Assembly (NCBI RefSeq): GCF_000425045.1
Contig: NZ_AULA01000002.1
Span: 1 to 64,000, forward strand
DNA length: 64,000 nt
DNA from: Acidaminococcus intestini DSM 21505
GTDB taxonomy: Bacteria; Bacillota; Negativicutes; Acidaminococcales; Acidaminococcaceae
Direction of reading: 5' to 3'
In this document: piece after piece, positions 1 to 64,000 of the stretch
Position numbering within the stretch: position 1 is the first letter of the stretch
Layout: each line of letters begins with the position of its first letter
Notes under the pieces: model-generated
Seen by the model: only the letters and a program-made list of their open reading frames with translations
Database searches by the model: none
Told to the model about the DNA's origin: nothing
Position numbers and translations under genes: made by a program

Positions 1-175
1 TCCTTTGCCAACGGTAATCCTTGATTCTATCAGTCTTCGCATGACAATTAGGGCATTGGACAACAGCTCGATTCAGTTCCATAATAAATTCAATTTGTTG
101 CTCACTGTGGATGCATTTTTTTATTACGTTACCTTTGACATTCAAGGAATTTGCTATATAATCAAATGTGGACAT
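1..175 (-). CDS. ISL3-type transposase, N-terminal part (runs off the window)
   Basis: Reading the minus strand from the ATG at 175 gives about 58 residues that start MSTFDYIANSL and include a zinc-finger-like pair CPNCHAKTDR followed by DYRWQR. That layout (CPxC..T.R..DYR.Q) is what ISL3-family transposases carry at their N-terminus, where it helps bind the element ends. An AAGGAAG ribosome site lies about 6 bases upstream of the ATG. The gene is cut by the window edge, so I cannot tell whether the element is intact. It is the only transposase-like reading frame I recognise in the window. Confidence 0.6.
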   Translation of the reverse strand, partial: MSTFDYIANSLNVKGNVIKKCIHSEQQIEFIMELNRAVVQCPNCHAKTDRIKDYRWQR

Positions 176-249
176 AGGCCATCTTCCTTTCATTTAGGTT
201 TGGCGATTTAATTGTAAGAGTGGATGCCGTCTATGTCCACTTTTTTATG

Positions 250-285
250 CAAAAATGGGGTGAGGAAAGAATATTTCCTCACCCC
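250..285 (-). terminator. Hairpin between nrdR and the transposase
   Basis: A perfect 12-bp inverted repeat (257-268 with 274-285, 5-base loop) is followed on the minus strand by ATTTTTG. It can stop transcripts coming from nrdR before they enter the transposase, or it may belong to the left flank of the insertion element. Confidence 0.5.
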
Positions 286-345
286 AACATTTATTATAGA
301 ACCTAAACTTTTACCGCAAAGGCGCACCTGTTCGGGCAAAAGGAA

Positions 346-378
346 AAGAGCCATGAAGCATCTTGCTTCACAGCTCTT
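346..378 (-). terminator. Rho-independent terminator after nrdR
   Basis: AAGAGC and TGAAGCA pair with TGCTTCA and GCTCTT around a 3-base loop, interrupted by one 2-nt internal mismatch. On the minus strand the stem is followed by TTTTCCTTTT. It lies 16 bases past the nrdR stop. Confidence 0.8.
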
Positions 379-393
379 CCTCGGTTTCAGTAA

Positions 394-861
394 TTATTTT
401 TTGTCGTCCATCTTGCTCAGCATGCCTTGGATTTCCTGCATAAAACTATTTACATCAGCAAATTGACGATAGACAGAAGCAAAGCGGACATAGGCAATCT
501 GGTCAATCTTTTCCAGTGCCTTCATGACGGTTTCGCCAATGAGGGTCGATTTGACCTCACTTTCGCCCAAAGCCCTCAGGTCCCGTTCAATACCAGACGC
601 GATGGACTGGATCTGTTCATAGGAGAAAGGTCTTTTTTCGAAAGCTTTCAGCAAGCCGTTGGTCAATTTTTGGCTGTCAAACAGTTCCCGGCGGCCATCT
701 TTTTTGATGACCAGGAGCGGCGTTTCCTCGTATTTTTCGTAAGTCGTGAAACGGCGCCCACATTCCGGGCACTCCCGACGGCGTCTGATTGAAGTCCCGT
801 TATCAACGGAACGGGAGTCAATGACACGGCTGTCAGCATAGGAACAGAATGGACATTTCAT
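394..861 (-). CDS. nrdR: Transcriptional repressor NrdR
   Basis: NrdR is the nucleotide-sensing repressor of ribonucleotide reductase genes. The 155-residue product has the expected length and both parts: a zinc ribbon with Cys3, Cys6, Cys31 and Cys34 joined by an Arg-rich stretch (RRRREC), then an ATP-cone domain from about residue 49 to 139. It starts 23 bases downstream of ftsZ on the same strand, so the two are probably co-transcribed, and a strong terminator follows it. The usual NrdR targets (nrd genes) are not in this window. Confidence 0.95.
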   Translation of the reverse strand: MKCPFCSYADSRVIDSRSVDNGTSIRRRRECPECGRRFTTYEKYEETPLLVIKKDGRRELFDSQKLTNGLLKAFEKRPFSYEQIQSIASGIERDLRALGESEVKSTLIGETVMKALEKIDQIAYVRFASVYRQFADVNSFMQEIQGMLSKMDDKK

Positions 862-884
862 AAGCGTTACCTCAAAAGGATTCC

Positions 885-2006
885 TTATTTATTGCGGATC
901 CAGGGCGGAATCTCCGAGCTCGGAGCGCCGAAGGAGCCAACCTTGCCAGCAGCTTCTTTTTCAGCAGCCTTGGTAAAACGGCTCTGCGGGGTTTCCGGTT
1001 TGGTGAAAGGAGCCGGTTTCGGAGCCTTGATGGAACCGCCATTGGTGTCATCAATCCCCGTGGCGATGACAGTGACACGGATGGTGTCACCCATGTTTTC
1101 GTCGATGGAAGCTCCAAAGATGATGGTGGCATCCGGATCAACGGCATCGGTGATGATTTTGCTGGCTTCGTTGACATCGATCAAGGACAGGTTCGGGCCG
1201 CCCGTGATGTTAAGGAGCACCCCTTTGGCACCGGAAATGGTACTGTCAAGCAGCGGGCTCTTGATGGCCGCTTCTGCAGCAGCGGCAGCGCCTTCTTCCC
1301 CATTGGAAGAGCCAATACCCATCATAGCAGAACCAGCATTGGACATAATGGTCTTCACATCATTGAAGTCAACGTTGATCAGACCAGGCACGCTGATGAG
1401 GTCACTAATGCCCTGGACACCCTGACGCAGGACGTCATCGGCAATCTTGAATGCATCAACCATGCTCGTACGGCGGTCCACAACTTGGAGAAGACGGTCG
1501 TTCGGGATGGTAATGAGGGCGTCAACCTTGCTCTTGAGGTTGGCAATGCCCTGTTCGGCAACATTATAGCGGCGGCGGCCTTCGAAAGTGAACGGTTTGG
1601 TGACAACACCAACAGTCAGGGCGCCAGCCTGTTTTGCGCATTCAGCCACGATGTGGGCAGCCCCCGTGCCAGTACCACCGCCCATGCCGGCCGTAACAAA
1701 GACCATATCCGAACCTTTGAGGAGATCTGCCAGCTGGTCCTTATTTTCTTGGGCCGCTTTCTCACCGACTTCCGGATCGGCACCTGCGCCGAGTCCTCTC
1801 GTTACTTCTTCACCAATCTGGATCTTGGTGGGGGCCTTGCTGGTCATCAGTGCCTGTGCATCGCAGTTTACAGCCACGAATTCAACACCTTGCAGACCCG
1901 TATCGATCATGCGGTTTACGGCGTTGTTTCCGCCACCACCGACACCGATAACTTTGATTTTTTCCAGCGGCTGTTGCCCAGCCTGTTGCTTTTCCGCTTC
2001 AAACAT
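885..2006 (-). CDS. ftsZ: Cell division protein FtsZ
   Basis: FtsZ is the tubulin-like GTPase that forms the division ring. The tubulin signature GGGTGTG is at about residues 109-115, after the N-terminal [10 protein letters not shown] nucleotide loop. A variable linker leads to the C-terminal peptide IPPWIRNK, the tail that binds FtsA and other membrane tethers. I chose the ATG at 2006 because AGGAGG lies 9 bases upstream; the in-frame ATG at 2012 is only 3 bases from it, and a GTG at 2024 lies above. The gene ends the dcw region. No ftsA lies beside it, although the tail that normally binds FtsA is kept. Confidence 0.97.
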
Positions 2007-2076
2007 CTCCATGGTCCTCCTCACATCGATTATCTGAATAGATTTAGATTGTAATCTTAAAAATATCCTGTACTAT

Positions 2077-2085
2077 AGTATACCA
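2077..2085 (-). promoter_or_regulatory. Extended -10 promoter of ftsZ
   Basis: On the minus strand TGG precedes TATACT (-10 at 2077-2082), an extended -10 element about 70 bases upstream of the ftsZ start. I see no good -35. It suggests ftsZ-nrdR can be transcribed apart from the mur genes. Confidence 0.45.
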
Positions 2086-2176
2086 TTTGGCGCGCTTTAT
2101 TTCACGCACTTTTACAAGAAAATTCAAGAAACCTTTCGCTTTTTGAGTTCTTTATTGGGAACCCCGATCTGAACTC

Positions 2177-2503
2177 CTACTTTTTCATGAATAGCCGGCG
2201 GATAATGGCAATGTTATTGAAGATCCGGAGGCCAAAGGCTAAAACGGCTACATAATAAAGGTCAATGCCTAATCTCATGCCAAAATAGCAGAGAAAAACA
2301 GCGAAAAGACCGTTTGCAAAAAAGCCACTAATGAAGACACTGCTGTCATAGGTTCCTTCTTTTACGGCACGAAGTCCGCCAAAACCAGCGTCAAGGGACG
2401 CCATAAAGGCAACGGCAACAAGCTTGCTGTAGACCTGGGGAAAGACCGGCAGGTAAGCACCCAGTGCAATACCTAGAGCTAGACCAAAGATGGCATAGAC
2501 CAT
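2177..2503 (-). CDS. sbp: Small basic protein (DUF1290 family)
   Basis: A 108-residue membrane protein with about three to four hydrophobic segments and a basic tail (RRLFMKK). It belongs to the DUF1290 'small basic protein' family found next to division genes in Firmicutes (B. subtilis sbp/ylxX); its biochemical role is not established. The start at 2503 (MVYAIFGLA) has AAGGAGGAG just upstream; longer readings from 2554 would run back into the preceding gene. The start lies one base after the DUF881 stop, so the two are translationally coupled. Confidence 0.85.
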   Translation of the reverse strand: MVYAIFGLALGIALGAYLPVFPQVYSKLVAVAFMASLDAGFGGLRAVKEGTYDSSVFISGFFANGLFAVFLCYFGMRLGIDLYYVAVLAFGLRIFNNIAIIRRLFMKK

Positions 2504-2504
2504 A

Positions 2505-3197
2505 TCACTTCTCCTCCTTTGGTTTGGCAAACTCATAATGGCGGGTCCCTTCAAAGGCGGGAACCGTCACTTGGTCCTTTTTGATCACATCGACCGTAAT
2601 CCCCCAGAACTTCAGCGTCTCGACCACACCGCCGCGCAGGCGCAGGGCACTTTCAAGTCGTTTGGGGTCGCCAATGGCACGGACCACATAAGGCGGTGAA
2701 AACCGTGTGTTGTTGACGGAAACGGTCGGTCCAGCACAGCGCACTTCCGAAATATCGAGGATGCGCTGATCGTTCAGGGAAATGGCTTCCGCGCCAGCTG
2801 CCCGCAATTCATTGAGGATACGCAGGAGGTCATCATCGTGGATGATGTAAAGGTTTGGGTCTTCCCCCTGTTTGGCCGGCACTTTGCTGTCATCCAAGGT
2901 CACTTCGACGCCGGGTCCCTGCATGGTCACTTCCCCTGCCCGCATCTTCATGGCAAAGGTTTCCTTGGGATCGCTGTTGCCTGCACCGGTTTCTTCCAGT
3001 TTCTTGACCCGTTCCTGAAGGGCCGTCTTTTCCTTTTCCGAAGTCTTGAGTTTCTCTACCAAATCCTCGGCCCGTTGCTGGTTGATATTATGGCTCCGCT
3101 GCATTTCGGCACTGCGAAACTGCGTGGAGACCATGATTCCGAGCACAAGGAAAACGAGAAACATGAAGAACTTCTCTTTTTTATCTTTATAAGCCAT
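2505..3197 (-). CDS. DUF881 family protein (YlxW-like)
   Basis: The 230-residue product has one N-terminal membrane segment (about residues 10-26), a charged coiled coil (about 35-70) and a C-terminal DUF881 domain with the recognisable stretch LNDQRI and a late GITV. The family sits between divIB and ftsZ in many Firmicutes, consistent with a role in envelope growth or division, but no activity is known. The start follows a GGAG motif 11 bases upstream and lies 15 bases after ftsQ. Confidence 0.85.
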   Translation of the reverse strand: MAYKDKKEKFFMFLVFLVLGIMVSTQFRSAEMQRSHNINQQRAEDLVEKLKTSEKEKTALQERVKKLEETGAGNSDPKETFAMKMRAGEVTMQGPGVEVTLDDSKVPAKQGEDPNLYIIHDDDLLRILNELRAAGAEAISLNDQRILDISEVRCAGPTVSVNNTRFSPPYVVRAIGDPKRLESALRLRGGVVETLKFWGITVDVIKKDQVTVPAFEGTRHYEFAKPKEEK

Positions 3198-3212
3198 TAG
3201 AGCGTTCTCCTT

Positions 3213-4073
3213 CTACTCGAGCTTGACATAAGGCTGTTCATACGTAATATCGATATATTTACCCTTGAATTTCCGGTTCCCCATTTCCCGGCAGAGCATC
3301 ACAAAGGTATCGATCTTTTTGTTGGCATTTTCCGCATCGCCAACGATAATGGGAAGGCTCCGGCGCAGATGGATAGTGATCTGCTTCCGCCCATCCATGG
3401 AAACTTCCGTAATCTGGTCCTGAATGGAAGGTTCCAAGCGGCCCAAAAACTGCAAGAGCCCCCTTACATCCTCATCTTCGATTTCGTCTCCTTCCATGAG
3501 GTTACCCCCATGATAGCCTGTCAATAGCGGTGCTGTCGCGTCAGGGATGCTGCTATGGACGGCAAGGACGTGTCCTGAATAGGAAACCTTAGCAAACTGC
3601 GGACCATCACATTCCACGTACAGGCCGGGCAGCCGTTCCGTGATATGGATATCAAAATACGTAGGAAAGGCAAAGGAAATGCTCGCTTTTTCAATGCGTA
3701 CATCCTTTTCAAGATTCTGGATCAGCTGCTTTCGGTCAATATCAAGGACATTGATAGGTTCCCACAGGCCGCCTTCTTCCAAGACTTCTTCCCGCGTGAC
3801 ATAGGTGGCCCCTATGATGCGGATTTTCCCAATATGAAGACCCGGACGATGGATCAGGAACCAAAAGAGTCCAAAGGCAACCAAGAAGGCAAGGAGCGCG
3901 CTCACCACACGGGGGGAAAGACTGGGGAGCATGAGGGACGGCCTGAAATGCCAGTGTTTCTTTCGTTTTTTACCGGTCCGTCTTTCCCCAGCCTCCTTTC
4001 CTTTCCCCTTTTCATGAGGGGCAGGCGGCACGGGCGGGCGAAAAGGCTGCCGATTCCACTTTGGCGGTTCCAT
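3213..4073 (-). CDS. ftsQ: Cell division protein FtsQ/DivIB
   Basis: FtsQ/DivIB is the bitopic division protein that couples FtsL and the septal synthase to the divisome. The 286-residue product has a Pro/Lys-rich cytoplasmic N-terminus (about 1-50), one membrane segment (about 55-75) and then a POTRA domain beginning IGKIRIIGATYVTREEV, followed by the FtsQ beta domain with the ITERLPGL stretch. It lies 5 bases downstream of ddl and 15 bases before the DUF881 gene. Confidence 0.9.
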   Translation of the reverse strand: MEPPKWNRQPFRPPVPPAPHEKGKGKEAGERRTGKKRKKHWHFRPSLMLPSLSPRVVSALLAFLVAFGLFWFLIHRPGLHIGKIRIIGATYVTREEVLEEGGLWEPINVLDIDRKQLIQNLEKDVRIEKASISFAFPTYFDIHITERLPGLYVECDGPQFAKVSYSGHVLAVHSSIPDATAPLLTGYHGGNLMEGDEIEDEDVRGLLQFLGRLEPSIQDQITEVSMDGRKQITIHLRRSLPIIVGDAENANKKIDTFVMLCREMGNRKFKGKYIDITYEQPYVKLE

Positions 4074-4078
4074 AGCAA

Positions 4079-5017
4079 TTAGCCCAAATGAGCCGTCTCA
4101 AGGATCTTTTCACACAGATCCGGGAAAGACAGACCCATGGCCTTTGCTGCTTTTGGCACAAGGCTCGTTGCCGTCATGCCAGGAATGGTATTTACTTCAA
4201 GGCAGATGAAGTTGCCTTCTGCGTCAACCATTTCATCAACGCGGGCGACCCCACTGCAGCCAAGGGCCTTATAGGCCTTGACGGCTTCTTCTTGGAGCGC
4301 CTTTGTGAGGCATTCATCAAAAGGTGCTGGGCAGGTGTAGGTCGTGGCTCCCTTAGTATATTTATTGTGGTAGTCATAAAAGTCGACATGGGGCTCAATG
4401 AGGACAAGGGGCATCGCAATCGGGTTTCCACTGCTATCCATCATGACGCCCGCGGCCACTTCCTTACCCGTAAAGAAAGCTTCGGCAAGGACCAGTTTTC
4501 CATAGGAAAACGCTTCTTCAAGGGCCTTATCCAGGTCTTCTTCCTTTTTGACGATGGTCACGCCAATGCTCGAACCCTGTTCTGCCGGTTTGACGACGCA
4601 AGGAATTCCAAGCTTACGGATGATATCTTGTTTGGCCGTTTGTCTGTCTTTATCGGTTAGATAAAGGCAGTTAGCGGTCTTTACGCCGTTTGCTTCAAAC
4701 ATTCGCTTGGTGTAGAACTTATTCATGGCAATGGCGCTTGAAAGAACGCCCGACCCTGTGTAAGGAACGCCAAGCATTTCAAGGACGGCCTGCAGCCTTC
4801 CATCTTCTCCATAAAGACCGTGGACGGCATTAAAAACGACTTTAACTCCTGCATCCTCAATCTGGGAGGGGAAAAGGGACGGATCAAGGTCGATGGGTAC
4901 CGCGTCATAACCTTTTTCCTTTAACGCTTCCACAATGGCCGAGCCTGTATTCAGGGATACTTCCCGCTCCTTGCTGGGGCCGCCCATAACAACGCCAATT
5001 CGTTTTGTCTTCATCAT
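4079..5017 (-). CDS. ddl: D-alanine--D-alanine ligase
   Basis: Ddl joins two D-alanines with ATP to make the dipeptide used by MurF. The 312-residue protein has the N-terminal GGPSKEREVSLNTG signature (about residues 12-25), the ATP-grasp core with EQGSSIGV, and the C-terminal metal-binding ARVDEMVD...CLEVNTIPGMT. The ATG overlaps the murC stop as ATGA, a sign of coupled translation. Its position right after murC, where many clusters have murB, is notable because murB is not in the window. Confidence 0.95.
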   Translation of the reverse strand: MMKTKRIGVVMGGPSKEREVSLNTGSAIVEALKEKGYDAVPIDLDPSLFPSQIEDAGVKVVFNAVHGLYGEDGRLQAVLEMLGVPYTGSGVLSSAIAMNKFYTKRMFEANGVKTANCLYLTDKDRQTAKQDIIRKLGIPCVVKPAEQGSSIGVTIVKKEEDLDKALEEAFSYGKLVLAEAFFTGKEVAAGVMMDSSGNPIAMPLVLIEPHVDFYDYHNKYTKGATTYTCPAPFDECLTKALQEEAVKAYKALGCSGVARVDEMVDAEGNFICLEVNTIPGMTATSLVPKAAKAMGLSFPDLCEKILETAHLG

Positions 5018-6405
5018 GCTTTATGACTCCCTTCCAATGCTTCCACAAGGCTTGCGCCCAGCTGATTGATACTGCCGGCACCGATGGTCATGACAAGGTC
5101 ACCGGCGGCTGCATGATCCACAAGGTAGTTTTTTATGGATTCAAAACCGCTCATATAGCTCACATCCTGCCCCGTCGTCCGTTGGATGGTCTCAGCCAGC
5201 ATCTTGCCTGAAATGCCGGGAATGGGATCCTCACTGGCAGCATAGATATCCGTCACAATGAGTTCATCAGCCTCCTTGAAAGCAACGGCAAATTCGTCAA
5301 GCAGGAGCTGTGTCCGCGTGTAACGGTGGGGCTGGAAAACAACAATCAGCCGTTTGGGCTGCGTCTGGCGCGCAGCTTTTAGCGTAACCTTGATTTCCGT
5401 AGGATGATGGGCATAATCATCGACGACCCAGATGCCGCGTACCCGTCCCTTGGTCTCAAAGCGCCGTTTAGCTCCCGTAAACTTTTCGAGGCTCCTAGAA
5501 ATTTCTTCCACGGAAAGACCCAGTTCACGAGCCGCTGCCAAAGCGCCCAAGGCATTGAGGACATTATGCCGGCCCGGCACGATCAGATGGCCTTTTCCGA
5601 TCTTTTTACCGCGGAAAAGGATATCATAGTGGGTGCCATCCTTACCATATTCGATATTTTCGGCGCGGTAGTCCGCATCCTTTGCGTCGATGCCATAGCT
5701 GATGACCTCGGTCGCGGTCTTTTCCCCGACGCGGCGCACCTTTTCATTATCATAGCAAAGAATGGCCTTGCCTTGTTCCTTGACTTGATCGACAAACTGC
5801 TGGAAGGCTTCCTGGATCTTTTCTTCCGTTCCATAATGGTCCAGATGGTCATTTTCAATATTTGTAATGACAGCCAAATAAGGACGGAACTTAAGGAAGG
5901 ACCCATCGCTTTCGTCAGCTTCTGCTACGACATAATCGCTTTTGCCATTGACGGAGTTGGTTCCTAGATTATTGACCACGCCACCTACGACGACAGTCGG
6001 ATCGATGCCGTTATCACAGGTAATAAGGCTCAGCATAGAACTTGTCGTTGTTTTTCCATGGGCACCGGCTACAGCAATGCCTTTATGCTTATTCATGAGA
6101 TAAGCCAGGACGTCACTGCGATGAATGACAGGAACACCGCGCTTGTGAGCTTCCACCAGCTCTGGATTGTCTGGATGGATGGCCGTTGAAACGACAATGA
6201 CCTCGGCTCGCTCAATCTGACAGGCAGCATGGCCGATAAAGACAAGGGCACCTTCTTTTGCGAGCTTGGTCGCCATGTCTCCCGGTTTTGCATCGGACCC
6301 AGAGACATGGAACCCGCGTTTAATGAGGACATTGGCAAGGGCACTCATGCCGGCGCCGCCAATGCCGATAAAATGAATGTTTTTGATCTGATCCAAATCG
6401 ATCAC
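5014..6405 (-). CDS. murC: UDP-N-acetylmuramate--L-alanine ligase MurC
   Basis: MurC adds the first amino acid, L-alanine, to UDP-MurNAc in the cytoplasm. The protein (463 residues from this start) shows the N-terminal FIGIGGAGMSALA dinucleotide-like loop, the Mur-ligase P-loop AGAHGKTTTSSM at about 103-114, and the central-domain ENDHLDHY motif. I chose the GTG at 6405 because GGGAGGG is 8 bases upstream; an upstream GTG at 6429 has no ribosome site and lies inside murG. The murG stop falls between this ribosome site and the start. Confidence 0.93.
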   Translation of the reverse strand: MIDLDQIKNIHFIGIGGAGMSALANVLIKRGFHVSGSDAKPGDMATKLAKEGALVFIGHAACQIERAEVIVVSTAIHPDNPELVEAHKRGVPVIHRSDVLAYLMNKHKGIAVAGAHGKTTTSSMLSLITCDNGIDPTVVVGGVVNNLGTNSVNGKSDYVVAEADESDGSFLKFRPYLAVITNIENDHLDHYGTEEKIQEAFQQFVDQVKEQGKAILCYDNEKVRRVGEKTATEVISYGIDAKDADYRAENIEYGKDGTHYDILFRGKKIGKGHLIVPGRHNVLNALGALAAARELGLSVEEISRSLEKFTGAKRRFETKGRVRGIWVVDDYAHHPTEIKVTLKAARQTQPKRLIVVFQPHRYTRTQLLLDEFAVAFKEADELIVTDIYAASEDPIPGISGKMLAETIQRTTGQDVSYMSGFESIKNYLVDHAAAGDLVMTIGAGSINQLGASLVEALEGSHKA

Positions 6406-6409
6406 GCTG

Positions 6410-7525
6410 TTATCCCTCCCTACCCTCACCGGTCATGGCAAGGGCTTCTGCGGCAATACGGTCCGCCGCATCCTTCTGTCCTGCTTTCAGGGCTCCCCGA
6501 TGCATCATGTTCAAAAGATCGGGGTCCTTCAAAAGCCGTTCCATCACGTTATACAAAGTCTCTCCCGTAAGCTCCCTATCGAGAATGACTTCGGCTGCTC
6601 CCTGAGCCTTGAGGGCCCGGGCATTGTACTCCTGATGGTTCGCCGTTGCATAGGGATATGGAACAAGGATGGACGGGATGCCACGCGCCATGAGTTCCGC
6701 AAGGCCAATGGCCCCAGCCCGTGAAACCGCAAGATCGGCAACAGAAAGTGCAAGGGGCATTTCATGGAGATAATTCACAATGTGAAGATTGTCAGCCCCT
6801 TCAAGAAAGCTTCCCAAAGCCTCCAAATGGGCCTTGTAGCCTAAATCTCCCGTCGCGTGGAGAATCTGGATTCTTCGGTTTCCAGCAAGTTTCTTTTCCA
6901 CATAGACCATGCTTTCATTGATGGTCCGCGCTCCCCTTGACCCGCCAAAGACGAGGAGGGTCTTTTTCATGGGATCAAGGCCGAGCTTCTTATACCCTTC
7001 CTGCCGATCCGCTTCCGTGACATCTCGGCGAACTGGATTGCCTGTAACAATCATCTTAGCATGAGTGGAAAAATATTTTTCCGCATCCTTGTAACCCAAA
7101 AAGACCTTATCCACAAAATGGGAAAGGATCTTATTGGTCACGCCGGGCATGGCATTTTGTTCCTGGATTGCCGTAGGTACCCGTTTCATGGCGCCCCAAA
7201 AAAGGACAGGCCCGCAAACATAGCCGCCCGTGCCTATAACAAGATCAGGTTCGATTCGGTTCACCAGGTTGTAGGCGTCGCTCATTCCGCTGACCAGAGC
7301 CGCCGCGCTTTTGAGCGTTCCCACACCCAGATGGCGTTCAAACCCGGCGACGCGGATAAATTCCAACGGATATCCATATCGGGGAACAATATCCCTTTCG
7401 AGTCCCTTACGCGTCCCGACAAAGGTGATTTCCGCATCAGGGACCTTGTGCCGAATGGCATCAGCAATGGTCAGGGCCGGGTAGATATGGCCGCCCGTAC
7501 CACCGCCAGCAATGAGGACCTTCAT
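6410..7525 (-). CDS. murG: Undecaprenyl-PP-MurNAc-pentapeptide GlcNAc transferase MurG
   Basis: MurG converts lipid I to lipid II on the inner face of the membrane. The 371-residue product has the GGGTGGHIYPA nucleotide-sugar loop at residues 7-17 and the second glycosyltransferase domain with GGSRGARTINE and the acceptor-side SRAGAIGLAELMARGIPSI. Its ATG overlaps the murD stop (TAATG). In many bacteria ftsW lies between murD and murG; here they overlap directly and ftsW is missing. Confidence 0.96.
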   Translation of the reverse strand: MKVLIAGGGTGGHIYPALTIADAIRHKVPDAEITFVGTRKGLERDIVPRYGYPLEFIRVAGFERHLGVGTLKSAAALVSGMSDAYNLVNRIEPDLVIGTGGYVCGPVLFWGAMKRVPTAIQEQNAMPGVTNKILSHFVDKVFLGYKDAEKYFSTHAKMIVTGNPVRRDVTEADRQEGYKKLGLDPMKKTLLVFGGSRGARTINESMVYVEKKLAGNRRIQILHATGDLGYKAHLEALGSFLEGADNLHIVNYLHEMPLALSVADLAVSRAGAIGLAELMARGIPSILVPYPYATANHQEYNARALKAQGAAEVILDRELTGETLYNVMERLLKDPDLLNMMHRGALKAGQKDAADRIAAEALAMTGEGREG

Positions 7526-8904
7526 TATGCTTCCTCCCCTGCTTCCTTTTTGAGTGTATGGACAATGGACTTAAAGACACGTCCCCGTTCCGGGAAGTTT
7601 GCAAACATATCATAGGAAGAGCAGGCCGGCGACAGGAGCACAACCTGAGGTGGTTTGGCCATATCGTACGCTAGGCGCACAGCGTCTTCAAAGGAGCCAT
7701 CACACATGACGATGTTCTTGACACCATTTTTTTGGGCCGCTTTTAAAAAACGCTGGCGAGCCTCTCCCAAAAGGATCAAGGCATCTGTTTTCCTAGCCGT
7801 CACCTGCATGAATTCCGTAAGGTCCGTCATCTTGTCATGACCACCGGCAAGAAGGATCACATGCCCTTCCTTGAAGGCTTCAAGGGCCTTCACAGCAGAA
7901 TCAGTATTCGTTGCCTTGGAGTCGTTATAATACGGCACGCCCTTGATAGTCGTCACATATTCAAGACGGTGCTCCACCCCTTCAAAGGCTTTCAGGACCT
8001 TTTCCATATTTTCTACGGTGACGCCAGCAAAGTGGCAGCAAAGGATGGCTGCAAGAACGTTTTGCTCATTATGGGCGCCAAAAATTTTCAGATCGGACAC
8101 CTTGCAGACCACATGCTTCGAGCCATCGACATCAAAGACAAAGTTTCCCTCTTCGATCCAGGCTCCCTTTTCAAGTTTTTCTTCGGTGCTGAAGAAAAAG
8201 ACACGGCTTGCCGCGCGGGATGCAAGCTTACGATCAGGTTCATTGTCATAATTCAAGACCAGCACATCCTCTGCCGTTTGATGGGCAAAAATCTGAGCCT
8301 TGGCGTTGATGTAGTTTTCCATGTTGCCGTGCCGTTCAAAATGGTCAGGCGTGATATTGACGATACAGGCAATCTGCGGATGGAAGGTCGTCATTCCCTC
8401 GAGCTGGAAACTTGACAATTCAGCCGCCACATAGGATTCCGGTCCCATGTGTTCCAATTCCTTGGAAAGGGCATAGCCGATGTTGCCGGCAACCGTCGTC
8501 GGAACCGGCAGCGTTGCAAGCATCCGAGAAACAAGGGTCGTTGTTGTCGTCTTGCCGTTCGTTCCCGTAATGCCCACCCAGTGGCCTTTATAGAGGCGGC
8601 TTGCATATTCTGCTTCACCAATGATTTCGAGTTTCTCCTCGCGGGCTTTTTTTACGACATCTGTCGTAAAGGGGATCCCTGGGGAAATGATGAAAAGCTT
8701 GCTCTTTTTCAGATAGGGTCGGGGGTCTTCGGAAAAGACGATTTTTCCCCCCCGTTTTTTCATATCCTCACGAAACGTTTGTTCCAAATCCTTTTGTTCA
8801 TCATTATATAAAATTACTTTTTCGCCCTGGTCGAGTAGGACCTGGGACACGCCCTGACCGCTGATGCCAGCGCCATAAACGAATACGAAATCATGTTGTG
8901 CCAA
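7525..8904 (-). CDS. murD: UDP-MurNAc-L-alanine--D-glutamate ligase MurD
   Basis: MurD adds D-glutamate to UDP-MurNAc-L-Ala. The 459-residue protein has the N-terminal YGAGISGQG loop, the ATP-binding GITGTNGKTTTTTL motif at about 111-124, the middle-domain NITPDHFERH motif and the C-terminal LLAGGHDKMTDL stretch. It starts 16 bases after mraY ends. Confidence 0.96.
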   Translation of the reverse strand: MAQHDFVFVYGAGISGQGVSQVLLDQGEKVILYNDEQKDLEQTFREDMKKRGGKIVFSEDPRPYLKKSKLFIISPGIPFTTDVVKKAREEKLEIIGEAEYASRLYKGHWVGITGTNGKTTTTTLVSRMLATLPVPTTVAGNIGYALSKELEHMGPESYVAAELSSFQLEGMTTFHPQIACIVNITPDHFERHGNMENYINAKAQIFAHQTAEDVLVLNYDNEPDRKLASRAASRVFFFSTEEKLEKGAWIEEGNFVFDVDGSKHVVCKVSDLKIFGAHNEQNVLAAILCCHFAGVTVENMEKVLKAFEGVEHRLEYVTTIKGVPYYNDSKATNTDSAVKALEAFKEGHVILLAGGHDKMTDLTEFMQVTARKTDALILLGEARQRFLKAAQKNGVKNIVMCDGSFEDAVRLAYDMAKPPQVVLLSPACSSYDMFANFPERGRVFKSIVHTLKKEAGEEA

Positions 8905-8920
8905 GATAGACGCCCCCTAG

Positions 8921-9886
8921 TTAAAATCGGTTTGTATAGATAAAAAATCCCACAAGGGAAAGAAGTAAGCTCAGCATACTGAACCGAGCAACGACCTTCG
9001 TTTCCTTCCAGCCGCCCAGCTCAAAATGGTGATGGATCGGTGTCATGCGAAAGACACGTTTACCGCCCGTCAGCTTAAAGTACGTTACCTGGATGATGAC
9101 GGACAGGGTTTCCAAGACATAGACGCCGCCAATGATCACAAGCAGCAGTTCCGTATGGGACCCAATGGCCGCCGCGGCAACCGCTCCGCCAAGGGCAAGG
9201 GAACCGGTATCGCCCATGAAAACCTTGGCCGGATGATGATTATAGACCAAAAAGCCAAGGCAGCTGCCTACAATGGAAAGACTGAACAAACTGATGGAAC
9301 GCTCGCCGGCCAAAAAGCCAATGGCCGAATAGGCCAGCATCACAAAGACGGTTACGCTGGCAGCAAGGCCGTCAAGGCCATCGGTCAGGTTTACGGCATT
9401 GGTGGTTCCTACAAGGAGCAGCAGGATAAAAAGAGCATACCCAGCCGTGCCAAGGTTGACGGTCACATTAAGGATGGGAATCCAAAGACGGGTACTTAGT
9501 ACGTCACCGGGTAAAAATAGGTAGATACCAGCAACAAGGATCTGCAGGGCCATCTTCTGTTTGGACGTAAGCCCCAAATTGCGTTTAAAGAAAATCTTGA
9601 GGCCATCGTCAATAAATCCGATGAGTCCGTACCCCACAAAAAGCCAAAGGGCAAGGTACATGGTCCGGTCATGACCGTTCCATAAAAGGTTTGCTGCAAT
9701 GACGGCCAGAATCATCATGATTCCACCCATGGTGGGCGTACCGCCTTTCTTGAGATGCTCCTTCGGGCCACATTCCCTGATGCTCTGTCCAAAATGCCAT
9801 TTATGCAGTTCCGGAATCAGGAATTTTCCAATGAAAACGGTCAATGCAAACGCTGTCGCAAACTGCCAAAAGAACGTGATATTCAT
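8921..9886 (-). CDS. mraY: Phospho-MurNAc-pentapeptide transferase MraY
   Basis: MraY makes lipid I by moving phospho-MurNAc-pentapeptide onto undecaprenyl phosphate in the membrane. The 321-residue protein has around ten hydrophobic segments and the family motifs: GTPTMGG in the first third, the catalytic Asp pair in LIGFIDDGLK, NLTDGLDGLA, and the cytoplasmic MTPIHHHFE near the C-terminus. It overlaps murF by four bases (ATGA). Confidence 0.96.
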   Translation of the reverse strand: MNITFFWQFATAFALTVFIGKFLIPELHKWHFGQSIRECGPKEHLKKGGTPTMGGIMMILAVIAANLLWNGHDRTMYLALWLFVGYGLIGFIDDGLKIFFKRNLGLTSKQKMALQILVAGIYLFLPGDVLSTRLWIPILNVTVNLGTAGYALFILLLLVGTTNAVNLTDGLDGLAASVTVFVMLAYSAIGFLAGERSISLFSLSIVGSCLGFLVYNHHPAKVFMGDTGSLALGGAVAAAAIGSHTELLLVIIGGVYVLETLSVIIQVTYFKLTGGKRVFRMTPIHHHFELGGWKETKVVARFSMLSLLLSLVGFFIYTNRF

Positions 9887-11262
9887 TTCTGGAGGCCTTC
9901 CTTCCCAAAAGCAAGGTCCGCAACCGTGTCAACTTCCATGGAATGGGAACCTTTAAGGAGGATCACGTCTCCAGTCTTCACAAGGTCCTTCAAGAGGGAC
10001 GCAGCTTCAATTTTATCAAATGCATAATGGGCGGAAACGCCGGCCTTTTTTGCTTCCTCATAAATAAAGCGGGCCTCTTTCCCGTAGCAAATGACTTCCT
10101 CGATTCCATAGACTGCCGTCCAGCGTCCTACTTTGCGGTGGCTTTCTTCGCTGACGCTCCCCAGTTCGAGCATATCGGCAAGGACGGCAATCTCTCTGCC
10201 ATAGCCTTGGTTCTTCACCACTTCTTGAAGCGTTTCAAAAGCCACGGCCACGGAAGCGGGACTGGCGTTATAGGCATCATTGATGATGGTCTTATCGCCA
10301 AGGCGCAGGAATTCCTGCCGTTTCCCTGTCATCTTGATGTTTTGCAGGGATTCCGCAATGGCCGTATCAGGTACACCGTAAAGTTCCGCCATGGTGATGG
10401 ACGCAAGAGCATTCATGACATTGTGGCGTCCCAGCATGGGCAGGGCCACCTTCTGTTTAGCGCCAGTGATCTTGCTTTCATAGGTAAAGCAGGTCACAAG
10501 GCCAATGGTCGTAATATCCCGTGCCCTTACATCACAGTCATGGTCGATGCCATAGGTCCGCACCGAGGCCCCGGTCCTCATGACAGACACGCGGGGGTCA
10601 TCGGCATTGAGCACGGCCCAGTTGTCTTTCGTAAAGTCTTCCAGAATCTCACTTTTTGCCTTTGCAATGTTTTCCAAAGAGCCAAGAAGTTCCAAATGGG
10701 TTTCCCCCACATTGGTTATGATGGCGGCGTCAGGATAGGCAATCTGCTTCATCTCACGAATCTGTCCAAGACCGCGCATTCCCATTTCGACAACGGCTAC
10801 TTCCGTATTGTCCTTGATGCGCAGGAGCGTCATAGGAAGGCCAATTTCGTTATTGAAGTTTGCCTGCGTCTTAACGACGTTGTAACGGGCAGCAAGAACC
10901 GCTGCCGTCATATCCTTCGTACTCGTCTTTCCGTTCGACCCGGTAATGGCAATGACCTTGAGGTTCTTCTTGGAAAGTCGGTACGCTGAGGCAATCTCCT
11001 GATAGGCCTTAAGTGTGTCAGGCACGAGGATGCATTTTTGCGGCGCCACACCCGGATTATGATCTACGAGAGCGGCTGTAGCTCCTTTTTCAAGGGCGGC
11101 TGCCACATAATCATGACCATCAAACTTTTCACCCCGGAGTGCTACAAAGAGCGTCCCCGGCCCTATGCTTCTGGAATCAGTGGAAACATCAATAAAATCT
11201 ATACTGTCAGGAAGAAGCGTCTTTGCCTGCGTTGCTTTTTTTATGAGATCGATTTTGATCAT
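9883..11262 (-). CDS. murF: UDP-MurNAc-tripeptide--D-Ala-D-Ala ligase MurF
   Basis: MurF attaches the D-Ala-D-Ala dipeptide made by Ddl to the UDP-MurNAc-tripeptide. The 459-residue product has the N-terminal Mur domain with DSRSIGPGTLFVALRGEKFDGHDY, the P-loop GSNGKTSTKD at about 108-117 and the NVGETHLE motif. The gene overlaps both murE and mraY by four bases. Confidence 0.95.
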   Translation of the reverse strand: MIKIDLIKKATQAKTLLPDSIDFIDVSTDSRSIGPGTLFVALRGEKFDGHDYVAAALEKGATAALVDHNPGVAPQKCILVPDTLKAYQEIASAYRLSKKNLKVIAITGSNGKTSTKDMTAAVLAARYNVVKTQANFNNEIGLPMTLLRIKDNTEVAVVEMGMRGLGQIREMKQIAYPDAAIITNVGETHLELLGSLENIAKAKSEILEDFTKDNWAVLNADDPRVSVMRTGASVRTYGIDHDCDVRARDITTIGLVTCFTYESKITGAKQKVALPMLGRHNVMNALASITMAELYGVPDTAIAESLQNIKMTGKRQEFLRLGDKTIINDAYNASPASVAVAFETLQEVVKNQGYGREIAVLADMLELGSVSEESHRKVGRWTAVYGIEEVICYGKEARFIYEEAKKAGVSAHYAFDKIEAASLLKDLVKTGDVILLKGSHSMEVDTVADLAFGKEGLQK

Positions 11263-12749
11263 GCTCTGTTTCCCTTCCGGAAGAAGTCGCGAACAACTTC
11301 CCCATCATCAAAATGAATGGTCCGGTCCTTGAGGATCTGGTAGTTCTCATGACCTTTTCCGGCAATCATTATAACATCTTCCGGGCGTGCATGGGAGATA
11401 GCAAATTGAATTGCTTCCCGACGATCGGAAATAGTATAGATTTCTTTATGCTGCGGATTGTCTGAAAAACCCGTCTCGATATCGCGAATGATGGTGTCCG
11501 GATCTTCACTGCGCGGGTTGTCGCTCGTAACAACAAGGATATCAGCAAGCTCCAGAGCCAGCTTTCCCATGATGGGACGCTTTTTGGCATCCCGGTCACC
11601 GCCGCAGCCGAAGACGGCCCACAATCTGCCCTTGGTGATCTGTCTTGCAGTCCTTAGGACATTGTCCAGACCGTCCGGCGTATGGGCATAGTCCACGATA
11701 ACCGTAAAGGGCTGGCCTGCATCGATGAGCTGAAAGCGACCGGGCACACCGGCAAAATTGTCGAGGCCGCGGACAATATCATCATGCTTGAGGCCTTCCG
11801 CTAACGCAGCGCAGACCGCGGTCATGACGTTATAAACATTGAATTCCCCTGTAATGTGAAGCCTTAAGTCCATATTCCCTTCCGGCGTATGAAGGGACAG
11901 TTCCATATGTTTGGCCCCGACATGGAAGCGGATGGGATACACATCGTTGGTCCGTGCTTTGCCATAGGTCATGACCTTTGTCTTCACGCGGTTCATGATC
12001 AGTGGGCTGGACGCGTCATCCATGTTGAAGATGGCCGTCTTTCCCTTTTTGCGGCCTTCATGGAGATGGGTAAAGAGCAGTGCCTTGGCCTCACGGTAAT
12101 TTTCCATGGTCTTGTGGAAATCAAGATGGTCCTGGGTAATGTTTGTAAGGGCCGCCGTATCATATTCGATGCCGGCGACACGATTCAGGGCCAAGGCGTG
12201 GCTTGACACTTCCATTACGACATAATCACAGCCTGCATCTGCCATGCGGCAAAGGGTCCGCTGCAGATCCACCACGTCGGGCGTTGTATTGTGACTTGCT
12301 TCCACCTCATCGCCGATCATGATATTGATGGTTCCAATGAGCCCTACTTTATGGGCCGTATTAGTGAGCAAGGTTCGCAGGATATTGGTAGTTGTTGTCT
12401 TGCCGTTGGTCCCTGTAATGCCAATCATGCGCATCTTCTGAGCAGGATAATCATAAAACCACGGAGCAAGTTCCGTCATGGTTTCCTGTGTACTCTTCAC
12501 ACGGATCATGACAAGTCCCGGTACAGGCGGCACGTCCTTTTCCACAAGGACTGCCTCCGCCCCTAAGCTTGCTGCTTTTTCGATATAGGCATGACCATCT
12601 GTATGGACGCCAACAAGACAAATGAAGAGACTGCCCTTGCCTGCCGTCCGTGAATCAATCGTAAGGTCCGTAATGATTTTGTTTTTTGGGTCGCCTGTCA
12701 CGGTACATCCCTTAATATGGGAAATCACGTCTTGAAGCGTTCTTTCCAT
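11259..12749 (-). CDS. murE: UDP-MurNAc-L-Ala-D-Glu--meso-DAP ligase MurE
   Basis: MurE adds the third amino acid of the stem peptide. The 496-residue protein has the P-loop GITGTNGKTTTTN at about 108-120 and, in the C-terminal domain, TSDNPRSEDP. The DNPR form of that motif is the one associated with meso-diaminopimelate rather than lysine, which agrees with a diderm Negativicutes cell wall. GAGGAGG lies upstream of the ATG. A terminator-like hairpin stands between ftsL and this gene, and no septal transpeptidase gene (ftsI) precedes it as would be usual. Confidence 0.96.
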   Translation of the reverse strand: MERTLQDVISHIKGCTVTGDPKNKIITDLTIDSRTAGKGSLFICLVGVHTDGHAYIEKAASLGAEAVLVEKDVPPVPGLVMIRVKSTQETMTELAPWFYDYPAQKMRMIGITGTNGKTTTTNILRTLLTNTAHKVGLIGTINIMIGDEVEASHNTTPDVVDLQRTLCRMADAGCDYVVMEVSSHALALNRVAGIEYDTAALTNITQDHLDFHKTMENYREAKALLFTHLHEGRKKGKTAIFNMDDASSPLIMNRVKTKVMTYGKARTNDVYPIRFHVGAKHMELSLHTPEGNMDLRLHITGEFNVYNVMTAVCAALAEGLKHDDIVRGLDNFAGVPGRFQLIDAGQPFTVIVDYAHTPDGLDNVLRTARQITKGRLWAVFGCGGDRDAKKRPIMGKLALELADILVVTSDNPRSEDPDTIIRDIETGFSDNPQHKEIYTISDRREAIQFAISHARPEDVIMIAGKGHENYQILKDRTIHFDDGEVVRDFFRKGNRA

Positions 12750-12787
12750 AATAATTCCTCCTCAATGGTTACAAAATCGCTGCCACG

Positions 12788-12820
12788 TAAAAAGAGCAGC
12801 CAATGGTGGCTGCCTTTTTT
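12788..12820. terminator. Bidirectional terminator between ftsL and murE
   Basis: GCAGCCA (796-802 of the 12-kb block) pairs with TGGCTGC around ATGG; T-runs flank it on both strands (TTTTTT on plus, CTTTTT on minus). It should stop mraZ-rsmH-ftsL transcripts before murE, or let only part through. Confidence 0.75.
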
Positions 12821-12854
12821 CAGGATAAGCCCAATACAGCACGCCAAAGGAACC

Positions 12855-13280
12855 CTATTTTATTGGGGGCACGTTAATATTGACGTAGATATTTTCTCTC
12901 GCTGTATTGAGGCCTAATTTTTTACTGGCAATCGAAGCAATGCGGTTGGGGCTCTTGAGCCGGCTCACATCAATCCGAAGGGTTACATTCTTGTCGATGA
13001 GCGCCGCTTCCTGCTTCTTCATCTGGATCAGGTTATAGGATTGATCCATGACAACTTTTGCAAGAAAGGTATTGGCAGCTACTAATATTAACATGATTAC
13101 GATAGAAAGTACAAATTTCTTGCTAGCAGCGGAAGCCACCTTGGACCGAGTTCGGCTTTTTTTGGCAGGCTCGTAGAAAGGTACCTCGTAAAGCGGTTCC
13201 TCTTGTGCTGCCGTATTTCCATAGTTATAAGCCGTATGATAGGCAAAGGTCCCATAGACCTTGTGTTTATTTTTAAGCAT
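12855..13280 (-). CDS. ftsL: FtsL-like division protein
   Basis: A 141-residue bitopic protein: basic cytoplasmic N-terminus of about 60 residues, one membrane helix (about 58-80, KFVLSIVIMLILVAANTF), then a short coiled-coil region with the family-like phrase PNRIASIASKKLGL near the end. That is the FtsL plan, and the position after rsmH supports it. I prefer the ATG at 13280, which has AGGGGAT about 9 bases upstream, over the ATG at 13310, which has a weak site. Sequence identity to known FtsL proteins is always low, so the call leans on layout and context. Confidence 0.75.
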   Translation of the reverse strand: MLKNKHKVYGTFAYHTAYNYGNTAAQEEPLYEVPFYEPAKKSRTRSKVASAASKKFVLSIVIMLILVAANTFLAKVVMDQSYNLIQMKKQEAALIDKNVTLRIDVSRLKSPNRIASIASKKLGLNTARENIYVNINVPPIK

Positions 13281-13374
13281 GGCAATATCCCCTACTACTG
13301 ATTCATTCATCCAGCGAGTACTCTCTCCCCGCTTTTCTTACGCATCAGGAATGGTCCTTTATAAGGTAAGGATC

Positions 13375-14310
13375 CTATATCTTGATGGCTCCGCGGAGCC
13401 GTGCGCTCCGAGCGCGAGGATTATCCTCCAATTCCGTTTCCGACGGAATAAATTCCTTCAGTTTCTTTAGTTCTGGTTTGTGCCCGCACACACAAACGGG
13501 CAGTTCCGGCGGACAGATGCAGCCTTTGGCCATTCGTTTGAAACTTTGCTTGATGATGCGGTCTTCCAAAGAATGAAAGGTAATGACGCCAATGCGTCCC
13601 CCTTTTTTAAGGTGTTTGACAGCCGTTTCCATTGTCGAATCAAGGATCTTCAGTTCATCATTGACTTCGATCCGAATCGCCTGAAAAGTCCGTTTGGCGG
13701 GGTGAGGTCCATCTTGACGGGCCTTTTTCGGAATGGCGGCCTTGATTACTGAAACAAGATCGCTTGTTGTGCGCAGCGGCTTTTCCTTTCGTTTTTCCAC
13801 AATAAACTGGGCGATACGACGGCTCCAGCGTTCTTCCCCATACTTATAGATCAGGTCTGCCAAGTCTTCTTCCTTGTATGTATTCACCACGTCAGCAGCC
13901 GTCAGTTTTCCCTCCTGGTCCATCCTCATATCAAGAGGACCATCATGCATATAGGAAAACCCCCGTTCCGGCGTATCCAGCTGATAAGAAGAAACGCCGA
14001 GGTCAAAAAAGATGCCGTCCACTTCCTGTAGATTCAGTCCCTCAAGGATGGTTCCCAGGTTTCGGAAATTGGAATGAACAATCTTGACCTTGCACGCAGC
14101 ATCCTCAAGACGTTTTGAGGCAGCCATAATGGCGTCTTCATCCTGATCGATGCCAATAAGGAGACCTTCCGGGTCCAATTCTTCAGCTATAGCATGGGAA
14201 TGACCAGCACCGCCCAACGTGCAGTCGACGTAAATCCCTTTGGGATCGGTGACAATCCAGTCAACGCTTTCCCTTAGGAGCACACTTTTGTGTACAAAGT
14301 TCACCGTCAT
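13375..14310 (-). CDS. rsmH: 16S rRNA (cytosine-1402-N4)-methyltransferase RsmH
   Basis: RsmH (MraW) methylates C1402 in the decoding centre of 16S rRNA using SAM. The 311-residue protein shows the start HKSVLLRESVDWI, the SAM loop DCTLGGAGHS at about 29-38, DLGVSSYQLD, and the C-terminal HSLEDRIIKQSF and NPRARSARLR motifs. It sits 15 bases after mraZ and 94 bases before ftsL, the standard dcw order. Confidence 0.97.
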   Translation of the reverse strand: MTVNFVHKSVLLRESVDWIVTDPKGIYVDCTLGGAGHSHAIAEELDPEGLLIGIDQDEDAIMAASKRLEDAACKVKIVHSNFRNLGTILEGLNLQEVDGIFFDLGVSSYQLDTPERGFSYMHDGPLDMRMDQEGKLTAADVVNTYKEEDLADLIYKYGEERWSRRIAQFIVEKRKEKPLRTTSDLVSVIKAAIPKKARQDGPHPAKRTFQAIRIEVNDELKILDSTMETAVKHLKKGGRIGVITFHSLEDRIIKQSFKRMAKGCICPPELPVCVCGHKPELKKLKEFIPSETELEDNPRARSARLRGAIKI

Positions 14311-14325
14311 CCCTCTTTTCAGTCA

Positions 14326-14748
14326 CTAAATTTCAAGATCTTCCACGATGGCGGCAACATCGCTTTCCACTTCACTGCTATAAGCTTCATACCGCTTGGT
14401 ATCCCAGATTTCCGCCTTGGTCCCCGTACCGATAATGGTCGCCAAGCCCTCGATCTGGGCAAATTTGCGAAGCGTTTGCGGCAGAAGGATGCGGCCCTGT
14501 TTATCCGGTTCCACTTCCATGGAATTGCCAAAAAGGAAGCGGGAAACATCACGGGCTTTTTTCTTGGGGAGCGTCTGCTGAGCAAAGCTCTGCTGCAGAC
14601 GATCCCAGGCATCCATGGGATAGACATCGATACAGCCATCGACTCCTTTGGTGATGACAAACGTCTTTCCCAATTCACTCCGGAGTTTGGCAGGAACAAA
14701 AAGACGGCCTTTGGCGTCTACACTATGTTCATATTCACCCATGAGCAT
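14326..14748 (-). CDS. mraZ: Transcriptional regulator MraZ
   Basis: MraZ is an AbrB-fold DNA-binding protein that represses its own dcw operon by binding short repeats in front of itself. The product (140 residues from this start) carries two MraZ repeats: MGEYEHSVDAKGRLFVPAKLR at the N-terminus and a second one with DKQGRILLPQTLR near residue 84. I chose the ATG at 14748 because it gives the normal family start M(L/F)MGEY; the GTG at 14763 overlaps its own ribosome site. The promoter directly upstream carries AAAGTG repeats that fit the MraZ box. Confidence 0.93.
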   Translation of the reverse strand: MLMGEYEHSVDAKGRLFVPAKLRSELGKTFVITKGVDGCIDVYPMDAWDRLQQSFAQQTLPKKKARDVSRFLFGNSMEVEPDKQGRILLPQTLRKFAQIEGLATIIGTGTKAEIWDTKRYEAYSSEVESDVAAIVEDLEI

Positions 14749-14782
14749 GGCTGCAATTCCCACCTTTCTTTCCGAAATTCAC

Positions 14783-14832
14783 CACTTTCCACCACTTTTC
14801 CCCATTATAAAGCACAATATCCAAAAAATCAA
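14783..14832 (-). promoter_or_regulatory. mraZ promoter with MraZ operator repeats
   Basis: On the minus strand: -35 TTGATT (14827-14832), 17-base spacer, -10 TATAAT (14804-14809). Just downstream are two AAAGTG units exactly 10 bases apart (14793-14798 and 14783-14788, each followed by GTG), and a weaker AAAGGTG at 14761-14767. Repeats of this kind with 10-bp spacing are the known MraZ binding pattern. They cover the transcription start region, which fits autorepression. Confidence 0.75.
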
Positions 14833-14925
14833 TTCAATTAGGAGCGAAAAAGCCTGATTTTACCTAAGGTTTTCCCATGTGGGGGAAATCAAATTGGACA
14901 GCCAAAGAAGCAAAGAAACAAAAGC

Positions 14926-14968
14926 ACAAGGTATTGTGGTTGGTATGAAAACAGGTACAATACCTTGT
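14926..14968. repeat. Inverted repeat upstream of the dcw operon
   Basis: A perfect 12-bp inverted repeat (ACAAGGTATTGT at 14926-14937, ACAATACCTTGT at 14957-14968) with a 19-base spacer lies in the 400-base gap between mraZ and the DUF1858 gene. No T-run follows on either strand, so it is more like a protein-binding site or an RNA stem than a terminator. The rest of this gap holds only the two promoters listed. Confidence 0.5.
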
Positions 14969-15098
14969 ATGTTTGGTGGTTTCTATGAAATTTTTATATC
15001 ACTTTATTTAGATATATGAAATTTTAACAAAAAGCCTCTTTTTTACCCTACCTAGGTATGGAACTTGTATTCTTTCCCTTCCATCTTTTTGGGAAGTA

Positions 15099-15127
15099 TT
15101 GCATTCTTTGTACCTCTCCGATATAAT
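15099..15127 (+). promoter_or_regulatory. Promoter of the DUF1858 gene
   Basis: -35 TTGCAT (15099-15104), 17-base spacer, -10 TATAAT (15122-15127). The predicted transcript starts near 15134, inside the inverted repeat that surrounds the ribosome site. Confidence 0.7.
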
Positions 15128-15130
15128 GAC

Positions 15131-15159
15131 TAGGATAAAAGAACAAGGAGGTTATCCTA
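15131..15159 (+). promoter_or_regulatory. Inverted repeat enclosing the ribosome binding site
   Basis: TAGGATAA (15131-15138) and TTATCCTA (15152-15159) form a perfect 8-bp inverted repeat; the AAGGAGG ribosome site (15145-15151) sits in the loop, touching the 3' arm. It may be an operator at the transcription start or a small RNA hairpin that affects translation. Confidence 0.5.
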
Positions 15160-15161
15160 CC

Positions 15162-15380
15162 ATGGAAAAAGTCACTGCAGATTCCCCGATTATCCTCACG
15201 GTGCAGCAGCATCCGGAGATCATCGAAATCTTCATGCAATATGGCCTCGGCTGTGTCGGCTGCATGGCCGCCAACTTTGAAACCATCGGCCAGGGCGCAA
15301 CTGCCCACGGGCTGGACGTCGATGCCCTCATTGCAGACATCAACGACTGCATCGCTGCTGCTGAAGGAGACAAGGAATAA
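15162..15380 (+). CDS. DUF1858 domain protein (hybrid-cluster-protein-associated)
   Basis: A 72-residue protein that is a single DUF1858 domain: ILTVQQHPEIIEIFMQYGL, then GCVGCMAANFETIGQGA, then a short helix region. The family has a conserved CxxC-type Cys pair (here Cys-Val-Gly-Cys) and is often found alone or next to hybrid cluster or redox proteins in anaerobes; its role is unknown. The start at 15162 has AAGGAGG 10 bases upstream. It is flanked by its own strong promoter, so it is likely a single-gene unit. Confidence 0.85.
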   Translation: MEKVTADSPIILTVQQHPEIIEIFMQYGLGCVGCMAANFETIGQGATAHGLDVDALIADINDCIAAAEGDKE

Positions 15381-15387
15381 GAAAATC

Positions 15388-15457
15388 GAGAGGAGTGATT
15401 TCTAAATAGAAATCACTCCTCTCACACCACCGTGCGTACCGTTCAAAGCGCGGCGGT
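15388..15457 (-). ncRNA. Group II intron 3' end (domains V and VI), degenerate
   Basis: On the minus strand the stretch 15457-15426 begins ACCGCCGCGC and ends GCACGGTGGT; the two ends pair with wobbles around an ACGGTAC-containing loop, the look of domain V of bacterial group II introns. It runs into GTGTGAGAGG and then a 16-bp perfect hairpin (15388-15423) ending CTCTCGATT, the position of domain VI and the 3' splice end. In active introns domain VI keeps an unpaired adenosine near the 3' end; here the arms pair fully. The same hairpin could also stop transcription from either side. The call rests on remembered motif patterns. Confidence 0.6.
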
Positions 15458-15559
15458 TTCCTCATTTTCACATACTTATTTGTAATAGCTCGTCATGGAT
15501 ATATAACCAGGGCGGGCTATTTTTTTGTTCGTAAGGACCGAGCTCAGCATAAGCGCCGC

Positions 15560-15905
15560 TCTCCATGGTCCTTTTCGGCAATTTACCAGTTCATGCACTT
15601 TCCATTCTGGAATCGCGCAGTGGCGTATCATGCGGCACCTTGTTCGCACCTTCTTCCACTGTTTCCAGTAGATTGCCCAGGATTTTCCGCCGTATCCATG
15701 TGTCTACTTCCGTGAGCAGCTGTTTCATGTCTGCCAGCTTGAAATCATTGATCCATCCTTAGATGAACTGTTTCAGCCTGATGGACCTATCCTCATTCGA
15801 AGTTGGTTTGTTGCTGTCTAGAATGGCCCTCACCTTCTCCTTCATCTTTGCTGAGGATTTTGCATGCAAACGAAAACGAAGTTTCCCTTTCTGCCTGTAG
15901 AATCT
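15560..15905 (-). pseudogene. Group II intron reverse transcriptase/maturase, C-terminal remnant
   Basis: The minus strand encodes FYRQKGKLRFRLHAKS, KMKEKVR, then LKQFI, a stop (TAA at 15759-15761), and in the same frame GWINDFKLADMKQLL and DTWIRRK. These match the end of the RT and the maturase domain X of group II intron proteins (usual form FI.GW.NYFKLADMK.LL...DEWLRRR). The reading frame then hits another stop near 15565. The RT domain is missing upstream of about 15905, where the sequence changes into a dispersed AAAATCGCTC repeat. It is dead as a protein. Confidence 0.75.
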
Positions 15906-16145
15906 ACTCGGAGCAAAAATCGCTCCGATTCGATGCAGTTGCGTGTCATCATTGGCTTTAAAAAGATATATCTGATGCCAATGATGACATGTCCCGTCGC
16001 AAGAAGGTACGTACCACAATCTCATTTCTAAGACGTCCGAAAAAATGGAGCCCTTGGGCGGGCCGCTCCTTGGATTTTTTTCGGATGATGTAGGAAACCT
16101 TTTTCGCCTACGGTCCCTATCGGTCCATCTGCGTTGCCAGCCCAA
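15906..16145. other. Hairpin-rich non-coding stretch
   Basis: This stretch has a perfect 13-bp inverted repeat (15944-15956 with 15977-15989) and a second imperfect one (about 16038-16086: TCCGAAAAA and GGAGC pairing with GCTCC and TTTTTCGGA). A minus-strand reading frame crosses it, but its product is unlike any family I know and is low in typical coding features, so I do not call a gene. Confidence 0.4.
15909..15932. repeat. Dispersed GCAAAAATCGCTC hairpin motif, copy 1
   Basis: GGAGC-AAAAATC-GCTCC followed by GATTCGA. Copies with related sequence lie at 37440-37463 and 38981-39004. In this copy the 5-bp stem is GGAGC/GCTCC. It lies where the intron reverse-transcriptase homology ends. Confidence 0.5.
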
Positions 16146-16151
16146 AGAATA

Positions 16152-16191
16152 AGCCTCAAACCGAATGCATGTCTTGATTCAGTTTGAGGCT
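16152..16191 (+). repeat. Hairpin repeat shared with 35500-35533
   Basis: AGCCTCAAACCGAAT pairs with ATTCAGTTTGAGGCT (one mismatch), followed on plus by TTCCCTCTTTTATT, so it can act as a terminator. The hairpin and about 30 flanking bases recur in inverted orientation at 35463-35533, ending in a similar TTTAGGTT(T/C)GATGCA segment. Confidence 0.55.
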
Positions 16192-16285
16192 TTCCCTCTT
16201 TTATTCTTCTTTAGGTTTGATGCAGAATGCATCGAACCGTCCCTGTCGGGTCTTTTGCCTTACGCCGGTGCCAAGCGATTTTCTT

Positions 16286-16525
16286 CTACTTCCCAATCTT
16301 TTCAAACCGATATTTTTGCCTTACGTCAGGATACTTGACATGGTCCACTTCACTCATGAACATGTCGAGGGGGCGGCAGTAGATGCCGCCATCGCCATAA
16401 AGTGCTTTATAGACGCAGTACTGTTCCCGTGTTTCTGAATGGATGACGGGACAGGCAATGATTTCATAGCGTTTATTTTTAAAATGAAGCCAAGTTTCCC
16501 CAGCTTTAGGCAGTGCTCTTTCCAT
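16286..16525 (-). CDS. DUF1653 family protein
   Basis: A 79-residue protein that is one DUF1653 domain: GETWLHFKNKRYEII, HSETREQYCVYKALYGDGGIYCRPLDMF and a C-terminal YPDVRQKYRFEKI. The family is widespread in Firmicutes and Proteobacteria as a short soluble protein; the function is unknown, and distant likeness to small RNA- or ligand-binding barrels is only a guess. The ATG at 16525 has AAAGGAGG 8 bases upstream; the longer reading from 16612 runs through the neighbouring terminator. Confidence 0.85.
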   Translation of the reverse strand: MERALPKAGETWLHFKNKRYEIIACPVIHSETREQYCVYKALYGDGGIYCRPLDMFMSEVDHVKYPDVRQKYRFEKIGK

Positions 16526-16567
16526 GGCTCTTTCCTCCTTTTTTCCATTGTAACACAGCAAATAGAT

Positions 16568-16611
16568 GCAAAAAAAGCCCCTGCTCTCTATGAAATGGAG
16601 CAAGGGCTTCA
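16568..16611 (-). terminator. Terminator after garD
   Basis: On the minus strand AAGCCCTTGCTC pairs with GAGCAGGGGCTT (one bulge each side) and is followed by TTTTTTTGC. It lies 8 bases past the garD stop. Confidence 0.8.
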
Positions 16612-16618
16612 TTTTTTA

Positions 16619-18139
16619 TCAGGTAATCGGGGCCGGATTAAAGATACATAGGTCGTTATGGAAGCCATACTGGTCGGAATAGGGGATTTTCGTCCCGCTT
16701 GCTACATCCAGGATATAATTGAAGATTTCCGTTCCGACTTCAGGAATGGTCTTCTCTCCCGTCGCAACGCCGCCAGCCGAGATATCGATGAGGTCAAACC
16801 AGTTGTCCTTCATTTCATTGCGGCTGCAGACTTTGATGACAGGAGCGATGGCAAGGCCATAAGGGGTGCCGCGGCCCGTCATGAAGACCTGCAGCCCAAT
16901 GCCGCTTGCCAGCTGGCTCGGCCCGCAGACAATGTCACTTGCCGGGGTAGCGGCATAGATGAGTCCATGTTTGGTCGGTTTTTCAGCCGGCGACAGGACT
17001 TCCACAATGGGGCTTGTACCGCTTTTGGCGATGGAACCCATGGCTTTTTCCACGATATTGGCAAGGCCGCCTTTTTTATTGCCTGGCGTCGGGTTGGCAT
17101 CGCGATCAACGCCGCCTTCAGCCAGATAATCATCATACCATTTCATTTCGGCAGCCAGTTTGTCCCTCACTTCCTTATTGACGCAGCGGGCGGCCAGCAT
17201 ATGGACACCGTCACGCACTTCCGTAACTTCGCTGAACATGACCGTGGCGCCGCCCTTAACAAGCATATCAGCAGCATACCCGGCACTGGGATTTGCCGTA
17301 AGGCCGGAGAAGGCGTCACTGCCGCCACACTGCATACCTACAACCAGTTCCGATAAAGGCAGGACTTCACGGTGCCGCTGATTGAGGCGTTGCAGTTTCC
17401 GTTCCGCCATTTCCATCAAGGCTTTCATCATGGCGTCATGCCCCTTGCAGTCCTGCAGGGTGAGACAGTTTTCAGCATTGATTTCATTCTCTTCAAGAAG
17501 CCGGTCATAGGTCAGTTTTTCGCAGCCCAGACCAACCAGCATGATTTCTCCACCAAAGTTCGGGTGACGGATAAGGTTCCTCACAGCACGAATGGGAATG
17601 ACGGCAAGGGGGGCGTTGATAGCAACCCCACAGCCATAAGGATGGTTCACGGCAACAACGTCGTCAACGTGAGGGTATTTGGGCAAAAGTTCCTGTTTAA
17701 TCTTCTGAACGGCTACGTTGACCACACCGGCAGCGCACTGGACAGTCGTCACAATACCGAGGATATTGCGCGTACCGGCAGGCCCGACGGTATTTTTATA
17801 ACCCATCCATGTCGTGCGTGGCGGCGTGGGGAGTTCCTCCATCGGCACAATATGGGTCCCATATTCCATATGTTCTACGGAAGGACTTTGGGGCAGATTC
17901 AGCATATGTTCATTGATCCAGCTGCCGCAGGCAATGTCGTCCTTGGCATAACCGAGGACAACCCCGTAGCGGATAATTTCACCCCCTTTGGGTATATCCA
18001 CAAGGGCCACCTTATGGGCTTGTGGAATGGGGTCACGGGTAACAACACCGGGCATGACTTCAACGTCCGTTTCCAGGTCATGGACGGCAATGGCAACATT
18101 ATCGCGGTCCTTGACACGAATGACAAGAGGAGCTGTCAT
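16619..18139 (-). CDS. garD: Galactarate dehydratase (UxaA/GarD family)
   Basis: GarD removes water from D-galactarate to give 5-dehydro-4-deoxy-D-glucarate, the same product that glucarate dehydratase makes. The 506-residue protein has the UxaA-family plan: an N-terminal SAF-like domain (about 1-100, with DNVAIAVHDL), and a large C-terminal domain with the Cys/His-rich NHPYGCGVAIN, GLGCEKLTYD, GMQCGGSDAFSGLTANP and the metal-site region. Length fits GarD better than altronate dehydratase chains split in two. The ATG at 18139 has GGGAGG upstream. It stands alone, with its own terminator, while gudD and a transporter lie 30 kb away. Confidence 0.88.
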   Translation of the reverse strand: MTAPLVIRVKDRDNVAIAVHDLETDVEVMPGVVTRDPIPQAHKVALVDIPKGGEIIRYGVVLGYAKDDIACGSWINEHMLNLPQSPSVEHMEYGTHIVPMEELPTPPRTTWMGYKNTVGPAGTRNILGIVTTVQCAAGVVNVAVQKIKQELLPKYPHVDDVVAVNHPYGCGVAINAPLAVIPIRAVRNLIRHPNFGGEIMLVGLGCEKLTYDRLLEENEINAENCLTLQDCKGHDAMMKALMEMAERKLQRLNQRHREVLPLSELVVGMQCGGSDAFSGLTANPSAGYAADMLVKGGATVMFSEVTEVRDGVHMLAARCVNKEVRDKLAAEMKWYDDYLAEGGVDRDANPTPGNKKGGLANIVEKAMGSIAKSGTSPIVEVLSPAEKPTKHGLIYAATPASDIVCGPSQLASGIGLQVFMTGRGTPYGLAIAPVIKVCSRNEMKDNWFDLIDISAGGVATGEKTIPEVGTEIFNYILDVASGTKIPYSDQYGFHNDLCIFNPAPIT

Positions 18140-18262
18140 AAATAAACCTCCCTTTTTCCTTGGACAGGCTGCGCGGCAGCCCGTCATCTCTCTTGACTTC
18201 ATTATAATTCAAGTTGTCGGACGATTACAATCACCCAGTATCTTCTAGTTTTTTAGTACTTT

Positions 18263-18318
18263 ACTTAATTTAATTAAGTGATTTATGATATTTTCGTGAT
18301 TTTATCACGATAATATCA
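18263..18318. promoter_or_regulatory. Two palindromes between garD and bioB
   Basis: ACTTAATTTAATTAAGT (18263-18279) is a perfect 8+8 palindrome around one base. A second, longer one spans 18286-18318 with arms TGATATT and AATATCA outside and CGTGAT and ATCACG inside. They lie in the upstream region of garD and are likely operator sites, perhaps for an FNR/CRP-type or GntR-type regulator; no regulator gene is next to them. Confidence 0.5.
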
Positions 18319-18351
18319 ATGAACTGATTTTCCACGGTTCCCTTTCATTTT

Positions 18352-18382
18352 ATGTTAACCATAATTATTTAACCGTTGACTC
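18352..18382 (+). promoter_or_regulatory. Possible BirA operator at bioB
   Basis: ATGTTAACC (18352-18360) matches the left half of the Firmicutes BirA box well; CGTTGACTC (18374-18382) is a weak right half after a 13-base spacer, slightly short. It overlaps the -35 of bioB, where a BirA repressor would be expected to sit. Confidence 0.35.
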
Positions 18383-18405
18383 TCGTTTTTCTTTTTCGTT
18401 ATACT
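18376..18405 (+). promoter_or_regulatory. bioB promoter
   Basis: -35 TTGACT (18376-18381), 18-base spacer, -10 TATACT (18400-18405), 33 bases before the bioB start. Confidence 0.65.
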
Positions 18406-18438
18406 GATACCTGTACAATTAAGGGAGGTTATGAGACC

Positions 18439-19410
18439 ATGTCAGATCAAACGATCAAAACCATGACACAATCCATCATCGATGGCTATCGCCTCAAGAA
18501 AGACGATGCCTTTGTTCAGGATATGCTGACCATGCCGCTTGCAGCACTTCAAGAAGGTGCCGGCGCCCTACAGCGCCATTTTTGCGGCAACCATGTTGAT
18601 TTCTGCACCATCATCAATGCTCGAAGCGGACGCTGCGGCGAAAACTGCAAATACTGCGCCCAAGCTGCCTGCCATCACACAAGCTGTGAAGAATACGATT
18701 TTCTTGACGAAAAGACCATCATGGAAACGGCCAAAATGGACCAGGACGCCGGTGCCAACCGCTTTGCCATGGTCACGAGCGGCCGCGCCCTCACGGGAAA
18801 GGATTTCGATAAAGCGCTTTCCATCTACAAGGCCATGAAAAAAGACCTGACGATTGACCTCTGCGCGTCCCATGGCATCTTAAGCGAAGACCAGCTGCGC
18901 CGCCTTTTTGCGTCCGGCGTCACAAGCTACCATCATAACATTGAAACCAGCCGCCGCTTTTTCCCTCATATCTGCACGAGCCATACCTTCGATGACCGCA
19001 TCCGCACCATCAAGGCCGCCCAGCGCGCGGGTTTCTGTGTTTGCTCCGGCGGCATCATCGGCATGGGAGAAACTTGGCAGGACCGCATCGATATGGCCTT
19101 TACCCTTCAAGAGCTCGGCATCGAGTCCATCCCCATCAATGCCCTTATGGCCATTCCCGGAACAGGGATGGAAGGCCGCCCTTCCCTTCCTGCCGAAGAC
19201 ATCCTGCGGACCATCGCCCTCTTCCGCTTCATTAACCCGACGGCAAACATCCGTCTTGCCGCAGGCCGGAAGCTGCTTCCTGATAACGGGGAATCGGCCC
19301 TGCTTCACGGTGCATCTGCTTCCATTACGGGAAATATGCTTACCACAAGCGGTACAACCATCAAAGAAGACATGGAAATGATTGCCCGCCTTGGCCTAGT
19401 CAACCACTGA
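18439..19410 (+). CDS. bioB: Biotin synthase BioB
   Basis: BioB is the radical SAM enzyme that inserts sulfur into dethiobiotin. The 323-residue protein has the radical SAM cysteines in GRCGENCKYCAQ (about residues 59-70), the typical DFCTIINARSG before them, SHGILSEDQ, YHHNIETS and the C-terminal NIRLAAGR with the Arg ligand of the second cluster. The ATG at 18439 has GGGAGG 11 bases upstream. No other biotin gene is adjacent, so precursor supply (bioA, D, F) must come from elsewhere or from uptake of dethiobiotin. Confidence 0.93.
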   Translation: MSDQTIKTMTQSIIDGYRLKKDDAFVQDMLTMPLAALQEGAGALQRHFCGNHVDFCTIINARSGRCGENCKYCAQAACHHTSCEEYDFLDEKTIMETAKMDQDAGANRFAMVTSGRALTGKDFDKALSIYKAMKKDLTIDLCASHGILSEDQLRRLFASGVTSYHHNIETSRRFFPHICTSHTFDDRIRTIKAAQRAGFCVCSGGIIGMGETWQDRIDMAFTLQELGIESIPINALMAIPGTGMEGRPSLPAEDILRTIALFRFINPTANIRLAAGRKLLPDNGESALLHGASASITGNMLTTSGTTIKEDMEMIARLGLVNH

Positions 19411-19425
19411 TCACATCATCCAAAA

Positions 19426-19466
19426 ACAAAAAACTCCGTCCCCGAAGGGCGGAGTTTTTTTGTTTT
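19426..19466. terminator. Bidirectional terminator between bioB and the autotransporter
   Basis: ACTCCG and CC pair with GG and CGGAGT around CGAA; T-runs follow on both strands (TTTTTTTG on plus, TTTTTTG on minus). The two genes converge here. Confidence 0.85.
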
Positions 19467-19474
19467 TGGTGAGC

Positions 19475-22168
19475 TTATTTTGCCATGAGCTGGGCCACTA
19501 TGGCTTCCAGCTTGGCGATTTTTTCATTTTGCGCTTTCATGGCTTTATCCTGACTTGCCACAAGCGTCTGGAGGTTTGTAATGGTCTTTTGGAGATTTCC
19601 CTTTGTCACGGAGGATTCCTTGCCAAGCTTGAAGCTTGCACCCAGACCAACCATGTTTTCGCCGTTGCCAAAGGTACCGCTGATGTTTACCATACTCTTT
19701 TCATCGGGGCGATAAAAGGCACCGACAGCCAGGGCATTGGCATTGCGATAGTTCCCAAAGCCAGTGGAGAAACTCCACTTGTCGTCAGGATCAAAATCAA
19801 GGGGATGAAGGTTTGCCAAGGCCGCTGCACCGGCACCGACACGATTGATTTTCGTATCAAGGCGGCTGATGCGTCCATTCATGCCTTGCTGGACGCTCCA
19901 CAGCTGGCCGCCGTTCACGGCATCCTTGGAGCCTTCATAGACATCCCCGTCGGCGATATTGGTGATCTTCGTATTGTTCATGTCGATGCCGCCCTCGTTG
20001 ATGGTCGGGCCGCCGTTATTGATGGTGATGCTGCTTACGCTAAGGTCCTTGCTGAGGGCAACCTTCACATCACTGCCACTGACGCTGGTCTTGATGTTTT
20101 CGCCGTCGCCCTTGATGCCAAGCTGATTGTCATTATTGTCCCCAAGGCTTGTCGTATTGCCGTCATCGGCCGTAAGTTTCGTTTCGATGACAGCCGCCTT
20201 GCCTGTGTCCGAAGTCGTGCCACTGTCCGTGTTGGTCGTATCCCCCGTGTTCGTCGCATCCTTATACGTCACTTCATCCGAGCCAGAGTTCTCGAAGTTC
20301 GTGCTGATTGTCCAGGAGCCGTCGGTACCCTTGACGAGCTTGATGCCGTCGCCGGCAATGAGGTTTGCCGAACCGCCGGCGCTGCCTGCCACCTGTTTCA
20401 GCTGGGCCACGTTGACCGCATCCGTATCATTGATGCCGGCAGCGACATTCGTAATGCGGCGCGTATCCGTGCCGCTGACACCAACAGACACAGCAGCTAG
20501 GGTCGGACGCCAAATGTAGCTTGTGTCGGTGGAGTTTGTCTTCGTCGCCGGATTATACCCGGACTGATCCAATCCCGATTCCGAGTCATTCAAAATGGAT
20601 CCGGCACCCAGAGCCACGCCGCCTTCAGCCTGTACGTTCGCATTGTAGCCAAGGATGGTGGCCTTCGAAGCGGTCAGTTCCATTTCGCTTTCGGCAGAGC
20701 CGAGAATCACGGAGTTCTTAACATTTGTCAATTTCCGGTTGTCGCCTATAAGCTGGACCGTACTCGAATCACTGATTGTATTCTTGTACCCGATGGACGT
20801 CACATGATCAACATTTTTTGCCGTCACATCAAACCCATTGATCATGTTGAATTCACTTACATCGCTCTGTGTACCAGTAAGCGTGGTATTGACGCCAATC
20901 ATCATCGAATGCTTTGCGTAATCTGCCGTGTTGCCGCCGCCAATGGCAAGAACCGCTCCACCAGCATCGCTATTTTTTACCGCAGTGGCAAGTTTATCCA
21001 ACAGGTCGTCTGCCGAATCAGCGCCAGTATTTCCACTAAAGTTGATGTAACTATTGGAATTCGTAATCTTGTTTCCCGCCCCGTAAATGAGTGCCCCATT
21101 CGCGTTTTCTGCAATGTTGGCAACGCCGACCATCGTATTGGCAATGCCACTATAGCCGCCATTTCCCTTGGAACGGTTCTGGTTCAAGGACCCAATGAGG
21201 ACGGACCCCATGTTCTGCGAACCGTAAGAAAGGCTATTAAACCCACCGCTGCCATCAAAGTCTCCGGTATTGATGGAATAGGCACCGACGATGGTCGCCA
21301 TCATACCTTTGTTGTATGAGTTCGTACCGATGGTCGTCATGTCAATGATATTCGCCGATGTCTTATCAACAGTCGTTCCAGCCATAGTCATCCCCTGCAT
21401 AGTATGACTGCCGATTTCCACAGAACCCGTACGGGCATAGGCATTGGTGCCGATTGCAATGCCGCCGGGAAGTCGATCTAGTGCATCCGTTCCCTCTTTG
21501 GGATCATACTTGTAACTAAAAAAACCACTACTCGTCTTTATCCAAGAATCCTTGTTAAAGCTGAATTCGTATTCCTGCTGTCCCGTTCCGTTGAGGACGT
21601 AGGCATTTCGACCGATAGCGATACTGGTTAGGGAATATCCATTGGATTTTACCTGGGCATAATCACCAATCGCTATAGAGGATTTTCCATCGGCGAACGA
21701 ACTTCTGCCCAACGCCACGGTTCCCTCTGAATTAGCCGTTGAACTAGCACCCAGCGAAACACTGCCGATTCCTATGGCTCGGGACAACGCACCAAAAGCG
21801 GCAGCGTTTTCTGCCGTTGCATTTGCGCCATTTCCCACAGCCAAGGCACTTGAAGCACTTGCTTTCGCTTGGTAGCCTTCTGCTACCGAATTAACCCCAG
21901 ATGCAGTGGCACCGTTTCCTTCTGCTACCGAATTAGCCCCGGACGCAGCGGCACCGTTGCCAATCGCCGTACTTCCCTTTCCCGTCGCTTTCGCAGTTTT
22001 TCCAACTGCTGTATCCGTAGCATCCGTTGCTTGTGAATTGGTTCCTTGGGCAACTCCATTTCCGGTACCGGTCGCCGTGTCAGCGGCATAAGCCGTACCA
22101 GCAAAAACCATGGCAAGCACGGCAGCGGCGAGCGTTCCCTTGGTTAAAAGGTTCTTGTGTTGTTTCAT
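19475..22168 (-). CDS. YadA-like trimeric autotransporter adhesin
   Basis: An 897-residue surface protein. Residues 1-28 are a signal peptide ending GTAYA-AD. Next comes a YadA-like head built of about 14-residue repeats (SVAEG, AVG, ALG, IAIG positions) to about residue 400, then stalk and neck regions including VAAGINDTDAVNVAQL, and a YadA anchor domain (about 765-850) with GGQLWSVQQGMNGRISRLDTKI and a final FGNGENMVGLGASFKLG barrel strand. Anchor domains normally end the protein; here about 43 more residues follow with a heptad-like coiled coil (LVASQDKAMKAQNEKIAKLEAIVAQ). I chose the ATG at 22168, 8 bases after GAGGAG. Its presence implies an outer membrane. Confidence 0.9.
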   Translation of the reverse strand: MKQHKNLLTKGTLAAAVLAMVFAGTAYAADTATGTGNGVAQGTNSQATDATDTAVGKTAKATGKGSTAIGNGAAASGANSVAEGNGATASGVNSVAEGYQAKASASSALAVGNGANATAENAAAFGALSRAIGIGSVSLGASSTANSEGTVALGRSSFADGKSSIAIGDYAQVKSNGYSLTSIAIGRNAYVLNGTGQQEYEFSFNKDSWIKTSSGFFSYKYDPKEGTDALDRLPGGIAIGTNAYARTGSVEIGSHTMQGMTMAGTTVDKTSANIIDMTTIGTNSYNKGMMATIVGAYSINTGDFDGSGGFNSLSYGSQNMGSVLIGSLNQNRSKGNGGYSGIANTMVGVANIAENANGALIYGAGNKITNSNSYINFSGNTGADSADDLLDKLATAVKNSDAGGAVLAIGGGNTADYAKHSMMIGVNTTLTGTQSDVSEFNMINGFDVTAKNVDHVTSIGYKNTISDSSTVQLIGDNRKLTNVKNSVILGSAESEMELTASKATILGYNANVQAEGGVALGAGSILNDSESGLDQSGYNPATKTNSTDTSYIWRPTLAAVSVGVSGTDTRRITNVAAGINDTDAVNVAQLKQVAGSAGGSANLIAGDGIKLVKGTDGSWTISTNFENSGSDEVTYKDATNTGDTTNTDSGTTSDTGKAAVIETKLTADDGNTTSLGDNNDNQLGIKGDGENIKTSVSGSDVKVALSKDLSVSSITINNGGPTINEGGIDMNNTKITNIADGDVYEGSKDAVNGGQLWSVQQGMNGRISRLDTKINRVGAGAAALANLHPLDFDPDDKWSFSTGFGNYRNANALAVGAFYRPDEKSMVNISGTFGNGENMVGLGASFKLGKESSVTKGNLQKTITNLQTLVASQDKAMKAQNEKIAKLEAIVAQLMAK
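21876..21959 (-). repeat. 42-bp tandem duplication in the adhesin head
   Basis: Two copies (21876-21917 and 21918-21959) of a 42-bp unit, differing at about four to five positions, encode two 14-residue head repeats (NSVAEGxxAxAS-type). Such units can expand or contract. Confidence 0.75.
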
Positions 22169-22701
22169 TGTCATGACTCCTCTCACTGAAAAATGGCCCT
22201 TTTGTTGGTCCCATCGGCAGAAATACAAACCGCTTCACGATTTACAGCACAAAAGACCGTATGGATGATAGTCCCTGGATTATTTGGTCCTGAAATTCCA
22301 TTCATATGGCCGTGGTGATAAAAGGTAAGTATGGGTAACCCTTTTCCCCAGTGCTTCATGGTAAAGCCCTTCCCCCATCCGGAGTATGTTTTTTATACCG
22401 CTCTCCAAAGCGGCATTCTCACGAACAAGCCATTGTTTTTTATTGATAATTTTAAATGGCTATCGGTTCTTTTTCTCAAAAAAGGCCTTTATTTAATTGA
22501 TAGTATATATTAACTTTATGATTTTGTAAATATTACGGATAATTTTAGATTAATCACGGTTAAATTTTATTTTAAATTATATTTATATTTTATATTATAT
22601 TAGTTTGTTTATCGCTATTTATTTAATCTTTTGCGATATTTAATATCACATTTCAGCAAAAAGTTATTCTTAGCTAAAAAAGTTAAGCTGCCTGCGATTC
22701 A
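22169..22701. other. AT-rich intergenic region
   Basis: About 530 bases upstream of the adhesin, strongly AT-rich between about 22480 and 22690. I see no gene, hairpin or clear promoter for the adhesin in it; the patB promoter follows directly. Confidence 0.6.
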
Positions 22702-22730
22702 TTGACAGAAAAAGTGTTCCCCGATATGAT
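22702..22730 (+). promoter_or_regulatory. Promoter of the MalY/PatB-type gene
   Basis: -35 TTGACA (22702-22707), 17-base spacer, -10 TATGAT (22725-22730), about 40 bases before the start codon. This is a near-consensus sigma-A promoter. Confidence 0.8.
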
Positions 22731-22771
22731 AGGATGTATCACACATAATTAGTAGGAAAGAAGGATGCACA

Positions 22772-23950
22772 ATGGCTCCCAACAGCCCCTTTGACGAATT
22801 GGTGAACCGACACGGAACAAGCTGCCTCAAATATGATTTTGGTCTTGCCCGAAAAGGCCGTACGGACCTTCTTCCCATGTGGGTTGCTGATATGGATTTT
22901 GCTCTCCCAAAGGATATCCTCGCTGATTTTCACGCCCGTATCGATCACGGAATCTTTGGTTATACCGACCCTGACGCGGACTACTACGAAGCCTTGGATG
23001 GCTGGTTTTCCCGCCACCACGGGTACCACATCAAACCTGAATGGGTGACAGTGGGCTGCGGCGTCGTCTATGGTCTTGCTACAGCCATCAAGGCCTTTAC
23101 ACGCCCAAATGACGCGATTTTGATTCAGCAGCCGGTCTACTACCCTTTTCGTGAAGTCATTGAAGATAATGGCCGCGTCTTTGTCAATAGCCAGCTTCGT
23201 AATGAAGGAGGCCGCTATACGATTGACTTTGACGATGTAGAAAAAAAGATGATCGCCCACAACGTGAAAGCCCTGCTCCTTTGCAGTCCCCATAATCCTG
23301 TGGGACGCGTCTGGTCACGAAAAGAGCTGGAACGCCTAGGAGACCTTTGCCTTACCCACCATGTCATCATCCTCTGCGACGAGATCCACTGCGATTTTGT
23401 CTATGCGCCCCATCACTTCACAAGTTTCCTGACCCTTGATGAAAAATATCGCAGGAACCTCGCCGTCTTTACATCGCCCAGCAAAACATTCAACGTTGCA
23501 GGCTTCCAACCGGGAAATATCATCATCCCTGATGAAACACTCCGCCAAGCGTATCGCCGGGCCAATGCCGCGTCTGGCTACAGTCAGGGCAGCATTATGG
23601 GGCAGATTGCCGTAAAAAGCTGCTACACCAAAGGGGACGCCTGGGTAAAGGAACTTGTAGCCTACATCAAGGGCAATATCGACTGGACGAGGGACTTTGT
23701 CAAGAAGAACCTTCCTCAAGCAGTCATGACCGATCCCGAAGGCACCTATCTTGTATGGATTGACTTTTCCGGATATGGTCTTTCGGATGAAGGCTTGGAA
23801 GAAGCCGTTACGGATAAAGCCAAACTCTGGCTTGACTCGGGAAAGATCTTCGGGCCGGAAACCGCCCAATTCGAGCGCTTCAATATGGCGGCACCGAGGG
23901 CTGTGATTGAGGAGGCCTTTGGGAGATTAAAGAAGGCACTGGAAAATTAA
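22772..23950 (+). CDS. patB: MalY/PatB-type PLP-dependent C-S lyase
   Basis: A 392-residue fold-type I PLP enzyme of the MalY/PatB group, which splits cystathionine or cysteine conjugates to a thiol, pyruvate and ammonia. Seen: the family opening LPMWVADMDF (about 36-45), SPHNPVGRVW, the DEIHCDF motif with the PLP-binding Asp, and the Schiff-base lysine in SPSKTFNVAGF. The product could supply homocysteine or help remove sulfur conjugates. It is a single gene with its own promoter and terminator. Exact substrate cannot be told from sequence. Confidence 0.88.
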   Translation: MAPNSPFDELVNRHGTSCLKYDFGLARKGRTDLLPMWVADMDFALPKDILADFHARIDHGIFGYTDPDADYYEALDGWFSRHHGYHIKPEWVTVGCGVVYGLATAIKAFTRPNDAILIQQPVYYPFREVIEDNGRVFVNSQLRNEGGRYTIDFDDVEKKMIAHNVKALLLCSPHNPVGRVWSRKELERLGDLCLTHHVIILCDEIHCDFVYAPHHFTSFLTLDEKYRRNLAVFTSPSKTFNVAGFQPGNIIIPDETLRQAYRRANAASGYSQGSIMGQIAVKSCYTKGDAWVKELVAYIKGNIDWTRDFVKKNLPQAVMTDPEGTYLVWIDFSGYGLSDEGLEEAVTDKAKLWLDSGKIFGPETAQFERFNMAAPRAVIEEAFGRLKKALEN

Positions 23951-23991
23951 ATAAAAGGTCAGTCCAAAAATCGGGCTACCCTTTTATTTAA
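23947..23991. terminator. Hairpin at the end of the MalY/PatB gene
   Basis: TTAAATAAAAGG (23947-23958) pairs perfectly with CCTTTTATTTAA (23980-23991); the stop codon lies inside the first arm. A/T-rich arms let it work as a terminator in both directions. Confidence 0.6.
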
Positions 23992-24039
23992 TATGCTCTT
24001 AATCGGGCGGCCCAAATACACCGATTGATGTTATGATTC

Positions 24040-24300
24040 CAAAAGACCGCAAGAGACAATCTCTAAGGGTGCGGACCCAAACCGTCCTTCGGAACCGGAG
24101 GCCGAATTGATTTTTCAATAACACGGTTCTGCGGTCTGCCTGATATGGTAAATGCCCTGCCTACGGAGAGCCTTGAACCATCGAAAAATGCTCCTTGCTC
24201 CCGCTCATATTGTAATGTCGGGGCACCCCCTTCCCACCCGCTTGATGGTTCCCCGCCCCGGCAAAGGGACGGATTGCTGCTGCGCGACCATCGCGTTGTC
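24040..24300 (+). repeat. Dispersed structured repeat, copy 1
   Basis: A non-coding segment that recurs in the window. From 24069 it aligns with the minus strand of about 35895-35650, sharing for example AACACGGTT(C/T)TGCGGTCTGCC, a CCTACGGA(G/C)AGCCTTGAA block and ATCGAAAAATG. From about 24190 it also aligns with 37965-38100, sharing CTTGATGGTTCCCCGCC and TGCTGCGC. Pairings visible here include AGACCGCA (24044-24051) with TGCGGTCT (24130-24137). The rest of the gap 23992-24374 holds nothing else I recognise. Confidence 0.55.
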
Positions 24301-24372
24301 GGGGGTACGTTTCTTGTCCCTGCAGAAAAAAGAGCTGCCAGTGACGAGTTAGCCCATCCCCCATCATCACAG

Positions 24373-24419
24373 AAAAAGGCCGCACAGAAATGATTCCATC
24401 ATTTCTGTGCGGCCTTTTT
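24373..24419. terminator. Strong bidirectional terminator
   Basis: A 21-bp perfect stem (24373-24393 with 24399-24419) around TTCCA, with A-run on the left and T-run on the right. It lies 9 bases past the stop of the exported-protein gene on the minus strand. Confidence 0.85.
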
Positions 24420-24428
24420 CTTTTTCTC

Positions 24429-24863
24429 TTACAGCTTAAAATCGATAACAGCGGAGACGCCGACGCCTTCGACGCGATTCACGTTTGTAATATTGATGTT
24501 GTCAATGGGGATGAGGCCTTTGATACGGGCAATCTTACTGAATTTAAATTCAAGCTGGCCCACGGCTTTTACCTTATCCACTTGGGCTTTTGGCCCCACG
24601 ACCTGGACAGCACCGATGTAGCCGCCCGTCCCCATACTGAGGATGGGCACGACCTTTGTTGCATAGTCCGTACTGACTTCATTTTGGGAAAAAATCTTGT
24701 TGATGAAGGTATTGATTTCTCCGCCAAACTGATTGACGAGGTAGCTGATACCGCCGAGTTTCAGAACGGATCCAAAATCAAAAGCCTGAGCCGTCATCAC
24801 CCCACCGCCAAAGCCAAAAAGGGATGCGGCAAGAACACCTGCAATAAATTGTTTCTTGATCAT
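24429..24863 (-). CDS. Small exported protein of unknown function
   Basis: A 144-residue protein with a signal peptide (about 1-27, ending TAQA-FDFG). The mature part is rich in Gly, Val and Ile, with LGGISYLVNQFGGEINTFIN, YATKVVPILSMGTGGYIGAVQVVGP and a final VEGVGVSAVIDFKL. I believe similar secreted proteins occur in other Negativicutes but cannot name a domain. The start at 24863 has AGGAGG just upstream. It is a single-gene unit between two hairpins, and its product would lie in the periplasm or on the surface. Confidence 0.7.
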   Translation of the reverse strand: MIKKQFIAGVLAASLFGFGGGVMTAQAFDFGSVLKLGGISYLVNQFGGEINTFINKIFSQNEVSTDYATKVVPILSMGTGGYIGAVQVVGPKAQVDKVKAVGQLEFKFSKIARIKGLIPIDNINITNVNRVEGVGVSAVIDFKL

Positions 24864-24962
24864 TTTTGTCCTCCTACTTCCTGGCAGATATGTTTTCTCT
24901 ATTGTACCCAAAAGATTTGGACAATTTGTGACAAAAAGAAAACTGCAGGGAGGGATGATCCC

Positions 24963-25448
24963 TTACAGTTCTTTTTTGAAATAGACGGTCACATGCTTTT
25001 TCCCAGCAAGCTGTTTTTCTCCCACTTCCGTAAAGCCAAGGTGCCGGTACATCGCCGCAAGCCAAGGATGACTCTTGGCCGTACCAAGGGTCACGGCGGG
25101 TGCATGAAGCAGCTTGGTCAAGATTTCTATTTCTACATAATGAAGGAGTTTAGTGGCGTTTCCTTGATGCGCCTCATCGGGATCCGTAATGAAGTGTCCA
25201 ATATGGGGCACACCAAAGGGGCCAGGATGGTGCCCCCAAGGCATCCGCAGGGAAATGGCACTCACGAGCTTATGGTCCACAAAAAGACCAAAGGTCGGCT
25301 CTTCCTGGAGCCATTGTATGGCCTCTTCCCGCGTTTCATCCATGGCGTCAAAAGAAAGTGGATATGGCCGGTCAGTTGCGTAGCTTCGATGGAGGACGTC
25401 AAAATAAGCATCTCCATCGTCTTTAGTCAAGAGGCGGTATTCAACCAC
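24963..25448 (-). CDS. GNAT-family N-acetyltransferase
   Basis: A 161-residue acetyltransferase with the GNAT fold: N-terminal YRLLTKDDGDAYFDVL, a central beta-strand region with GHFITDPDEAHQGNATKLLHYV in place of the usual acetyl-CoA loop, and MYRHLGFTEVGEK near the C-terminus. It is the last gene of the seven-gene operon and overlaps the ABC ATPase gene by 22 bases. In the B. subtilis yxe operon a GNAT (YxeL) N-acetylates S-(2-succino)cysteine; this gene is in the matching context, so a cysteine-conjugate N-acetyltransferase is a reasonable guess. Confidence 0.82.
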   Translation of the reverse strand: MVEYRLLTKDDGDAYFDVLHRSYATDRPYPLSFDAMDETREEAIQWLQEEPTFGLFVDHKLVSAISLRMPWGHHPGPFGVPHIGHFITDPDEAHQGNATKLLHYVEIEILTKLLHAPAVTLGTAKSHPWLAAMYRHLGFTEVGEKQLAGKKHVTVYFKKEL

Positions 25449-26236
25449 AAGGCAGCCTCCTTTTTGGGGTCCATTTCATCGCAGGAAAGGCATTGCGGAG
25501 CCAGGAACCGGCTAAGGAACTGACGGGTCCTTTTCTCCTTCGGATGGACGAGGACTTCCTGGGCACTCCCCCGCTCCACAATATAGCCATTTTCCATAAA
25601 GACAACTTGATCGGCCACTTCCCTGGCAAAGGCAATCTCGTGAGTCACAATAATCATGGTAATCTTTAATTTTGAGGCAATCTCTCGGATCACAGACAAC
25701 ACTTCTCCCACGATTTCAGGGTCCAGGGCGCTCGTTGGTTCATCAAACAAGATGACCTTAGGATTCATGGCAAGGGCCCGGGCAATGCCAACGCGCTGCT
25801 GCTGACCGCCTGAAAGCTGGATGGGATAGGCATTCAGATATTCTGCCATGCCGACCTGCTGCAGGCAGGCAATGGCTTTTTCACGGGCTTCCTTTTTGGC
25901 CATTTTCTGGACCGTCACAAGCCCTTCCATCACATTTTGAAGAACGGTCATATTGGAAAAAAGATTGTAAAGCTGAAAAACCATGGCCGTATTGCGGCGG
26001 ACATGAAGGATTTCCTTTTTGCTGGCGCGTTTCATATCAATGATGGGTTCCTCATCAAGCTGAAGCGTCCCTTTATCAGCGGGTCCCAAAAAATTAATGG
26101 TTCTCAAAAAGGTCGTTTTCCCACTCCCAGAAGGGCCTATGATGACTGTCACACTGCCCGTTGGCACCTCAAGGCTGACATCTTTTAGGACCGGGCGTTT
26201 CCCATAGCTTTTTTCAACGTGCTCAATGCGGATCAT
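25427..26236 (-). CDS. Amino-acid ABC transporter ATP-binding protein
   Basis: A 269-residue polar-amino-acid-type ATPase: Walker A GPSGSGKTTF (about 34-43), Q-loop VFQLYNLFSNM, signature LSGGQQQRV (about 142-150), Walker B VILFDEPTSALDP, and the H-loop VTHE. It drives the two permeases that follow upstream in the operon. It starts inside the end of the permease gene (ATGA-type overlap of four bases). By family and context it is closest to cystine or cysteine-derivative importers (TcyN/YxeO type). Confidence 0.93.
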   Translation of the reverse strand: MIRIEHVEKSYGKRPVLKDVSLEVPTGSVTVIIGPSGSGKTTFLRTINFLGPADKGTLQLDEEPIIDMKRASKKEILHVRRNTAMVFQLYNLFSNMTVLQNVMEGLVTVQKMAKKEAREKAIACLQQVGMAEYLNAYPIQLSGGQQQRVGIARALAMNPKVILFDEPTSALDPEIVGEVLSVIREIASKLKITMIIVTHEIAFAREVADQVVFMENGYIVERGSAQEVLVHPKEKRTRQFLSRFLAPQCLSCDEMDPKKEAALWLNTAS

Positions 26237-26955
26237 GCTAGATTCCCCTTTCTAAACCGATTGCTTCTAACTTCCATCTTCCCAAAAATAAATTCAAATC
26301 CGACGCCCATAAGCCAATAAAGGATTGCTACTGCCATATAGGCTTCAAAGTAGCGCATACTGTCTTCGCTGAACAATTTGGCTGCACCAAAAAGCTCAAC
26401 TACGGTAATGACAAAGACGATACTTGTACTTTTCATAGTCGAAAGAAACTGATTGGCAAACATGGGCAGGGCCACCGTTACTGCTTGAGGGAAGATGACC
26501 CGAAAAAAAGCCTGAAGTCCTGTCATTCCAATGGATTTGGCGGCTTCTTTCTGACCTTCCGGTACTGCTTCATAGGCAGCTCGAAAAATCTCCGTTAAAT
26601 ACGCCCCGGTATGGAGGGTGAGCCCCACGACAGCTACTTGGAGGGCTGTTACTTTTTCCACGGGAAAATGAAATACGCCTTCTTGGTCCATGGCCATAAC
26701 AAAAATGGGCAGTCCATAATAGACAAGATAGAGCAGGACCATATTCGGCAAGCTACGGCAGATGAGGACATAAAGGGCGGCCAGTTCCTTAAAAAGAGGG
26801 ACTCTGCGGATTTCAAGAAAAGCGCAGAAAAGGGCCCAGAAAGTGCCTAGACAAACACTGCTGACAGTCAGTCCCAAAGTCACCTTGAGATAGGGAAAAA
26901 TGTAGACGAGGCCTGAGACAATATAGGATGGATCAAAAAAAGCTGTACTATTCAT
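26233..26955 (-). CDS. Amino-acid ABC transporter permease (1)
   Basis: A 240-residue HisM-type membrane protein with about five membrane segments and the binding-protein-dependent transport signature around GAYLTEIFRAAYEAVPEGQKEAA, which forms the coupling loop to the ATPase. It overlaps the next permease by eight bases. Two different permeases in tandem imply a heterodimeric pore, as in YxeN/TcyLM-type systems that sometimes have one or two permeases. Confidence 0.92.
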   Translation of the reverse strand: MNSTAFFDPSYIVSGLVYIFPYLKVTLGLTVSSVCLGTFWALFCAFLEIRRVPLFKELAALYVLICRSLPNMVLLYLVYYGLPIFVMAMDQEGVFHFPVEKVTALQVAVVGLTLHTGAYLTEIFRAAYEAVPEGQKEAAKSIGMTGLQAFFRVIFPQAVTVALPMFANQFLSTMKSTSIVFVITVVELFGAAKLFSEDSMRYFEAYMAVAILYWLMGVGFEFIFGKMEVRSNRFRKGNLA

Positions 26956-27637
26956 ATTCTCCTCCTATCACGGTCAAGGTGTCTTCTGAAATCCGAAAAT
27001 GATGTTCAAGGGCCCGTCCCAATAAGGTAAGGGCAAAGATCATCGCCCCATAAAGGATGGCGACATCCACGTATAGTTCCAGATACCGCTGGGAATTTCC
27101 GCCCATGAGTTCAGCTTGGCGCATAACATCAACAATGCCTACATTAAAGATCAAGGCCGTGCCTTTAAGGGTGCTGATGACCTCATTCACAAGAGGCGGG
27201 ATGGAAAGCACAAAAGCCTGAGGAAGGACGATGCGCCGATAAATCTGGGCATCGGTCATTCCTAAACTGGCAGCGGCCTCTTTTTCTCCCGGCTGGATGG
27301 CCGCTAAGCTCCCACGCAGGATTTCCGCCCCATAGCCAGCAACGTGGAGTGCAAAGATCACCAAAACAAAGAGCAAGGGCGGCAGGTCCGACACATCCAC
27401 GCCTGCACCTGAAAGAAGCTGGGGAACACCAAAATAGACAACAAAGAGTTGGACGATAAAGGGAGTACTGCGGATAAAGGAAATAAAGATTCGATAGCCC
27501 CCACTTACTATGCGCGATCCCTGATCCTTCCATACGGCCAGAAGGGCTGCCAAAATAAGTCCTGGGACAACGGATAGGAGCGTCACAAAGAGCGTTACGG
27601 AAAGGTAGCCGGCCAGTTTGGGCAGCGAGGCAAGCAT
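26948..27637 (-). CDS. Amino-acid ABC transporter permease (2)
   Basis: A 229-residue membrane protein of the same family, with about five segments and the EAA-type loop GYGAEILRGSLAAIQPGEKEAA. Together with the other permease, ATPase and binding protein it forms an importer for a polar amino acid or derivative. A 54-base gap separates it from the binding-protein gene. Confidence 0.92.
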   Translation of the reverse strand: MLASLPKLAGYLSVTLFVTLLSVVPGLILAALLAVWKDQGSRIVSGGYRIFISFIRSTPFIVQLFVVYFGVPQLLSGAGVDVSDLPPLLFVLVIFALHVAGYGAEILRGSLAAIQPGEKEAAASLGMTDAQIYRRIVLPQAFVLSIPPLVNEVISTLKGTALIFNVGIVDVMRQAELMGGNSQRYLELYVDVAILYGAMIFALTLLGRALEHHFRISEDTLTVIGGEYE

Positions 27638-27691
27638 ATAGGCTGAACTGAAATAACTTCCTATTTTTGTTTCACTCCTTTCCTTGGTTCT

Positions 27692-28525
27692 TTATTTTGG
27701 CTGGACGGTGTAGTCCTTGCCAAGGTACTGTTCGGAGAGCTTTTTCAAGGTTCCGTCTGCCTGCATTTCTTTTAGCACCTTATCAATCTTTTGGATGACG
27801 GATTCAAACTTAGGATCCTTACGGAACATGAAATAGGTCGGAACAGACTGGAAGACGGGGCCAACAGAAACAACAGGGAGATTCTTGTCCTTTCGGGCCG
27901 CAGCCACGACATATTCATATTCTCCTGCGGCATCTGCCCGTCCTGTTGCAACAAGATTCAGGTTTTCCGCAGATCCCTTATCACTGTAAATGGCCTCAAT
28001 GGCATTGCCATTTTTCTTATTGAGATCGTTGATGAGATCGCGGAACTCAGAATTTGCCGTAAGGGCAACCTTCTTTCCCTTGAGGTCGTCGAGACTCTTG
28101 ATGTCCGTACAGCCTTCTTTGACAACAAGTTTCCGAGCCGTGTAGTTATTGGGCACATTCGTATAAAGGTACTTTCCTTCGCGAGCCGGATTGCGCCGCA
28201 TTTGGTTGGCGATGGCATCAACTTGTTTGGAGTTCATGGCAACAATGGCAGCATCGACGGCCATTGCCTTGAATTCAAAATGCAGACTCGGATCACGGCG
28301 TTCCACTTCCTTAAGGATTTCCACATCATAACCGGTGAGGTTTCCCTTATCGTCCGTATAGGTGAACGGTTTCGCCGTTCCACGGGTGGCCACCACAATC
28401 TTTTGAGCCTCTTTATGGGGGACATTCCCTTCTTTTTTATCATTTCCGCAGCCGGCCAAGGCAACGACAGCAGCGACAACGGTCAAAACAGCCGTCCATT
28501 TTTTCACGCGGTTTATCTTCATCAT
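27692..28525 (-). CDS. Amino-acid ABC transporter substrate-binding lipoprotein
   Basis: A 277-residue periplasmic/lipid-anchored solute-binding protein. It begins with a basic n-region and a hydrophobic stretch to the lipobox LAGC (Cys at about 26), then the bacterial SBP_bac_3 fold: IVVATRGTAKPFTYTDDKGNLTGYDVEI, two lobes with SLDDLKGKKVAL and a C-terminal DGTLKKLSEQYLG. The start lies after GGGGAGGA; ATGs at 28525 and 28522 are both possible. It overlaps the end of the MmgE/PrpD gene by four bases. Confidence 0.92.
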   Translation of the reverse strand: MMKINRVKKWTAVLTVVAAVVALAGCGNDKKEGNVPHKEAQKIVVATRGTAKPFTYTDDKGNLTGYDVEILKEVERRDPSLHFEFKAMAVDAAIVAMNSKQVDAIANQMRRNPAREGKYLYTNVPNNYTARKLVVKEGCTDIKSLDDLKGKKVALTANSEFRDLINDLNKKNGNAIEAIYSDKGSAENLNLVATGRADAAGEYEYVVAAARKDKNLPVVSVGPVFQSVPTYFMFRKDPKFESVIQKIDKVLKEMQADGTLKKLSEQYLGKDYTVQPK

Positions 28526-29865
28526 ACTTCCTCCCCTGATTCTACACTTAGGAGCGGCCAAAGTGACTCCATGGTCCCCTTGGGCCAATTCCTCGTTTGT
28601 TCCATAACTTTTCCGGCCCAGTTTTCATCCTTCGAAAGGGCCAATTTTTCAAATAGGTCTTCCTCTGTAAAGGGTCGATTGGGCGACCCTGGCGGTGCGG
28701 ATTCCTCTGCCGTGATGACCTTTCCCGATCTTGTCTGGACTGTTACAACAATCCTGCGCACACTTTTGGGGACACGCGGCAAATCACGGCTCCGCTGCAT
28801 TCTGGGTAAGGCTTTTGTAAAGCTTTCCGGGACCTTTTCCAGATCAAAGAATCGGTCTTCTACGCACCCTTGGGTCAGAACCTGATAAGCGACGTATTCC
28901 ATGGAAAACTTCCCTTCCACTCCTGTTAGAGGCGCCTCATAGCGAAGGGCTTTATCTGCGCCAGGCGGAAAATGAAAAACAATTTTTTGAAGGTCATCGA
29001 GCCGAATACCCTGCTGCCATAGCTTCTTACAAGCAGCTTCCCCACCAATGGCGGCACTGCAGTAAGGATGGGTCTTCATCCATAACCCGGGATCGAGGAT
29101 CTGCCCTTTATTGAGCCAGTTAGACTCAAAAAATTCAGCACTACCCGTTGGTGCTGAAAAGGTTTTCAGCCATCCCGTTTGGGAATTGAAGGGTGTTTCC
29201 CTAGCGGACAGCCCGACAGCGGTTACAAGGTCAAAGGCAAAGACCGCGTTTCTTGCAGCAAAGCCTGAATGAAGGGGTTTTCCATCACTGCCGGCCTGCA
29301 TCCCCAGACCGCCGGACTGACTGCCGCAGAGGGATAAGAGCTGCGCCGTTTTAGACTCGTCAAGTTGGGCCCATTTAGCTAGGGCGCAGGCGCCGCCCAA
29401 AGGGCCCAAGGTTCCTGTGGAATGCCACCCCTGCCATTTATGTTCGGGATTGACAAGACTTCCCAATAGGCCTTCCAATTCAGCGCCCACAACATAGGCG
29501 GTCAAGAAGTCTTTGACTGACTGCCGCGACGCCATAACAGAAAGGAGGACGGAAAAAAGAACGGTACTGAAATGACCGGCAATATTTGATTGGGCATCAT
29601 CAAGGTCAAGATAATGGGAAGCAAACCCGTTATAAAAGGCAGCAAAAATGGGGTAGCTGGTTCCCTTCTGTCCCACCATAAGACCCTTACCGGCAAACCC
29701 CTGGGCCCAGTGTGCCGCCGCCTTGACTTTCTGCCTCCCTACCGCCCGATAAAGGGAAGCGAGGTAGTCCAAGAACGCTCTTCTTGCTTCCAGCAAAAGA
29801 TCGTCCCGATGGGTCAGATCTGTTTCCTTGATGAGCCGGACAATGGTTCCCGTAATGTCATCCAT
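28522..29865 (-). CDS. MmgE/PrpD family protein (YxeQ-like context)
   Basis: A 447-residue MmgE/PrpD-family protein (relatives include 2-methylcitrate dehydratase and cis-aconitate decarboxylase). Seen: the N-terminal helical domain with FYNGFASHYLDLDDAQ near residue 85, the HWTGTLG-like HSTGTLGPLGGA, GLGMQAGSDGKPLHSGFAARN and a smaller C-terminal lid domain. An MmgE/PrpD gene (yxeQ) is also part of the B. subtilis yxe operon, where its exact step is unclear. I took the ATG at 29865, with AGGGG 8 bases upstream. A dehydratase acting on a dicarboxylic side product (for example malate/fumarate-like) is possible. Confidence 0.8.
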   Translation of the reverse strand: MDDITGTIVRLIKETDLTHRDDLLLEARRAFLDYLASLYRAVGRQKVKAAAHWAQGFAGKGLMVGQKGTSYPIFAAFYNGFASHYLDLDDAQSNIAGHFSTVLFSVLLSVMASRQSVKDFLTAYVVGAELEGLLGSLVNPEHKWQGWHSTGTLGPLGGACALAKWAQLDESKTAQLLSLCGSQSGGLGMQAGSDGKPLHSGFAARNAVFAFDLVTAVGLSARETPFNSQTGWLKTFSAPTGSAEFFESNWLNKGQILDPGLWMKTHPYCSAAIGGEAACKKLWQQGIRLDDLQKIVFHFPPGADKALRYEAPLTGVEGKFSMEYVAYQVLTQGCVEDRFFDLEKVPESFTKALPRMQRSRDLPRVPKSVRRIVVTVQTRSGKVITAEESAPPGSPNRPFTEEDLFEKLALSKDENWAGKVMEQTRNWPKGTMESLWPLLSVESGEEV

Positions 29866-29885
29866 GGTTTCCACCCCTGCCGCTT

Positions 29886-30983
29886 TTATTTAGCGAATTT
29901 TGCCGCCCGGTCATTAGGCTCTTCCCAAATTGACATATCCGGGCCTTTAGGCACAATGCGCGGAAAATCTTCAAAAGGCGTGTGATCTACATAATAAAAA
30001 CGCTTGCGCATGGAGTCAAAATCCGTATTCTTTCCAAAGGCCGGATGGGAATAAAGATCCTTTGCATAATTCCAAAGATTGGGATAATCCACGAGCCGTT
30101 TTTTGTTCACATAATATTTTTGATAGAACACAAGATCGAAACGGGCAAGGGTCACATAAAGCCGAATATCCGGATCGGTGATGGTATCGCCAAATAGGTA
30201 GCGCCGTGAACTAAGACGTTTTTCCAGCCAGTCCAGACGGTCAAAGACTTTATTGTAGTAGAATTCATAATCCTTCTGGCTGGTAACAAGGGCTGCCAGG
30301 TTGACTGCAAGATTGACGTCAGCATAGATGATGTCATTGAGGGCATCAATATCATCATGCAGGGCTTCTGGATAAAGATCCGGTGCGTCAGGACGGAAGT
30401 ATTTTTTCCAGGCCGTTTCCAGCTCCGTCGTAAGGTCGTGGTAGTCATTATTGACAACAGCGCCCGTTGTGACATCAACAATGGCAGGAACGGTGCTGCG
30501 CTGATCATAATGAGGATTGCCTTTTCGATAGCATTCCCCCAGGGAATGAACCTTCAAAACAGGGTCAACGCCGTCGGGATCAAGGGTGAAGAACCAATCA
30601 CCAACAACACCGGCAGGACGCAGGGGATCGACAACCCCCTTGGAAATCACTTGATCAAGACCTAACAGATCGATGGCAATGGCAATCCTATGAGCCCACG
30701 GACAATGGCGGGACCAAATGAGACGATACCGTCCCGCTTCCACAGGAAGGAAACCCGGTCCTTCACCAAAGGGCGTCGTAAACTGCGGTTCCTCGTCGTC
30801 AGCATATTTTTGGCGACGATTGAAGTTGGAATGGTCCTGTCCATCATATTCCTTTTGAACCGTATGGGCCCGGGGATTACTGGAATGAAACTCGGAAAAA
30901 TCAATGGGGCATGGGTTCATGGCTTTTTTTACCGTAACCTTTTTCCATTCTGCTGCGATTTCAGGATCTTTTGCAAAACTCAT
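29886..30983 (-). CDS. Glutathionyl-hydroquinone reductase family protein (GST, YqjG/ECM4-like)
   Basis: A 365-residue GST-superfamily protein of the xi class. The N-terminal thioredoxin-like domain contains the catalytic-type SRHCPWAHR (Cys at about residue 92) and the substrate-side STVPAIVD; the all-helical C-terminal domain has RLDWLEKRLSSRRYLFGDTITDPDIRLYVTL. Known members use glutathione to take the thiol off glutathionyl-hydroquinones by reductive C-S cleavage. Strict anaerobes seldom make glutathione, so the thiol partner here may differ. It is the first gene of a seven-gene operon with MmgE/PrpD, an amino-acid importer and GNAT, and has a near-consensus promoter. The following gene starts 20 bases later. 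Confidence 0.85.
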   Translation of the reverse strand: MSFAKDPEIAAEWKKVTVKKAMNPCPIDFSEFHSSNPRAHTVQKEYDGQDHSNFNRRQKYADDEEPQFTTPFGEGPGFLPVEAGRYRLIWSRHCPWAHRIAIAIDLLGLDQVISKGVVDPLRPAGVVGDWFFTLDPDGVDPVLKVHSLGECYRKGNPHYDQRSTVPAIVDVTTGAVVNNDYHDLTTELETAWKKYFRPDAPDLYPEALHDDIDALNDIIYADVNLAVNLAALVTSQKDYEFYYNKVFDRLDWLEKRLSSRRYLFGDTITDPDIRLYVTLARFDLVFYQKYYVNKKRLVDYPNLWNYAKDLYSHPAFGKNTDFDSMRKRFYYVDHTPFEDFPRIVPKGPDMSIWEEPNDRAAKFAK

Positions 30984-31037
30984 CTTATCCGCTCCTTTAA
31001 TTCCTATATATTTTCTATGTTTTTGGTTATGCCCTAT

Positions 31038-31065
31038 ATCATAGCACTTTAGTCTAATTTGTCAA
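31038..31065 (-). promoter_or_regulatory. Promoter of the seven-gene import operon
   Basis: On the minus strand: -35 TTGACA (31060-31065), 16-base spacer, -10 TATGAT (31038-31043). It lies about 55 bases upstream of the GST-like gene. The upstream stretch to 31110 is AT-rich with a short palindrome TTATTAATAA. Confidence 0.75.
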
Positions 31066-31178
31066 TCAATTTTTTTCATAAACTATATTCTTATTATTAA
31101 TAATCTTAATGATATGATTATAAAGCCGTTTATTGGGATGGCTTGAGATAAACCGTGTTTCTATGCGCTTTATCGCAC

Positions 31179-31225
31179 AAAAAAAGCTTTTCGCATCAGC
31201 CAATCAAACTGCCTCTGCGAAAAGC
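31179..31225 (-). terminator. Terminator after the phosphodiesterase gene
   Basis: GCTTTTCGCA (31186-31195) pairs with TGCGAAAAGC (31216-31225); on the minus strand TTTTTTTG follows. Confidence 0.8.
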
Positions 31226-31263
31226 CAACAAATAAAGCATTGATTTCTTATCCTACTGAAAAA

Positions 31264-31821
31264 CTAGTAATTTGTAAGATCCATCTCATGAAAAATCTCC
31301 CCGTCAAGGGTTTTCCACGTGACTTTGCTGCCCTTTATGACGAGGTAGCTATGGGGCGAATTCTCTTTGGGTAAGGTCACGGACCCAGGATTGAGAACCC
31401 AGTGATCTGTCCCAAAGGGCGTCCAATTAGGCACATGGGTATGGCCATGGAGCAGGATATCACCTGGGCCCAAGGGCGGCAAGGCACTCAGGTTATAATG
31501 ATGGCCATGGGTCACAAAATAGGTCCGTTCCCCTACCATCATGAGGGCATAATCCGCCATGATAGGGAAAGCAAGGACCATTTGATCAACTTCACTGTCG
31601 CAATTGCCCCGTACAGCCGATATGGGGCAAGGCGCGTTCGTAAGTAGCGCAATGACTTCCTTAGGGGCATAGCCTTTGGGAAGATCATTGCGGGCCCCAT
31701 GGTATAGCAGGTCCCCCAACAGAAGCATTCGTTCCGCCTTTTCCCGTGCGGCTGCTGCCATGAGTTTTTTCGTGTAAAAACCCGAACCATGAAGGTCAGA
31801 CGCTACGATAATCTTCTTCAT
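31264..31821 (-). CDS. YfcE-type metallophosphodiesterase
   Basis: A 185-residue calcineurin-like phosphoesterase of the YfcE/MJ0936 group, which hydrolyses simple phosphodiesters with Mn2+. The metal ligands are visible: SDLHGS (Asp9, His11), LLGDLLYHG, RGNCDSE, THGHHYN and GHTHVP. Length fits. The ATG overlaps the end of the upstream LOG gene by four bases, so they form an operon ending at the terminator. Confidence 0.88.
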   Translation of the reverse strand: MKKIIVASDLHGSGFYTKKLMAAAAREKAERMLLLGDLLYHGARNDLPKGYAPKEVIALLTNAPCPISAVRGNCDSEVDQMVLAFPIMADYALMMVGERTYFVTHGHHYNLSALPPLGPGDILLHGHTHVPNWTPFGTDHWVLNPGSVTLPKENSPHSYLVIKGSKVTWKTLDGEIFHEMDLTNY

Positions 31822-32360
31822 CCTTCTTCCTCCTCCAGATAATAACGGATCTCGTCGAGGCAGCGAGGAAAGAGCACAATTTCTTCATAGTCAGAAACGA
31901 TGAATTCCTGCCGGCCCATGCGCTGACACATGGATTCCAAAGGATCATAATAGCCGCTTACATTGTAGATGAGGCAGGGCGCGGTGCACTTTTTGAGGCG
32001 TCTTAGGCTCATGATTTCAGAGATCTCTTCCAAGGTTCCTGGCCCGCCGGGAAGGGCAATGAAGGCTTCGCCCAGGTCGATCATCCGTCTTTTGCGATCT
32101 TCCATGGTTTTCACCGTATAAAGCTTTGTGAGCCGGTCATGGACCTTATCCGGGGTCTTCAAAAATTCCGGGATGACCCCAATGACGGGACCTCCCTCGG
32201 CAAGCACCGCGTCCGCTACGGCACCCATAAGGCCAATCTTGCCACCTCCATAGATGAGGGTATGGCCATTTGTGCCAATCCAGTGTCCCAGTTCTTTGGC
32301 TTTTTCTTGGTAAATGGGATCCGCACCAAACTGGGATCCACAGTAGACGGTGATATTCAT
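31818..32360 (-). CDS. LOG family protein (TIGR00730)
   Basis: A 180-residue Rossmann-fold protein of the 'lysine decarboxylase'-misnamed LOG family; characterised members are nucleoside 5'-monophosphate phosphoribohydrolases. The signature GGGKIGLMG (about 39-47), the basic RKRRM and PGGPGTLEE (about 105-113) are all present. In bacteria outside plants' partners the natural substrate is unsure (AMP-like). Confidence 0.9.
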   Translation of the reverse strand: MNITVYCGSQFGADPIYQEKAKELGHWIGTNGHTLIYGGGKIGLMGAVADAVLAEGGPVIGVIPEFLKTPDKVHDRLTKLYTVKTMEDRKRRMIDLGEAFIALPGGPGTLEEISEIMSLRRLKKCTAPCLIYNVSGYYDPLESMCQRMGRQEFIVSDYEEIVLFPRCLDEIRYYLEEEEG

Positions 32361-32424
32361 AGAAAACTCCTTTGGATAATTGAGGAAAAGGACCCACTCC
32401 GCAAGGGGCGTGGATCCAAAGTAA

Positions 32425-33213
32425 TCAGAGAATGCTTAGTTCTGAGTTAAGAAGGTCGGTGACGAACATGTGACCAGGAGCATGCGTAATCATAAACTCA
32501 GGTTTTACGGCCATGGCGACGGCTTGAGGCGTTACGCCGCAGGCCCAGAATACAGGAATTTCCCCAGGACCAATGGTGCTTGGTTCCCCAAAATCAGGAT
32601 GATTGATGTCCTTGATCCCGATGGCGGCAGGGTCCCCCATATGAATGGGAGCGCCATGGACGTTGGGCATACGGCTTGTGACCTGGACGGCACGGATGGC
32701 GTCCTTCATCTTCATAGGGCGCATAGAAACAACAGTTGGTCCATGGAAGACGCCGGCGGGGATGCATTCGCGGTTCGTAATATACATGGGAACGTTGTGC
32801 CCTTCCGTGATGTGGCGTACTTCAAGGCCCGCGTCAAGGAGCGGTCCTTCAAAGGAAAAGCTGCAGCCGAGAAGAAAGGCGACAAGGTCATCACGCCAAT
32901 ATTGTTCAAGGGTGGCCACTTCTTCTGCCATCTCGCCGTGACGATAGATGCGGTATTTGGGAATGTCATAGCGCAGGTCGGCACCGGGCGCGGCAAGGCG
33001 CGGCTCGGGGTTTCCCACTTCCGTTACATCAAGGATGGGGCAAGGTTTGGGATTGCGTGTTGCAAAAAGGAGAAAATCAAAGGCCAGGTCCTTGGGCAAA
33101 ATGACGAGGTTTGCTTGAGCGTAGCCATTGCAAACGCCAGAAGTCTGACCTGTAAAGCGGCCGGAACGAACAAGCTCACGAAAAGCGGTCGGTTTCATGG
33201 TACTGCAGTCCAT
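32425..33213 (-). CDS. Putative hydro-lyase (DUF1445 family)
   Basis: A 262-residue member of the DUF1445/UPF0317 family, annotated as putative hydro-lyases and related to D-glutamate cyclase. Seen: the opening FRELVRSGRFTGQTSGVCNGYAQANL, PKYRIYRHG, the central FLLGCSFSFEGPLLDAG, NVPMYITNREC and the late CGVTPQAVAM. I chose the ATG at 33213, 7 bases after AAGGAGG; the upstream ATG at 33219 almost touches that site. It stands between the small ORF and the LOG gene. Confidence 0.85.
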   Translation of the reverse strand: MDCSTMKPTAFRELVRSGRFTGQTSGVCNGYAQANLVILPKDLAFDFLLFATRNPKPCPILDVTEVGNPEPRLAAPGADLRYDIPKYRIYRHGEMAEEVATLEQYWRDDLVAFLLGCSFSFEGPLLDAGLEVRHITEGHNVPMYITNRECIPAGVFHGPTVVSMRPMKMKDAIRAVQVTSRMPNVHGAPIHMGDPAAIGIKDINHPDFGEPSTIGPGEIPVFWACGVTPQAVAMAVKPEFMITHAPGHMFVTDLLNSELSIL

Positions 33214-33312
33214 TGTCATGCCTCCTTTTGCCGTCTAAGCGGCATCCTTGTAAAATATACTTATGCTCCTTTCACTATACCCTATCTTGATGGCTTTGTG
33301 AACTCTTTTTTC

Positions 33313-33346
33313 AGCGGCAAAGGCCGCCGCCCGTAGGCAGCGGCCT
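33313..33346. terminator. GC-rich hairpin after the small ORF
   Basis: AAGGCCGC and GCC arms pair across CGTA with AGCGGCCTT; no strong T-run on either side, so a terminator role is uncertain. Confidence 0.4.
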
Positions 33347-33351
33347 TCATT

Positions 33352-33585
33352 TCAGGAAATGAGTGCGTTCCACTGACGGGCAGGACCCGTCATGCCAGAT
33401 TTTTTTGAGGAAAAGGAACCTGTTGCTAGAAAGACCATAACGAGGTCCCAGGTACGAAACATCTTTTCTTCTGCCATTTTAATCATGAAGAATCCCTCCC
33501 TTTCAGATTGGTTCAAATGAGCTGGGAAGATCAGTTTCCCTTCAAGAAACGGATTTTGATTATTCCTTTCTTGAATGTTTTTCAT
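33352..33585 (-). CDS. Small hypothetical protein
   Basis: A 77-residue reading frame with AAGGAG 6 bases before the ATG at 33585. Inside it, a second in-frame ATG at 33489 has an even better site (AGGGAGGG, 9 bases upstream) and would give a 45-residue protein ending RTWDLVMVFLATGSFSSKKSGMTGPARQWNALIS in two halves: a hydrophobic WDLVMVFLATGSF and a Ser/Lys/Gly tail. I recognise no family. The opposite strand has a competing 43-codon frame from 33393, so coding is not certain. Confidence 0.35.
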   Translation of the reverse strand: MKNIQERNNQNPFLEGKLIFPAHLNQSEREGFFMIKMAEEKMFRTWDLVMVFLATGSFSSKKSGMTGPARQWNALIS

Positions 33586-33833
33586 TATACGCTCCTTTTC
33601 GTTCACGTAAAGGCCTTCACAAATCCTTCACAATTTCAATTTGCAAGTTCATTTATATTGTAATTAATTTTACTTAATCTCGAAAAACTTATCACATTTC
33701 ACCAATTTCTTGAGTTTATTTTCATTTAACCGTTCTATTTTATCAGTAAAAATCCACACGAGATAGGATTTCCTTTTCTCATGTGGAGGGCAATATTTTT
33801 TAGGATCTGTATTTTTCTGAACAACAAGCATCC

Positions 33834-35222
33834 TCAGGCAACGGTCATGGTCACATCCCCTTTGCGTCTTTGAAGGCGCCCCATCTTGTGATAGAGGTAG
33901 AACCAGTAGCTTGAAAGGACGGTAAGAAGGATAACCCAGGAAATGGGCCAAGACAAATAAACAAGGGAAACAGGGCAGTTCGGGGCGCCGAGGTAGGCAA
34001 TCCAGCCCAGGCGGAAGACGCAGGTCGCAAAAAGGTTCACGACCATGGGAGCAACGGAAATCCCGAAGCCGCGGATACTGCCAACGAGGACGTCTGCAAT
34101 GCCAAAAACAAAATAAGGGGCGGTCACCCACAAAAGCCGTTCTACACCATAAGCGATGACATCAGGGTTGCTGTTAAAAAGGCCAATCATTTCCGGTGCC
34201 CAGAGCCGCGCGGCAATGGCCTCCATGATGCCTACACAGGTCACAAGGCTGACACAGATTGTAACAACCCGTTTCACGCGCTCCCATTTACCGGCGCCCA
34301 GGTTTTGTCCCACAAAGGTCATGCTCGCCTGATGGAAGGCATTCATGAGGATATACATGACGTTTTCAATGTTGGCCGCGGCGCCGCAAGCTGCTACGAC
34401 CAGACTGCCATAAGTATTGATAGCGCCTTGGATGACGACGTTGGAAAGACTGAAAAGACAGGCCTGGATGCCCGCAGGAACACCGATACGGCAAAGGTCA
34501 TAAAGGGCGTTGCGATGGATGGCAAGGCGCCGAACGTCAAAACGCCAGGGCCCTGTTTCCTTGCTAAGGCAGCGAAGGACCAAGAAGGCACTGAGGGCCT
34601 CACTAATGATGGTCGCAAGAGCTACACCGGCCACATCAAGCTTCAGGAAAATGACAAAGATGAGGTTCAGCACCACATTCGTCACGCCACTAATGATGAG
34701 GAAGAAAAGCGGCCGCTCCGTATCACCAATGGCGCGCAGCGCTGCCGTCCCATAGTTATAGGCCATGAGAAAGAGGGTTCCTGAAAAATAGATACGCATA
34801 TAAAGGAGCGCTTTATCATAGACATCCGGCGGTGTACTCATCCAGTGCAAGACGTAAGGAATGAAGATGATGGCAACGCTCCCCATGATAAGACCGCCTA
34901 CAAGGGCAACGGTCATCGCCGTATGAAGGGCATGGGAAATTTCCCGGTACTTATCTCCGGCGCCAACATAGTTGGCAATGAGGACATTGACGCCAACGGA
35001 AATCCCAACCAGCATGTTGATGAAGAGAAAGATGGTTGATGTCGAACTGCCAACGGCAGCAAGGCTGCTATAGCCCGCAAACTGACCGACCACAATGACA
35101 TCGGCCGCGTTAAAGGCAACCTGCAGAAGGCTTGTCAGCATGACGGGCACACTGAAAAGAAGAATTTTCCCAAGCAGAGGTCCGTGCGTCATATCAAGAT
35201 TGCGTCTTTTTCTCACAGCCAT
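33834..35222 (-). CDS. MATE family efflux transporter
   Basis: A 462-residue multidrug/toxin-extrusion pump with about 12 membrane segments in two similar halves. Family features: the opening LLGKILLFSVPVMLTSLLQVAFNAADVIVVGQF, GSSTSTIFLFINMLVGISVGVNVLIA, RAIGDTERPL and the second-half QNLGAGKWERVKR. Such pumps export cations or drugs using Na+ or H+; the substrate is unknown. The ATG at 35222 has GGAGG upstream; it is a single gene. Confidence 0.93.
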   Translation of the reverse strand: MAVRKRRNLDMTHGPLLGKILLFSVPVMLTSLLQVAFNAADVIVVGQFAGYSSLAAVGSSTSTIFLFINMLVGISVGVNVLIANYVGAGDKYREISHALHTAMTVALVGGLIMGSVAIIFIPYVLHWMSTPPDVYDKALLYMRIYFSGTLFLMAYNYGTAALRAIGDTERPLFFLIISGVTNVVLNLIFVIFLKLDVAGVALATIISEALSAFLVLRCLSKETGPWRFDVRRLAIHRNALYDLCRIGVPAGIQACLFSLSNVVIQGAINTYGSLVVAACGAAANIENVMYILMNAFHQASMTFVGQNLGAGKWERVKRVVTICVSLVTCVGIMEAIAARLWAPEMIGLFNSNPDVIAYGVERLLWVTAPYFVFGIADVLVGSIRGFGISVAPMVVNLFATCVFRLGWIAYLGAPNCPVSLVYLSWPISWVILLTVLSSYWFYLYHKMGRLQRRKGDVTMTVA

Positions 35223-35320
35223 GTTCCTCCAAGCTTCCATGATTTCCTTATTCTACCATATTGTGTGATTTATTTGTAAACAATTTATGGGGTAAATTGG
35301 GCGAAAAGTCGGGTGATGGA

Positions 35321-35460
35321 GCCTAAGCGGTTAACTAAGGCGCTGCTAGGGCAGCTTGGCTAAAGCGGGCGATATGAAATGAAAGATGACCCTTGGCTAA
35401 GACGATTCGCCTGGCTTAGGAGGCTAGGAGGCTGAAAATCGGAGGGGAAAAGACCGTAAG
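35321..35460. repeat. GGCTNAGG-rich segment, related to 38990-39115
   Basis: The stretch is crowded with short units such as GCCTAAG, GGCTAAG, GGCTTAGG and GGCTAGG. Its end (about 35410-35460, GAGGCTGAAAATC then GGGGAAAAGACCGTAAGAC) aligns with about 39078-39112 (GAGGCTAAAAGACC then GGGAAAACACCGTAAGGC). It is non-coding and lies upstream of the MATE gene. Confidence 0.45.
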
Positions 35461-35462
35461 AC

Positions 35463-35533
35463 GTGCATCGAACCTAAAGAAAAAAAATATAAAGAAAGCC
35501 TCAAACCGAATCAAGACACGAATTCGGTTTGAG
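35463..35533 (-). repeat. Terminator-like hairpin repeat shared with 16152-16230
   Basis: CTCAAACCGAAT (35500-35511) pairs perfectly with ATTCGGTTTGAG (35522-35533); on the minus strand GCTTTCTTTATATTTTTTTTC follows in two steps, so it is a plausible terminator. The hairpin plus about 35 flanking bases (including TGCATCGAACCTAAAGAA) recur in inverted orientation at 16152-16230. Confidence 0.6.
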
Positions 35534-35639
35534 ACCTTCTTGTTGGACCAGCAATATTTTTATTTTTAATTAACCTAAAGATGTTTTACAGCATGAAATT
35601 AGGAAGCAATTTCTTCTTATTAGCTCTATCTGGTTCTAT

Positions 35640-35900
35640 CTTTTTCCTTAGAGACGGCATATGCTGTTCTTCCTTACCAGGGTGGGAGACCATGAAAGGG
35701 TTCATGAATTGAACCCCTTCATGGAGCGATTTTGGTAAGACGTCTACACACGAGAAGGAGCAAGGGGCATTTTTCGATGATTCAAGGCTGTCCGTAGGCA
35801 CAAGCTCTGCTGGCCAGGCAGACCGCAAAACCGTGTTATCGAAAAATATATTCGGCGCCCTCTCTTGAAGAGGGATGGTTTGGCGCCGTGCGTTGGGCCT
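35640..35900 (-). repeat. Dispersed structured repeat, copy 2
   Basis: Read on the minus strand this aligns with 24069-24285. A closing stem ATTTTTCGAT/ATCGAAAAAT encloses about 70 bases, and a second hairpin pairs CGGCGCC with GGCGCCG around CCCTCT/AGAGGG. A short open frame here and in copy 1 shares a SLE-SKNAPCS phrase, but the DNA similarity extends outside it, so I treat it as non-coding. The remaining 35534-35640 and 35900-35975 hold nothing I recognise. Confidence 0.55.
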
Positions 35901-35975
35901 TTCAGCTAGTTATCACAGGCAGCTTTAGCCTTCCTGCTTGCAGGTTTAGGCGTCTGCATCAATCCCCTATCACTT

Positions 35976-37373
35976 TCATTTCTTAACGGTCAAGGTATGG
36001 CCGTTTTTATGGATGGTGCCGTGATTGACAAGCTGCGTCACAACGGAGTCTTCTGTCAGGTCCCACACGGCGCCTTTTTCAACGGTCACAGAAAGGGTGC
36101 CGTCCGCTTTTGACGCCGCACGATTTTCTTCAATTTGGGTCGAACCCGTAAAAGTGCTTCCCGCCCCCAAAGTGAGGTCCAGTTTGGAAATGGTATCGGT
36201 CACAATGCGGCCGGAAAGAGTCTGGTCCTTGGTCGTAATGACAGCATCTCCTCCATTGACACCAGCTTTCCCCCAGCCCCTCGAGGCGCTGTTACCCGAG
36301 ACACGGATAAGGGCTTTTTGGGCCTCCTCCTGCTTAATGTCCACATGGTCCAGGAAAATACGGCATTTCGTGTTGGTTACATAAATGACATCGCCTTTAT
36401 GAACCATAAGGGATCCCCCGACCATGGAAAAAGTACTCTTGCCTTCTTCCGCATCGCCGCTCATGGATTGATAGATCATGATTCCCTGCGTATTTTCTTC
36501 TTGGATTGTTTTAGGGCCCATCAGGCGCGATTCATCCATGGCGCCTTCCAAACTGCAGTCCGTAAGGGAAATACTATTTTTGCCTTCAATAACGGCCCCT
36601 TCAGAATGGGCCGCACGCAAAGCCGCTCCTGTTACGGCAATATCTGCTGTGGAGTAGATGGCCGGGGATCCATGTCCCTTGGTCTCAAACGTGCCGCCAG
36701 TAACGCGGACCGTTCCGCCCCCTCGGTCGGAACGAATGGCCGCAGCGGAATCTCCCTCTGTCAAGACCTTTACGTCAACGGCCTTCATGCTGGCTCCGCC
36801 TGTTGTCTGAAGACCGCCGGAATTGCGTCCTGTCGTATGGATGGTGACATTTTGTGCCGATACTTTCGTACCTTTGCCGTAGCTAAAAAGGGCGTTGCCA
36901 TTGGGTGCGTTTGACGTAATGGCTGTATCTTCCACAGTAAGCGCTGCCCCATCCGTTGCCAAAACAGCTGCATTCATGCCGTAGAAGTCGCCGCCTTCCG
37001 TAGAAGACGAAGTGCCGCCCAATTTTTCGATTTTGCTGCTTTTTAGCGTGACTGTGGCACCTTTGACGCGCAGGGCATTTTCATTGCTCCCTGTGGAGGT
37101 ATAGGTCTTTTCCGTAAGGGTTTGCGCCTTAGTTACGGTCACCTTCGCAGTTCCCTGCATCACCGTTTGCGGTGGATTGAAGCCGCCCATTCCCCCTTGC
37201 GGCGGCATTCCTTGCGGGGGCATTCCATCCGGCGGAGGACTAGGCGGCAGTGGCTGTGAAGAGGCACTGGAAACACGCAGGTCCGTACTTGCCGCTTCAC
37301 ACGCAGCATAAAAAGATGTCCCTAGGGGACTCATAAGAAGGGCCGCCAATACGGCCGCTGTCATTTTTTTCAT
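35976..37373 (-). CDS. Secreted beta-helix-like protein
   Basis: A 465-residue exported protein. Residues 1-28 form a signal peptide. A Pro/Gly/Met-rich linker follows (about 40-65, PPSPPPDGMPPQGMPPQGG), then a long region of irregular short beta repeats rich in Thr, Gly, Val and Ser with runs of the type ALTVEDTAITSNAPNGNALF, the look of a right-handed parallel beta-helix similar to many gut-bacterial surface or polysaccharide-interacting proteins. I see no anchor (no LPXTG, SLH or barrel), so it may be free in the periplasm or secreted. The ATG at 37373 has GAGGTGA upstream. Function unknown. Confidence 0.7.
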   Translation of the reverse strand: MKKMTAAVLAALLMSPLGTSFYAACEAASTDLRVSSASSQPLPPSPPPDGMPPQGMPPQGGMGGFNPPQTVMQGTAKVTVTKAQTLTEKTYTSTGSNENALRVKGATVTLKSSKIEKLGGTSSSTEGGDFYGMNAAVLATDGAALTVEDTAITSNAPNGNALFSYGKGTKVSAQNVTIHTTGRNSGGLQTTGGASMKAVDVKVLTEGDSAAAIRSDRGGGTVRVTGGTFETKGHGSPAIYSTADIAVTGAALRAAHSEGAVIEGKNSISLTDCSLEGAMDESRLMGPKTIQEENTQGIMIYQSMSGDAEEGKSTFSMVGGSLMVHKGDVIYVTNTKCRIFLDHVDIKQEEAQKALIRVSGNSASRGWGKAGVNGGDAVITTKDQTLSGRIVTDTISKLDLTLGAGSTFTGSTQIEENRAASKADGTLSVTVEKGAVWDLTEDSVVTQLVNHGTIHKNGHTLTVKK

Positions 37374-37439
37374 GGCAATCACCTCGGATTCTATCATAAG
37401 GGAATGAAGTGAAGGCGGGATGAAGAACCTTTTTTAGTC

Positions 37440-37463
37440 AGAGCAAAAATCGCTCTGATTTGT
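37440..37463. repeat. Dispersed GCAAAAATCGCTC hairpin motif, copy 2
   Basis: AGAGC-AAAAATC-GCTCT followed by GATTTG. Compared with copy 1 both arms changed together (GGAGC/GCTCC to AGAGC/GCTCT), keeping the 5-bp stem. Confidence 0.5.
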
Positions 37464-37930
37464 TGAACATACGTGAACCCTTTGCTATAGGACATATTGA
37501 TCTGAGGCAAGGGGCTCATGGCCTATCGTACAATGGGCCATCTCACGTTTGGGGACAGTTGGTGCCTGGGTGCTTTTCCTCCTAACCACGTGTCGTCACT
37601 TCCAGCGCCCAGCTTATCAGGCAAGAGGCTTTTTCAGCCTATGGACCTATACGCAGCCAGCAGCGTTGTCGCCCACAACCTCAATCTCCTCGCTATACAC
37701 AAACCGTATGCCGTCGTCGATGAAGCCGGGTGCTCTTAGCCGCTGACCACGTCTATGCCCTATTTAAAAAAAGCAAATGGAAATAAAAAATCGTGAGGAA
37801 AAAAGCGCAGTCTACGTAACATAAATCACGCCGAGTTAATACAGGGTAGCAAGCGGTCCAGCTGTCACGAGCCTACGGCTCTAGCTATCAAGCTAAAACT
37901 TAATTCGCCCTCAAACATGTTCATCGTCAT
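37464..37930. other. Non-coding gap, possible element remnant
   Basis: No gene recognised. Both strands have short open frames between 37518 and 37750 that match no family I know, so this may be an eroded insertion element. A 5-bp hairpin GAGCC-TAC-GGCTC is at 37869-37881. Confidence 0.35.
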
Positions 37931-37939
37931 TCCGCTTCG

Positions 37940-38108
37940 CTCCAAAAGCATCCTTCGAAACTCCGGGCGAATCTGCCTTGTTCCCGCTCGCAAGGAAACG
38001 TCGGGCAAAAACCAGTCTCATCATCCACCACCATAAAGGAGGTCATGTCATGATCCCACTTGATGGTTCCCCGCCTTGGTAAGGCGGATTGATGCTGCGC
38101 ACCGAGCG
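37940..38108 (+). repeat. Dispersed structured repeat, copy 3
   Basis: Aligns with the second half of copy 1: CTTGTTCCCGCTC against CTTGCTCCCGCTC, AACGTCGGGCA against AATGTCGGGGCA, then CTTGATGGTTCCCCGCC and GCTGCGC in both. An insertion of about 35 bases separates the two blocks here. Confidence 0.5.
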
Positions 38109-38115
38109 CTAAGGC

Positions 38116-38225
38116 AAAACACGTAGGAAAAATGACCAAATGCCGCAATAACTTTTATCGTGCACGTCCCTTGTTAGCACAAAAGAAAATCGTACCGCGA
38201 TTGTGAAACAATTCCTACGTGTTTT
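38116..38225. repeat. 110-bp element bounded by 14-bp inverted repeats
   Basis: AAAACACGTAGGAA (38116-38129) and TTCCTACGTGTTTT (38212-38225) are a perfect 14-bp inverted pair about 82 bases apart. Inside are GTGC/GCAC and AATCG/CGATT pairings. I see no target duplication. It could be a MITE-like element or a structured RNA. Confidence 0.45.
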
Positions 38226-38271
38226 CTGTACTTTTTTAAGAACCCCATGTGCCACCTCTTCCCATTTTTCC

Positions 38272-38312
38272 AAAAAAAAGCCGTGAAAAAATGAACAAAT
38301 CATTTTTCACAG
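38272..38312 (-). terminator. Terminator after the flavodoxin-family gene
   Basis: GTGAAAAAATGA (38283-38294 region) pairs with TCATTTTTCAC; on the minus strand GGCTTTTTTTTGG follows. Confidence 0.8.
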
Positions 38313-38326
38313 CCTCTCCCCATCCC

Positions 38327-38872
38327 TTATTCTCCAAGGGAACGTCCCATGTCATAGGCTTTTTTTAGGGCCGGGTGACCTTTAATGTCGCCGACACGCG
38401 TTACGCCGCCCGCAAAGACGGTGCCTGTAAGGTGCGCTTTGGGAAAGCATTCAATCCAGCCTTCCAGACTTGTGATGGATCTTGACGGCGTCTTTGCTCC
38501 CTCTTCCGCAGCGCTTGTAAGAAAATAAATGTCACGGAACTTGTAATCTGACGCAAATAACGGATTGGCCCGGTCAAGAAGGGTCTTTAGCTGACCTGTC
38601 AGGCCATAGTAGTAGACAGGAGAAGCAAAGACAATCACATCACTTGCTTTCATTTCTGCCGTAATGGCTTCCGCATCATCATGAAGGATGCAGTGCCGCG
38701 TTTCCTGACAGGAAAGACAGCCTTGGCAAAATGCCAGTTGCTTTCCGGCAAGGCTCACTTTTTCCACCTGATATCCCGCTTCTTCCGCGCCTTTTTGAAA
38801 GGCATCACAAAGCGTTTCAGAATTTCCCCCTTTGCGAAGGGAACTTGAAATGATGAGGACTTTTTTCGTCAT
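38327..38872 (-). CDS. Flavodoxin-family NAD(P)H-dependent oxidoreductase
   Basis: A 181-residue FMN-binding reductase. The FMN phosphate loop SSSLRKGGNSETL is at about residues 9-21; GCLSCQETRHCILHDD is the Cys-containing stretch seen in iron-sulfur flavoprotein/NADPH-quinone-reductase relatives; ASPVYYYGLTGQLKTLLDR contacts the flavin. The start at 38872 has AAAGGAAG 9 bases upstream. Single gene with its own terminator; the electron acceptor is unknown. Confidence 0.87.
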   Translation of the reverse strand: MTKKVLIISSSLRKGGNSETLCDAFQKGAEEAGYQVEKVSLAGKQLAFCQGCLSCQETRHCILHDDAEAITAEMKASDVIVFASPVYYYGLTGQLKTLLDRANPLFASDYKFRDIYFLTSAAEEGAKTPSRSITSLEGWIECFPKAHLTGTVFAGGVTRVGDIKGHPALKKAYDMGRSLGE

Positions 38873-39182
38873 AAGGGCATGCTTCCTTTCTTCTTTTCTT
38901 TCAGTATAACGAGAAAGGGACATCCCTTCCAATACTTATGATGTAGGGAATTCCATGCGTAAAAGCTATGATATTTTTTATCAGAACCAAAATCGCTCCG
39001 ATTCGACGAAAAATGCACGAAAAAGCTCATGCTGCTAAAGCCATAAAGGCACTGCTTTGATGCCGTGAAGCTGGGATGCTGTGAGGCTAAAAGACCAGAA
39101 GGGAAAACACCGTAAGGCCCTAACGACAGTGTGAAAGCTGTGTTATCAGGAGTATGTTCTGCAAGACGACATCCAAAAGGAG
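38873..39182. repeat. Non-coding gap with motif copy 3 and a related repeat
   Basis: Contains the third, more divergent AAAATCGCTCCGATTCG motif (38981-39004; left arm changed to AGAACC, so the stem is weakened) and, at about 39030-39115, a segment similar to 35395-35460. I see no gene here. Confidence 0.4.
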
Positions 39183-39206
39183 CCGATAAGAATCACTTCT
39201 TATCGG
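39183..39206 (-). terminator. Terminator after the CoA-transferase gene
   Basis: CCGATAAGAA pairs perfectly with TTCTTATCGG around TCAC; on the minus strand CTCCTTTTGG follows. It closes the long minus-strand catabolic block. Confidence 0.7.
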
Positions 39207-39227
39207 CCCCGTGCCTTTTGCTATTTC

Positions 39228-40547
39228 TTATTTAAAGGTTGCGTCGGCATAAGCCTTCAGTTCGTCCCTAAAGGCTGGATGAGCGACGGAAATCATGGCA
39301 TAGGCCCTTTCTTTCAAGGTAAGGCCTGTGAGATGGGCCACGCCGTATTCGGTAGCGACATTTTGGATGAGGCCGCGCGGTGCGGAAATGGTACTTCCGG
39401 CAGGAATGGAAGCAAGAATATTGGAATGAAGCTGCCCTTTCTTATCTTTGCGGGCCGAATTGATGCAAATATAACCCGCCCCGCCCGGAGAAAGGAAAGC
39501 CCCTTCGAGAAAGTCCAGCTGGCCGCCCGTACCGGAAAGCTGGCGGGTTCCGACAGATTCAGCATTTTCCTGTCCCATGAGGTCAAGCTGGACACCGCCA
39601 TTGATACTAATGAAGTTTGACAGTTTTTCCATGTTGCGCGGGTTGTGGATATAGTCCACATCGGCAGGATAGAAAAGATCCGGGCGATCGTTCAGCCACT
39701 GATAAAGTTCCGCACTGCCGCTTGCAAGGTTCCATGCGGCAAGACCGGTATTGATTTCCTTCCTGCGACCCGTCAGTTTCCCGGCTTGATAGAGCATCAG
39801 GAAGGCATCGCTGATGGTTCCCGTATGGCAGCCCAGATCTTCCTTATCGGATTTTGCGAGCATCTCGGCAATGGTAAAGGGAACCGTTCCCACACCAAGG
39901 GACAAGGTGGCGCCATTTGGGATTTCATTGACGACATATTCAGCAATCTTGATGTCCGCTTCCGACGGTGTACGGTACTTGTTGGCAGCAAGCGGTGCGT
40001 GTTCCCCTTCGACGATGAGATCAGCGTCGTCAAGGCTCACGCGGTGAGAACCATCCACACCCTGAAGAGTCGGCATGTGTTCATTGACTTCAAATATGAC
40101 GGTCCGGGCTTTTTTCATGATGGTCTTCCAGGCATAGCTGGCAAGACCCAATCCGCAGCAGCCATTTTCATCAGGCTTGGAGACCGGAATGCAGGCGACG
40201 TCAACGGTTAGGTATTCACGGTACATCTGCGGCAAAAGGCGAAGCAACATGGGAGCAAAATGGATCTGTCCAGCCGAGAAGTACTTGCGTTCCGCGTTTC
40301 CCAAATGCCAGCTGTAGTAATCAAAGCTTTCGTGGTCCGGGTCGCATTCAACGACGGCAATGGATGGCCGGTAGACAAGACCGCCGCGGATCTTGACATC
40401 CGTTACGGCCCCCTTTCTTTTAGCAAGGGCGGCATCCATCAGTTCCGGGAAGCCGGAGCCAAAACCAAAATCAACCCAGTCGCCGCTTTTAATGGCTTCT
40501 GCCGCTTTGTCAGCGGTCACAACTTTACTGCGATATTTTTCAAGCAT
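39228..40547 (-). CDS. Acyl-CoA hydrolase/CoA-transferase family protein
   Basis: A 439-residue member of the family that holds 4-hydroxybutyrate CoA-transferase and butyryl-CoA:acetate CoA-transferase. The two-domain plan is clear: N-terminal WVDFGFGSGFPELMDAAL, YREYLTVDVACIPVS, IFEVNEHMPTLQG, then ATLSLGVGTVPFTIAEML and the C-terminal GTGGQLDFLEGAFLSPGGAGYI with SAPRGLIQNVATEYGVAHL. In known enzymes the catalytic Glu lies in a GxHSEMxSD motif; here the same place reads GCHTGTISD, with Gly (codon 39819-39821) instead. It may act differently, transfer a different acyl group or be inactive. It follows a broken nitroreductase by 27 bases. Confidence 0.85.
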   Translation of the reverse strand: MLEKYRSKVVTADKAAEAIKSGDWVDFGFGSGFPELMDAALAKRKGAVTDVKIRGGLVYRPSIAVVECDPDHESFDYYSWHLGNAERKYFSAGQIHFAPMLLRLLPQMYREYLTVDVACIPVSKPDENGCCGLGLASYAWKTIMKKARTVIFEVNEHMPTLQGVDGSHRVSLDDADLIVEGEHAPLAANKYRTPSEADIKIAEYVVNEIPNGATLSLGVGTVPFTIAEMLAKSDKEDLGCHTGTISDAFLMLYQAGKLTGRRKEINTGLAAWNLASGSAELYQWLNDRPDLFYPADVDYIHNPRNMEKLSNFISINGGVQLDLMGQENAESVGTRQLSGTGGQLDFLEGAFLSPGGAGYICINSARKDKKGQLHSNILASIPAGSTISAPRGLIQNVATEYGVAHLTGLTLKERAYAMISVAHPAFRDELKAYADATFK

Positions 40548-40573
40548 AACGATACTCCTTTCAGGAACTGAAT

Positions 40574-41067
40574 TTACCTTCTTTCATGGATCCATTCAGG
40601 ATGCCAACGGTCTTCGGCGCTCCGCGTCTTTTGAGGGTGCCCCAAAGCAAAAAGGGCAAAGGCCTCTTCCTTAACAGGAAGGCCAAGGAGTTTTTTTACG
40701 GCAAGGGCTCGCTCGCGTCTTGGATAAACGCCCATCAATGTTCCGCCAAGCCCCAGTTCTGCGGTCTTGAGCCAGAGGTTTTCCGCGGCACAGGAGGCAT
40801 CGATGGGAGCAAATTCAGAAACGATGCAGTCAGTCACATAGGTGATGACAATAAGGACCGGGGCCTTTGCGCCAAATGCCGCGTAGGGGCTGGTATCACA
40901 AAGCGCCTGTTGAAGCTTTTGTCATAAATGACGTAAAACCGCCAAGGCTGCTGGTTGCACGCCGAAGGCGCCAGCATGGCGGCGCGAAGAAGTGCCATCA
41001 CCTGACTTTTGGCCACAGGTTCGTCCGTAAATGCCCGGACACTGGTCCGACTCTCAAAAATGTCCAT
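40574..41067 (-). pseudogene. Nitroreductase-family gene with a frameshift
   Basis: The first part (from the ATG at 41067, after AAGGAG) reads MDIFESRTSVRAFTDEPVAKSQVMALLRAAMLAPSACNQQPWRFYVIYDK, a standard nitroreductase N-terminus. At a run of four A (minus strand; 40917-40920) the frame slips; the next frame continues KLQQALCDTSPYAAFGAKAPV, then SCAAENLWLKTAELGLG and WHPEWIHE. One added A restores the full protein of about 165 residues. The family uses FMN to reduce nitro compounds or quinones. It could be a real mutation, a sequencing error or a switchable run. Confidence 0.85.
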
Positions 41068-41099
41068 CAAGGTCTCCTTTTTGCTTTTCCCAGATACGC

Positions 41100-41133
41100 C
41101 GCAACTCTAGACAGCATGCTGCCTAGAGTTGCG
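41100..41133. repeat. 34-bp palindrome
   Basis: CGCAACTCTAG and CAGCAT pair with GCTG and CTAGAGTTGCG; all but one of the 17 pairs match. No T-run follows on either strand. It lies between the VOC gene and the nitroreductase. Confidence 0.65.
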
Positions 41134-41178
41134 TGTAAAGAAGGGTTTCAGACGGTCCAAGGATAAGAGGGGGATGGC

Positions 41179-41526
41179 TTAGACCGTCAGATGGAAGGAA
41201 AAACCTGCAATATCACCATCAAGGTAGATAAAGGTAATCTTTCCTTCTTCATTTCTTCGAATGGTATTTTCTTTGAAGGTGATGCCTTTAGAGGCGAGGT
41301 CTTTCATGGCCGCCTCAACATCATCGGTCTGGAGAGCAATGTGCCCGTGCGTTCCGATCTGGTTATGCTTCATCACTTCAAAAGCCGTGGAAACAAAGGT
41401 ATGGGTATCGTTTTCGTGGCCGGTTTCCATGTTGAAGAGATGGCACAAAAGACTGACAAGCTTTTTGGCCTCGGCCTCATTTTCACAATTGATGCCAACA
41501 TGTTTCAGTCGATAGGTTACTGCCAT
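41179..41526 (-). CDS. VOC (glyoxalase-like) family protein
   Basis: A 115-residue single VOC-type protein: YRLKHVGINCENEAEAKKLVSLLCHLF, then STAFEVMKHNQIGTHGHIALQTDDVEAAMKDL and a C-terminal IYLDGDIAGFSFHLTV. From memory, this pattern (HVGIN..E.EAK, EVMK...G.HGHIAI.T, AIYL..EIGGFA.HL) resembles the C-terminal extension of clostridial 2-keto-3-deoxygluconate-6-phosphate/ketohydroxyglutarate aldolases. In that case it may be a stand-alone partner or metal-binding domain for sugar-acid metabolism. I chose the ATG at 41526 with AGGAGG 9 bases upstream. It follows ilvD by 100 bases. Confidence 0.75.
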   Translation of the reverse strand: MAVTYRLKHVGINCENEAEAKKLVSLLCHLFNMETGHENDTHTFVSTAFEVMKHNQIGTHGHIALQTDDVEAAMKDLASKGITFKENTIRRNEEGKITFIYLDGDIAGFSFHLTV

Positions 41527-41626
41527 GGTGGGCATTCCTCCTCATTTGAGCATAGTCATTGGGCCTTGTCATGACAAGGTACTCCCCTATTGTACCATAG
41601 GCCGTAAGGAAAGTCCCTGATCAAAA

Positions 41627-43321
41627 TCAATCATGGGTATGGAGGATGGCTCCTTTATCCGCAGAAGATACAAGGGCTGAGTATTTCTTAAGGAGCGGAG
41701 ACGTTGCCTTCACAACAGGGGTAAAGTGTTTACGCCGCGCGGCCAGTTCCTCGTCAGAAAGATCCACAGTCAGTGAGCGGTTCGGGATATCGATGTGAAT
41801 GATATCGCCGTCTTCAATAAGGCCAATGGGACCGCCAGCGGCCGCTTCCGGAGAAATATGACCAATGCAGGGCCCACGGGTCGACCCGGAAAAACGCCCG
41901 TCTGTAATAAGGGCCGTGCTTTCATCCATGCCGCGTCCCACAAGAAGGGCCGTGACAAGGAACATTTCCCGCATGCCAGGGCCGCCTTTCGGGCCTTCAT
42001 AGCGCAGGACAATGACTTCGCCAGCATGGATTTCGCCGTTTTCAATGGCCGTAATGGAGTCTTCCATGCTGTTAAAGACGCGGGCCTTGCCCGTGAACTG
42101 GTGCATGGACGGTTTGACACCACTGGCCTTGACGACAGCGCCATCAGGAGCCAGGTTGCCATGGAGGATAGCAATGCCGCCCTGCTTGTTTTTCGGTGCC
42201 GACCGAGGATAAATGACATCATTTTCCACAAGGGGTTGGGCTTCCAGCACTTCCTTGATGGAGTGACCCGTGACCGTGATCTGGGAATCATCAATCTTAT
42301 CCTGGATGGCCTTTAGGACGGCAGGAATACCGCCGTTATCATGGAGCACATCCACAGCATAGGCGCCGGACGGACGCAGGTTGCACAGATAGGGTACCTG
42401 CCGGCTGATCCGGTCAAAGTCATCAAGGGTGATGTCCGCATGGGCTTCATGGGAAATGGCCATCAGATGCAGGACGGAGTTTGTAGAAGCGCCAAGGGCC
42501 ATGACAGCCTTGATGCCATTGAGGAAAGCTTCTTTGGTAAGGATCTTATCCGTGGAAAGGCCTTCTTTAACCATCTTTACGATGCGTTTGCCGCTGGCAC
42601 GGGCAAGGCGCCGTTTTTCCGACGCGACAGCCGGGCAAGTACCCATAAAGGGCAGGGTGAGGCCCAGGACTTCGGCCAAGGCACTCATGGTATTGGCCGT
42701 CCCGAACATGGAGCAGGAACCCACCGTCGGAAGCGATGCCATTTCCATCTTGCGAAGTTCATCATAGGTCATCTTGCCGACCTGATATTCACCGACAAAT
42801 TCGCGCAGGTTGCTCAGGCAGATATTGGTCCTGCCATTGCATTTACCGGCAATCATAGGGCCGCCCGTTACGACAATAGCCGGGATGGACAAGCGGGCTG
42901 CCGCCATCATCATCCCCGGTACAATCTTGTCGCAGCTGGCGATGAGCACGACACCGTCAAGCTGGTTGCCTTCGACAACAGCTTCTACGGAGTCGGCAAT
43001 GATCTCACGGCTCGGCAGGGAGTAGCGCATACCGCAGTGGCCTTGGCAGAGGCCATCGCAAAGGGCAATGGTGTCGAATTCGCGGGGAATCCCGCCGCCT
43101 TCAAGGATACCATCGCTTACATCCCGGGCCAGTTCACGGAGATGGATATGGCCAGGGACGAGTTCACTAAAGGAGTTAGCAATCCCAATCATGGGTTTGC
43201 GGAAATCATCTTCCTCGAGACCCATGCTGTAAAGCAGTGCCCGGTTTCCGCTGCGCCCCACTCCATTGACAAGGATACCGCTTCGCTCGTCCTTGTAACG
43301 CAATTCTTCTTTGTCACTCAT
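41627..43321 (-). CDS. ilvD: Dihydroxy-acid dehydratase family protein (IlvD/Edd)
   Basis: A 564-residue IlvD/Edd-family dehydratase, which uses an iron-sulfur cluster to turn 2,3-dihydroxy acids into 2-keto acids. Motifs include [28 protein letters not shown], the cluster/active-site [23 protein letters not shown], and the C-terminal [22 protein letters not shown]. It could be branched-chain IlvD, but no other ilv gene is nearby; sitting between korDABC and a VOC protein in an aldarate block, it may instead act on a sugar acid. Confidence 0.88.
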
Positions 43322-43404
43322 GGGGAATCCCTCTTTCTAAGGAAAGGCGCATGCCCTTCCTCTTCCTTTTCTAATTGCTCGATCGCCGCTTGTTTGATCA
43401 GCGA

Positions 43405-43935
43405 TTACAGTTCAAGGCCTCGCTTGAAGGCCTTTTGGTTCGATTCTACCACTTTCTTCTTGCCGCCGAAACGGTCTTCGATAGCTTTAAGGCAGCCTTC
43501 AGCACCCAAAAGTCCCGTCTTTTTGCTCATGGTTCCCAGGGCAACGAAATTGGCGCTTTGGATACTGCCAAGGGCAATGGCTTCACTGCGATACGGAAAA
43601 CCGATATGTTCACCTTTGGCGCCCGCCTTTGGCGTAACTTCCTCGCTGTCATAAAAGACGATTGTGTCATCACGGAAAGCGTCAACATAACGGTCGTAGG
43701 CAACCTGGGCCAGGCAGAGGATGATATCCGGGGAAGCAACATTCGGATAGCCGATTTCCCCATCGCTTATGATGACATCCGTTTTCGTGAAGGTTCCGCG
43801 AGCTTCGGAACCATAGGACGCCGACATAGTTGCGTTCAGGTTTTCTTCATAAAGGGAAGCTGCAAGACCCATGACTTCGCCAACAGAAACAACCCCTTGT
43901 CCGCCGACACCACTCAAAACGATTTCTTTTTTCAT
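43405..43935 (-). CDS. korC: 2-Oxoacid:ferredoxin oxidoreductase, gamma subunit
   Basis: A 176-residue gamma subunit with the family start EIVLSGVGGQGVVSVGEVMGLA and SYGSEARGTFTKTDVIIS. It is the CoA-linked part of the enzyme that oxidatively decarboxylates 2-oxoacids to acyl-CoA with reduction of ferredoxin. The ATG at 43935 sits three bases after the korB stop, with GAGGA as ribosome site inside the korB end. Closest family is 2-oxoglutarate:ferredoxin oxidoreductase, but other short-chain 2-oxoacids are possible. Confidence 0.88.
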   Translation of the reverse strand: MKKEIVLSGVGGQGVVSVGEVMGLAASLYEENLNATMSASYGSEARGTFTKTDVIISDGEIGYPNVASPDIILCLAQVAYDRYVDAFRDDTIVFYDSEEVTPKAGAKGEHIGFPYRSEAIALGSIQSANFVALGTMSKKTGLLGAEGCLKAIEDRFGGKKKVVESNQKAFKRGLEL

Positions 43936-43937
43936 CT

Positions 43938-44753
43938 TCAATCCTCAACTTTCTGGGCTTCAATGATCCGGGCATATTCCGTATAGTAATCATCCCGCGG
44001 TTCGTTCTTCAGGCAGCCCACAACGAGTTTCCCTTTCAGCTCTTCCGGAGACAGTTTCGCCGCCTGGCTGACGGTGACGCTCTGCTCGTTCATGAGCTTG
44101 AGCATGCGGGAAGCTTCACCTAGTTTATTGAATTTCCCATAGTGGGTCGGGCAGGCACTCATGACTTCAATGAGGGAGAACCCTTTGACCTGCATTCCTT
44201 CCTTGATGAGCTTGCGGATCATGAGGGGGTTATAGGCCGTGGCACGGCCAACGTAGCTGGCTCCTGCGGCAATGGCAAGCTGGCAGATATCAAAAGCCTG
44301 TTCAACATGGCCATAAGGAGAGGTCTGGGTAATGCTGTGGGTCGGCGTCGTGGCGGAATACTGGCCGCCGGTCTGGCCATAGTTATAGTTATTGGAAATG
44401 ATGGCCGTCACATTGATGTTGCGGCGGGCCGCATGGATGAGGTGGTTGCCGCCGATGGTCGTGCCGTCGCCGTCACCCATGGTGACAAGGACATTGAGGT
44501 TCGGATTGCCAAGGGCAACCCCGGTTGCGGCCGCAAGGGCACGGCCGTGCGTCACGTGCATGCAGTTGATGTCCAGGTAGTCATCAACACGGCCAAAGCA
44601 GCCAATCCCGCTGACAAGGGCCATGTCGTGCTTATCCACTTCCAGTTCAGCCATGACAGCGGCAATGGACTGGAGCACAATGCCGTGGCTGCAGCCGGCG
44701 CACCAGGTCTGCGGCAATTTATCAAAGAGCATATAATCCTTGTAGGACTTCAT
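43938..44753 (-). CDS. korB: 2-Oxoacid:ferredoxin oxidoreductase, beta (TPP) subunit
   Basis: A 271-residue beta subunit carrying thiamine diphosphate: WCAGCSHG near residue 17 holds a Cys pair, and the TPP motif is GDGDGTTIGGNHLIHAARRN followed by NYNYGQTGGQYS. It overlaps korA by one base (TAATG). The alpha, beta, gamma and delta chains together form the enzyme. Confidence 0.92.
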   Translation of the reverse strand: MKSYKDYMLFDKLPQTWCAGCSHGIVLQSIAAVMAELEVDKHDMALVSGIGCFGRVDDYLDINCMHVTHGRALAAATGVALGNPNLNVLVTMGDGDGTTIGGNHLIHAARRNINVTAIISNNYNYGQTGGQYSATTPTHSITQTSPYGHVEQAFDICQLAIAAGASYVGRATAYNPLMIRKLIKEGMQVKGFSLIEVMSACPTHYGKFNKLGEASRMLKLMNEQSVTVSQAAKLSPEELKGKLVVGCLKNEPRDDYYTEYARIIEAQKVED

Positions 44754-45901
44754 TATTCCCGACCTCCTTTAACAGCGCTTACAACTTCCTCCGGGGTAAT
44801 GAGGACGCCATCGGTGCGGTTTGCTTGAACAACCCTGGCACCATAGTCATTGTATTTGCGGACTTCACCAGCCAGCTGACCCATGTTGAGTTCGGCAACG
44901 ACAACGGTCTTTGCCTGCTGAAGGGCTTTGCGGATGGCTTTTTCCGGCATGGGCCACACGGTTACAAGCTGCAGCATCCCTGCTTTGACGCCTTCCTTAC
45001 GGAGCAGATCGACGGCTGTACGGGAGCTGCGGACAGAGCAGCCAAAGGAGATGATGACCGTATCTGCATCTTCCATCTGATATTCACGGGTGATGGTGAT
45101 ATCATCAGTATGATTTTCAATCTTATCAATGAGATAATGGGTTACGCGGTTAATATTTTCCGGCGTCGGTCTGAATTCACCTTTTTCATCATGGGTGGAA
45201 CCCGTCGTTCTCATAAGGAGGTCTCGGTCTCCGGCACCAACCATGGGAGCGGGCACATCGGAGGAATAGTCATAGGGATGGAAGTCTTTTTGAGCCGTTC
45301 CCTTTGCAGGCGCTTTGCGGTCAATGATTTCTTCCGGTTCCGGTTTGCGGATGCGGACCGTTTCACGGAGGTGGCCAATGACTTCATCAGCCAAGAAAAT
45401 GACCGGCGTGCGATATTTCTCAGCAAGGTTGAACGCCGTAATGGAAAGATCATAGCAATCCTGGACGGAAGACGGAGCCAGGGCAATGATGCTGTGATCC
45501 CCATGGGTCCCATAGCGGGCCTGCATGAGGTCCCCTTGGGCCGGTTTCGTGGCAGCCCCCGTCGAAGGACCGCTGCGCTGTACATCATAAACGACGCAGG
45601 GCAGTTCACTCATGACAGCAAGGCCGAGGTTTTCCTGCATCAGGGAGAAGCCAGGACCGCTGGTTGCCGTAAAGGCTTTCTTCCCAGCAAGGGAAGCCCC
45701 GCACAGGGCAGCCATGGAGCTGATTTCATCTTCCATTTGGATATAGACACCGCCGTGACGGGGCAGTTCCTTGGCAGCTCCCTTAGCGACTTCCGAACTC
45801 GGGGAAATCGGATAGCCCGCATAGAAACGAGCACCGGCAGCGATGGCGCCGGCCACCATGGCATCATTGCCTTCCATAAATTTCTTGACAGTTTTTCCCA
45901 T
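44753..45901 (-). CDS. korA: 2-Oxoacid:ferredoxin oxidoreductase, alpha subunit
   Basis: A 382-residue alpha subunit with the pyrimidine-binding side of the TPP site: ARFYAGYPISPSSEVAKG, SGPGFSLMQE and DVQRSGPSTGAATKPAQGD, and the late CSVRSSRTAV. Its start is directly after the delta-subunit stop. Order D-A-B-C is the usual operon order for the 2-oxoglutarate enzyme. Confidence 0.92.
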   Translation of the reverse strand: MGKTVKKFMEGNDAMVAGAIAAGARFYAGYPISPSSEVAKGAAKELPRHGGVYIQMEDEISSMAALCGASLAGKKAFTATSGPGFSLMQENLGLAVMSELPCVVYDVQRSGPSTGAATKPAQGDLMQARYGTHGDHSIIALAPSSVQDCYDLSITAFNLAEKYRTPVIFLADEVIGHLRETVRIRKPEPEEIIDRKAPAKGTAQKDFHPYDYSSDVPAPMVGAGDRDLLMRTTGSTHDEKGEFRPTPENINRVTHYLIDKIENHTDDITITREYQMEDADTVIISFGCSVRSSRTAVDLLRKEGVKAGMLQLVTVWPMPEKAIRKALQQAKTVVVAELNMGQLAGEVRKYNDYGARVVQANRTDGVLITPEEVVSAVKGGRE

Positions 45902-46099
45902 TTACTTTCCCTCCACATCAATAGCAAAGTCCGGGCAACGCATGGCGCACATCTTGCAGCCAATGCATACGTCAGCACGCGCGGCAACAGGCGGTTTGCC
46001 TACTTCCTGATCAAAGACCTGTTTCGGACACAGGGCAGAGCAGATTCCGCATTGCTTGCAGAACTTTGTGTTGATCTTGATGAGAAACTTTCCTTCCAT
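45902..46099 (-). CDS. korD: 2-Oxoacid:ferredoxin oxidoreductase, delta (2x4Fe-4S) subunit
   Basis: A 65-residue ferredoxin-like chain with two CxxCxxCxxxCP clusters: CKQCGICSALCP and CIGCKMCAMRCP. It passes electrons from the TPP site to free ferredoxin. I chose the ATG at 46099, 6 bases after GGAGGG; the ATG at 46105 touches that site. Confidence 0.92.
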   Translation of the reverse strand: MEGKFLIKINTKFCKQCGICSALCPKQVFDQEVGKPPVAARADVCIGCKMCAMRCPDFAIDVEGK

Positions 46100-46155
46100 G
46101 GTCATCCCTCCATACAGATTGTCCCCCTAGAGGACAGTTAACAGCACCCCAGCCC

Positions 46156-47112
46156 TCAGCGGGTCGGATGATTGATGATATAAAGCGGCTCTTTACCAGA
46201 AAAGAGATCATCAATGGCATGAGCACAATTCATGGCAACCGCAGTAACAGCTTCTTCACTAAGGGCCGCTGTATGCGGCGTCCCGATGAAGTTTGGCAGT
46301 GCAAAAAGTGGATTGTCCGGCGTCGGCGGTTCCGTTTCAAAAACGTCTCCGGCCGCGGCTCCGATCCGTCCCTCCTGCAAAGCCTGATAGACAGCTTTTT
46401 CATCCCAGATGGCACCGCGGGAAACATTCAGGAGTATACCGCCGCGTTTCATATGGGAAATACTCTCTTCATTTAGGATATGGAACGTTCCCTTGTTAAG
46501 GGGCAGATGGGGCGATACCACATCGCTGCGCTCCATCAGGTCGTCCAAGGTGTTCGTAAATTCGATCCAATCCGGGAACTTCGACTGGTCCACAAATTTA
46601 TCATAGACAAGGATCTTCATCTGAAACCCAAAATGAGCAATCTTGACGGCCTCCATACCAATGGGCCCAATGCCAATAGAACCAAAGACCTTGCCGCGGG
46701 CTTCGTGAGTTTCTACACGGTCACGGCTCTTCCAATCCCCTTTGCGGACTTCCCGGTCAAGCTGTGAAATCTGGCGCAGGGCGGCGAGCATGAGCGTAAT
46801 GGCATGCTCAGCCACGGAATAGGTGTTGCACCCACGGGCGAGCGTCACGGTAACGCCTTTTTTGTCGCAGGCCTCAAGATTGATGTTTTCGTAGCCAATG
46901 CCGTAACGGGCAATGATCTTGAGGTTCCTAGCGGCTTTAATGACAGCAGGTGTATATTTTTCCGTACGGGCAATGACGGCATCAACGTCGCTGATTGCCT
47001 TTTTCATGGTTTCTTCATCCGTGCCTTGAAGTTCGACGAGTTCATAGCCTTTATCCGTAAGGAACGTACGCGCCGACTCTTTCAGGGCTTTTGGAATCAA
47101 GATCTTATACAT
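46156..47112 (-). CDS. D-2-hydroxyacid dehydrogenase
   Basis: A 318-residue NAD-dependent dehydrogenase of the phosphoglycerate/hydroxypyruvate dehydrogenase group. The glycine loop GSIGIGPIGMEAVKIAHFGFQMKILVYD ends in the acidic residue typical for NAD use. The active-site Arg, Glu and His are visible in NVSRGAIWDE, GDVFETEPP and GTPHTAAL. It could reduce tartronate semialdehyde or hydroxypyruvate formed in aldarate breakdown, or another 2-keto acid. It lies between the GntP permease and korD. Confidence 0.88.
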   Translation of the reverse strand: MYKILIPKALKESARTFLTDKGYELVELQGTDEETMKKAISDVDAVIARTEKYTPAVIKAARNLKIIARYGIGYENINLEACDKKGVTVTLARGCNTYSVAEHAITLMLAALRQISQLDREVRKGDWKSRDRVETHEARGKVFGSIGIGPIGMEAVKIAHFGFQMKILVYDKFVDQSKFPDWIEFTNTLDDLMERSDVVSPHLPLNKGTFHILNEESISHMKRGGILLNVSRGAIWDEKAVYQALQEGRIGAAAGDVFETEPPTPDNPLFALPNFIGTPHTAALSEEAVTAVAMNCAHAIDDLFSGKEPLYIINHPTR

Positions 47113-47141
47113 GGATAAATCGCCTCCCCTGTCTTACAGGA

Positions 47142-47167
47142 AAGGGAAAAGCAAATGCTTTTCCCTT
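47142..47167. terminator. Hairpin between gntP and the dehydrogenase gene
   Basis: A perfect 12-bp stem (AAGGGAAAAGCA / TGCTTTTCCCTT) around two bases. On the minus strand it is followed by TCCTG, on plus by GATTTG, so it is more likely a processing or attenuation stem than a full terminator. By position it follows the dehydrogenase's upstream gene. Confidence 0.45.
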
Positions 47168-47175
47168 GATTTGAC

Positions 47176-48591
47176 TTACAGAAAGAACTGGATGACGAGC
47201 AGCTCTACAAGCCCCACACCCGCCATGATCATGGAAACAGCCGTTTTGCAGGCAAGCTGTTCCTTAAGGTCAGAAACACCAAACATCCCGTTCCATACCC
47301 AGAATCCGGAATCCGTAAAATAGCCGAAGGAAATGGCACCGACGCAGCAGCTCATGGCCATAAGCAGCGGGCTGATGGTCAGCTGGCCCATAAGCGGCAT
47401 GGTCAGCGAAGCCGCCGTGACGATGGCAACCGTGGCAGAGCCCAGGACAATTCGCATCAGGGCTGCAATGCAAAAGGGAATGAGGACAGCCGGAATGGGA
47501 AGTCCCACAACCATCTTACCGAGGACACTGCCAATACCAGAAGCACGGACAACATAGCCCAGGGAGCCGCCCACACCCGTAATGAGCATGATGAGCCCTG
47601 TATCCTTGATGCCTTCATTCATGATATCAAGGACTTCCTTGGTCTTTCGCTCCGGCATCAATCCATAGATGGCGATCAGGCAGCCAATCATCAGCGCCAC
47701 GATAGGACTCCCAAATAGAGCCAGGGCCGGATAATAAGCAGCTGCCTTATCGACGCCAGCAAGGTCAAGAACGGTCTTTAAGAGGATCAGGAAGAGTGGA
47801 ACCACAATCGGCGCTGCGGAAATCCAGAAACCGGGCAGGTCGTCCCGATTCAGGAACTGGTCCAAAAGATCCGTTGATGCCCGTTTCACGTCGCCATCTT
47901 TACTGGGGCGAACATATTCATCGTCCTCATTGACGACTTGATAGATTTTCTTTCCAATCCACATGCAATACGGTACGACCACAATCAGCATGGGAATCGT
48001 CAAGAGCGCACCGCCGGCAATCATCTGACCAACGTCAACGCCAAGCATGCCCGCCGCCGTCAAAGGTCCTGGGGTGGGCGGTACAAGGACGTGGGTCAGC
48101 TGGAGCCCGCAGGCAAGGGCTAGTCCCAAGCCGATGACGGATTTGCCCGTCACCTTGGAAATGGCCTTGCAGAGCGGGCAGAGCATAACGACAGCCGAGT
48201 CAGCAAAAACTGGAATGGAAACCACCCAGCCCGTTACGCCTAGGGCCCATTCTTCATTGCCCTTGCCTACGGCCTTGATGAAGCTTACAGCAAGACGTTC
48301 GGCTGCGCCGGATTTTTCCAGAATGGCGCCCATCATGACGCCAAGGCCAATGATGATGCCCGTGCTTGACAGGGTGTTGCCAAAGCCCGTGGTAATGGCA
48401 TTGATGACACCAACGATGGTCTTTCCATCAGCTGCTTTGACGGTCACGATCGGCATGCCGCCGATAATGCCTGTAATCAGGGCAGCTAAGAGCATTGCAA
48501 TGAAACTATGGACCTTGGTTTTGGCAACCAAGATGATCATGGTTATGATGCCAAGGCTTAAGCCCAGGAGCATCCGTGTAGATTCTGCCAT
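47176..48591 (-). CDS. GntP family permease (gluconate/sugar-acid type)
   Basis: A 471-residue membrane transporter with about 13 hydrophobic segments. It shows the GntP-family features: TKVHSFIAMLLAALITGIIGGMP at the start, GLGVMMGAILEKSGAAERLA, ALACGLQLTHVLVPPTPGPLTAAG, and near the end GYFTDSGFWVWNGMFGVSDLKEQL. Members import gluconate and related acids with protons. Next to gudD, glucarate (or galactarate) is the likely substrate. The ATG at 48591 has GAGGGAG 8 bases upstream. Confidence 0.9.
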   Translation of the reverse strand: MAESTRMLLGLSLGIITMIILVAKTKVHSFIAMLLAALITGIIGGMPIVTVKAADGKTIVGVINAITTGFGNTLSSTGIIIGLGVMMGAILEKSGAAERLAVSFIKAVGKGNEEWALGVTGWVVSIPVFADSAVVMLCPLCKAISKVTGKSVIGLGLALACGLQLTHVLVPPTPGPLTAAGMLGVDVGQMIAGGALLTIPMLIVVVPYCMWIGKKIYQVVNEDDEYVRPSKDGDVKRASTDLLDQFLNRDDLPGFWISAAPIVVPLFLILLKTVLDLAGVDKAAAYYPALALFGSPIVALMIGCLIAIYGLMPERKTKEVLDIMNEGIKDTGLIMLITGVGGSLGYVVRASGIGSVLGKMVVGLPIPAVLIPFCIAALMRIVLGSATVAIVTAASLTMPLMGQLTISPLLMAMSCCVGAISFGYFTDSGFWVWNGMFGVSDLKEQLACKTAVSMIMAGVGLVELLVIQFFL

Positions 48592-48633
48592 TTTTTGAAA
48601 CTCCCTCACATATTTTCTTTTTTACTTGGATGA

Positions 48634-48662
48634 AACGGGAAAGGCCTCACTCCTTTCCCGTT
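48634..48662. terminator. Hairpin between gudD and gntP
   Basis: AACGGGAAAGG pairs perfectly with CCTTTCCCGTT around seven bases; a second short stem (TGCCG/CGGCA) is near 48671-48688. T-runs are weak on the minus strand, so partial termination is likely. Confidence 0.45.
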
Positions 48663-48697
48663 CGACTTGCCGCCTCACCTCGGCAGGTCTTTTTTAA

Positions 48698-50026
48698 TCA
48701 GCGAACAAGGCACGGAGACTTGGCATCAAATTTCCAGCCCGGAATCAGGTACTGCATGGTGATGGCGTCATTGCGAGCGCCCAAGCAATGTTTCTTGTAA
48801 AGTTCATGGGCTTTCATCACCTGGTCACGGTCGATTTCAACGCCCAGGCCCGGTTTATCCGGGACCTTGATCCCGCCGTTCGCAATCTTGAGCGGCTCCT
48901 TGGTCAAGCGTTCACGACCTTCCTGCCAGATCCAGTGCGTATCCAGGGCATTGTATTCACCCGGTACGGCAGCACCGACATGGACGCACATGGCAAGGGA
49001 AATATCGAAGTGGTTGTTGGAGTGGCTGCCCCAGGTATAGCCGAATTCGTGGCACATTTGGGCCACACGGACGGAACCATTCATGGTCCAGAAATGGGGA
49101 TCAGCAAGGATAATGTCGACCGCTTGGCTTTCCAGGGAGTGACCGACTTGACGCCAATCCGTAGCAATCATGTTCGTTGCCGTCGGAAAACCAGTGCGGC
49201 GGCGGAATTCGCTCATGATTTCGCGGCCGGAATAACCGTCTTCGGCTCCGCAGGGATCTTCACAGTAGGTCAATATGCCGTGCATATCCGCTACATAGCG
49301 GACGGCATCATCAAGATGCCAAGCGCCGTTGGGATCAAGGTCCATACGGGCATCAGGGAAAGCCTTCTTCATGGCTTTGATGACTTTCATCTCTTCGTCA
49401 CCGCGCAGGACTCCGCCTTTTAGTTTGAAATCCTTGAAACCATATTTATTCTTGGCGGCTTTGCACAAGGCCACAACATGTTCGGCATCGATGGCTTCTT
49501 CATTGCGGAGACGATACCATTCGCAGTCGGAATCTTCTTCGGACTGATAAGGCAGATCAGTTTTCTTACGGTCGCCAACAAAGAACAGGTAACCCAGGAA
49601 GCGGACAAAATCACGTTGCTGACCGGCGCCAAGAAGACGGCAGACCGGCATATCGAGTGCTTTGCCCAAAAGGTCAAGGCAAGGAGCCTCAATGGCCGTC
49701 AGGACGTGGACACCTGTACGAAGGTCGAAGGTCTGGGCGCCGCGTTCATCCTTTTCACCGCTCTTATCAAGTTCAGCCTGGACCTTAAGAAGCGTATTGC
49801 GGTAATCCGAGACTTTCGTCCCTACAACAATATCGCTCACATTTTCAAGGGCTGTCGTGATCTTGGGCCCTCCCGGAACTTCCCCTACCCCTGTATTGCC
49901 TTCGCTGTCCGTCAGAATTACGATGTTGCGGGTAAAGTATGGGGCATGACCTCCGCTGAGATTGAGCAGCATGCTGTCGTGACCGGCAACAGGATATACT
50001 TCCATTTTGGTAATCACAGGAACCAT
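48698..50026 (-). CDS. gudD: Glucarate dehydratase GudD
   Basis: GudD is an enolase-superfamily enzyme that dehydrates D-glucarate to 5-dehydro-4-deoxy-D-glucarate. The 442-residue protein shows [22 protein letters not shown], the acid/base lysine stretch [14 protein letters not shown], metal ligands in MDLDPNGAW (about 235-243), the glutamate in YCEDPCG, and the late [14 protein letters not shown] with the catalytic His. Length is normal. It is transcribed leftward from a promoter overlapping that of the divergent LysR gene, which is likely its activator. Confidence 0.94.
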
Positions 50027-50100
50027 TACGCTTTTTCCTCCTTCGTGTTATGCACCTTGTTACAGATGCCCATCCTGAAATAAGTGTTTTCAGTTATTTT

Positions 50101-50119
50101 AGAATCTTTTTAAGATTCT
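50101..50119. promoter_or_regulatory. Inverted repeat in the gudD leader
   Basis: AGAATCTT pairs with AAGATTCT across three bases. It lies just downstream of the predicted gudD start of transcription and just upstream of the LysR-gene -35. Confidence 0.5.
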
Positions 50120-50123
50120 CTCG

Positions 50124-50160
50124 TTGACTTTATTGTACGGTCCATGGTACTATAATTCAA
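50124..50160. promoter_or_regulatory. Overlapping divergent promoters of gudD and the LysR gene
   Basis: Minus strand (gudD): -35 TTGAAT (50155-50160), 17-base spacer, -10 TACAAT (50132-50137). Plus strand (LysR): -35 TTGACT (50124-50129), 18-base spacer, -10 TACTAT (50148-50153). The two overlap nearly fully, so polymerase can use only one at a time. Confidence 0.7.
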
Positions 50161-50171
50161 ATTGTTTGTTT

Positions 50172-50186
50172 TTAGAATTATTCTAA
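50172..50186. promoter_or_regulatory. Likely LysR recognition site
   Basis: TTAGAATTATTCTAA, a perfect palindrome with 7-bp arms, centred about 54 bases upstream of the predicted gudD start: the usual position of a LysR activator's recognition site. Confidence 0.55.
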
Positions 50187-50303
50187 GAAATTCTAATTAA
50201 AAGTTAACCTAATTTCTAAAAAAGAGCCTACCCTGCATGAAACGATACATGTCGGCAGCTCTCCCCTTTTTAAAGGCGGGCATACGTGCCCAAGGAGGCA
50301 TCC

Positions 50304-51245
50304 ATGGACCTAAAACAGATTGAATACATTGTCAAGATTGCAGAAACGGGGAATATCACACGGGCAGCCGAGCAACTTTTTGTGACCCAGTCCGCCCTCA
50401 ACCAGCAGCTTCTCAAACTGGAAAATGCCTTGGGCATCAAGCTGTTTTACCGCAGAAAGCACGACCTTACGCCAACGGATGCAGGAAAGGTCTATCTAAA
50501 ATATGGCCGGCAGATGCTCATTGAAAAAAGGGAAGCCTACAACATCATCAACGACCTTGCTCAAGACAACTTAGGCCATCTTTCCTTTACCTTTTCTCGG
50601 GAGCGCGGCCTTGATATGTTTGTTGCCACATACCCTGCCTTCCACCGTCAGTTTCCCGGCATCATCGTGGAGCCTCACGAAATGCGCGTCCATAACCAGC
50701 AGCTCCAGATTGCCCAAGGCTATGTTGACCTGGGACTTGTCACGCTTTCGGAGCAGCAGAAACTGGCCGATCTGCAGTATGACCACATCCGCTATGAGCC
50801 CCTGCTCCTGTGCCTGCCGCGGAAGCATCCCCTGGCCAAGGACGCGGCGCCTGTAGGGACCTATTTGGAAGACCTTCCCTATATGGACCTATCAGCAATC
50901 AAGGAGCTGCCCTTTGTGCTCATCTACAAGGAATCGACCATGCGAAGCCTCATCAACCGGATCCTCGGGGCAGCTAAGATCTGTCCCTATGTCCTTTTTG
51001 AATCAGGCAGCATCCGCGCCCTGTTAAAGATCGTGGCAAGCGGTCTTGCCTGTACCATCACCTCGGCGGGCTATATCCGCGGCAAGGACGATGTGGCGTT
51101 TTACCGAATTCCCGGCGATCCCTTGTGGGAAATGTGTACGGTCCACAAAAAAGATACCTACGTCAGCAAGGCCATGGCCTGCTATAAAGAGCTGATTGTT
51201 AGGTATTTCACTGAAAAAGACCCGCTCCTGACAAATCAAAAGTAA
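50304..51245 (+). CDS. LysR-family transcriptional regulator
   Basis: A 313-residue LysR regulator: N-terminal winged helix MDLKQIEYIVKIAETGNITRAAEQLFVTQSALNQQLLKLE in two parts, with the co-inducer domain after residue 90 (LGHLSFTFSRERGLDMF, YVDLGLVTLSE). The ATG at 50304 has AAGGAGG 5 bases upstream. It is divergent from gudD and shares its promoter region, so it is likely the glucarate/aldarate-responsive regulator of that operon. Stop at 51245. Confidence 0.88.
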   Translation: MDLKQIEYIVKIAETGNITRAAEQLFVTQSALNQQLLKLENALGIKLFYRRKHDLTPTDAGKVYLKYGRQMLIEKREAYNIINDLAQDNLGHLSFTFSRERGLDMFVATYPAFHRQFPGIIVEPHEMRVHNQQLQIAQGYVDLGLVTLSEQQKLADLQYDHIRYEPLLLCLPRKHPLAKDAAPVGTYLEDLPYMDLSAIKELPFVLIYKESTMRSLINRILGAAKICPYVLFESGSIRALLKIVASGLACTITSAGYIRGKDDVAFYRIPGDPLWEMCTVHKKDTYVSKAMACYKELIVRYFTEKDPLLTNQK

Positions 51246-51317
51246 AAAAAAACGCTCCTTGTGAAATGTACCCTCCTTACTGGGTGTCCAGTAAAGAGGG
51301 TACATTTCAGTGGAGCG
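51244..51317 (-). terminator. Long hairpin terminator of the exported C26 gene
   Basis: Arms CGCTCC, TGAAATGTACCCTC and TTACTGG pair with CCAGTAA, GAGGGTACATTTCA and GGAGCG: 27 base pairs with small bulges. On the minus strand TTTTTTTTT follows. The stem is much longer than a terminator needs. Confidence 0.75.
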
Positions 51318-51334
51318 GGCATTTTATGTTGTCC

Positions 51335-52318
51335 TTATTTTTGGGAAGCAGCGATCAACGCCTTAAAGAAAGCAAGACAGATGTCAACATCAGCATAGCC
51401 TTTTGGGTCCTTATGGTTCAGGACAACTTGCTTGATATCATTTTCCGGATGGAATTGAAGCCCAACTGCAAATTTGCGATGAGGATCTTCAACGCCCTCG
51501 ACAAGGCTCAGTCCCTGATCGGTATATTCTGCCGTCTGGATGAGACCCGTTCCTGCAACGGAAAGGATATTCTGATGATGCCAAGAAGAAACCTTGTCAA
51601 ACGTATCGTCCCCTACAATGCTGCGTAACTTGCTGTTCACGGGCAGGATACGGATTGCATGATGGGTGTAATCGCGATTGGGCGTTCCCGGCGCCATGCG
51701 ATGGATTTCCTTATAGGCCTTGACGCCCTGTGTCTTGTAATAATCAGGAATATCTTGAATGAAGGTGACGCCGTACACAATGCCCATCATCTGTTCGCTG
51801 CGGCATACGTTAAGAACGGGAATGTCATGACGGCGGCAGTAGTCCTGCAATGCATAGTCAGAAATATCCCGGGCCGCATTGATTGTTTCACCGTGATTTT
51901 TTTCTGTCTCCGGTACTTTATACAGGGAGGGACTGATGTCTTCCCCACCCGTTCCAAACACACCGTCGATTCCCTGCATCACAGTCTGGATATTGGTCCG
52001 TTCGAATCCATCATGGCGAATTTTATCAGCATACGCCTGTTTCAGCATCCCAGAAGGTTCCACATAGGCCTTGTCCACCGTTCCATCGGCGGCGTAGGTA
52101 ACGTCCGTGCTTTTGATCTGATCCAGTTCGACAGGAATTCCACCGGCCATTGTAATGATCTTTTTGAAAGCCTCATACGATTTTGCCTGTTTAGGACTTT
52201 TCCAGGAAATTCCAATGACCGGTTTTCCGCCCACCATGGCCTGGGCTTCCTGCCCATAGCCTAGGCAAATTCCTACCGTAAGAATCGCCGCAGATAAAAC
52301 ATGACTCCATTTTTTCAT
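51335..52318 (-). CDS. Exported class I glutamine-amidotransferase-like peptidase (C26)
   Basis: A 327-residue protein of the gamma-glutamyl-GABA hydrolase (PuuD) type. Residues 1-27 form a signal peptide (MKKWSHVLSAAILTVG..., cut after EAQA). The mature part has VIGISWKS, the FGTGGEDISPSLY motif, the nucleophile region PVLNVCRSEQMMG (Cys at about 173; Gly after CR is replaced by Ser) and the late LQFHPENDI with the His and Glu. Cytoplasmic relatives cut gamma-glutamyl bonds; an exported version would act in the periplasm, on gamma-D-glutamyl peptides or folate-like compounds. It has its own promoter and terminator. Confidence 0.85.
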   Translation of the reverse strand: MKKWSHVLSAAILTVGICLGYGQEAQAMVGGKPVIGISWKSPKQAKSYEAFKKIITMAGGIPVELDQIKSTDVTYAADGTVDKAYVEPSGMLKQAYADKIRHDGFERTNIQTVMQGIDGVFGTGGEDISPSLYKVPETEKNHGETINAARDISDYALQDYCRRHDIPVLNVCRSEQMMGIVYGVTFIQDIPDYYKTQGVKAYKEIHRMAPGTPNRDYTHHAIRILPVNSKLRSIVGDDTFDKVSSWHHQNILSVAGTGLIQTAEYTDQGLSLVEGVEDPHRKFAVGLQFHPENDIKQVVLNHKDPKGYADVDICLAFFKALIAASQK

Positions 52319-52361
52319 CTTTTCCTACTCCTTTCTGTATTCCGTTTAAGTAACTGATTCC

Positions 52362-52390
52362 AGTGTATCAAGACGCTGAAAAGAAGTCAA
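52362..52390 (-). promoter_or_regulatory. Promoter of the exported C26 gene
   Basis: Minus strand: -35 TTGACT (52385-52390), 17-base spacer, -10 TACACT (52362-52367). Confidence 0.7.
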
Positions 52391-52603
52391 AAAAAAGACA
52401 GCTTTGAATCAATCTGCATCGATTCTTGAAATCATTTCATCGATTCACTGGCTTCTAACGTTGATACCCACGGCTGAAGGTTCCTCTTCCCCCCCCACTC
52501 ATCGTCTCTTTGTTTCAGTAAAAGAAAAGAATATAATCGACGAAATGATGGTTACGTCCTTTATCATACGTTTTTCGATCCTTAAGAAAGTTATATGAAG
52601 TAT

Positions 52604-52975
52604 ATGAAGCCGCAATCCCTACGCTGCTTCTTGGCGGCTGCCCGAGAAGAAAACATAACCAAAGCAGCATCATTCCATCATTTGACGAGCTTACCTTATC
52701 AAGGCCCCTTCTGGAACTGGAACACGAACTGGGGAAGCGCTTTTTCCGCGCGGCAAAAAAAGGCCTGATTCTCACCGAAGCACGCCGGCTCCTACAGCCC
52801 CGCGCGAAGAAATCCTTTCCCTCGTGGGCCGAACGGAAGAAGAAATGATAAAGGGAATGGTAATCAGCGGGGACATTTATCTTGCGGCCGGTGCGATATC
52901 GCCATTATAATGAAAGAACTGCAATCGGCCTATCCCCGACTCCGTCTTAGAAGCAATTCGGGAAGTCCCCTCTTT
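52604..52975 (+). pseudogene. LysR-family regulator remnant
   Basis: From the ATG at 52604 the plus strand reads MKPQSLRCFLAAAREENITKAASFHHLTSLPYQGP, a LysR helix-turn-helix start. Other frames then continue the family: FFRAAKKGLILTEA, EEILSLVGRTEEEM, GDIYLAAGAI and MKELQSAYPRLRL, before the similarity stops near 52975. Several frameshifts and a missing C-terminal half show it is dead. No terminator or clear promoter is seen in 52391-52603. Confidence 0.75.
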
Positions 52976-53008
52976 ATCCTCAAGTCGCTTGATAAAGAAA
53001 AAAGAAAA

Positions 53009-53030
53009 CCCTGTCCTCATAAGGACAGGG
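53009..53030 (-). terminator. Terminator after the nicotinate phosphoribosyltransferase gene
   Basis: CCCTGTCCT pairs perfectly with AGGACAGGG around CATA; on the minus strand TTTTCTTTTTTC follows. Confidence 0.85.
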
Positions 53031-53038
53031 CAACGTTT

Positions 53039-54496
53039 TTAGCGGCCTTTTCTCGATTGAGCCAAGACCTGCATTTTTTCTTCGTAGTAGGCTGGCGTCA
53101 TATCCATGAAGTGAGGATGCGGATTTTCAAAGCGTTGTTCTTCCTCCCAGATTTCTTCGGTCAGCTGATGCCGCACAAACTCACGGATTGCGTCAAGGCT
53201 TGGTGTTTGATAGATTACCTTGCCGTCACGGACAACGGGAACCTTGAGGGCTTTGGCCGTGCAGTTTGTATAGTGACGGAGACGCCAAGGTTCCTTGGGA
53301 TCGACATAGCGGAAGGGCGCCGAAAGGTCAACCGTTTCACCCTCGCAGGCAATGAGATCACAAAGGGCCTTGCCATTGCTGTTATAGATACGGTACAGGT
53401 CCTTCCGGCCAGGATTCGTAATCTTTTCAATGGATTCAGAAACCTTGATGCGCGGCGTCCAGGTCTTGTCTTGGTTTTCGACAGCAACCAGCTTATAAAC
53501 CGCACCGAAGACCGGATCGCTTTTAGCGGTAATGAGGCGTTCACCAACGCCAAAGGAATCGATGCGTCCGCCCTGATCAAGGATGGACCGAATGGTATAT
53601 TCATCAAGGCTGTTTGAAGCCACAATTTGACAGTCATGGAGCCCTTCATCATCAAGGATCTTGCGGACCCGTTTGGAAAGGTAAGCCAGGTCCCCAGAAT
53701 CAATGCGCACGCCTTTGAGCCGTTTGCCCATGGGATGAAGGATTTCCTTTGCCGTCCGGATAGCATTGGGCAGACCGGAATGGATGACGTCATACGTATC
53801 AATGAGAAGGACCACATTATCCGGGTAGATCTCCGCATATTTTTTGAAGGCTTCAAATTCGTCATCAAAGTACATCACCCAGCTGTGGGCCATGGTACCG
53901 CCTACGGGAATGCCAAATTCCTTGCCTGCAAAGACGGTTGCGGTCCCATTGGCCCCGCCAATATAAGCGGCACGGGCTCCGTAGACAGCTGCATCCATGT
54001 TGTGGGCCCGGCGTGCACCAAAGTCAGATACAACGCGGCCCTGGGCCGCACGGACAATCCGGTTCGTCTTTGTCGCAATGAGGGACTGATGATTGATTTC
54101 CGCAAGGATAGCGGTTTCAAGCAACTGGGCATCGAGCATGGGCGCGGTAACCGTTAGGATGGGTTCATGGGGATACATGACGGTTCCTTCGGGCAGGGCA
54201 TCGATATCGCCATGGAAATGATAGCTTTCAAGATAGGTCAAGAATTCTTCGCTAAACAGATGGAGGCTGCGGAAATAAGCTACGTCACTCTTTGAGAAAT
54301 GGAAATTCTTCACCAGTTCGAGCACTTGTTCCAGGCCAGCAAAGATGGCATAGCCGCCATTATCAGGATTGTTTCGATAAAAGACATCGAAAGTGACTTT
54401 CTTTATCTTGTCCAGACCATCACTAAAATAGCCATTTGCCATGGTCATTTCATAAAGATCCATAACAAGGGACAAATTTCGTTCATCTGATTGCAT
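53039..54496 (-). CDS. pncB: Nicotinate phosphoribosyltransferase
   Basis: PncB makes nicotinate mononucleotide from nicotinate and PRPP in the NAD salvage path. The 485-residue protein matches the Firmicutes long form: TMANGYFSDGLDKIKKVTFDVFYR, the family SDFGARRAHNMDAAVYGARAA, GTMAHSWVM with the phosphorylated-type His, RIDSGDLAYLSKRVRKIL and SFGVGERLITA. The ATG at 54496 has GGGAGGG 9 bases upstream. A 210-base gap to fetB holds nothing clear. Confidence 0.92.
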   Translation of the reverse strand: MQSDERNLSLVMDLYEMTMANGYFSDGLDKIKKVTFDVFYRNNPDNGGYAIFAGLEQVLELVKNFHFSKSDVAYFRSLHLFSEEFLTYLESYHFHGDIDALPEGTVMYPHEPILTVTAPMLDAQLLETAILAEINHQSLIATKTNRIVRAAQGRVVSDFGARRAHNMDAAVYGARAAYIGGANGTATVFAGKEFGIPVGGTMAHSWVMYFDDEFEAFKKYAEIYPDNVVLLIDTYDVIHSGLPNAIRTAKEILHPMGKRLKGVRIDSGDLAYLSKRVRKILDDEGLHDCQIVASNSLDEYTIRSILDQGGRIDSFGVGERLITAKSDPVFGAVYKLVAVENQDKTWTPRIKVSESIEKITNPGRKDLYRIYNSNGKALCDLIACEGETVDLSAPFRYVDPKEPWRLRHYTNCTAKALKVPVVRDGKVIYQTPSLDAIREFVRHQLTEEIWEEEQRFENPHPHFMDMTPAYYEEKMQVLAQSRKGR

Positions 54497-54705
54497 TGGT
54501 GCATACCCTCCCAAGGTTTTGGCCCACGAAGGGGAATTCCTTGTGGGCCTCTGATAATGAGCCGCTTGTCTTGGGGGCGGGAAGAAGCGTCCCCTCTCAG
54601 CCTGTTGGCCATTCCGTTCTCATGACAAGCGTCAATATGTTTCATTTTATCATGTTGCATAGAAAAAGTCATGGCAATTATCTGAAAAACTGCACGTCTG
54701 ACAAG

Positions 54706-55497
54706 TCAGTGCCCTTTTGTTTCAGGGAGCCGAATCATCTGTGTCTTTTTATCGTAAAGGGTCCGTGCTCCTGCATAAAGGGAGGCAAAACTTGTCAAGG
54801 TAACGACGGAAGCAATGGCAATCATGATGGAGATCTGGTAGAGAATGGCCAAAAGCGGAGGCGCCCCAGCAAGGATCTGCCCGGTCATCATGCCCGGCAG
54901 GGATACGATTCCCATGCCCACCATGGAGTTCAGCGTCGGCACCATGGCCGTTTCAAGGGCTCTGATGACAAATGGCTGGAGAATGTCTCCACTATCCGCG
55001 CCTAGGCAGGCCAAGGCTTCCATACGGGCCTGCTGCCCCACCAGGGTCTCCCGAAAGGTCTTGATGCCTAGGGAAACGCTGTTCATGGCATTACCGAGGA
55101 GCATGCCGCCCAAAGGGATGACATACTGGGGGTCAAAAAAAGATCTTCTTGCGACAGCCATGACAAAGAAGGCTAAAATGGAAAACCCGCCTAGAGTCAT
55201 GGATAGCCCAATCACAAAACGGAAAGAAGGAGAAAGGCCCGGATTTTTGGATAGGACGCGGTGGATGGAAAAAGCCATCATGACAAATAAATAAAGACCG
55301 GTCCATAACGAGTTGGGTCTATCAAAAAGATAGGTCAGGACCCATCCTGAAAGGATGAGCTGGATGGTCATCTTCGCGCTTGCCATAAGAAGCAGGCCTG
55401 TCTTTTCAATGCGGCACCGCTTCATAATAAAAAGGATCAAAAGGAGCAAGAGATAAACCGTCGAAAATTGCAGAAACTGCATCAGGAACAGGTTCAT
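54706..55497 (-). CDS. fetB: Iron-export ABC permease FetB-like (UPF0014)
   Basis: A 263-residue membrane protein with about seven segments and the UPF0014/FetB pattern: YVIPLGGMLLGNAMNSVSLG, ALACLGADSGDILQPFVIRALETAMVPTLNSMVGMGIVSLPGMMTGQILAG. In E. coli FetAB exports excess iron. It overlaps fetA by four bases. Confidence 0.88.
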   Translation of the reverse strand: MNLFLMQFLQFSTVYLLLLLILFIMKRCRIEKTGLLLMASAKMTIQLILSGWVLTYLFDRPNSLWTGLYLFVMMAFSIHRVLSKNPGLSPSFRFVIGLSMTLGGFSILAFFVMAVARRSFFDPQYVIPLGGMLLGNAMNSVSLGIKTFRETLVGQQARMEALACLGADSGDILQPFVIRALETAMVPTLNSMVGMGIVSLPGMMTGQILAGAPPLLAILYQISIMIAIASVVTLTSFASLYAGARTLYDKKTQMIRLPETKGH

Positions 55498-56132
55498 TTT
55501 TCATGGCCTCCTGCTAGAAAAATCGTGGCATCAGCAAATTCATGCGTGAGGTGGGTATCATGGCACACACATAAGAGGGTCCTTCCCGTCTGATGGCTTT
55601 CTTCCTTTAAAGAATGAAACAGGGTTCGTGCTGTATCTTCATCAAGGGACGCAGTGGGTTCATCCAGCAGCAGAACATCAGGGGAAAAAGAAAGAAAAAG
55701 GGCAAGATAAGCGCGCTGCCGTTCCCCGCCAGAAAGACTGCGGCAGTCAGTTTCGATGGAAATAGGGAGGGCGGCCCGCCGAAGAGCTTCCCGCATCTGA
55801 TCCAGATAAGGCGGCTTTTCACGCAGGACCCCATAATACGCTTCAAAGTTTTCCTTGATGGTACCTTCAAATAAAAAAGGTTCCTGAGGTACACGAAGTA
55901 CTTTTTTCCGATAGCTGAGGATGTCATAGCTGGCAAGCGGCCTTCCCTCATAACGGACGGTTCCTTTATCTGGCAGGAGTGTGCCGTTAAGGAGACGCAG
56001 ATAGGTACTTTTGCCGCAGCCGCTGGGTCCGATGAGGAAGGTCATGGTCCCTCGTTCAATCTTGATTTCCGGGTACACGATCCTTCCCAAAGCTGTCATT
56101 TGATCATCAGAATATAAAATCGGATTGTTCAT
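55494..56132 (-). CDS. fetA: Iron-export ABC ATPase FetA-like
   Basis: A 212-residue ABC ATPase: Walker A GPSGCGKSTY, the Q-loop PQEPFLFEGTI, signature SLSGGERQRAYLAL, Walker B DVLLLDEPTASLD and the H-loop CHDTH. It pairs with FetB. The ATG at 56132 has AAGGGG 9 bases upstream. Confidence 0.88.
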   Translation of the reverse strand: MNNPILYSDDQMTALGRIVYPEIKIERGTMTFLIGPSGCGKSTYLRLLNGTLLPDKGTVRYEGRPLASYDILSYRKKVLRVPQEPFLFEGTIKENFEAYYGVLREKPPYLDQMREALRRAALPISIETDCRSLSGGERQRAYLALFLSFSPDVLLLDEPTASLDEDTARTLFHSLKEESHQTGRTLLCVCHDTHLTHEFADATIFLAGGHEK

Positions 56133-56205
56133 TGCTGTCATCCCCTTTTATTCCCTTTTAATAGATCCTTTTTTCTGCAAGTGAGCACGAAAATAGGAGG
56201 AACCA

Positions 56206-56946
56206 TCATACGGGCATCTTTTCTTCTTCTTCCACTTCTTTGATCCGATCCATGGCCTCTTCCTCTTCTGTTCCGCCATACCGGTCGGAAAGATGGACAA
56301 GGATCATGGCAATGACAAGAAGGGCATACCCATAAAAGGCTCCATAGACGCCTTCCCGCAGGACAGCAAATCCGGCTGCCAGGCAGCCAGCCATAAAGGA
56401 AAGGATGGTTCCTGTATAGAGAATGGCCTTGTGGAAATATTTCCAGTCCTTCGTCATGAAAAACTGGGTCCAAGCAAGTACGGACTGCTTCGTGTTATTT
56501 GAAAGAAAGATGGTCGCACTGGCATAGCCCTGGGCTTCGGAAAAAGTTCCCCATTGAAAACTAGCCGCAAAAATCATGGGATAGATGGTCATAATGGGGT
56601 CCCAAGTAAGAGGCATGAGCGCTACGAGGGTTATGGCAACGGCATTGACGCAGATGACGATTTTGCGCATATCTTTTTGGATTTTCTGGGAAAGCAGGAA
56701 AGAAACCACAACCCCAGCGGCAAACATGATGAGGGCCCCTACCCTCGTCATGACGGAGAAAAAATCACCGCCCAAAAAATCTTCCGTAATGCTCATGAGG
56801 TTTCCCGTCTGGGCATTGACAAAATTCCGGGCATGGAGCACTACGGAATACATCCCGCCAAAGCCAGCATAGCAGGCCATGAGCCAGTGGATGATTTCAT
56901 CATAATGGGTGGCAAAATAGCCGCCTGTGTTCTTATTGGGTATCAT
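56206..56946 (-). CDS. DUF1275 (YoaK) family membrane protein
   Basis: A 246-residue membrane protein with about six segments. It has the YoaK/DUF1275 features: HWLMACYAGFGGMYSVVLHARNFVNAQTGNLMS and SFQWGTFSEAQGYASATIFLSNNTKQ, ending in an acidic tail (EEEEAMDRIKEVEEEEK). The function is unknown. Its ATG overlaps the stop of the M20 gene (ATGA), so the two are coupled. Confidence 0.85.
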   Translation of the reverse strand: MIPNKNTGGYFATHYDEIIHWLMACYAGFGGMYSVVLHARNFVNAQTGNLMSITEDFLGGDFFSVMTRVGALIMFAAGVVVSFLLSQKIQKDMRKIVICVNAVAITLVALMPLTWDPIMTIYPMIFAASFQWGTFSEAQGYASATIFLSNNTKQSVLAWTQFFMTKDWKYFHKAILYTGTILSFMAGCLAAGFAVLREGVYGAFYGYALLVIAMILVHLSDRYGGTEEEEAMDRIKEVEEEEKMPV

Positions 56947-58121
56947 TGGCGTTTCGTAAGCTCCTTTTGAAAATCTTCTTTGATCCGGTCCATGAGATCC
57001 TTGCCGCAAATGAGGTCATAAGCCGTTCCTGCAAGAATCTTGGCACCATATAGGATGGCGGCATGGCCCATGTCATCCTTGCCATGATCCAAATATTCCT
57101 GGGAATGGGCTGCCGCGCCTTCCGGAACGAACTTGATGCGGGCGCAGGCGCCGGGCATGCGGTGAAGGACATTGCCAAAATCCGTGGAACCTGTCTTTTC
57201 GCGAGGCGGTGCAATCCCTGGAGCGCCGCAGGCCTTGGCATTTTCCATGATGACGGCATTGAGGGTTGGTGCAGGCAGTTTATCGTCAAAAGAAGGACGG
57301 TCAACCATAGTAACCGTTACACCAGCCATAAGGGCCGCGCCCTTTAGGATATCGCGAACGCGGCTTACAACTTCATCAAGGGCTTCCCGGGAATAAGAGC
57401 GAAGGCAGAAGGATCCGACTGCTGTATCGGGAACGATATTATTGGGACCGGGCAAGGTTTCAATGGTATAGTGCATGCGTACATCGTCAGGCACATGTTC
57501 GCGCAGATATTCGATTCCGTTAAAGGCAAGAAGCAGGGCGTCCAGTGCCGACCGCCCTTTGTGGGGTGCAATGGCCGCATGGGAGGATTTGCCATGGAAG
57601 GTGGCAAGGATCTCACTGAGGGCAAGGCTCTTGACATCGGTTTGGGTGTAAGGACCGCCATGCATCATGAGTGCGACATCAATATCCTGGAAAAGACCGG
57701 CTTCAAGCATATTGATCTTGCCGCCAAAGCTTTCTTCAGCTGGCGTTCCGTAAATGACAAGCTGGTAGGGACGGTCAGTGAGGATTTCTTTCAAGGCATG
57801 GGCCGCTCCAATCACGGCCGGTCCTTGGAGATGATGGCCGCAGCCGTGACCAAAATCCTTAAGTGCGTCATATTCGCATAATAGGCCGATAGATGGCCCG
57901 CCCTCCTCATGTTGGTACCGTGCACGAAAGGCGGTTGGAAGTCCGCCCACGCCAAGTTCCACTGCAAACCCCATTTCCTTCAAAAGGCCCGTCAGCAGCG
58001 AAGCTGCATGGACCTCCTTTCCTTCCCATTCAGGGTGGTCATAAATGTCGTCAGCCGTCGAAATGAGTACCCCCTTTTGTTCATCAATGAGGTGCCAAAG
58101 GGCTTCTTTTTGTGTATCCAA
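56943..58121 (-). CDS. M20-family amidohydrolase
   Basis: A 392-residue metallo-aminoacylase of the M20 family (HipO, AbgB and N-acyl-amino-acid deacetylase relatives). Metal-binding and active-site groups: ALKDFGHGCGHHLQGPAVIGAA, the catalytic YGTPAEESFGGK, and the dimerisation lid region SSHAAIAPHKGRSALDALLLAFN. It should free an amino acid or aryl amine from an N-acyl or gamma-amide bond. A deacetylase of this family (YxeP/SndA) completes the B. subtilis S-(2-succino)cysteine route, and I see no other M20 gene in the window. Confidence 0.88.
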   Translation of the reverse strand: MDTQKEALWHLIDEQKGVLISTADDIYDHPEWEGKEVHAASLLTGLLKEMGFAVELGVGGLPTAFRARYQHEEGGPSIGLLCEYDALKDFGHGCGHHLQGPAVIGAAHALKEILTDRPYQLVIYGTPAEESFGGKINMLEAGLFQDIDVALMMHGGPYTQTDVKSLALSEILATFHGKSSHAAIAPHKGRSALDALLLAFNGIEYLREHVPDDVRMHYTIETLPGPNNIVPDTAVGSFCLRSYSREALDEVVSRVRDILKGAALMAGVTVTMVDRPSFDDKLPAPTLNAVIMENAKACGAPGIAPPREKTGSTDFGNVLHRMPGACARIKFVPEGAAAHSQEYLDHGKDDMGHAAILYGAKILAGTAYDLICGKDLMDRIKEDFQKELTKRQ

Positions 58122-58194
58122 TGGAAAATCCCCCTCTTTTCCTTGTTGCTTCTTTCCTAAGTATAGAAAGGCTGCTTCCGCTTGTCAAACCCTC

Positions 58195-58232
58195 AAAAAA
58201 AACGTCACCACAAACGGATGTTTGCAGTGACG
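58195..58232 (-). terminator. Terminator after rpsO
   Basis: GTCAC and CAAAC arms (58203-58215) pair with GTTTG and GTGAC (58220-58232); on the minus strand TTTTTTTTG follows. Confidence 0.85.
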
Positions 58233-58252
58233 CTTCAGGTTCAGGTACAAAA

Positions 58253-58519
58253 TTATTTGCGAAGACCCAGTCTTTCAACGATGGAGCGGTATCTTTCGAT
58301 ATCCTTCTTCATGAGGTAATTCAGAAGGCCGCGGCGCTGACCAACCATTTTCAGAAGACCGCGACGGGAATGATGGTCTTTCTTGTTGTTCTTCAGGTGT
58401 TCTGTCAGATAGCTGATGCGTTCAGAAAGAATGGCAATCTGGACTTCCGGGGATCCCGTGTCAGCTTCGTTGATGCGGTAGGTTTCGATCAGTTCTTTTT
58501 TTCTTGCAGGTGTCAACAT
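58253..58519 (-). CDS. rpsO: 30S ribosomal protein S15
   Basis: S15 binds the 16S rRNA central domain early in assembly. The 88-residue protein has the family start [24 protein letters not shown] and the typical end [18 protein letters not shown]. The ATG at 58519 has GAGGAGGAA 9 bases upstream. It ends the infB operon but also has its own promoter in the end of ribF. Confidence 0.97.
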
Positions 58520-58610
58520 AATAAATTCCTCCTCAATACAGATCATGCCGATAACTGCAGCCAGCGTCGGAGATCGCATGGCAGCGTCATGGCTCGCCCT
58601 TGTGGGCACG
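58520..58610 (-). ncRNA. rpsO leader, possible S15 regulatory RNA
   Basis: About 90 bases of leader between the start of transcription and rpsO hold a GCCC-ACAAG-GGC hairpin and GC-rich stretches. S15 leaders in many bacteria bind S15 to repress translation; the fold is variable and I cannot match this one to a named class. Confidence 0.4.
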
Positions 58611-58615
58611 TTGGT

Positions 58616-58644
58616 AGTATATCATAGTTTAGAAGCCGCCGCAA
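58616..58644 (-). promoter_or_regulatory. rpsO promoter inside the end of ribF
   Basis: Minus strand: -35 TTGCGG (58639-58644), 17-base spacer, -10 TATACT (58616-58621). Confidence 0.55.
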
Positions 58645-59567
58645 CTAAAATCCATGAGCAGCGTCGCTTTTTTATCCTTTTCCATTTGCCGGATCAACTG
58701 TTCTGCCGAGGAAAAACGGATTTCATCACGAATTTTTTCCATCAGCTTCACGGTGATGGTCTCACCATAAAGATTGCGATCAAAGCCGAACAGATGGGCT
58801 TCCAACCGGATGTCCTCCGTATCAAAGGTGGGATTGTTGCCCACATTGAGCATGGCTTTGTACCATGCGCCTTTGGCCTTGACAAGACCAGCATAGACAC
58901 CATATTGGGGAATGGCAATCTTTGCATTCATAAGGCTGATATTAGCCGTGGGGAACCCCAGGGTACGGCCCCGTTTATCCCCATGGACGACGGTTCCATG
59001 GATTACGTAGGGCCGTCCCAACATGAAATTGGCTTTATGGATCTGTCCCTCCCCAATGGCCCGTCTGATCTGCGTACTGGAAATCACGCAGCCATCCAAG
59101 GTCAAAAGAGGACTGGTCAAGATGGTGAGCTCATACTTTTCATGGACTTTGTTCAAAAAGTCCACATTCCCGGTACCGCCGGCGCCAAAGCTGAAATTGG
59201 TCCCAATCCCAACGGCCCGTACGCCCTTGTCTTCAAGGAGCGTGAGAAATCCGTCTGCGGAAAGATCTGCCAATTCCCGGGTGAAGGGAATGTTACAGAG
59301 AATATCAATTCCCATTTCCTCAAGAAGAGCGATCTTATCGGGATTGGAAAGAAGCCGGGGCGGTTCCTTTTCCGGCTTCAAAAAAGCCAAGGGATGATTG
59401 CTGAAGGTAAAGACCAAGGAAGAAAGTCCATGCTCCTTCGCATAGGCCCTGGTCGTATGGATGACCTTCTGATGCCCTCTATGGAGTCCGTCAAAGGTTC
59501 CCAGTGCCGCTGCCGAGGGCGGCAGCACCGCCTGATTCAGTTCATCCAATGTTGTTATGATTTGCAT
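58629..59567 (-). CDS. ribF: Bifunctional riboflavin kinase/FAD synthetase RibF
   Basis: RibF makes FMN from riboflavin and then FAD. The 312-residue protein has the FAD-synthetase nucleotidyl motif GTFDGLHRGH (about 23-32), VGIGTNFSFGAGGTGNV, the ISSTQIRR motif, and the kinase domain with GDKRGRTLGFPTAN (about 198-211) and YGVYAGLV. Between truB and rpsO, the common Firmicutes place. Confidence 0.96.
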   Translation of the reverse strand: MQIITTLDELNQAVLPPSAAALGTFDGLHRGHQKVIHTTRAYAKEHGLSSLVFTFSNHPLAFLKPEKEPPRLLSNPDKIALLEEMGIDILCNIPFTRELADLSADGFLTLLEDKGVRAVGIGTNFSFGAGGTGNVDFLNKVHEKYELTILTSPLLTLDGCVISSTQIRRAIGEGQIHKANFMLGRPYVIHGTVVHGDKRGRTLGFPTANISLMNAKIAIPQYGVYAGLVKAKGAWYKAMLNVGNNPTFDTEDIRLEAHLFGFDRNLYGETITVKLMEKIRDEIRFSSAEQLIRQMEKDKKATLLMDFSCGGF

Positions 59568-59576
59568 GGTACGCCA

Positions 59577-60443
59577 TCACTCCGGAATGTAGATGATTTT
59601 ATGGGGACACAGCCGTCCTTGTTTAGCACGGGCAAGGCCAATGACCTCATGACCGTTGCGCTCGATGACATAAAGTTGTCCTTCTTCAATGCCGCGAACC
59701 GTCGTGGCGACCCCTTGGGCAATGCGGCGGGCTTGGATGTCATTGACCTCACGATGCGGAAAATGACGCAGCACCACATCCAATGAAAGAGCGGTCCCAT
59801 AGGGGTCCTGCTGGATTTCCTCCAAGGTATGAGCGTTTTCCAAGGTGAAGTCCCCCACTTTTGTGCGTAAAAGAAAACTCATGGTTCCTTCCATGGCAAG
59901 CTTTTTAGCAATATCCTCACACAGGGTCCGGATAAAGGTTCCCTTGGAACAAGTGACTTCAAAGAGCAGGGTCTTTTTCCGATAAGTCAAAAGGGATAGA
60001 TCATGGATGGTAATGGGTCGAGGCTCCCGTTCCACTACAATCCCCTGTCTGGCTAGTTTATAGAGTTTTTTGCCGCCCACACTGATTGCCGAATACATGG
60101 GGGGAACCTGCATGCCCTCCCCAACAAAGGATTGGAGGGTTTCCTTGAGTTCAGCAAGATCAAGGTCCCGAACAGGACTTTCCGCAAGGACTTTTCCCTC
60201 CAAATCTCCCGTATCGGTACGAAAGCCAAAGGTCAGCTCCGCCCGGTAGGTCTTGCGGTCATGGGCCGCATATTCCAAAAAGCGCGTTGCCTGCCCAGTA
60301 AAGACAGGTAAGACACCGGCAGCCATGGGATCAAGGGTTCCTGCATGACCGATTTTTTTCATTTGGAGGATCTTCCGCATGGCGCCAACAACATCGTGAC
60401 TGGTCATCCCCGGTGGTTTCAGCACATTGAAGATGCCGTCCAT
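59577..60443 (-). CDS. truB: tRNA pseudouridine-55 synthase TruB
   Basis: TruB makes pseudouridine 55 in the T-loop of tRNAs. The 288-residue protein has the start GIFNVLKPPGMTSHDVV, the catalytic Asp in GHAGTLDPMAAGVLPV (about 33-48), the MYSAISVGGKKLYKLAR and the FIRTLCEDIA motifs, and a C-terminal PUA-like part. Confidence 0.96.
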   Translation of the reverse strand: MDGIFNVLKPPGMTSHDVVGAMRKILQMKKIGHAGTLDPMAAGVLPVFTGQATRFLEYAAHDRKTYRAELTFGFRTDTGDLEGKVLAESPVRDLDLAELKETLQSFVGEGMQVPPMYSAISVGGKKLYKLARQGIVVEREPRPITIHDLSLLTYRKKTLLFEVTCSKGTFIRTLCEDIAKKLAMEGTMSFLLRTKVGDFTLENAHTLEEIQQDPYGTALSLDVVLRHFPHREVNDIQARRIAQGVATTVRGIEEGQLYVIERNGHEVIGLARAKQGRLCPHKIIYIPE

Positions 60444-60444
60444 G

Positions 60445-61401
60445 TTAGGCTCCTTGCAGGGCCTTCGAAAGGGCCTTGATCAATGATTCTTTGGCTTCGG
60501 GAAGAGGCGCTTTGATGGTACATCCCGCAGCTTTCACGTGCCCACCGCCGCCAAAGGAAAGGGCAATCTGACTGACATCGACCGAACGAGAACGCATGCT
60601 GACCCGCGTCTCATCTTCTTCCACAGCCTTGAAGACCACGGCCACTTCCACGCCTTCAATATAGCGTGGATAGTAGATGAAGCTGTCCGTGGAAATCTCC
60701 TTTCGATAAAGGCCATGATGGATTTCCAAGGTGCTGATCTTTCCACCTTCATAGAAGGTCAGCGTCGGCAGGACCTTGGCCAGCAGTTCGATGGTCTCCC
60801 TTGATTTCATCTCCAGGATATCGGAAATCTCGTCGGGATGGACGCCATAAGGCAGAAGCTCTGCGGCAGCCATCATGCACGCCGGCGTCGTATTTCCATA
60901 CTTAAAGAAGCCGCAGTCCGTGACAATTGCCGTATAAAGGCAGATGGCCATGTTTTTATTGATGGGAACGTGATTTTCCTTAAAGAGCCGATAAATGATC
61001 TCACCGGTTGCCGCTGCCTTTGGGTCAAGGAGCAGGTAGTCGGCGTAATGCGTATTAGAAATATGGTGATCGATGTTGAGGATGGGAGATGACAAGGCCG
61101 CTTCATTGGCCCCCATCCGGTCCTTGGAGCTAGCATCAACCACAACAGTAAGATCCGTGGGAATGGTCTCCCCTTCCGCCACCTGATGGTACCCATCCGC
61201 ACCGGGCATGAATCGATAGGTCGGGGGAATGACATCATCCACAAGAAGGTGCACCGTCTTTCCCTTTTGACGGAGTGCTTCAGCAAGGGCAAGCCCGGAT
61301 CCCGTCGTATCCCCATCAGGGCCGATATGGCTGACGATGGCAATGCGGGAAGCCGTCATAATGAGATTCCACGTTTCCTGATAGCCCACGTTTTTACTCA
61401 T
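60445..61401 (-). CDS. nrnA: DHH-family phosphoesterase NrnA-like
   Basis: A 318-residue DHH/DHHA1 protein that degrades nano-RNA and 3'-phosphoadenosine 5'-phosphate. Metal ligands: SHIGPDGDTTGSG (about 24-36), the DHH motif NIDHHISNTHYADY and VTDCGFF; the DHHA1 substrate domain ends GGGGHVKAAGC. It lies one base after truB begins and overlaps rbfA by eight bases. Confidence 0.92.
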   Translation of the reverse strand: MSKNVGYQETWNLIMTASRIAIVSHIGPDGDTTGSGLALAEALRQKGKTVHLLVDDVIPPTYRFMPGADGYHQVAEGETIPTDLTVVVDASSKDRMGANEAALSSPILNIDHHISNTHYADYLLLDPKAAATGEIIYRLFKENHVPINKNMAICLYTAIVTDCGFFKYGNTTPACMMAAAELLPYGVHPDEISDILEMKSRETIELLAKVLPTLTFYEGGKISTLEIHHGLYRKEISTDSFIYYPRYIEGVEVAVVFKAVEEDETRVSMRSRSVDVSQIALSFGGGGHVKAAGCTIKAPLPEAKESLIKALSKALQGA

Positions 61402-61753
61402 GATGGTCTTCTTTCTCTTTGATTTCCTTCAGGATAGACTCAATATGAGCCGAGTATTCCATGGACGTATCTTTATGGAAGCTTAAATGGGGCGCCATCC
61501 GAAGTTTGATGCGTTTGGCAATTTCCGTCCGGAAATATCCCAGGCAGCTCTGAAGGCCTTTCCAGGCCTCCTCCTGCTGTTTTTCAGAGCCATAAAGGCT
61601 CACATAGATCTTGGCATAGCTGAGTTCATTTGTGACTTCAACGCCCGTAATGGTAACAAATTTTACACGCGGGTCCTTGACTTCACGCAGCAGCATATTG
61701 CTCAATTCCTGTTTGATCAGGGCCTGAAGTTTTTCAGCCCGTAATTTTGACAT
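61394..61753 (-). CDS. rbfA: Ribosome-binding factor A
   Basis: RbfA is a KH-type factor for maturation of the 16S rRNA 5' end. The 119-residue protein has the start KLRAEKLQALIKQELSNMLLREVKDPRV, FVTITGVEVTNELSYAKIYVSLYG and LRMAPHLSFHKDTS. Confidence 0.95.
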   Translation of the reverse strand: MSKLRAEKLQALIKQELSNMLLREVKDPRVKFVTITGVEVTNELSYAKIYVSLYGSEKQQEEAWKGLQSCLGYFRTEIAKRIKLRMAPHLSFHKDTSMEYSAHIESILKEIKEKEDHHE

Positions 61754-61764
61754 AGTACTTCTCC

Positions 61765-64000
61765 TTAGTCAGCTGCGACTTCTTCCATGATGTAGACTTC
61801 GAGCTGGTCGCCTTCCTTGATATCGCGATAGTCGGCAAGGGTGAGACCGCATTCATAGCTGGCCGCAACTTCCTTGACATCATCTTTGAAGCGGCGCAGG
61901 GAATCAAGTTCACCTTCATGGACAATGATTCCGTCGCGGACAAGGCGAATCTTGGCGTTTCTCGTAATCTTCCCGTCCTTGACATAAGCACCGGCAATAA
62001 GGTTCTTGTTGATGGGAATAACCTTACGGATTTCAACATGGCCAATGATCTTTTCCCGGAACTTCGGTGCCAGCATCCCCTTGATAGCCGCTTCAACATC
62101 ATTGAGGGCATCATAGATGACGCGGTAGGTCCGGATATCGACCTGTTCGGTCTCGGCAGCTTTGCGCGCATTGGCATCAGGACGAACGTTGAAGCCAATG
62201 ATGAGGGCATTGGAAGCACTGGCGAGCATGACGTCCGATTCGTTGATCGTACCGACACCGGAGTGCACAATCACAACCTTGACTTCCGTGTTCTTGATAT
62301 TCGTAAGGGCCTGTTCAAGGGCCTGGATGGTTCCTTGGACATCGGCTTTGACAACGATGTTCAGGTCCTTCATTTCCCCTTCCTGGATACGGCTAAAGAT
62401 ATCATCAAGGGAAACCTTGGCTTTCTTCTGCTCGTCCATCTTTTGCTTATCCAGCCGTTTTTCAGCAACAACGCGCGCCGTATGTTCATCCGTTGCATCA
62501 AGGAAGTCACCGGCTTCTGGCACATCGTTGAGGCCCAGGACCTCAACCGGCGTAGAAGGGCCGGCCTTCTTTACTTTTTCACCCCGGTCGTTGACCATGG
62601 CACGGACTTTGCCATAAGTTGTTCCAGCAAGGATGGAATCACCGATATGGAGCGTCCCGCGGTCAACAAGGACCGTTGCCACCGGTCCACGGCCCTTATC
62701 CAGTTTAGCTTCAATGATGGTACCATGGGCGGGCAGGTCGGGGTTTGCTTTCAATTCGAGCATATCGGCTTCCAAGAGAATCATTTCAAGGATATCGGAA
62801 ATCCCCGTCTTCTGGCGGGCCGAAACAGGAACCATGATGGTATCGCCGCCCCAAGCTTCCGGAATGAGACCGTGTTCGGACAGCTGCTGCATGACAAAGT
62901 CAGGGTTGGCCCCTTCTTTATCGATTTTGTTGATGGCAACGATAACAGGCACATTGGCGGCCTTGGCATGGTTGATGGCTTCCAGTGTCTGGGGCATGAC
63001 GCCGTCGTCCGCGGCAACAACAAGGACAGCAATATCCGTGACCTGAGCCCCTCTGGCACGCATGGCCGTAAAGGCTTCATGGCCCGGCGTATCCAAAAAG
63101 ACAATGGGCCTGCCTTGGCAAATAACACGGTAGGCACCGATGTGCTGCGTAATCCCGCCAGCTTCACGGGCCGTCACATTGGTCTTACGGATAGCGTCAA
63201 GAAGGGACGTCTTCCCATGGTCAACGTGACCCATGACGGTAACAACAGGGGGACGGGGCTTGCGTTTGGCCGGATCATCTTCGACTTCCGGAAGTTCCGT
63301 CGGATCCTGTTCAGGAGGCGGTTCCTTGATTTCACAGTTGAAGTCCATACCTACGAGCTCGGCCGTTTCATGGTCAATTTCCTGATTGATGGTCACCATC
63401 TTCCCTAAGAGGAAGAGCTTCTTGATGACTTCATTGACATCGCGGCACAAAAGTTTGGCAAAGTCCTTGACACTGATGCTCTCGCCTACTTCAATGCTCG
63501 TCGGACGAACGACTTCAGCCTGCTTTTTCGGTGCGGCCTGGTTGTTGTTTTTGTGTTTATGGTTTTTCATCATATGATCTGCACTGCGTAAGGGGCGTGT
63601 ATCGCGGCTTGCGTACGATCCCTTGATTTTTTCCTTTTTCTCCTTATGTCCGAAGTTCTGGTTTCTTTTTCCCATATCCTTTCCGGCATGGGGGCTGTTC
63701 ATATTGAATCCGCTGTTTTGCGGACGGCCGCCGTTATTGCGGGGATTGTTCTGGCTGCGGCGGTTATTGCTGGTACCGCCGCGGTTATCCCGATTGTCAT
63801 TATGACGGGGGCCATTCCCATTTGCTCTGCCATGGTTCTGCTGGCTGCCGCGGCTGCGATCATTATGGTCATTATGGGCAGTGCTTGCTCCATTATGCTG
63901 AGTGCGCTGACCATTTTGCTGATTCATGCGGCCGCTGTTTTGACGGTCCCGATTGTCAGGGCGACGGCTCTCCCCGCCATGACCGTTATGGTCGCCATGT
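61765..64000 (-). CDS. infB: Translation initiation factor IF-2 (5' end beyond window)
   Basis: IF-2 is the GTPase that brings initiator tRNA to the 30S subunit. The frame is open to the right edge: upstream of the ATG at 63927 it continues with RQNSGR and HGDHNGHGG, so the true start is outside. In this part: a long low-complexity N-terminus rich in Asn, Gly, Arg and His, an IF2_N-like helix region ([23 protein letters not shown]), the G domain with [11 protein letters not shown] (G1), DTPGHEAF (G3) and NKID (G4), then domains II to IV, ending YIMEEVAAD. Confidence 0.96.

Follow-up and report, generated by a model that had tools for sequence, protein, structure and literature searches.

Organization of the operon

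The window analyzed here, a stretch of 64,000 nucleotides from Acidaminococcus intestini DSM 21505, harbors seven genes that form one tight minus-strand unit (24963-30983) in the order GST, MmgE/PrpD, binding lipoprotein, two permeases, ATPase and GNAT, in which neighboring genes overlap by up to 22 bases or stand up to 54 bases apart (Table 1). All seven families named by a previous sequence-only reading of this DNA are present at the predicted coordinates. The listed TTG start of the binding lipoprotein (28588) is too early, and the ATG chosen here (28525) overlaps the stop codon of MmgE. The one good promoter also proposed in that reading corresponds to a strong promoter-like site (31065-31038); another genome of the genus (G005) has this very sequence ahead of its operon, despite diverged flanks. 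A short secreted protein encoded downstream may share the operon transcript and falls outside the conserved unit. With regard to control by an RNA switch, the window yielded no Rfam matches, and the search for an operator common to operons across genera returned promoter-like boxes only, with no clear shared motif.

Table 1. Features of the operon and its flanks in the window
Feature	Position	Strand	Remarks
GST, xi-class-like, 365 aa	29886..30983	-	sequence, residues and tree, model/fold match
MmgE/PrpD-family protein, 450 aa, YxeQ/iminodisuccinate-epimerase branch	28522..29874	-	altered active site (A99, K146)
Family 3 solute-binding lipoprotein	27692..28525	-	closest solved structure YtmK/TcyK; start codon chosen from sequence
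ABC permease A	26948..27637	-	
ABC permease B	26233..26955	-	
ABC ATPase	25427..26236	-	best NCBIfam model L-cystine TcyN (below cut-off)
GNAT acetyltransferase, YxeL-like	24963..25448	-	motifs (S)LRMPWGxxPGP and VTLGTAxxHPWL
Promoter-like site	31038..31065	-	TTGACA-16-TATGAT, TG before second hexamer, 11/12 matches
Short secreted protein	24429..24911	-	no Pfam match; 52 bases downstream of unit
Strong terminator-like hairpin	24373..24419	.	20 base pairs, closing unit

Relationship to yxe/scm loci

The yxe/scm operon of B. subtilis (yxeKLMNOPQ) directs the breakdown of S-(2-succino)cysteine (2SC) via the monooxygenase YxeK, and loci of this type have been defined by the clustering of at least three of YxeK, YxeL, YxeMNO, YxeP and YxeQ (PMC9706529). 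The operon reported here includes a YxeL-type acetyltransferase and a YxeQ-type MmgE/PrpD protein, in agreement with its earlier description as yxe-like, and its cluster holds no YxeP-type deacetylase. The GNAT is 41-42% identical to the GNATs of lyase- and yxeK-type loci (42% in the case of a complete yxeK-type locus), YxeL-type motifs are kept in all three locus versions (GST, 2SL-like lyase and YxeK), and comparison with two unrelated GNATs gave no real match, so that its assignment as YxeL-like is upheld. The importer is of the amino-acid type, with two permeases and a binding protein that matches its yxeK-type-locus counterpart at 31% and has YtmK as its nearest solved relative. The M20 gene at 56943-58121, to which the deacetylase step had been tentatively attributed, encodes a real M20-family protein, not specially related to YxeP; with a YxeP-type query it ranks last among 11 genome matches, four of the better ones (37-39%) being located elsewhere, and the attribution has been abandoned.

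The MmgE/PrpD protein (top E-value 2e-61) has as its best PDB match 7bra, which we take to be YxeQ judging from its 445 residues and its source, and it matches the protein of a yxeK-type locus at 33%. Its proposed likeness to YxeQ stands at the level of the branch and breaks down at the active site, where the R100 equivalent is replaced by Ala or Met and the Y146 equivalent by Lys or Arg in all 14 GST-type MmgE proteins. Base His101, Lys199 and the second His are retained in these proteins, and the MmgE proteins of 2SL- and YxeK-type loci keep the Tyr base. In iminodisuccinate epimerase the two bases are His99 and Tyr145, with His102 and Tyr146 in bsIRG1 (PMC7347537). Given that the two active-site differences from YxeQ extend to 14 of 14 proteins, the whole breakdown step, and possibly the exact substrate, may differ as well.

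A GST with a rebuilt active site

The protein encoded at the head of the operon matches Gordonia 4pts in sequence (E-value 1e-76), and the top Foldseek matches of its model are xi-class structures. A Cys94-Pro-Trp-Ala (CPWA) motif, with a catalytic-type Cys, occurs in 14 of 14 of these GSTs. The catalytic tyrosine triad has been described for the xi-class GST/glutathionyl-hydroquinone reductase, and quinone adducts are the substrates of the known xi-class enzymes (PMC5063366). In all 14 operon GSTs, Asn228 and Phe286 occupy positions where relatives carry Tyr, and the third tyrosine position is offset through an inserted residue. Asp180-Tyr181 replaces the Glu-Ser glutathione-binding pair, as it also does in relatives from mycothiol users, and an extra N-terminal extension carries an invariant Cys25, although this extension, and with it the placement of Cys25 relative to Cys94, has very low confidence in the model. 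The earlier label of YqjG/ECM4-like can thus be kept for fold, CPWA motif and sequence, but not for the active site, which has lost two of the three catalytic tyrosines and Glu-Ser and gained the Cys25 extension.

Glutathione and bacillithiol were also considered as cofactors and set aside: within a search that covered PF04262 (gshA/gshF) and bshC, neither was found in the window genome. Owing to the loss of two tyrosines and Glu-Ser and to the absence of the glutathione and bacillithiol genes tested, ECM4-like chemistry is not simply transferable to this protein. A literature search returned nothing on xi-class GSTs in the Negativicutes.

Distribution and replacement of YxeK and 2SL

The GST subfamily is present in 14 of 351 Negativicutes genomes, spread over five families, and the matching MmgE is found in the identical set. 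The two genes are adjacent in every one of these genomes, the full seven-gene order recurring in 13; together with the low E-values, this recurrence indicates that the operon is more than a chance association. The GST is hence far from a rare companion of this importer, being strictly coupled to the operon elsewhere too. A single contig scan in which the GST served as sole query picked up Megasphaera cerevisiae and no other organism. The GST shows the lowest dN and dN/dS among the operon genes and is the most conserved of them between genera. MmgE changes fastest, and two genomes have it broken into two reading frames alongside an intact GST.

Loci of the other two versions also occur within the class. 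One genome (L064) has a complete yxeK-type locus that includes no GST, and in three genomes of a sister genus (L037-L039) the locus carries a 2SL-like lyase beside GNAT and MmgE, again with no GST; 2SL-like loci thus occur in the family to which the window genome belongs. In the window genome itself there is no PF00296 (luciferase-type monooxygenase) match, which bears out the presumed absence of yxeK, and lyase class I is represented by FumC, ArgH and PurB alone. A lyase adjoining the operon in another genome (L046) was discarded as a 2SL candidate; judging from the sequence, the next gene is purA-like and the lyase most likely PurB. The lyase 2SL is the known oxygen-independent replacement of YxeK, and 11 of 102 published yxe loci lack both yxeK and 2SL (PMC9706529). 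The idea that a GST has taken over the YxeK step is therefore well supported as genomics by the coupling, the replacement pattern and the lack of yxeK, even though it was formulated with the known oxygen-free solution, 2SL, overlooked; the sequence evidence favors a description as a locus of yxe-like type in which a GST apparently stands in for the breakdown enzyme.

Other xi-type GSTs also cluster with importers: the neighbors are GNATs, a YxeP-like M20 protein (55%) and an importer of the cysteine type in one case (L094), and an importer in another (L096). This provides an independent link of GSTs to the salvage of cysteine conjugates.

Proposed pathway and alternative explanations

We put at about even the chance that this locus represents a third form of succinocysteine-type (yxe/scm-like) salvage operon, in which the GST and the altered MmgE would carry out the breakdown; substrate, order of steps, GST mechanism and MmgE role are all postulated here. 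Uptake through the binding protein and ABC importer would bring in an S-conjugated cysteine, with 2SC or a close carboxyalkyl relative as the likeliest case, and the YxeL-like GNAT would N-acetylate it. The step performed elsewhere by YxeK or 2SL would then fall to the GST together with the altered MmgE. In the most likely chemistry, Cys94 would attack the sulfur of the N-acetylcysteine conjugate, yielding a protein-S-S-N-acetylcysteine mixed disulfide and a reduced carbon fragment (succinate). Since the glutathione and bacillithiol genes tested are absent, resolution of the disulfide would depend on either Cys25 plus thioredoxin or a free thiol. MmgE might supply alpha-carbon chemistry, such as stereocentre adjustment or carbanion stabilisation, and a housekeeping M20 deacetylase encoded outside the operon would release cysteine.

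Reductive cleavage of N-acetyl-S-(2-succino)cysteine by the GST is plausible and chemically demanding, the succinate carbanion being in our judgment a worse leaving group than the quinones and ketones that known xi and omega enzymes release. In its strictest form, in which a glutathione-free GST-fold enzyme resolved by its own second Cys and thioredoxin would split this compound into N-acetylcysteine and succinate, the proposal appears rather unlikely. Besides the leaving group, the loss of two GHR tyrosines and the low-confidence Cys25 extension count against the preferred reading, as do the presence of two permeases, the YtmK/TcyK-type binding protein, the lack of an operon deacetylase and the MmgE changes, which may mean another substrate. 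Indeed, the same sequence of import, acetylation, cleavage and deacetylation might act on a different S-conjugated cysteine (aryl, quinone-derived or longer carboxyalkyl), for which reductive GST chemistry would be easier. The MmgE substitutions, the proximity of the importer to the TcyK type and the quinone-adduct substrates of known xi-class enzymes (PMC5063366) all agree with such a substrate, whereas the GNAT motifs match those in 2SL and YxeK loci and the quinone-handling tyrosines kept in relatives are lost here, and we regard this alternative as a serious if somewhat unlikely one.

A more improbable explanation makes the altered MmgE the real C-S lyase, acting by beta-elimination to fumarate, and the GST an auxiliary protein that would dispose of the freed thiol or shield it. 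MmgE/PrpD proteins carry out eliminations and alpha-proton chemistry, PrpD relatives eliminating water, and the retained base His101, the uniform substitutions at R100 and Y146 and the perfect coupling of the two genes are compatible with this role. It sits poorly, however, with MmgE being the less constrained partner and split where the GST is intact, and YxeQ does not stand in for YxeK in B. subtilis, where the yxeK deletion fails to grow on 2SC (PMC9706529). Least probable, in our view, is that the GST has no more than a redox or thiol-repair function, its gene being expressed together with those of a cystine-type importer, and that the cleaving enzyme is encoded elsewhere: the corynebacterial relative is a mycoredoxin-like thiol transferase (PMC6815410) and the importer resembles cystine systems, but a general redox role leaves the GNAT/MmgE coupling, the replacement of 2SL and YxeK and the rebuilt active site unexplained.

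With the succinocysteine-type salvage reading, the operon would bear on a wider problem. Succinated cysteine is both a stable product of damage and a marker of disease. The literature covered here describes just two enzymes able to reverse it, and the operon offers a concrete third candidate, a pair of proteins conserved across five families, with the GST as a possible new way to break the carbon-sulfur bond of a damaged, carbon-tagged cysteine. Were the glutathione-free reductive scheme described above to hold, succination damage would have a third remedy, oxygen-free and irreversible, and the GST superfamily a reaction new to it. The operon also offers a likely physiological context for a subfamily of GSTs whose active site has been rebuilt, and xi-type GSTs may be tied more widely to bacterial cysteine-conjugate salvage, including in one bacterium without the tested glutathione genes.

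Comparison with known systems

The operon shares with B. subtilis yxeKLMNOPQ a YxeL-like GNAT, a YxeQ-branch MmgE/PrpD protein and an amino-acid-type ABC importer in one unit, and departs from it in lacking YxeK and M20, in having two permeases and a GST at its head, and in the changed MmgE residues. The 2SL yxe loci of Enterococcus italicus and Dickeya dadantii (PMC9706529), which represent the oxygen-independent replacement of YxeK, have the YxeL-like GNAT and YxeQ-like protein in common with it, whereas the window genome lacks 2SL in the operon and elsewhere and presents the GST in its place. TcyKLMN-type cystine importers (YtmKLMN) resemble its transport genes in the two permeases, in a binding protein closest to the YtmK structure 2o1m and in an ATPase closest to the TcyN model, but the operon importer falls below all equivalog cut-offs and has MmgE and GST as neighbors. 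Iminodisuccinate epimerase and bsIRG1 (PDB 2hp3, 7bra) belong to the same MmgE/PrpD branch and have the base His, Lys199 and second His in common with the operon protein, from which they differ in the second base and the active-site Arg, replaced as described above in the whole GST-type set. Finally, the xi-class GSTs (YqjG, ECM4, PcpF, corynebacterial MstX and Gordonia 4pts) share fold, CPWA motif and overall sequence with the operon GST, which is set apart by Asn228/Phe286, Asp-Tyr, the Cys25 extension and its strict coupling to the operon.

Organization and distribution of the operon

All seven genes that the sequence-only reading had assigned to the minus-strand operon were found and had been rightly named (GST, MmgE/PrpD, binding lipoprotein, two permeases, ATPase and GNAT); neighboring genes overlap by up to 22 bases or lie up to 54 bases apart. 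A second genome of the genus has the same promoter core 5' of the operon, although its surrounding sequence has diverged. Gene order is identical in Megasphaera cerevisiae DSM 20462 (locus L040), with matches to the window of 82% (GST), 51% (MmgE), 59% (binding protein), 59-61% (permeases), 69% (ATPase) and 59% (GNAT); the AhpC-like and thioredoxin-reductase-like neighbors in this species could be a source of reducing power.

Among 351 genomes of Negativicutes, the operon-type GST subfamily (>650 bits) is present in 14, from five families, and a matching MmgE (E < 1e-100) in exactly the same 14. The co-occurrence of GST and importer, for which a neighborhood check had been proposed, is borne out by the full seven-gene order in 13 of the 14, G603 retaining only GST-MmgE and two binding proteins. 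The 14 genomes are related lineages and not 14 independent events, yet they span these five families and several genomic settings. Since only two of the nine genomes of the window's own genus carry the operon, in different surroundings, it looks mobile or often lost. In loci L085, L086, L088 and L090, the stretch just upstream of it encodes two small integral membrane proteins, a protein like pyrrolidone-carboxylate peptidase, and a second YxeL-like GNAT that matches the window GNAT at ~45%.

Features of the window and of loci (L) from other genomes (G)
Locus	Positions	Feature	Remark
Window	31065-31038	Promoter-like TTGACA-16-TATGAT	Minus strand, ahead of operon
Window	24373-24419	Terminator-like hairpin, 20 bp	After operon and one more short secreted protein
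Window	24429-24911	Short secreted protein, no Pfam match	Directly 3' of operon, ahead of terminator; conserved unit does not include it
Window	32425-33219	D-glutamate-cyclase-family protein (PF07286)	Upstream of operon
Window	19475-22228	Long, repeat-rich protein	Resembles trimeric autotransporter adhesin
L040	7239-9497	AhpC-like and thioredoxin-reductase-like genes	Precede operon
L036 (G005)	11211-12458	Transposase-like gene, opposite strand	Between the permease genes; operon otherwise intact
L084 (G560)	360-2145	Second GST copy	Partial, in tandem
L089 (G535)	12745-14099	MmgE in two reading frames	GST intact
L092 (G573)	12396-13735	MmgE in two reading frames	GST intact
L072	11905-12831	Divergent xi-type GST	Liquorilactobacillus plasmids; other residues at tyrosine site
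L094	2819-12644	Three-GST cluster	
L096	5789-12333	Three-GST cluster	

Active sites of the GST and MmgE proteins

Sequence places the window GST in the xi group, with E-values of 1e-76 against Gordonia 4pts and 1e-72 against the Corynebacterium enzyme; xi-class proteins are also the top structural matches of its AlphaFold model (pLDDT 79, pTM 0.82). In the tree, the operon GSTs, 14 in all, fall into a single clade (support 100/100) that also holds a long-branch Liquorilactobacillus sequence of unsure placement. The glutathione-binding Glu-Ser pair of xi GSTs is Asp-Tyr in the operon GST, a pair shared with mycothiol-using relatives from the actinobacteria; the reactive part of mycothiol is N-acetylcysteine. 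All 14 keep CPWA with Cys94 and carry a ~50-residue extension with Cys25 that is modeled at very low confidence. They also share Asn228 and Phe286, positions held by Tyr in the other xi sequences compared, including the nearest non-operon Negativicutes relatives, with the sole exception of Gly at 228 in the Liquorilactobacillus sequence. By alignment, these tyrosines correspond to part of the ECM4 catalytic triad (PMC5063366). A comparison of two genomes of the genus shows the strongest constraint on the GST (dN/dS ~0.03 versus 0.05-0.10 for the other operon genes).

For MmgE, we take 7bra (bsIRG1) to be YxeQ. The Arg, His and Tyr of its active site are kept in the MmgE proteins of loci of the S-(2-succino) lyase (2SL) type or of the type with the monooxygenase YxeK; in all 14 GST-type proteins His is kept, Arg is replaced by Ala or Met, and Tyr by Lys or Arg, with further nearby changes of Pro to Phe and Tyr to His. 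Every active-site residue of bsIRG1 matches iminodisuccinate epimerase, the two bases being His and Tyr (PMC7347537). Given the chemical similarity of iminodisuccinate and S-(2-succino)cysteine (2SC), an epimerase role for YxeQ would be a natural, if unproven, guess. The most surprising result of the analysis is that, judging by the residue swaps in all 14 genomes, two active sites encoded in one operon have changed together; either the two proteins share a new mechanism, or their substrate has shifted.

Proposed pathway

The GNATs of GST, 2SL-like and yxeK loci share the motifs LRMPWGxxPGP and LGTAxxHPWL, and the window GNAT is 41-42% identical to those of the other two types, with no significant match to two unrelated GNATs; this similarity argues that acetylation of 2SC, or something close, would be a first step common to all three. 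Our best guess, about evenly poised between right and wrong, is that the conjugate would be imported, N-acetylated, cleaved at its C-S bond by the GST with MmgE, and deacetylated by an enzyme encoded elsewhere. A specifically reductive reaction of the GST on N-acetyl-2SC would be plausible but considerably less likely than this overall scheme. The main chemical objection is that succinate leaves poorly as a carbanion. PF04262 glutamate-cysteine ligase and bacillithiol BshC, the two thiol-route markers looked for, were not found in the window genome; a Cys94/Cys25 dithiol with thioredoxin would need no glutathione (PF04262 or GCS2-type ligase), bacillithiol or mycothiol route.

Three rival explanations are less likely. 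The natural substrate may be another S-conjugate, although the shared GNAT motifs point to 2SC or a close compound. In a second reading, MmgE, whose own active site has changed, might be the lyase. In a third, the GST might be a mere redox helper.

Comparison with known loci

Consistent with the YxeK replacement inferred in the sequence-only reading, no PF00296 protein was found in the window genome, the one of the 14 that was searched for YxeK and 2SL; its lyase-class-I proteins are FumC, ArgH and PurB only. L064 is a complete yxeK-type locus (NtaA/DmoA-family monooxygenase, GNAT, binding protein, permease, ATPase, M20 and MmgE), and in L037-L039, which belong to a sister genus of the same family as the window, a lyase-class-I protein lies beside GNAT and MmgE. 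Among protein models, it comes closest to those of 3-sulfopropionylcysteine synthase XcbD (below cut-off), adenylosuccinate lyase and carboxymuconate cycloisomerase, which would make it a putative counterpart of the published 2SL. No GST lies in any of these four loci.

L094 and L096 represent a second, different GST/cysteine-conjugate locus, in which three xi-type GSTs, their tyrosines unaltered, cluster with the binding protein, permease and ATPase of a cysteine-type ABC importer; L094 adds a YxeP-like M20 (55%), two GNATs and an old-yellow-enzyme-type reductase. In L095 and L048, a GST adjoins a cysteine-synthase-like gene. Independently of the window operon, GSTs thus recur across these four neighborhoods in clusters for cysteine conjugates or cysteine supply.

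Of 102 yxe loci, Hillmann et al. (2022) reported yxeK in 67, 2SL in 27 (both in three) and neither in 11 (PMC9706529). Besides the yxeK and 2SL forms of the yxe/scm-type locus, the window operon constitutes a third one, characterized by a GST subfamily that is new.

Follow-up and report, generated by a model that had tools for sequence, protein, structure and literature searches.

Glycine and histidine replace the catalytic glutamate and its asparagine partner in a conserved clade of family I CoA-transferase homologues from Acidaminococcus and two Lachnospiraceae MAGs

Introduction

Family I CoA-transferases are defined by a catalytic glutamate, which forms an acyl-glutamyl anhydride and a CoA thioester. 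In AarC this residue is Glu294, which is polarised and oriented by Asn347, 53 residues further on (PMC4876117). That a member of the family can do without the glutamate is already known from ThnP, which was described in 2024 as an intramolecular CoA-transferase of anaerobic naphthalene degradation in culture N47 and for which an internal anhydride is proposed as one possibility (PMC11659651).

Here we analyse a gene of Acidaminococcus intestini DSM 21505 that lies in a stretch of 64,000 nucleotides (contig NZ_AULA01000002.1, positions 1 to 64,000; henceforth the window) and that specifies a family I homologue in which the catalytic glutamate is replaced. What this locus adds to the ThnP precedent is a separate clade, a coupled Gly/His pair together with its recurrence in a distant group, and a predicted pathway. 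A literature search that was thin on subscription journals found no published account of the clade, of the Gly/His pair or of glucarate feeding 2-hydroxyglutaryl-CoA.

Results

The gene is an open frame of 439 codons with no internal stop (Table 1). Its product contains both acetyl-CoA hydrolase/transferase domains (PF02550 and PF13336), and the top NCBIfam model is that for butyryl-CoA:acetate CoA-transferase (TIGR03948), which it matches at 385.3 bits, below the cut-off of 674.8. An AlphaFold2 model built from 14 sequences (pLDDT 88.8, pTM 0.88) superimposes on 2oas with a Z score of 51.5 (rmsd 1.9 Å, 422 residues aligned), on 3gk7 with a Z score of 50.6 (rmsd 1.7, 430 residues) and on 4eu3 with a Z score of 36.5. 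The protein has the two-domain Cat1/4HB-CoAT fold and the Pfam domains of family I. The same genome carries a second copy of the family that is 40% identical to the window protein and has an intact HTEM motif.

Table 1. Coordinates of the features in the window and, where a locus handle is given, in other genomes
Feature	Position	Strand	Basis
Family I (Cat1) CoA-transferase homologue lacking the catalytic Glu, 439 aa (feature under study)	39228..40547	-	open frame; Pfam, NCBIfam, AF2, structure match
Glu327 codon, candidate replacement carboxylate	39567..39569	-	column comparison
His301 codon, position of AarC Asn347 / ScpC Asn339 (orients catalytic Glu)	39645..39647	-	alignment columns
Gly243 codon, place of catalytic Glu	39819..39821	-	codon reading and alignments
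Small protein, weakly methylmalonyl-CoA epimerase-like (VOC fold?)	41179..41535	-	no Pfam/NCBIfam match; PDB E 0.04; conserved neighbour
IlvD/EDD-type dehydratase, paralogue distinct from the genome's other ilvD copies	41627..43321	-	TIGR00110, 708.2 > 618.15
2-oxoacid:ferredoxin oxidoreductase gamma subunit	43405..43941	-	NF006323, 124 bits, below cut-off
2-oxoacid:ferredoxin oxidoreductase beta subunit (best match 2-oxoglutarate type)	43938..44753	-	NF007207, 278.4 bits, cut-off 364
2-oxoacid:acceptor oxidoreductase alpha subunit	44753..45901	-	NF006412, 513.5 > 411
Small protein carrying two CxxCxxC motifs, taken as the ferredoxin (delta) subunit	45902..46099	-	sequence; conserved position
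D-2-hydroxyacid dehydrogenase (phosphoglycerate dehydrogenase-like)	46156..47112	-	homology searches
GntP-family permease	47176..48609	-	TIGR00791, 284.7 bits, cut-off 292.75
Glucarate dehydratase-like enolase-superfamily protein (GudD)	48698..50026	-	TIGR03247, 733.2 bits, 441/441 positions, cut-off 828.7
LysR-type regulator, divergent	50286..51245	+	homology search; conserved position
Second Glu-less group, five Acidaminococcus	L106:11978-13312, L107:4509-5843, L105:3969-5264, L104:3778-5070, L111:3710-5002		
Alternative CoA-transferase setting with TRAP transporter, two Acidaminococcus	L047:7830-17830, L041:7286-17102		

The initial annotation had noticed that the motif of the protein reads GCHTGTISD, with glycine at the expected place of the catalytic glutamate, and this was borne out. 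The motif spans residues 239 to 247, and codon 243 is GGA (TCC on the plus strand). The annotation had proposed a structure-based alignment with 4-hydroxybutyrate CoA-transferase; sequence alignments set Gly243 opposite the catalytic glutamate. With HMMER it falls on the glutamate that belongs to the HTEM/HSEM motif of the solved enzymes 3eh7, 3gk7, 9vag and 3d3u, and with MAFFT on Glu286 of E. coli ScpC. The annotation had also suggested collecting homologues with HTGT at this place, and we found 11 distinct ones, from nine Acidaminococcus genomes and two Lachnospiraceae MAGs (metagenome-assembled genomes), all of which read GCHTGT(I/L)SD, with GGA, GGT, GGC and GGG all in use at the glycine codon. 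We compared 78 distinct full-length relatives (100 if identical rows are counted separately), leaving out rows that contain stops or span fewer than about 380 query residues. Of the 78, 64 have Glu at this column and 14 have Gly, the latter comprising the 11 members of the window clade and three proteins of a separate second group. The replacement of the catalytic glutamate by glycine in the window gene is therefore certain. Two further readings of the motif were considered and set aside: Cys240 as nucleophile, since Cys is also found there in Glu-type relatives (GCHSEM, GCHTEM, GCQTEM), and RipA as a natural precedent, since the aligned entry, 4n8k, is named as an E249A mutant and its Ala is engineered.

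The loss of the glutamate is coupled to a second change. Residue 301 corresponds to ScpC Asn339, 53 residues past ScpC Glu286; it is His in all 11 members of the window clade and Asn in 57 of the 57 Glu-type rows with at least 37% identity. Among the seven more distant Glu-type rows, six, including L035_4262, have Asn, and L020 has Leu with Asn in the next column (L035_4262 and L020, both on long branches, were left out before residues were counted in the tree set). The Asn-to-His change makes sense because, once the glutamate is gone, nothing is left for the asparagine to orient. The glycine of the external oxyanion hole is kept in 10/10 clade members of the tree, Gly342 aligning with ScpC Gly380, which corresponds to AarC Gly388; for both His301 and Gly342 the AarC equivalence rests on equal spacing via ScpC and not on direct alignment. 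Glu400 is likewise retained in all aligned members of the clade. The gating loop motif QxGhG has Ser (eight proteins) or Gly (two) in place of Gln in 10/10 clade members, while Gln is found in 38/38 Glu-type representatives. Other residues that are fixed throughout the clade but scarce or missing among the Glu-type proteins include Glu35, Arg169, Phe224, Glu327, Arg366, Asn376 and His405; at the column of Glu327, which is present in 11/11 clade members, no acidic residue occurs among the 38 Glu-type representatives.

When the 59 genomes of the family were searched, an orthologue with 72–100% identity and no stops was found in each of the nine genomes of the genus, and two rumen MAGs labelled Lachnospiraceae carry orthologues with 62–63% identity. 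Larger draws, of 398 genomes from the Bacillota and 250 from the class, yielded no further clade member at E<=1e-110. Within them the clade scores 891–930 bits and the next match 472.5 bits or lower, and those of the next-best loci that were retrieved, 39–45% identical, all have the catalytic glutamate. The motif pattern used below on the Desulfobacterota side, which is blind to HTGT itself (Thr244 lies outside it), gave four matches in the 398 Bacillota, none of them a transferase. Estimates of dN/dS (NG86) are 0.05–0.10 between the window gene and its relatives and 0.08–0.12 among three near relatives; the values for the window gene are rough, its dS mostly exceeding 2. The gene is under purifying selection. 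In a tree of the family the window clade has a support of 100 and a stem of 0.84, and very likely the gene belongs to a functional clade rather than being in decay. The suggestion of the initial annotation that the rest of the protein is intact and the gene not dead holds good, given its 439 unbroken codons and low dN/dS, and the degeneration in sister strains that would have spoken against it was not seen, the gene being intact in 9/9 Acidaminococcus genomes. Of its further proposal, a new subfamily with another mechanism or substrate, the subfamily stands (clade support, long stem, conservation throughout the genus, low dN/dS and a normal fold); we infer that altered chemistry in the clade is likely. 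The other circumstance that the annotation named as counting against its proposal, a different glutamate in the catalytic role, may apply, with Glu327 as the candidate.

In the window the CoA-transferase gene is the last gene of a minus-strand glucarate/galactarate cluster (Table 1). The part of the cluster that encodes the oxidoreductase and the IlvD-type dehydratase adjoins the CoA-transferase gene in seven of the nine Acidaminococcus genomes (G000, G001, G002, G004, G005, G007 and G008), and the small VOC-like gene adjoins it in most cluster-bearing genomes. A hexarate dehydratase gene is whole in five of these genomes, encoding GudD in G000, G001, G004 and G008 and GarD in G005; in G002 and G007 GudD is cut by the contig end. 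In G005 GudD and GntP are replaced by a galactarate dehydratase, which reaches 724.8 bits with TIGR03248 (cut-off 730.85), and by a TctC receptor; the GudD and GarD scores both lie below the equivalog cut-offs. Glucarate and galactarate dehydratases both yield 5-keto-4-deoxyglucarate (PMC11775122). No orthologue of the window IlvD was found in 397 genomes outside Acidaminococcus at E<=1e-200, nor in G003 and G006, where the only copies are 45–50% identical. The window also contains what reads as a nitroreductase-like gene (40577-41067, minus strand), flanked by the CoA-transferase gene on one side and the small VOC-like gene on the other; its frame is broken near 40900, possibly by a real frameshift or by an assembly error.

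The remaining genomes show other settings. In G003 and G006 the CoA-transferase gene does not adjoin the hexarate cluster; its neighbours encode an Fe-alcohol dehydrogenase and a TRAP transporter that are 68–79% identical between the two genomes; an acylating aldehyde dehydrogenase is also present in the G003 setting, and G006 alone has a (2S)-3-sulfopropanediol dehydratase nearby. In the Lachnospiraceae MAG G060 the CoA-transferase gene lies 413 bp past hgdB, at the end of a complete run consisting of decarboxylase subunits, gctA, gctB, gcdA, hgdC, hgdA and hgdB, in which gctB, gcdA and hgdB are assigned by resemblance to known sequences and by gene order. In the other MAG, G059 (L048:8911-12913), it is divergent from genes for an FAD-linked oxidase and an ETF subunit, a pair that is perhaps a 2-hydroxyacid dehydrogenase system. 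An HgdA orthologue is present in 9/9 Acidaminococcus genomes and in G060, and none was found in G059 at E<=1e-60.

Five Acidaminococcus genomes (G001–G004 and G008) carry a second Glu-less paralogue, with the motif GIH(S/T)G, that is 28–34% identical to the window protein; none was found in G000, G005, G006 or G007 at E<=1e-30. This second group keeps Asn at column 301 and has Ala for the external oxyanion glycine in 5/5. In all five genomes hgdB is no more than about 2 kb away from this gene. The two genes share a strand in G002, at a distance of 2.0 kb, and in G003 and G004, where the paralogue follows hgdB after roughly 100 bp; in G001 and G008 they are convergent. The tree test speaks against a joint clade of the second group with that of the window protein (AU p = 0.033).

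Glu-less relatives also occur outside this clade and genus. We ran the pattern G-x-H-[S/T]-G-x-x-[S/T]-D, which is blind to residue 301, on 395 genomes from the phylum of a Syntrophaceae MAG (Desulfobacterota-side) and obtained 17 matches, against one for the reversed control. Twelve of the 17 are family I CoA-transferases, and a representative (L136) matches the P. gingivalis enzyme 3eh7 with 353.7 bits; the matches L115, L116, L117, L120 and L128 were discarded as not being transferases. Column 301 is His in 10 of the 12 transferases (L112, L113, L114 and L121–L127). The other two, L118 and L119, have Ala there and lack the glycines of the GxG loop as well as those of the GGQ loop; they seem to be either non-catalytic or quite unlike the rest. 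Seven of the 12 have a Glu exactly 31 residues past the Gly, the same spacing as between G238 and E269 of ThnP, and judged by this spacing to the published ThnP positions they are probably ThnP-like. The ten proteins with the (Gly,His) pair form a group with a support of 98, and Glu-type rows separate them from the window clade; a tree constrained to unite the two is worse by 45.7 log units (AU p = 0.051). Two origins of the pair are favoured, but a single one keeps some probability at this AU value. No common substrate could be read from the neighbours of these genes in eight of 14 stretches, which include one CitE-like lyase (L134) and one PrpF (L131).

Discussion

The reading that we prefer, with a probability of roughly 0.4, is that the window enzyme moves CoA intramolecularly on a short dicarboxylate without an enzyme nucleophile, the substrate most likely being 2-hydroxyglutaryl-CoA, with transfer from C5 to C1; 2-hydroxyglutaryl-CoA as the exact substrate is a lead. 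Ping-pong chemistry would have been given up while the family I fold was kept working. The free carboxylate of the substrate would attack the thioester of the same molecule to form a cyclic anhydride, the CoA thiolate would remain bound and reopen the anhydride ring at the other carbonyl, and His301 would steady charge where Glu and Asn formerly acted. With an internal anhydride on the substrate the glutamate nucleophile would be unneeded, and the asparagine that orients it would have changed along with it. The anhydride of a five-carbon diacid would be a six-membered ring, as for the 1,5-diacid of ThnP.

If an IlvD-type dehydratase attacked 5-dehydro-4-deoxyglucarate at its dihydroxy end, the product would be 2,5-dioxoadipate, and the 2-hydroxyglutaryl-CoA dehydratase of the glutamate pathway requires CoA on C1, next to the hydroxyl. 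In the predicted pathway GudD would convert glucarate to 5-dehydro-4-deoxyglucarate, the IlvD-like dehydratase would yield 2,5-dioxoadipate, the hydroxyacid dehydrogenase would reduce this to 2-hydroxy-5-oxoadipate, and the ferredoxin oxidoreductase would produce 2-hydroxyglutaryl-5-CoA and CO2. With CoA then shifted from C5 to C1, the glutamate-pathway dehydratase would receive its 1-CoA ester and the thioester would be conserved. Within the hydroxyglutarate pathway such an activity would also salvage 5-CoA esters, a possible reason why the CoA-transferase gene lies beside hgdB in G060.

Several lines of evidence point to the intramolecular shift. ThnP, the only Glu-less family I enzyme with experimental characterisation that we found, is an intramolecular CoA-transferase acting on a 1,5-dicarboxylic acid (PMC11659651). 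The pair (Gly,His) is coupled in 11/11 members of the clade and in 10/12 proteins elsewhere, against (Glu,Asn) in 57/57 Glu-type rows, and the external oxyanion glycine (Gly342) and Glu400 are kept. With regard to context, the oxidoreductase/IlvD cluster in 7/9 Acidaminococcus genomes, the position 413 bp past hgdB in G060, the second Glu-less group near hgdB in 5/5 and the HgdA orthologue in 9/9 Acidaminococcus genomes and G060 are all consistent with it. Against the 2-hydroxyglutarate part, G059 carries the gene without hgdA, and the G003/G006 setting does not point there and is left unexplained by the proposal; against the glucarate/galactarate route, GudD and GarD score under the equivalog cut-offs. 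The mechanism need not match that of ThnP, as the alternative acid of ThnP, E269 (G238+31), is Leu274 here. Nor need intramolecular transfer entail loss of the nucleophile, since Mct, a family III enzyme that also transfers CoA intramolecularly, still has its catalytic Asp (PMC9813914). Taken as a whole, the wider proposal, that family I gave rise more than once to nucleophile-less 'CoA-ester isomerases' marked by Gly/His for Glu/Asn and that one of them in Acidaminococcus is a 2-hydroxyglutaryl-CoA C5-to-C1 isomerase completing an undescribed glucarate/galactarate route into the hydroxyglutarate-to-butyrate pathway, is doubtful.

A different use of the remodelled site would be intermolecular transfer with a relocated nucleophile, either Glu327 or His301 as an acyl-imidazole, that takes CoA from the acyl-CoA produced by the neighbouring enzymes and passes it to an acid such as acetate. 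Glu327, which could be a new nucleophile and as such also speaks against the intramolecular shift, is the one position that has the same acid throughout the clade (11/11) and no acid in any of the 38 Glu-type representatives, and an enzyme that makes acyl-CoA (a 2-oxoacid oxidoreductase or an acylating aldehyde dehydrogenase) is nearby in every Acidaminococcus context but that of G006. ThnP too has a possible stand-in Glu (E269), and 7/12 of the Desulfobacterota-side Glu-less proteins have Glu there. However, the Glu327 column holds Ile, Val or Phe in the 12 other Glu-less proteins and so falls outside the shared pattern, and we regard intermolecular transfer as somewhat unlikely. Less probable is an acyl-CoA hydrolase, in which His301 would activate water and split the acyl-CoA made by the cluster, for example to protect the CoA pool. 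A His beside the oxyanion hole would suit a general base, and a Glu-to-Asp mutant of glutaconate CoA-transferase is reportedly a case of a CoA-transferase turned hydrolase. That active-site Glu mutants of family I can become hydrolases is also indicated by the title of PDB entry 9cq2, 'CtfAB E46D active site mutant hydrolase'. Hydrolysis would nonetheless squander a thioester where thioesters sustain the fermentation, and ThnP, the only natural Glu-less enzyme tested, is a transferase (PMC11659651), which makes this reading quite unlikely.

We consider it very unlikely that the protein is a pseudoenzyme that binds acyl-CoA without turnover, as a sensor or as a partner of another enzyme. The residue held to be essential is lost, and inactive AarC-E294A still binds CoA and closes (PMC4876117), yet invariant polar residues (His301, Glu327, Arg366, Asn376 and His405) have reshaped the site, which is not decaying, and the external oxyanion hole is retained. 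A sequencing error or degenerate gene, which came to mind when attention was first drawn by a single codon, is refuted by Gly in 11/11 orthologues through four different codons, by dN/dS of 0.05–0.12 and by the lack of stops; its probability is negligible.

The clade is significant as a conserved branch without the residue by which its family is defined. The Gly/His pair, recurring as it does in a distant group, may serve as a sequence signature for an alternative chemistry of the kind that the ThnP authors proposed without an experimental structure. Such a signature would correct automatic annotation as butyryl-CoA:acetate CoA-transferase, a marker of butyrate production in gut surveys, and the intramolecular shift that we favour would offer a predicted route by which Acidaminococcus of the gut could ferment glucarate and galactarate.

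Compared with ThnP, the window protein shares the family I/Cat1 fold and the Gly at the catalytic Glu, and the 1,5-dicarboxylic acid that is the ThnP substrate has its counterpart in 2-hydroxyglutarate, itself a 1,5-dicarboxylic acid. Unlike ThnP, with E269 at +31 from its Gly, the window clade has Leu274 in 10/10, and we rejected E269 as a general stand-in acid for this want of conservation; the seven Glu-less proteins that have the +31 Glu of ThnP branch apart from the window clade. ThnP also keeps QxGhG (PMC11659651), whereas Gln is Ser or Gly in the window clade. The Firmicutes butyryl-CoA:acetate CoA-transferases (TIGR03948) are the nearest Glu-type relatives by sequence (about 39–45% identity) and in the tree, but the window protein falls well short of their model's cut-off and both the catalytic Glu and its Asn partner are replaced. 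Mct resembles the window enzyme in the proposed kind of reaction, the movement of CoA within one dicarboxylate, but belongs to the unrelated family III and has its catalytic Asp in place. The solved family I structures (3gk7 and 4eu3) have in common with the window protein the fold, the GGQ loop and the external oxyanion Gly, and differ from it in that the equivalents of Glu238/Glu294 and Asn347 are Gly243 and His301.
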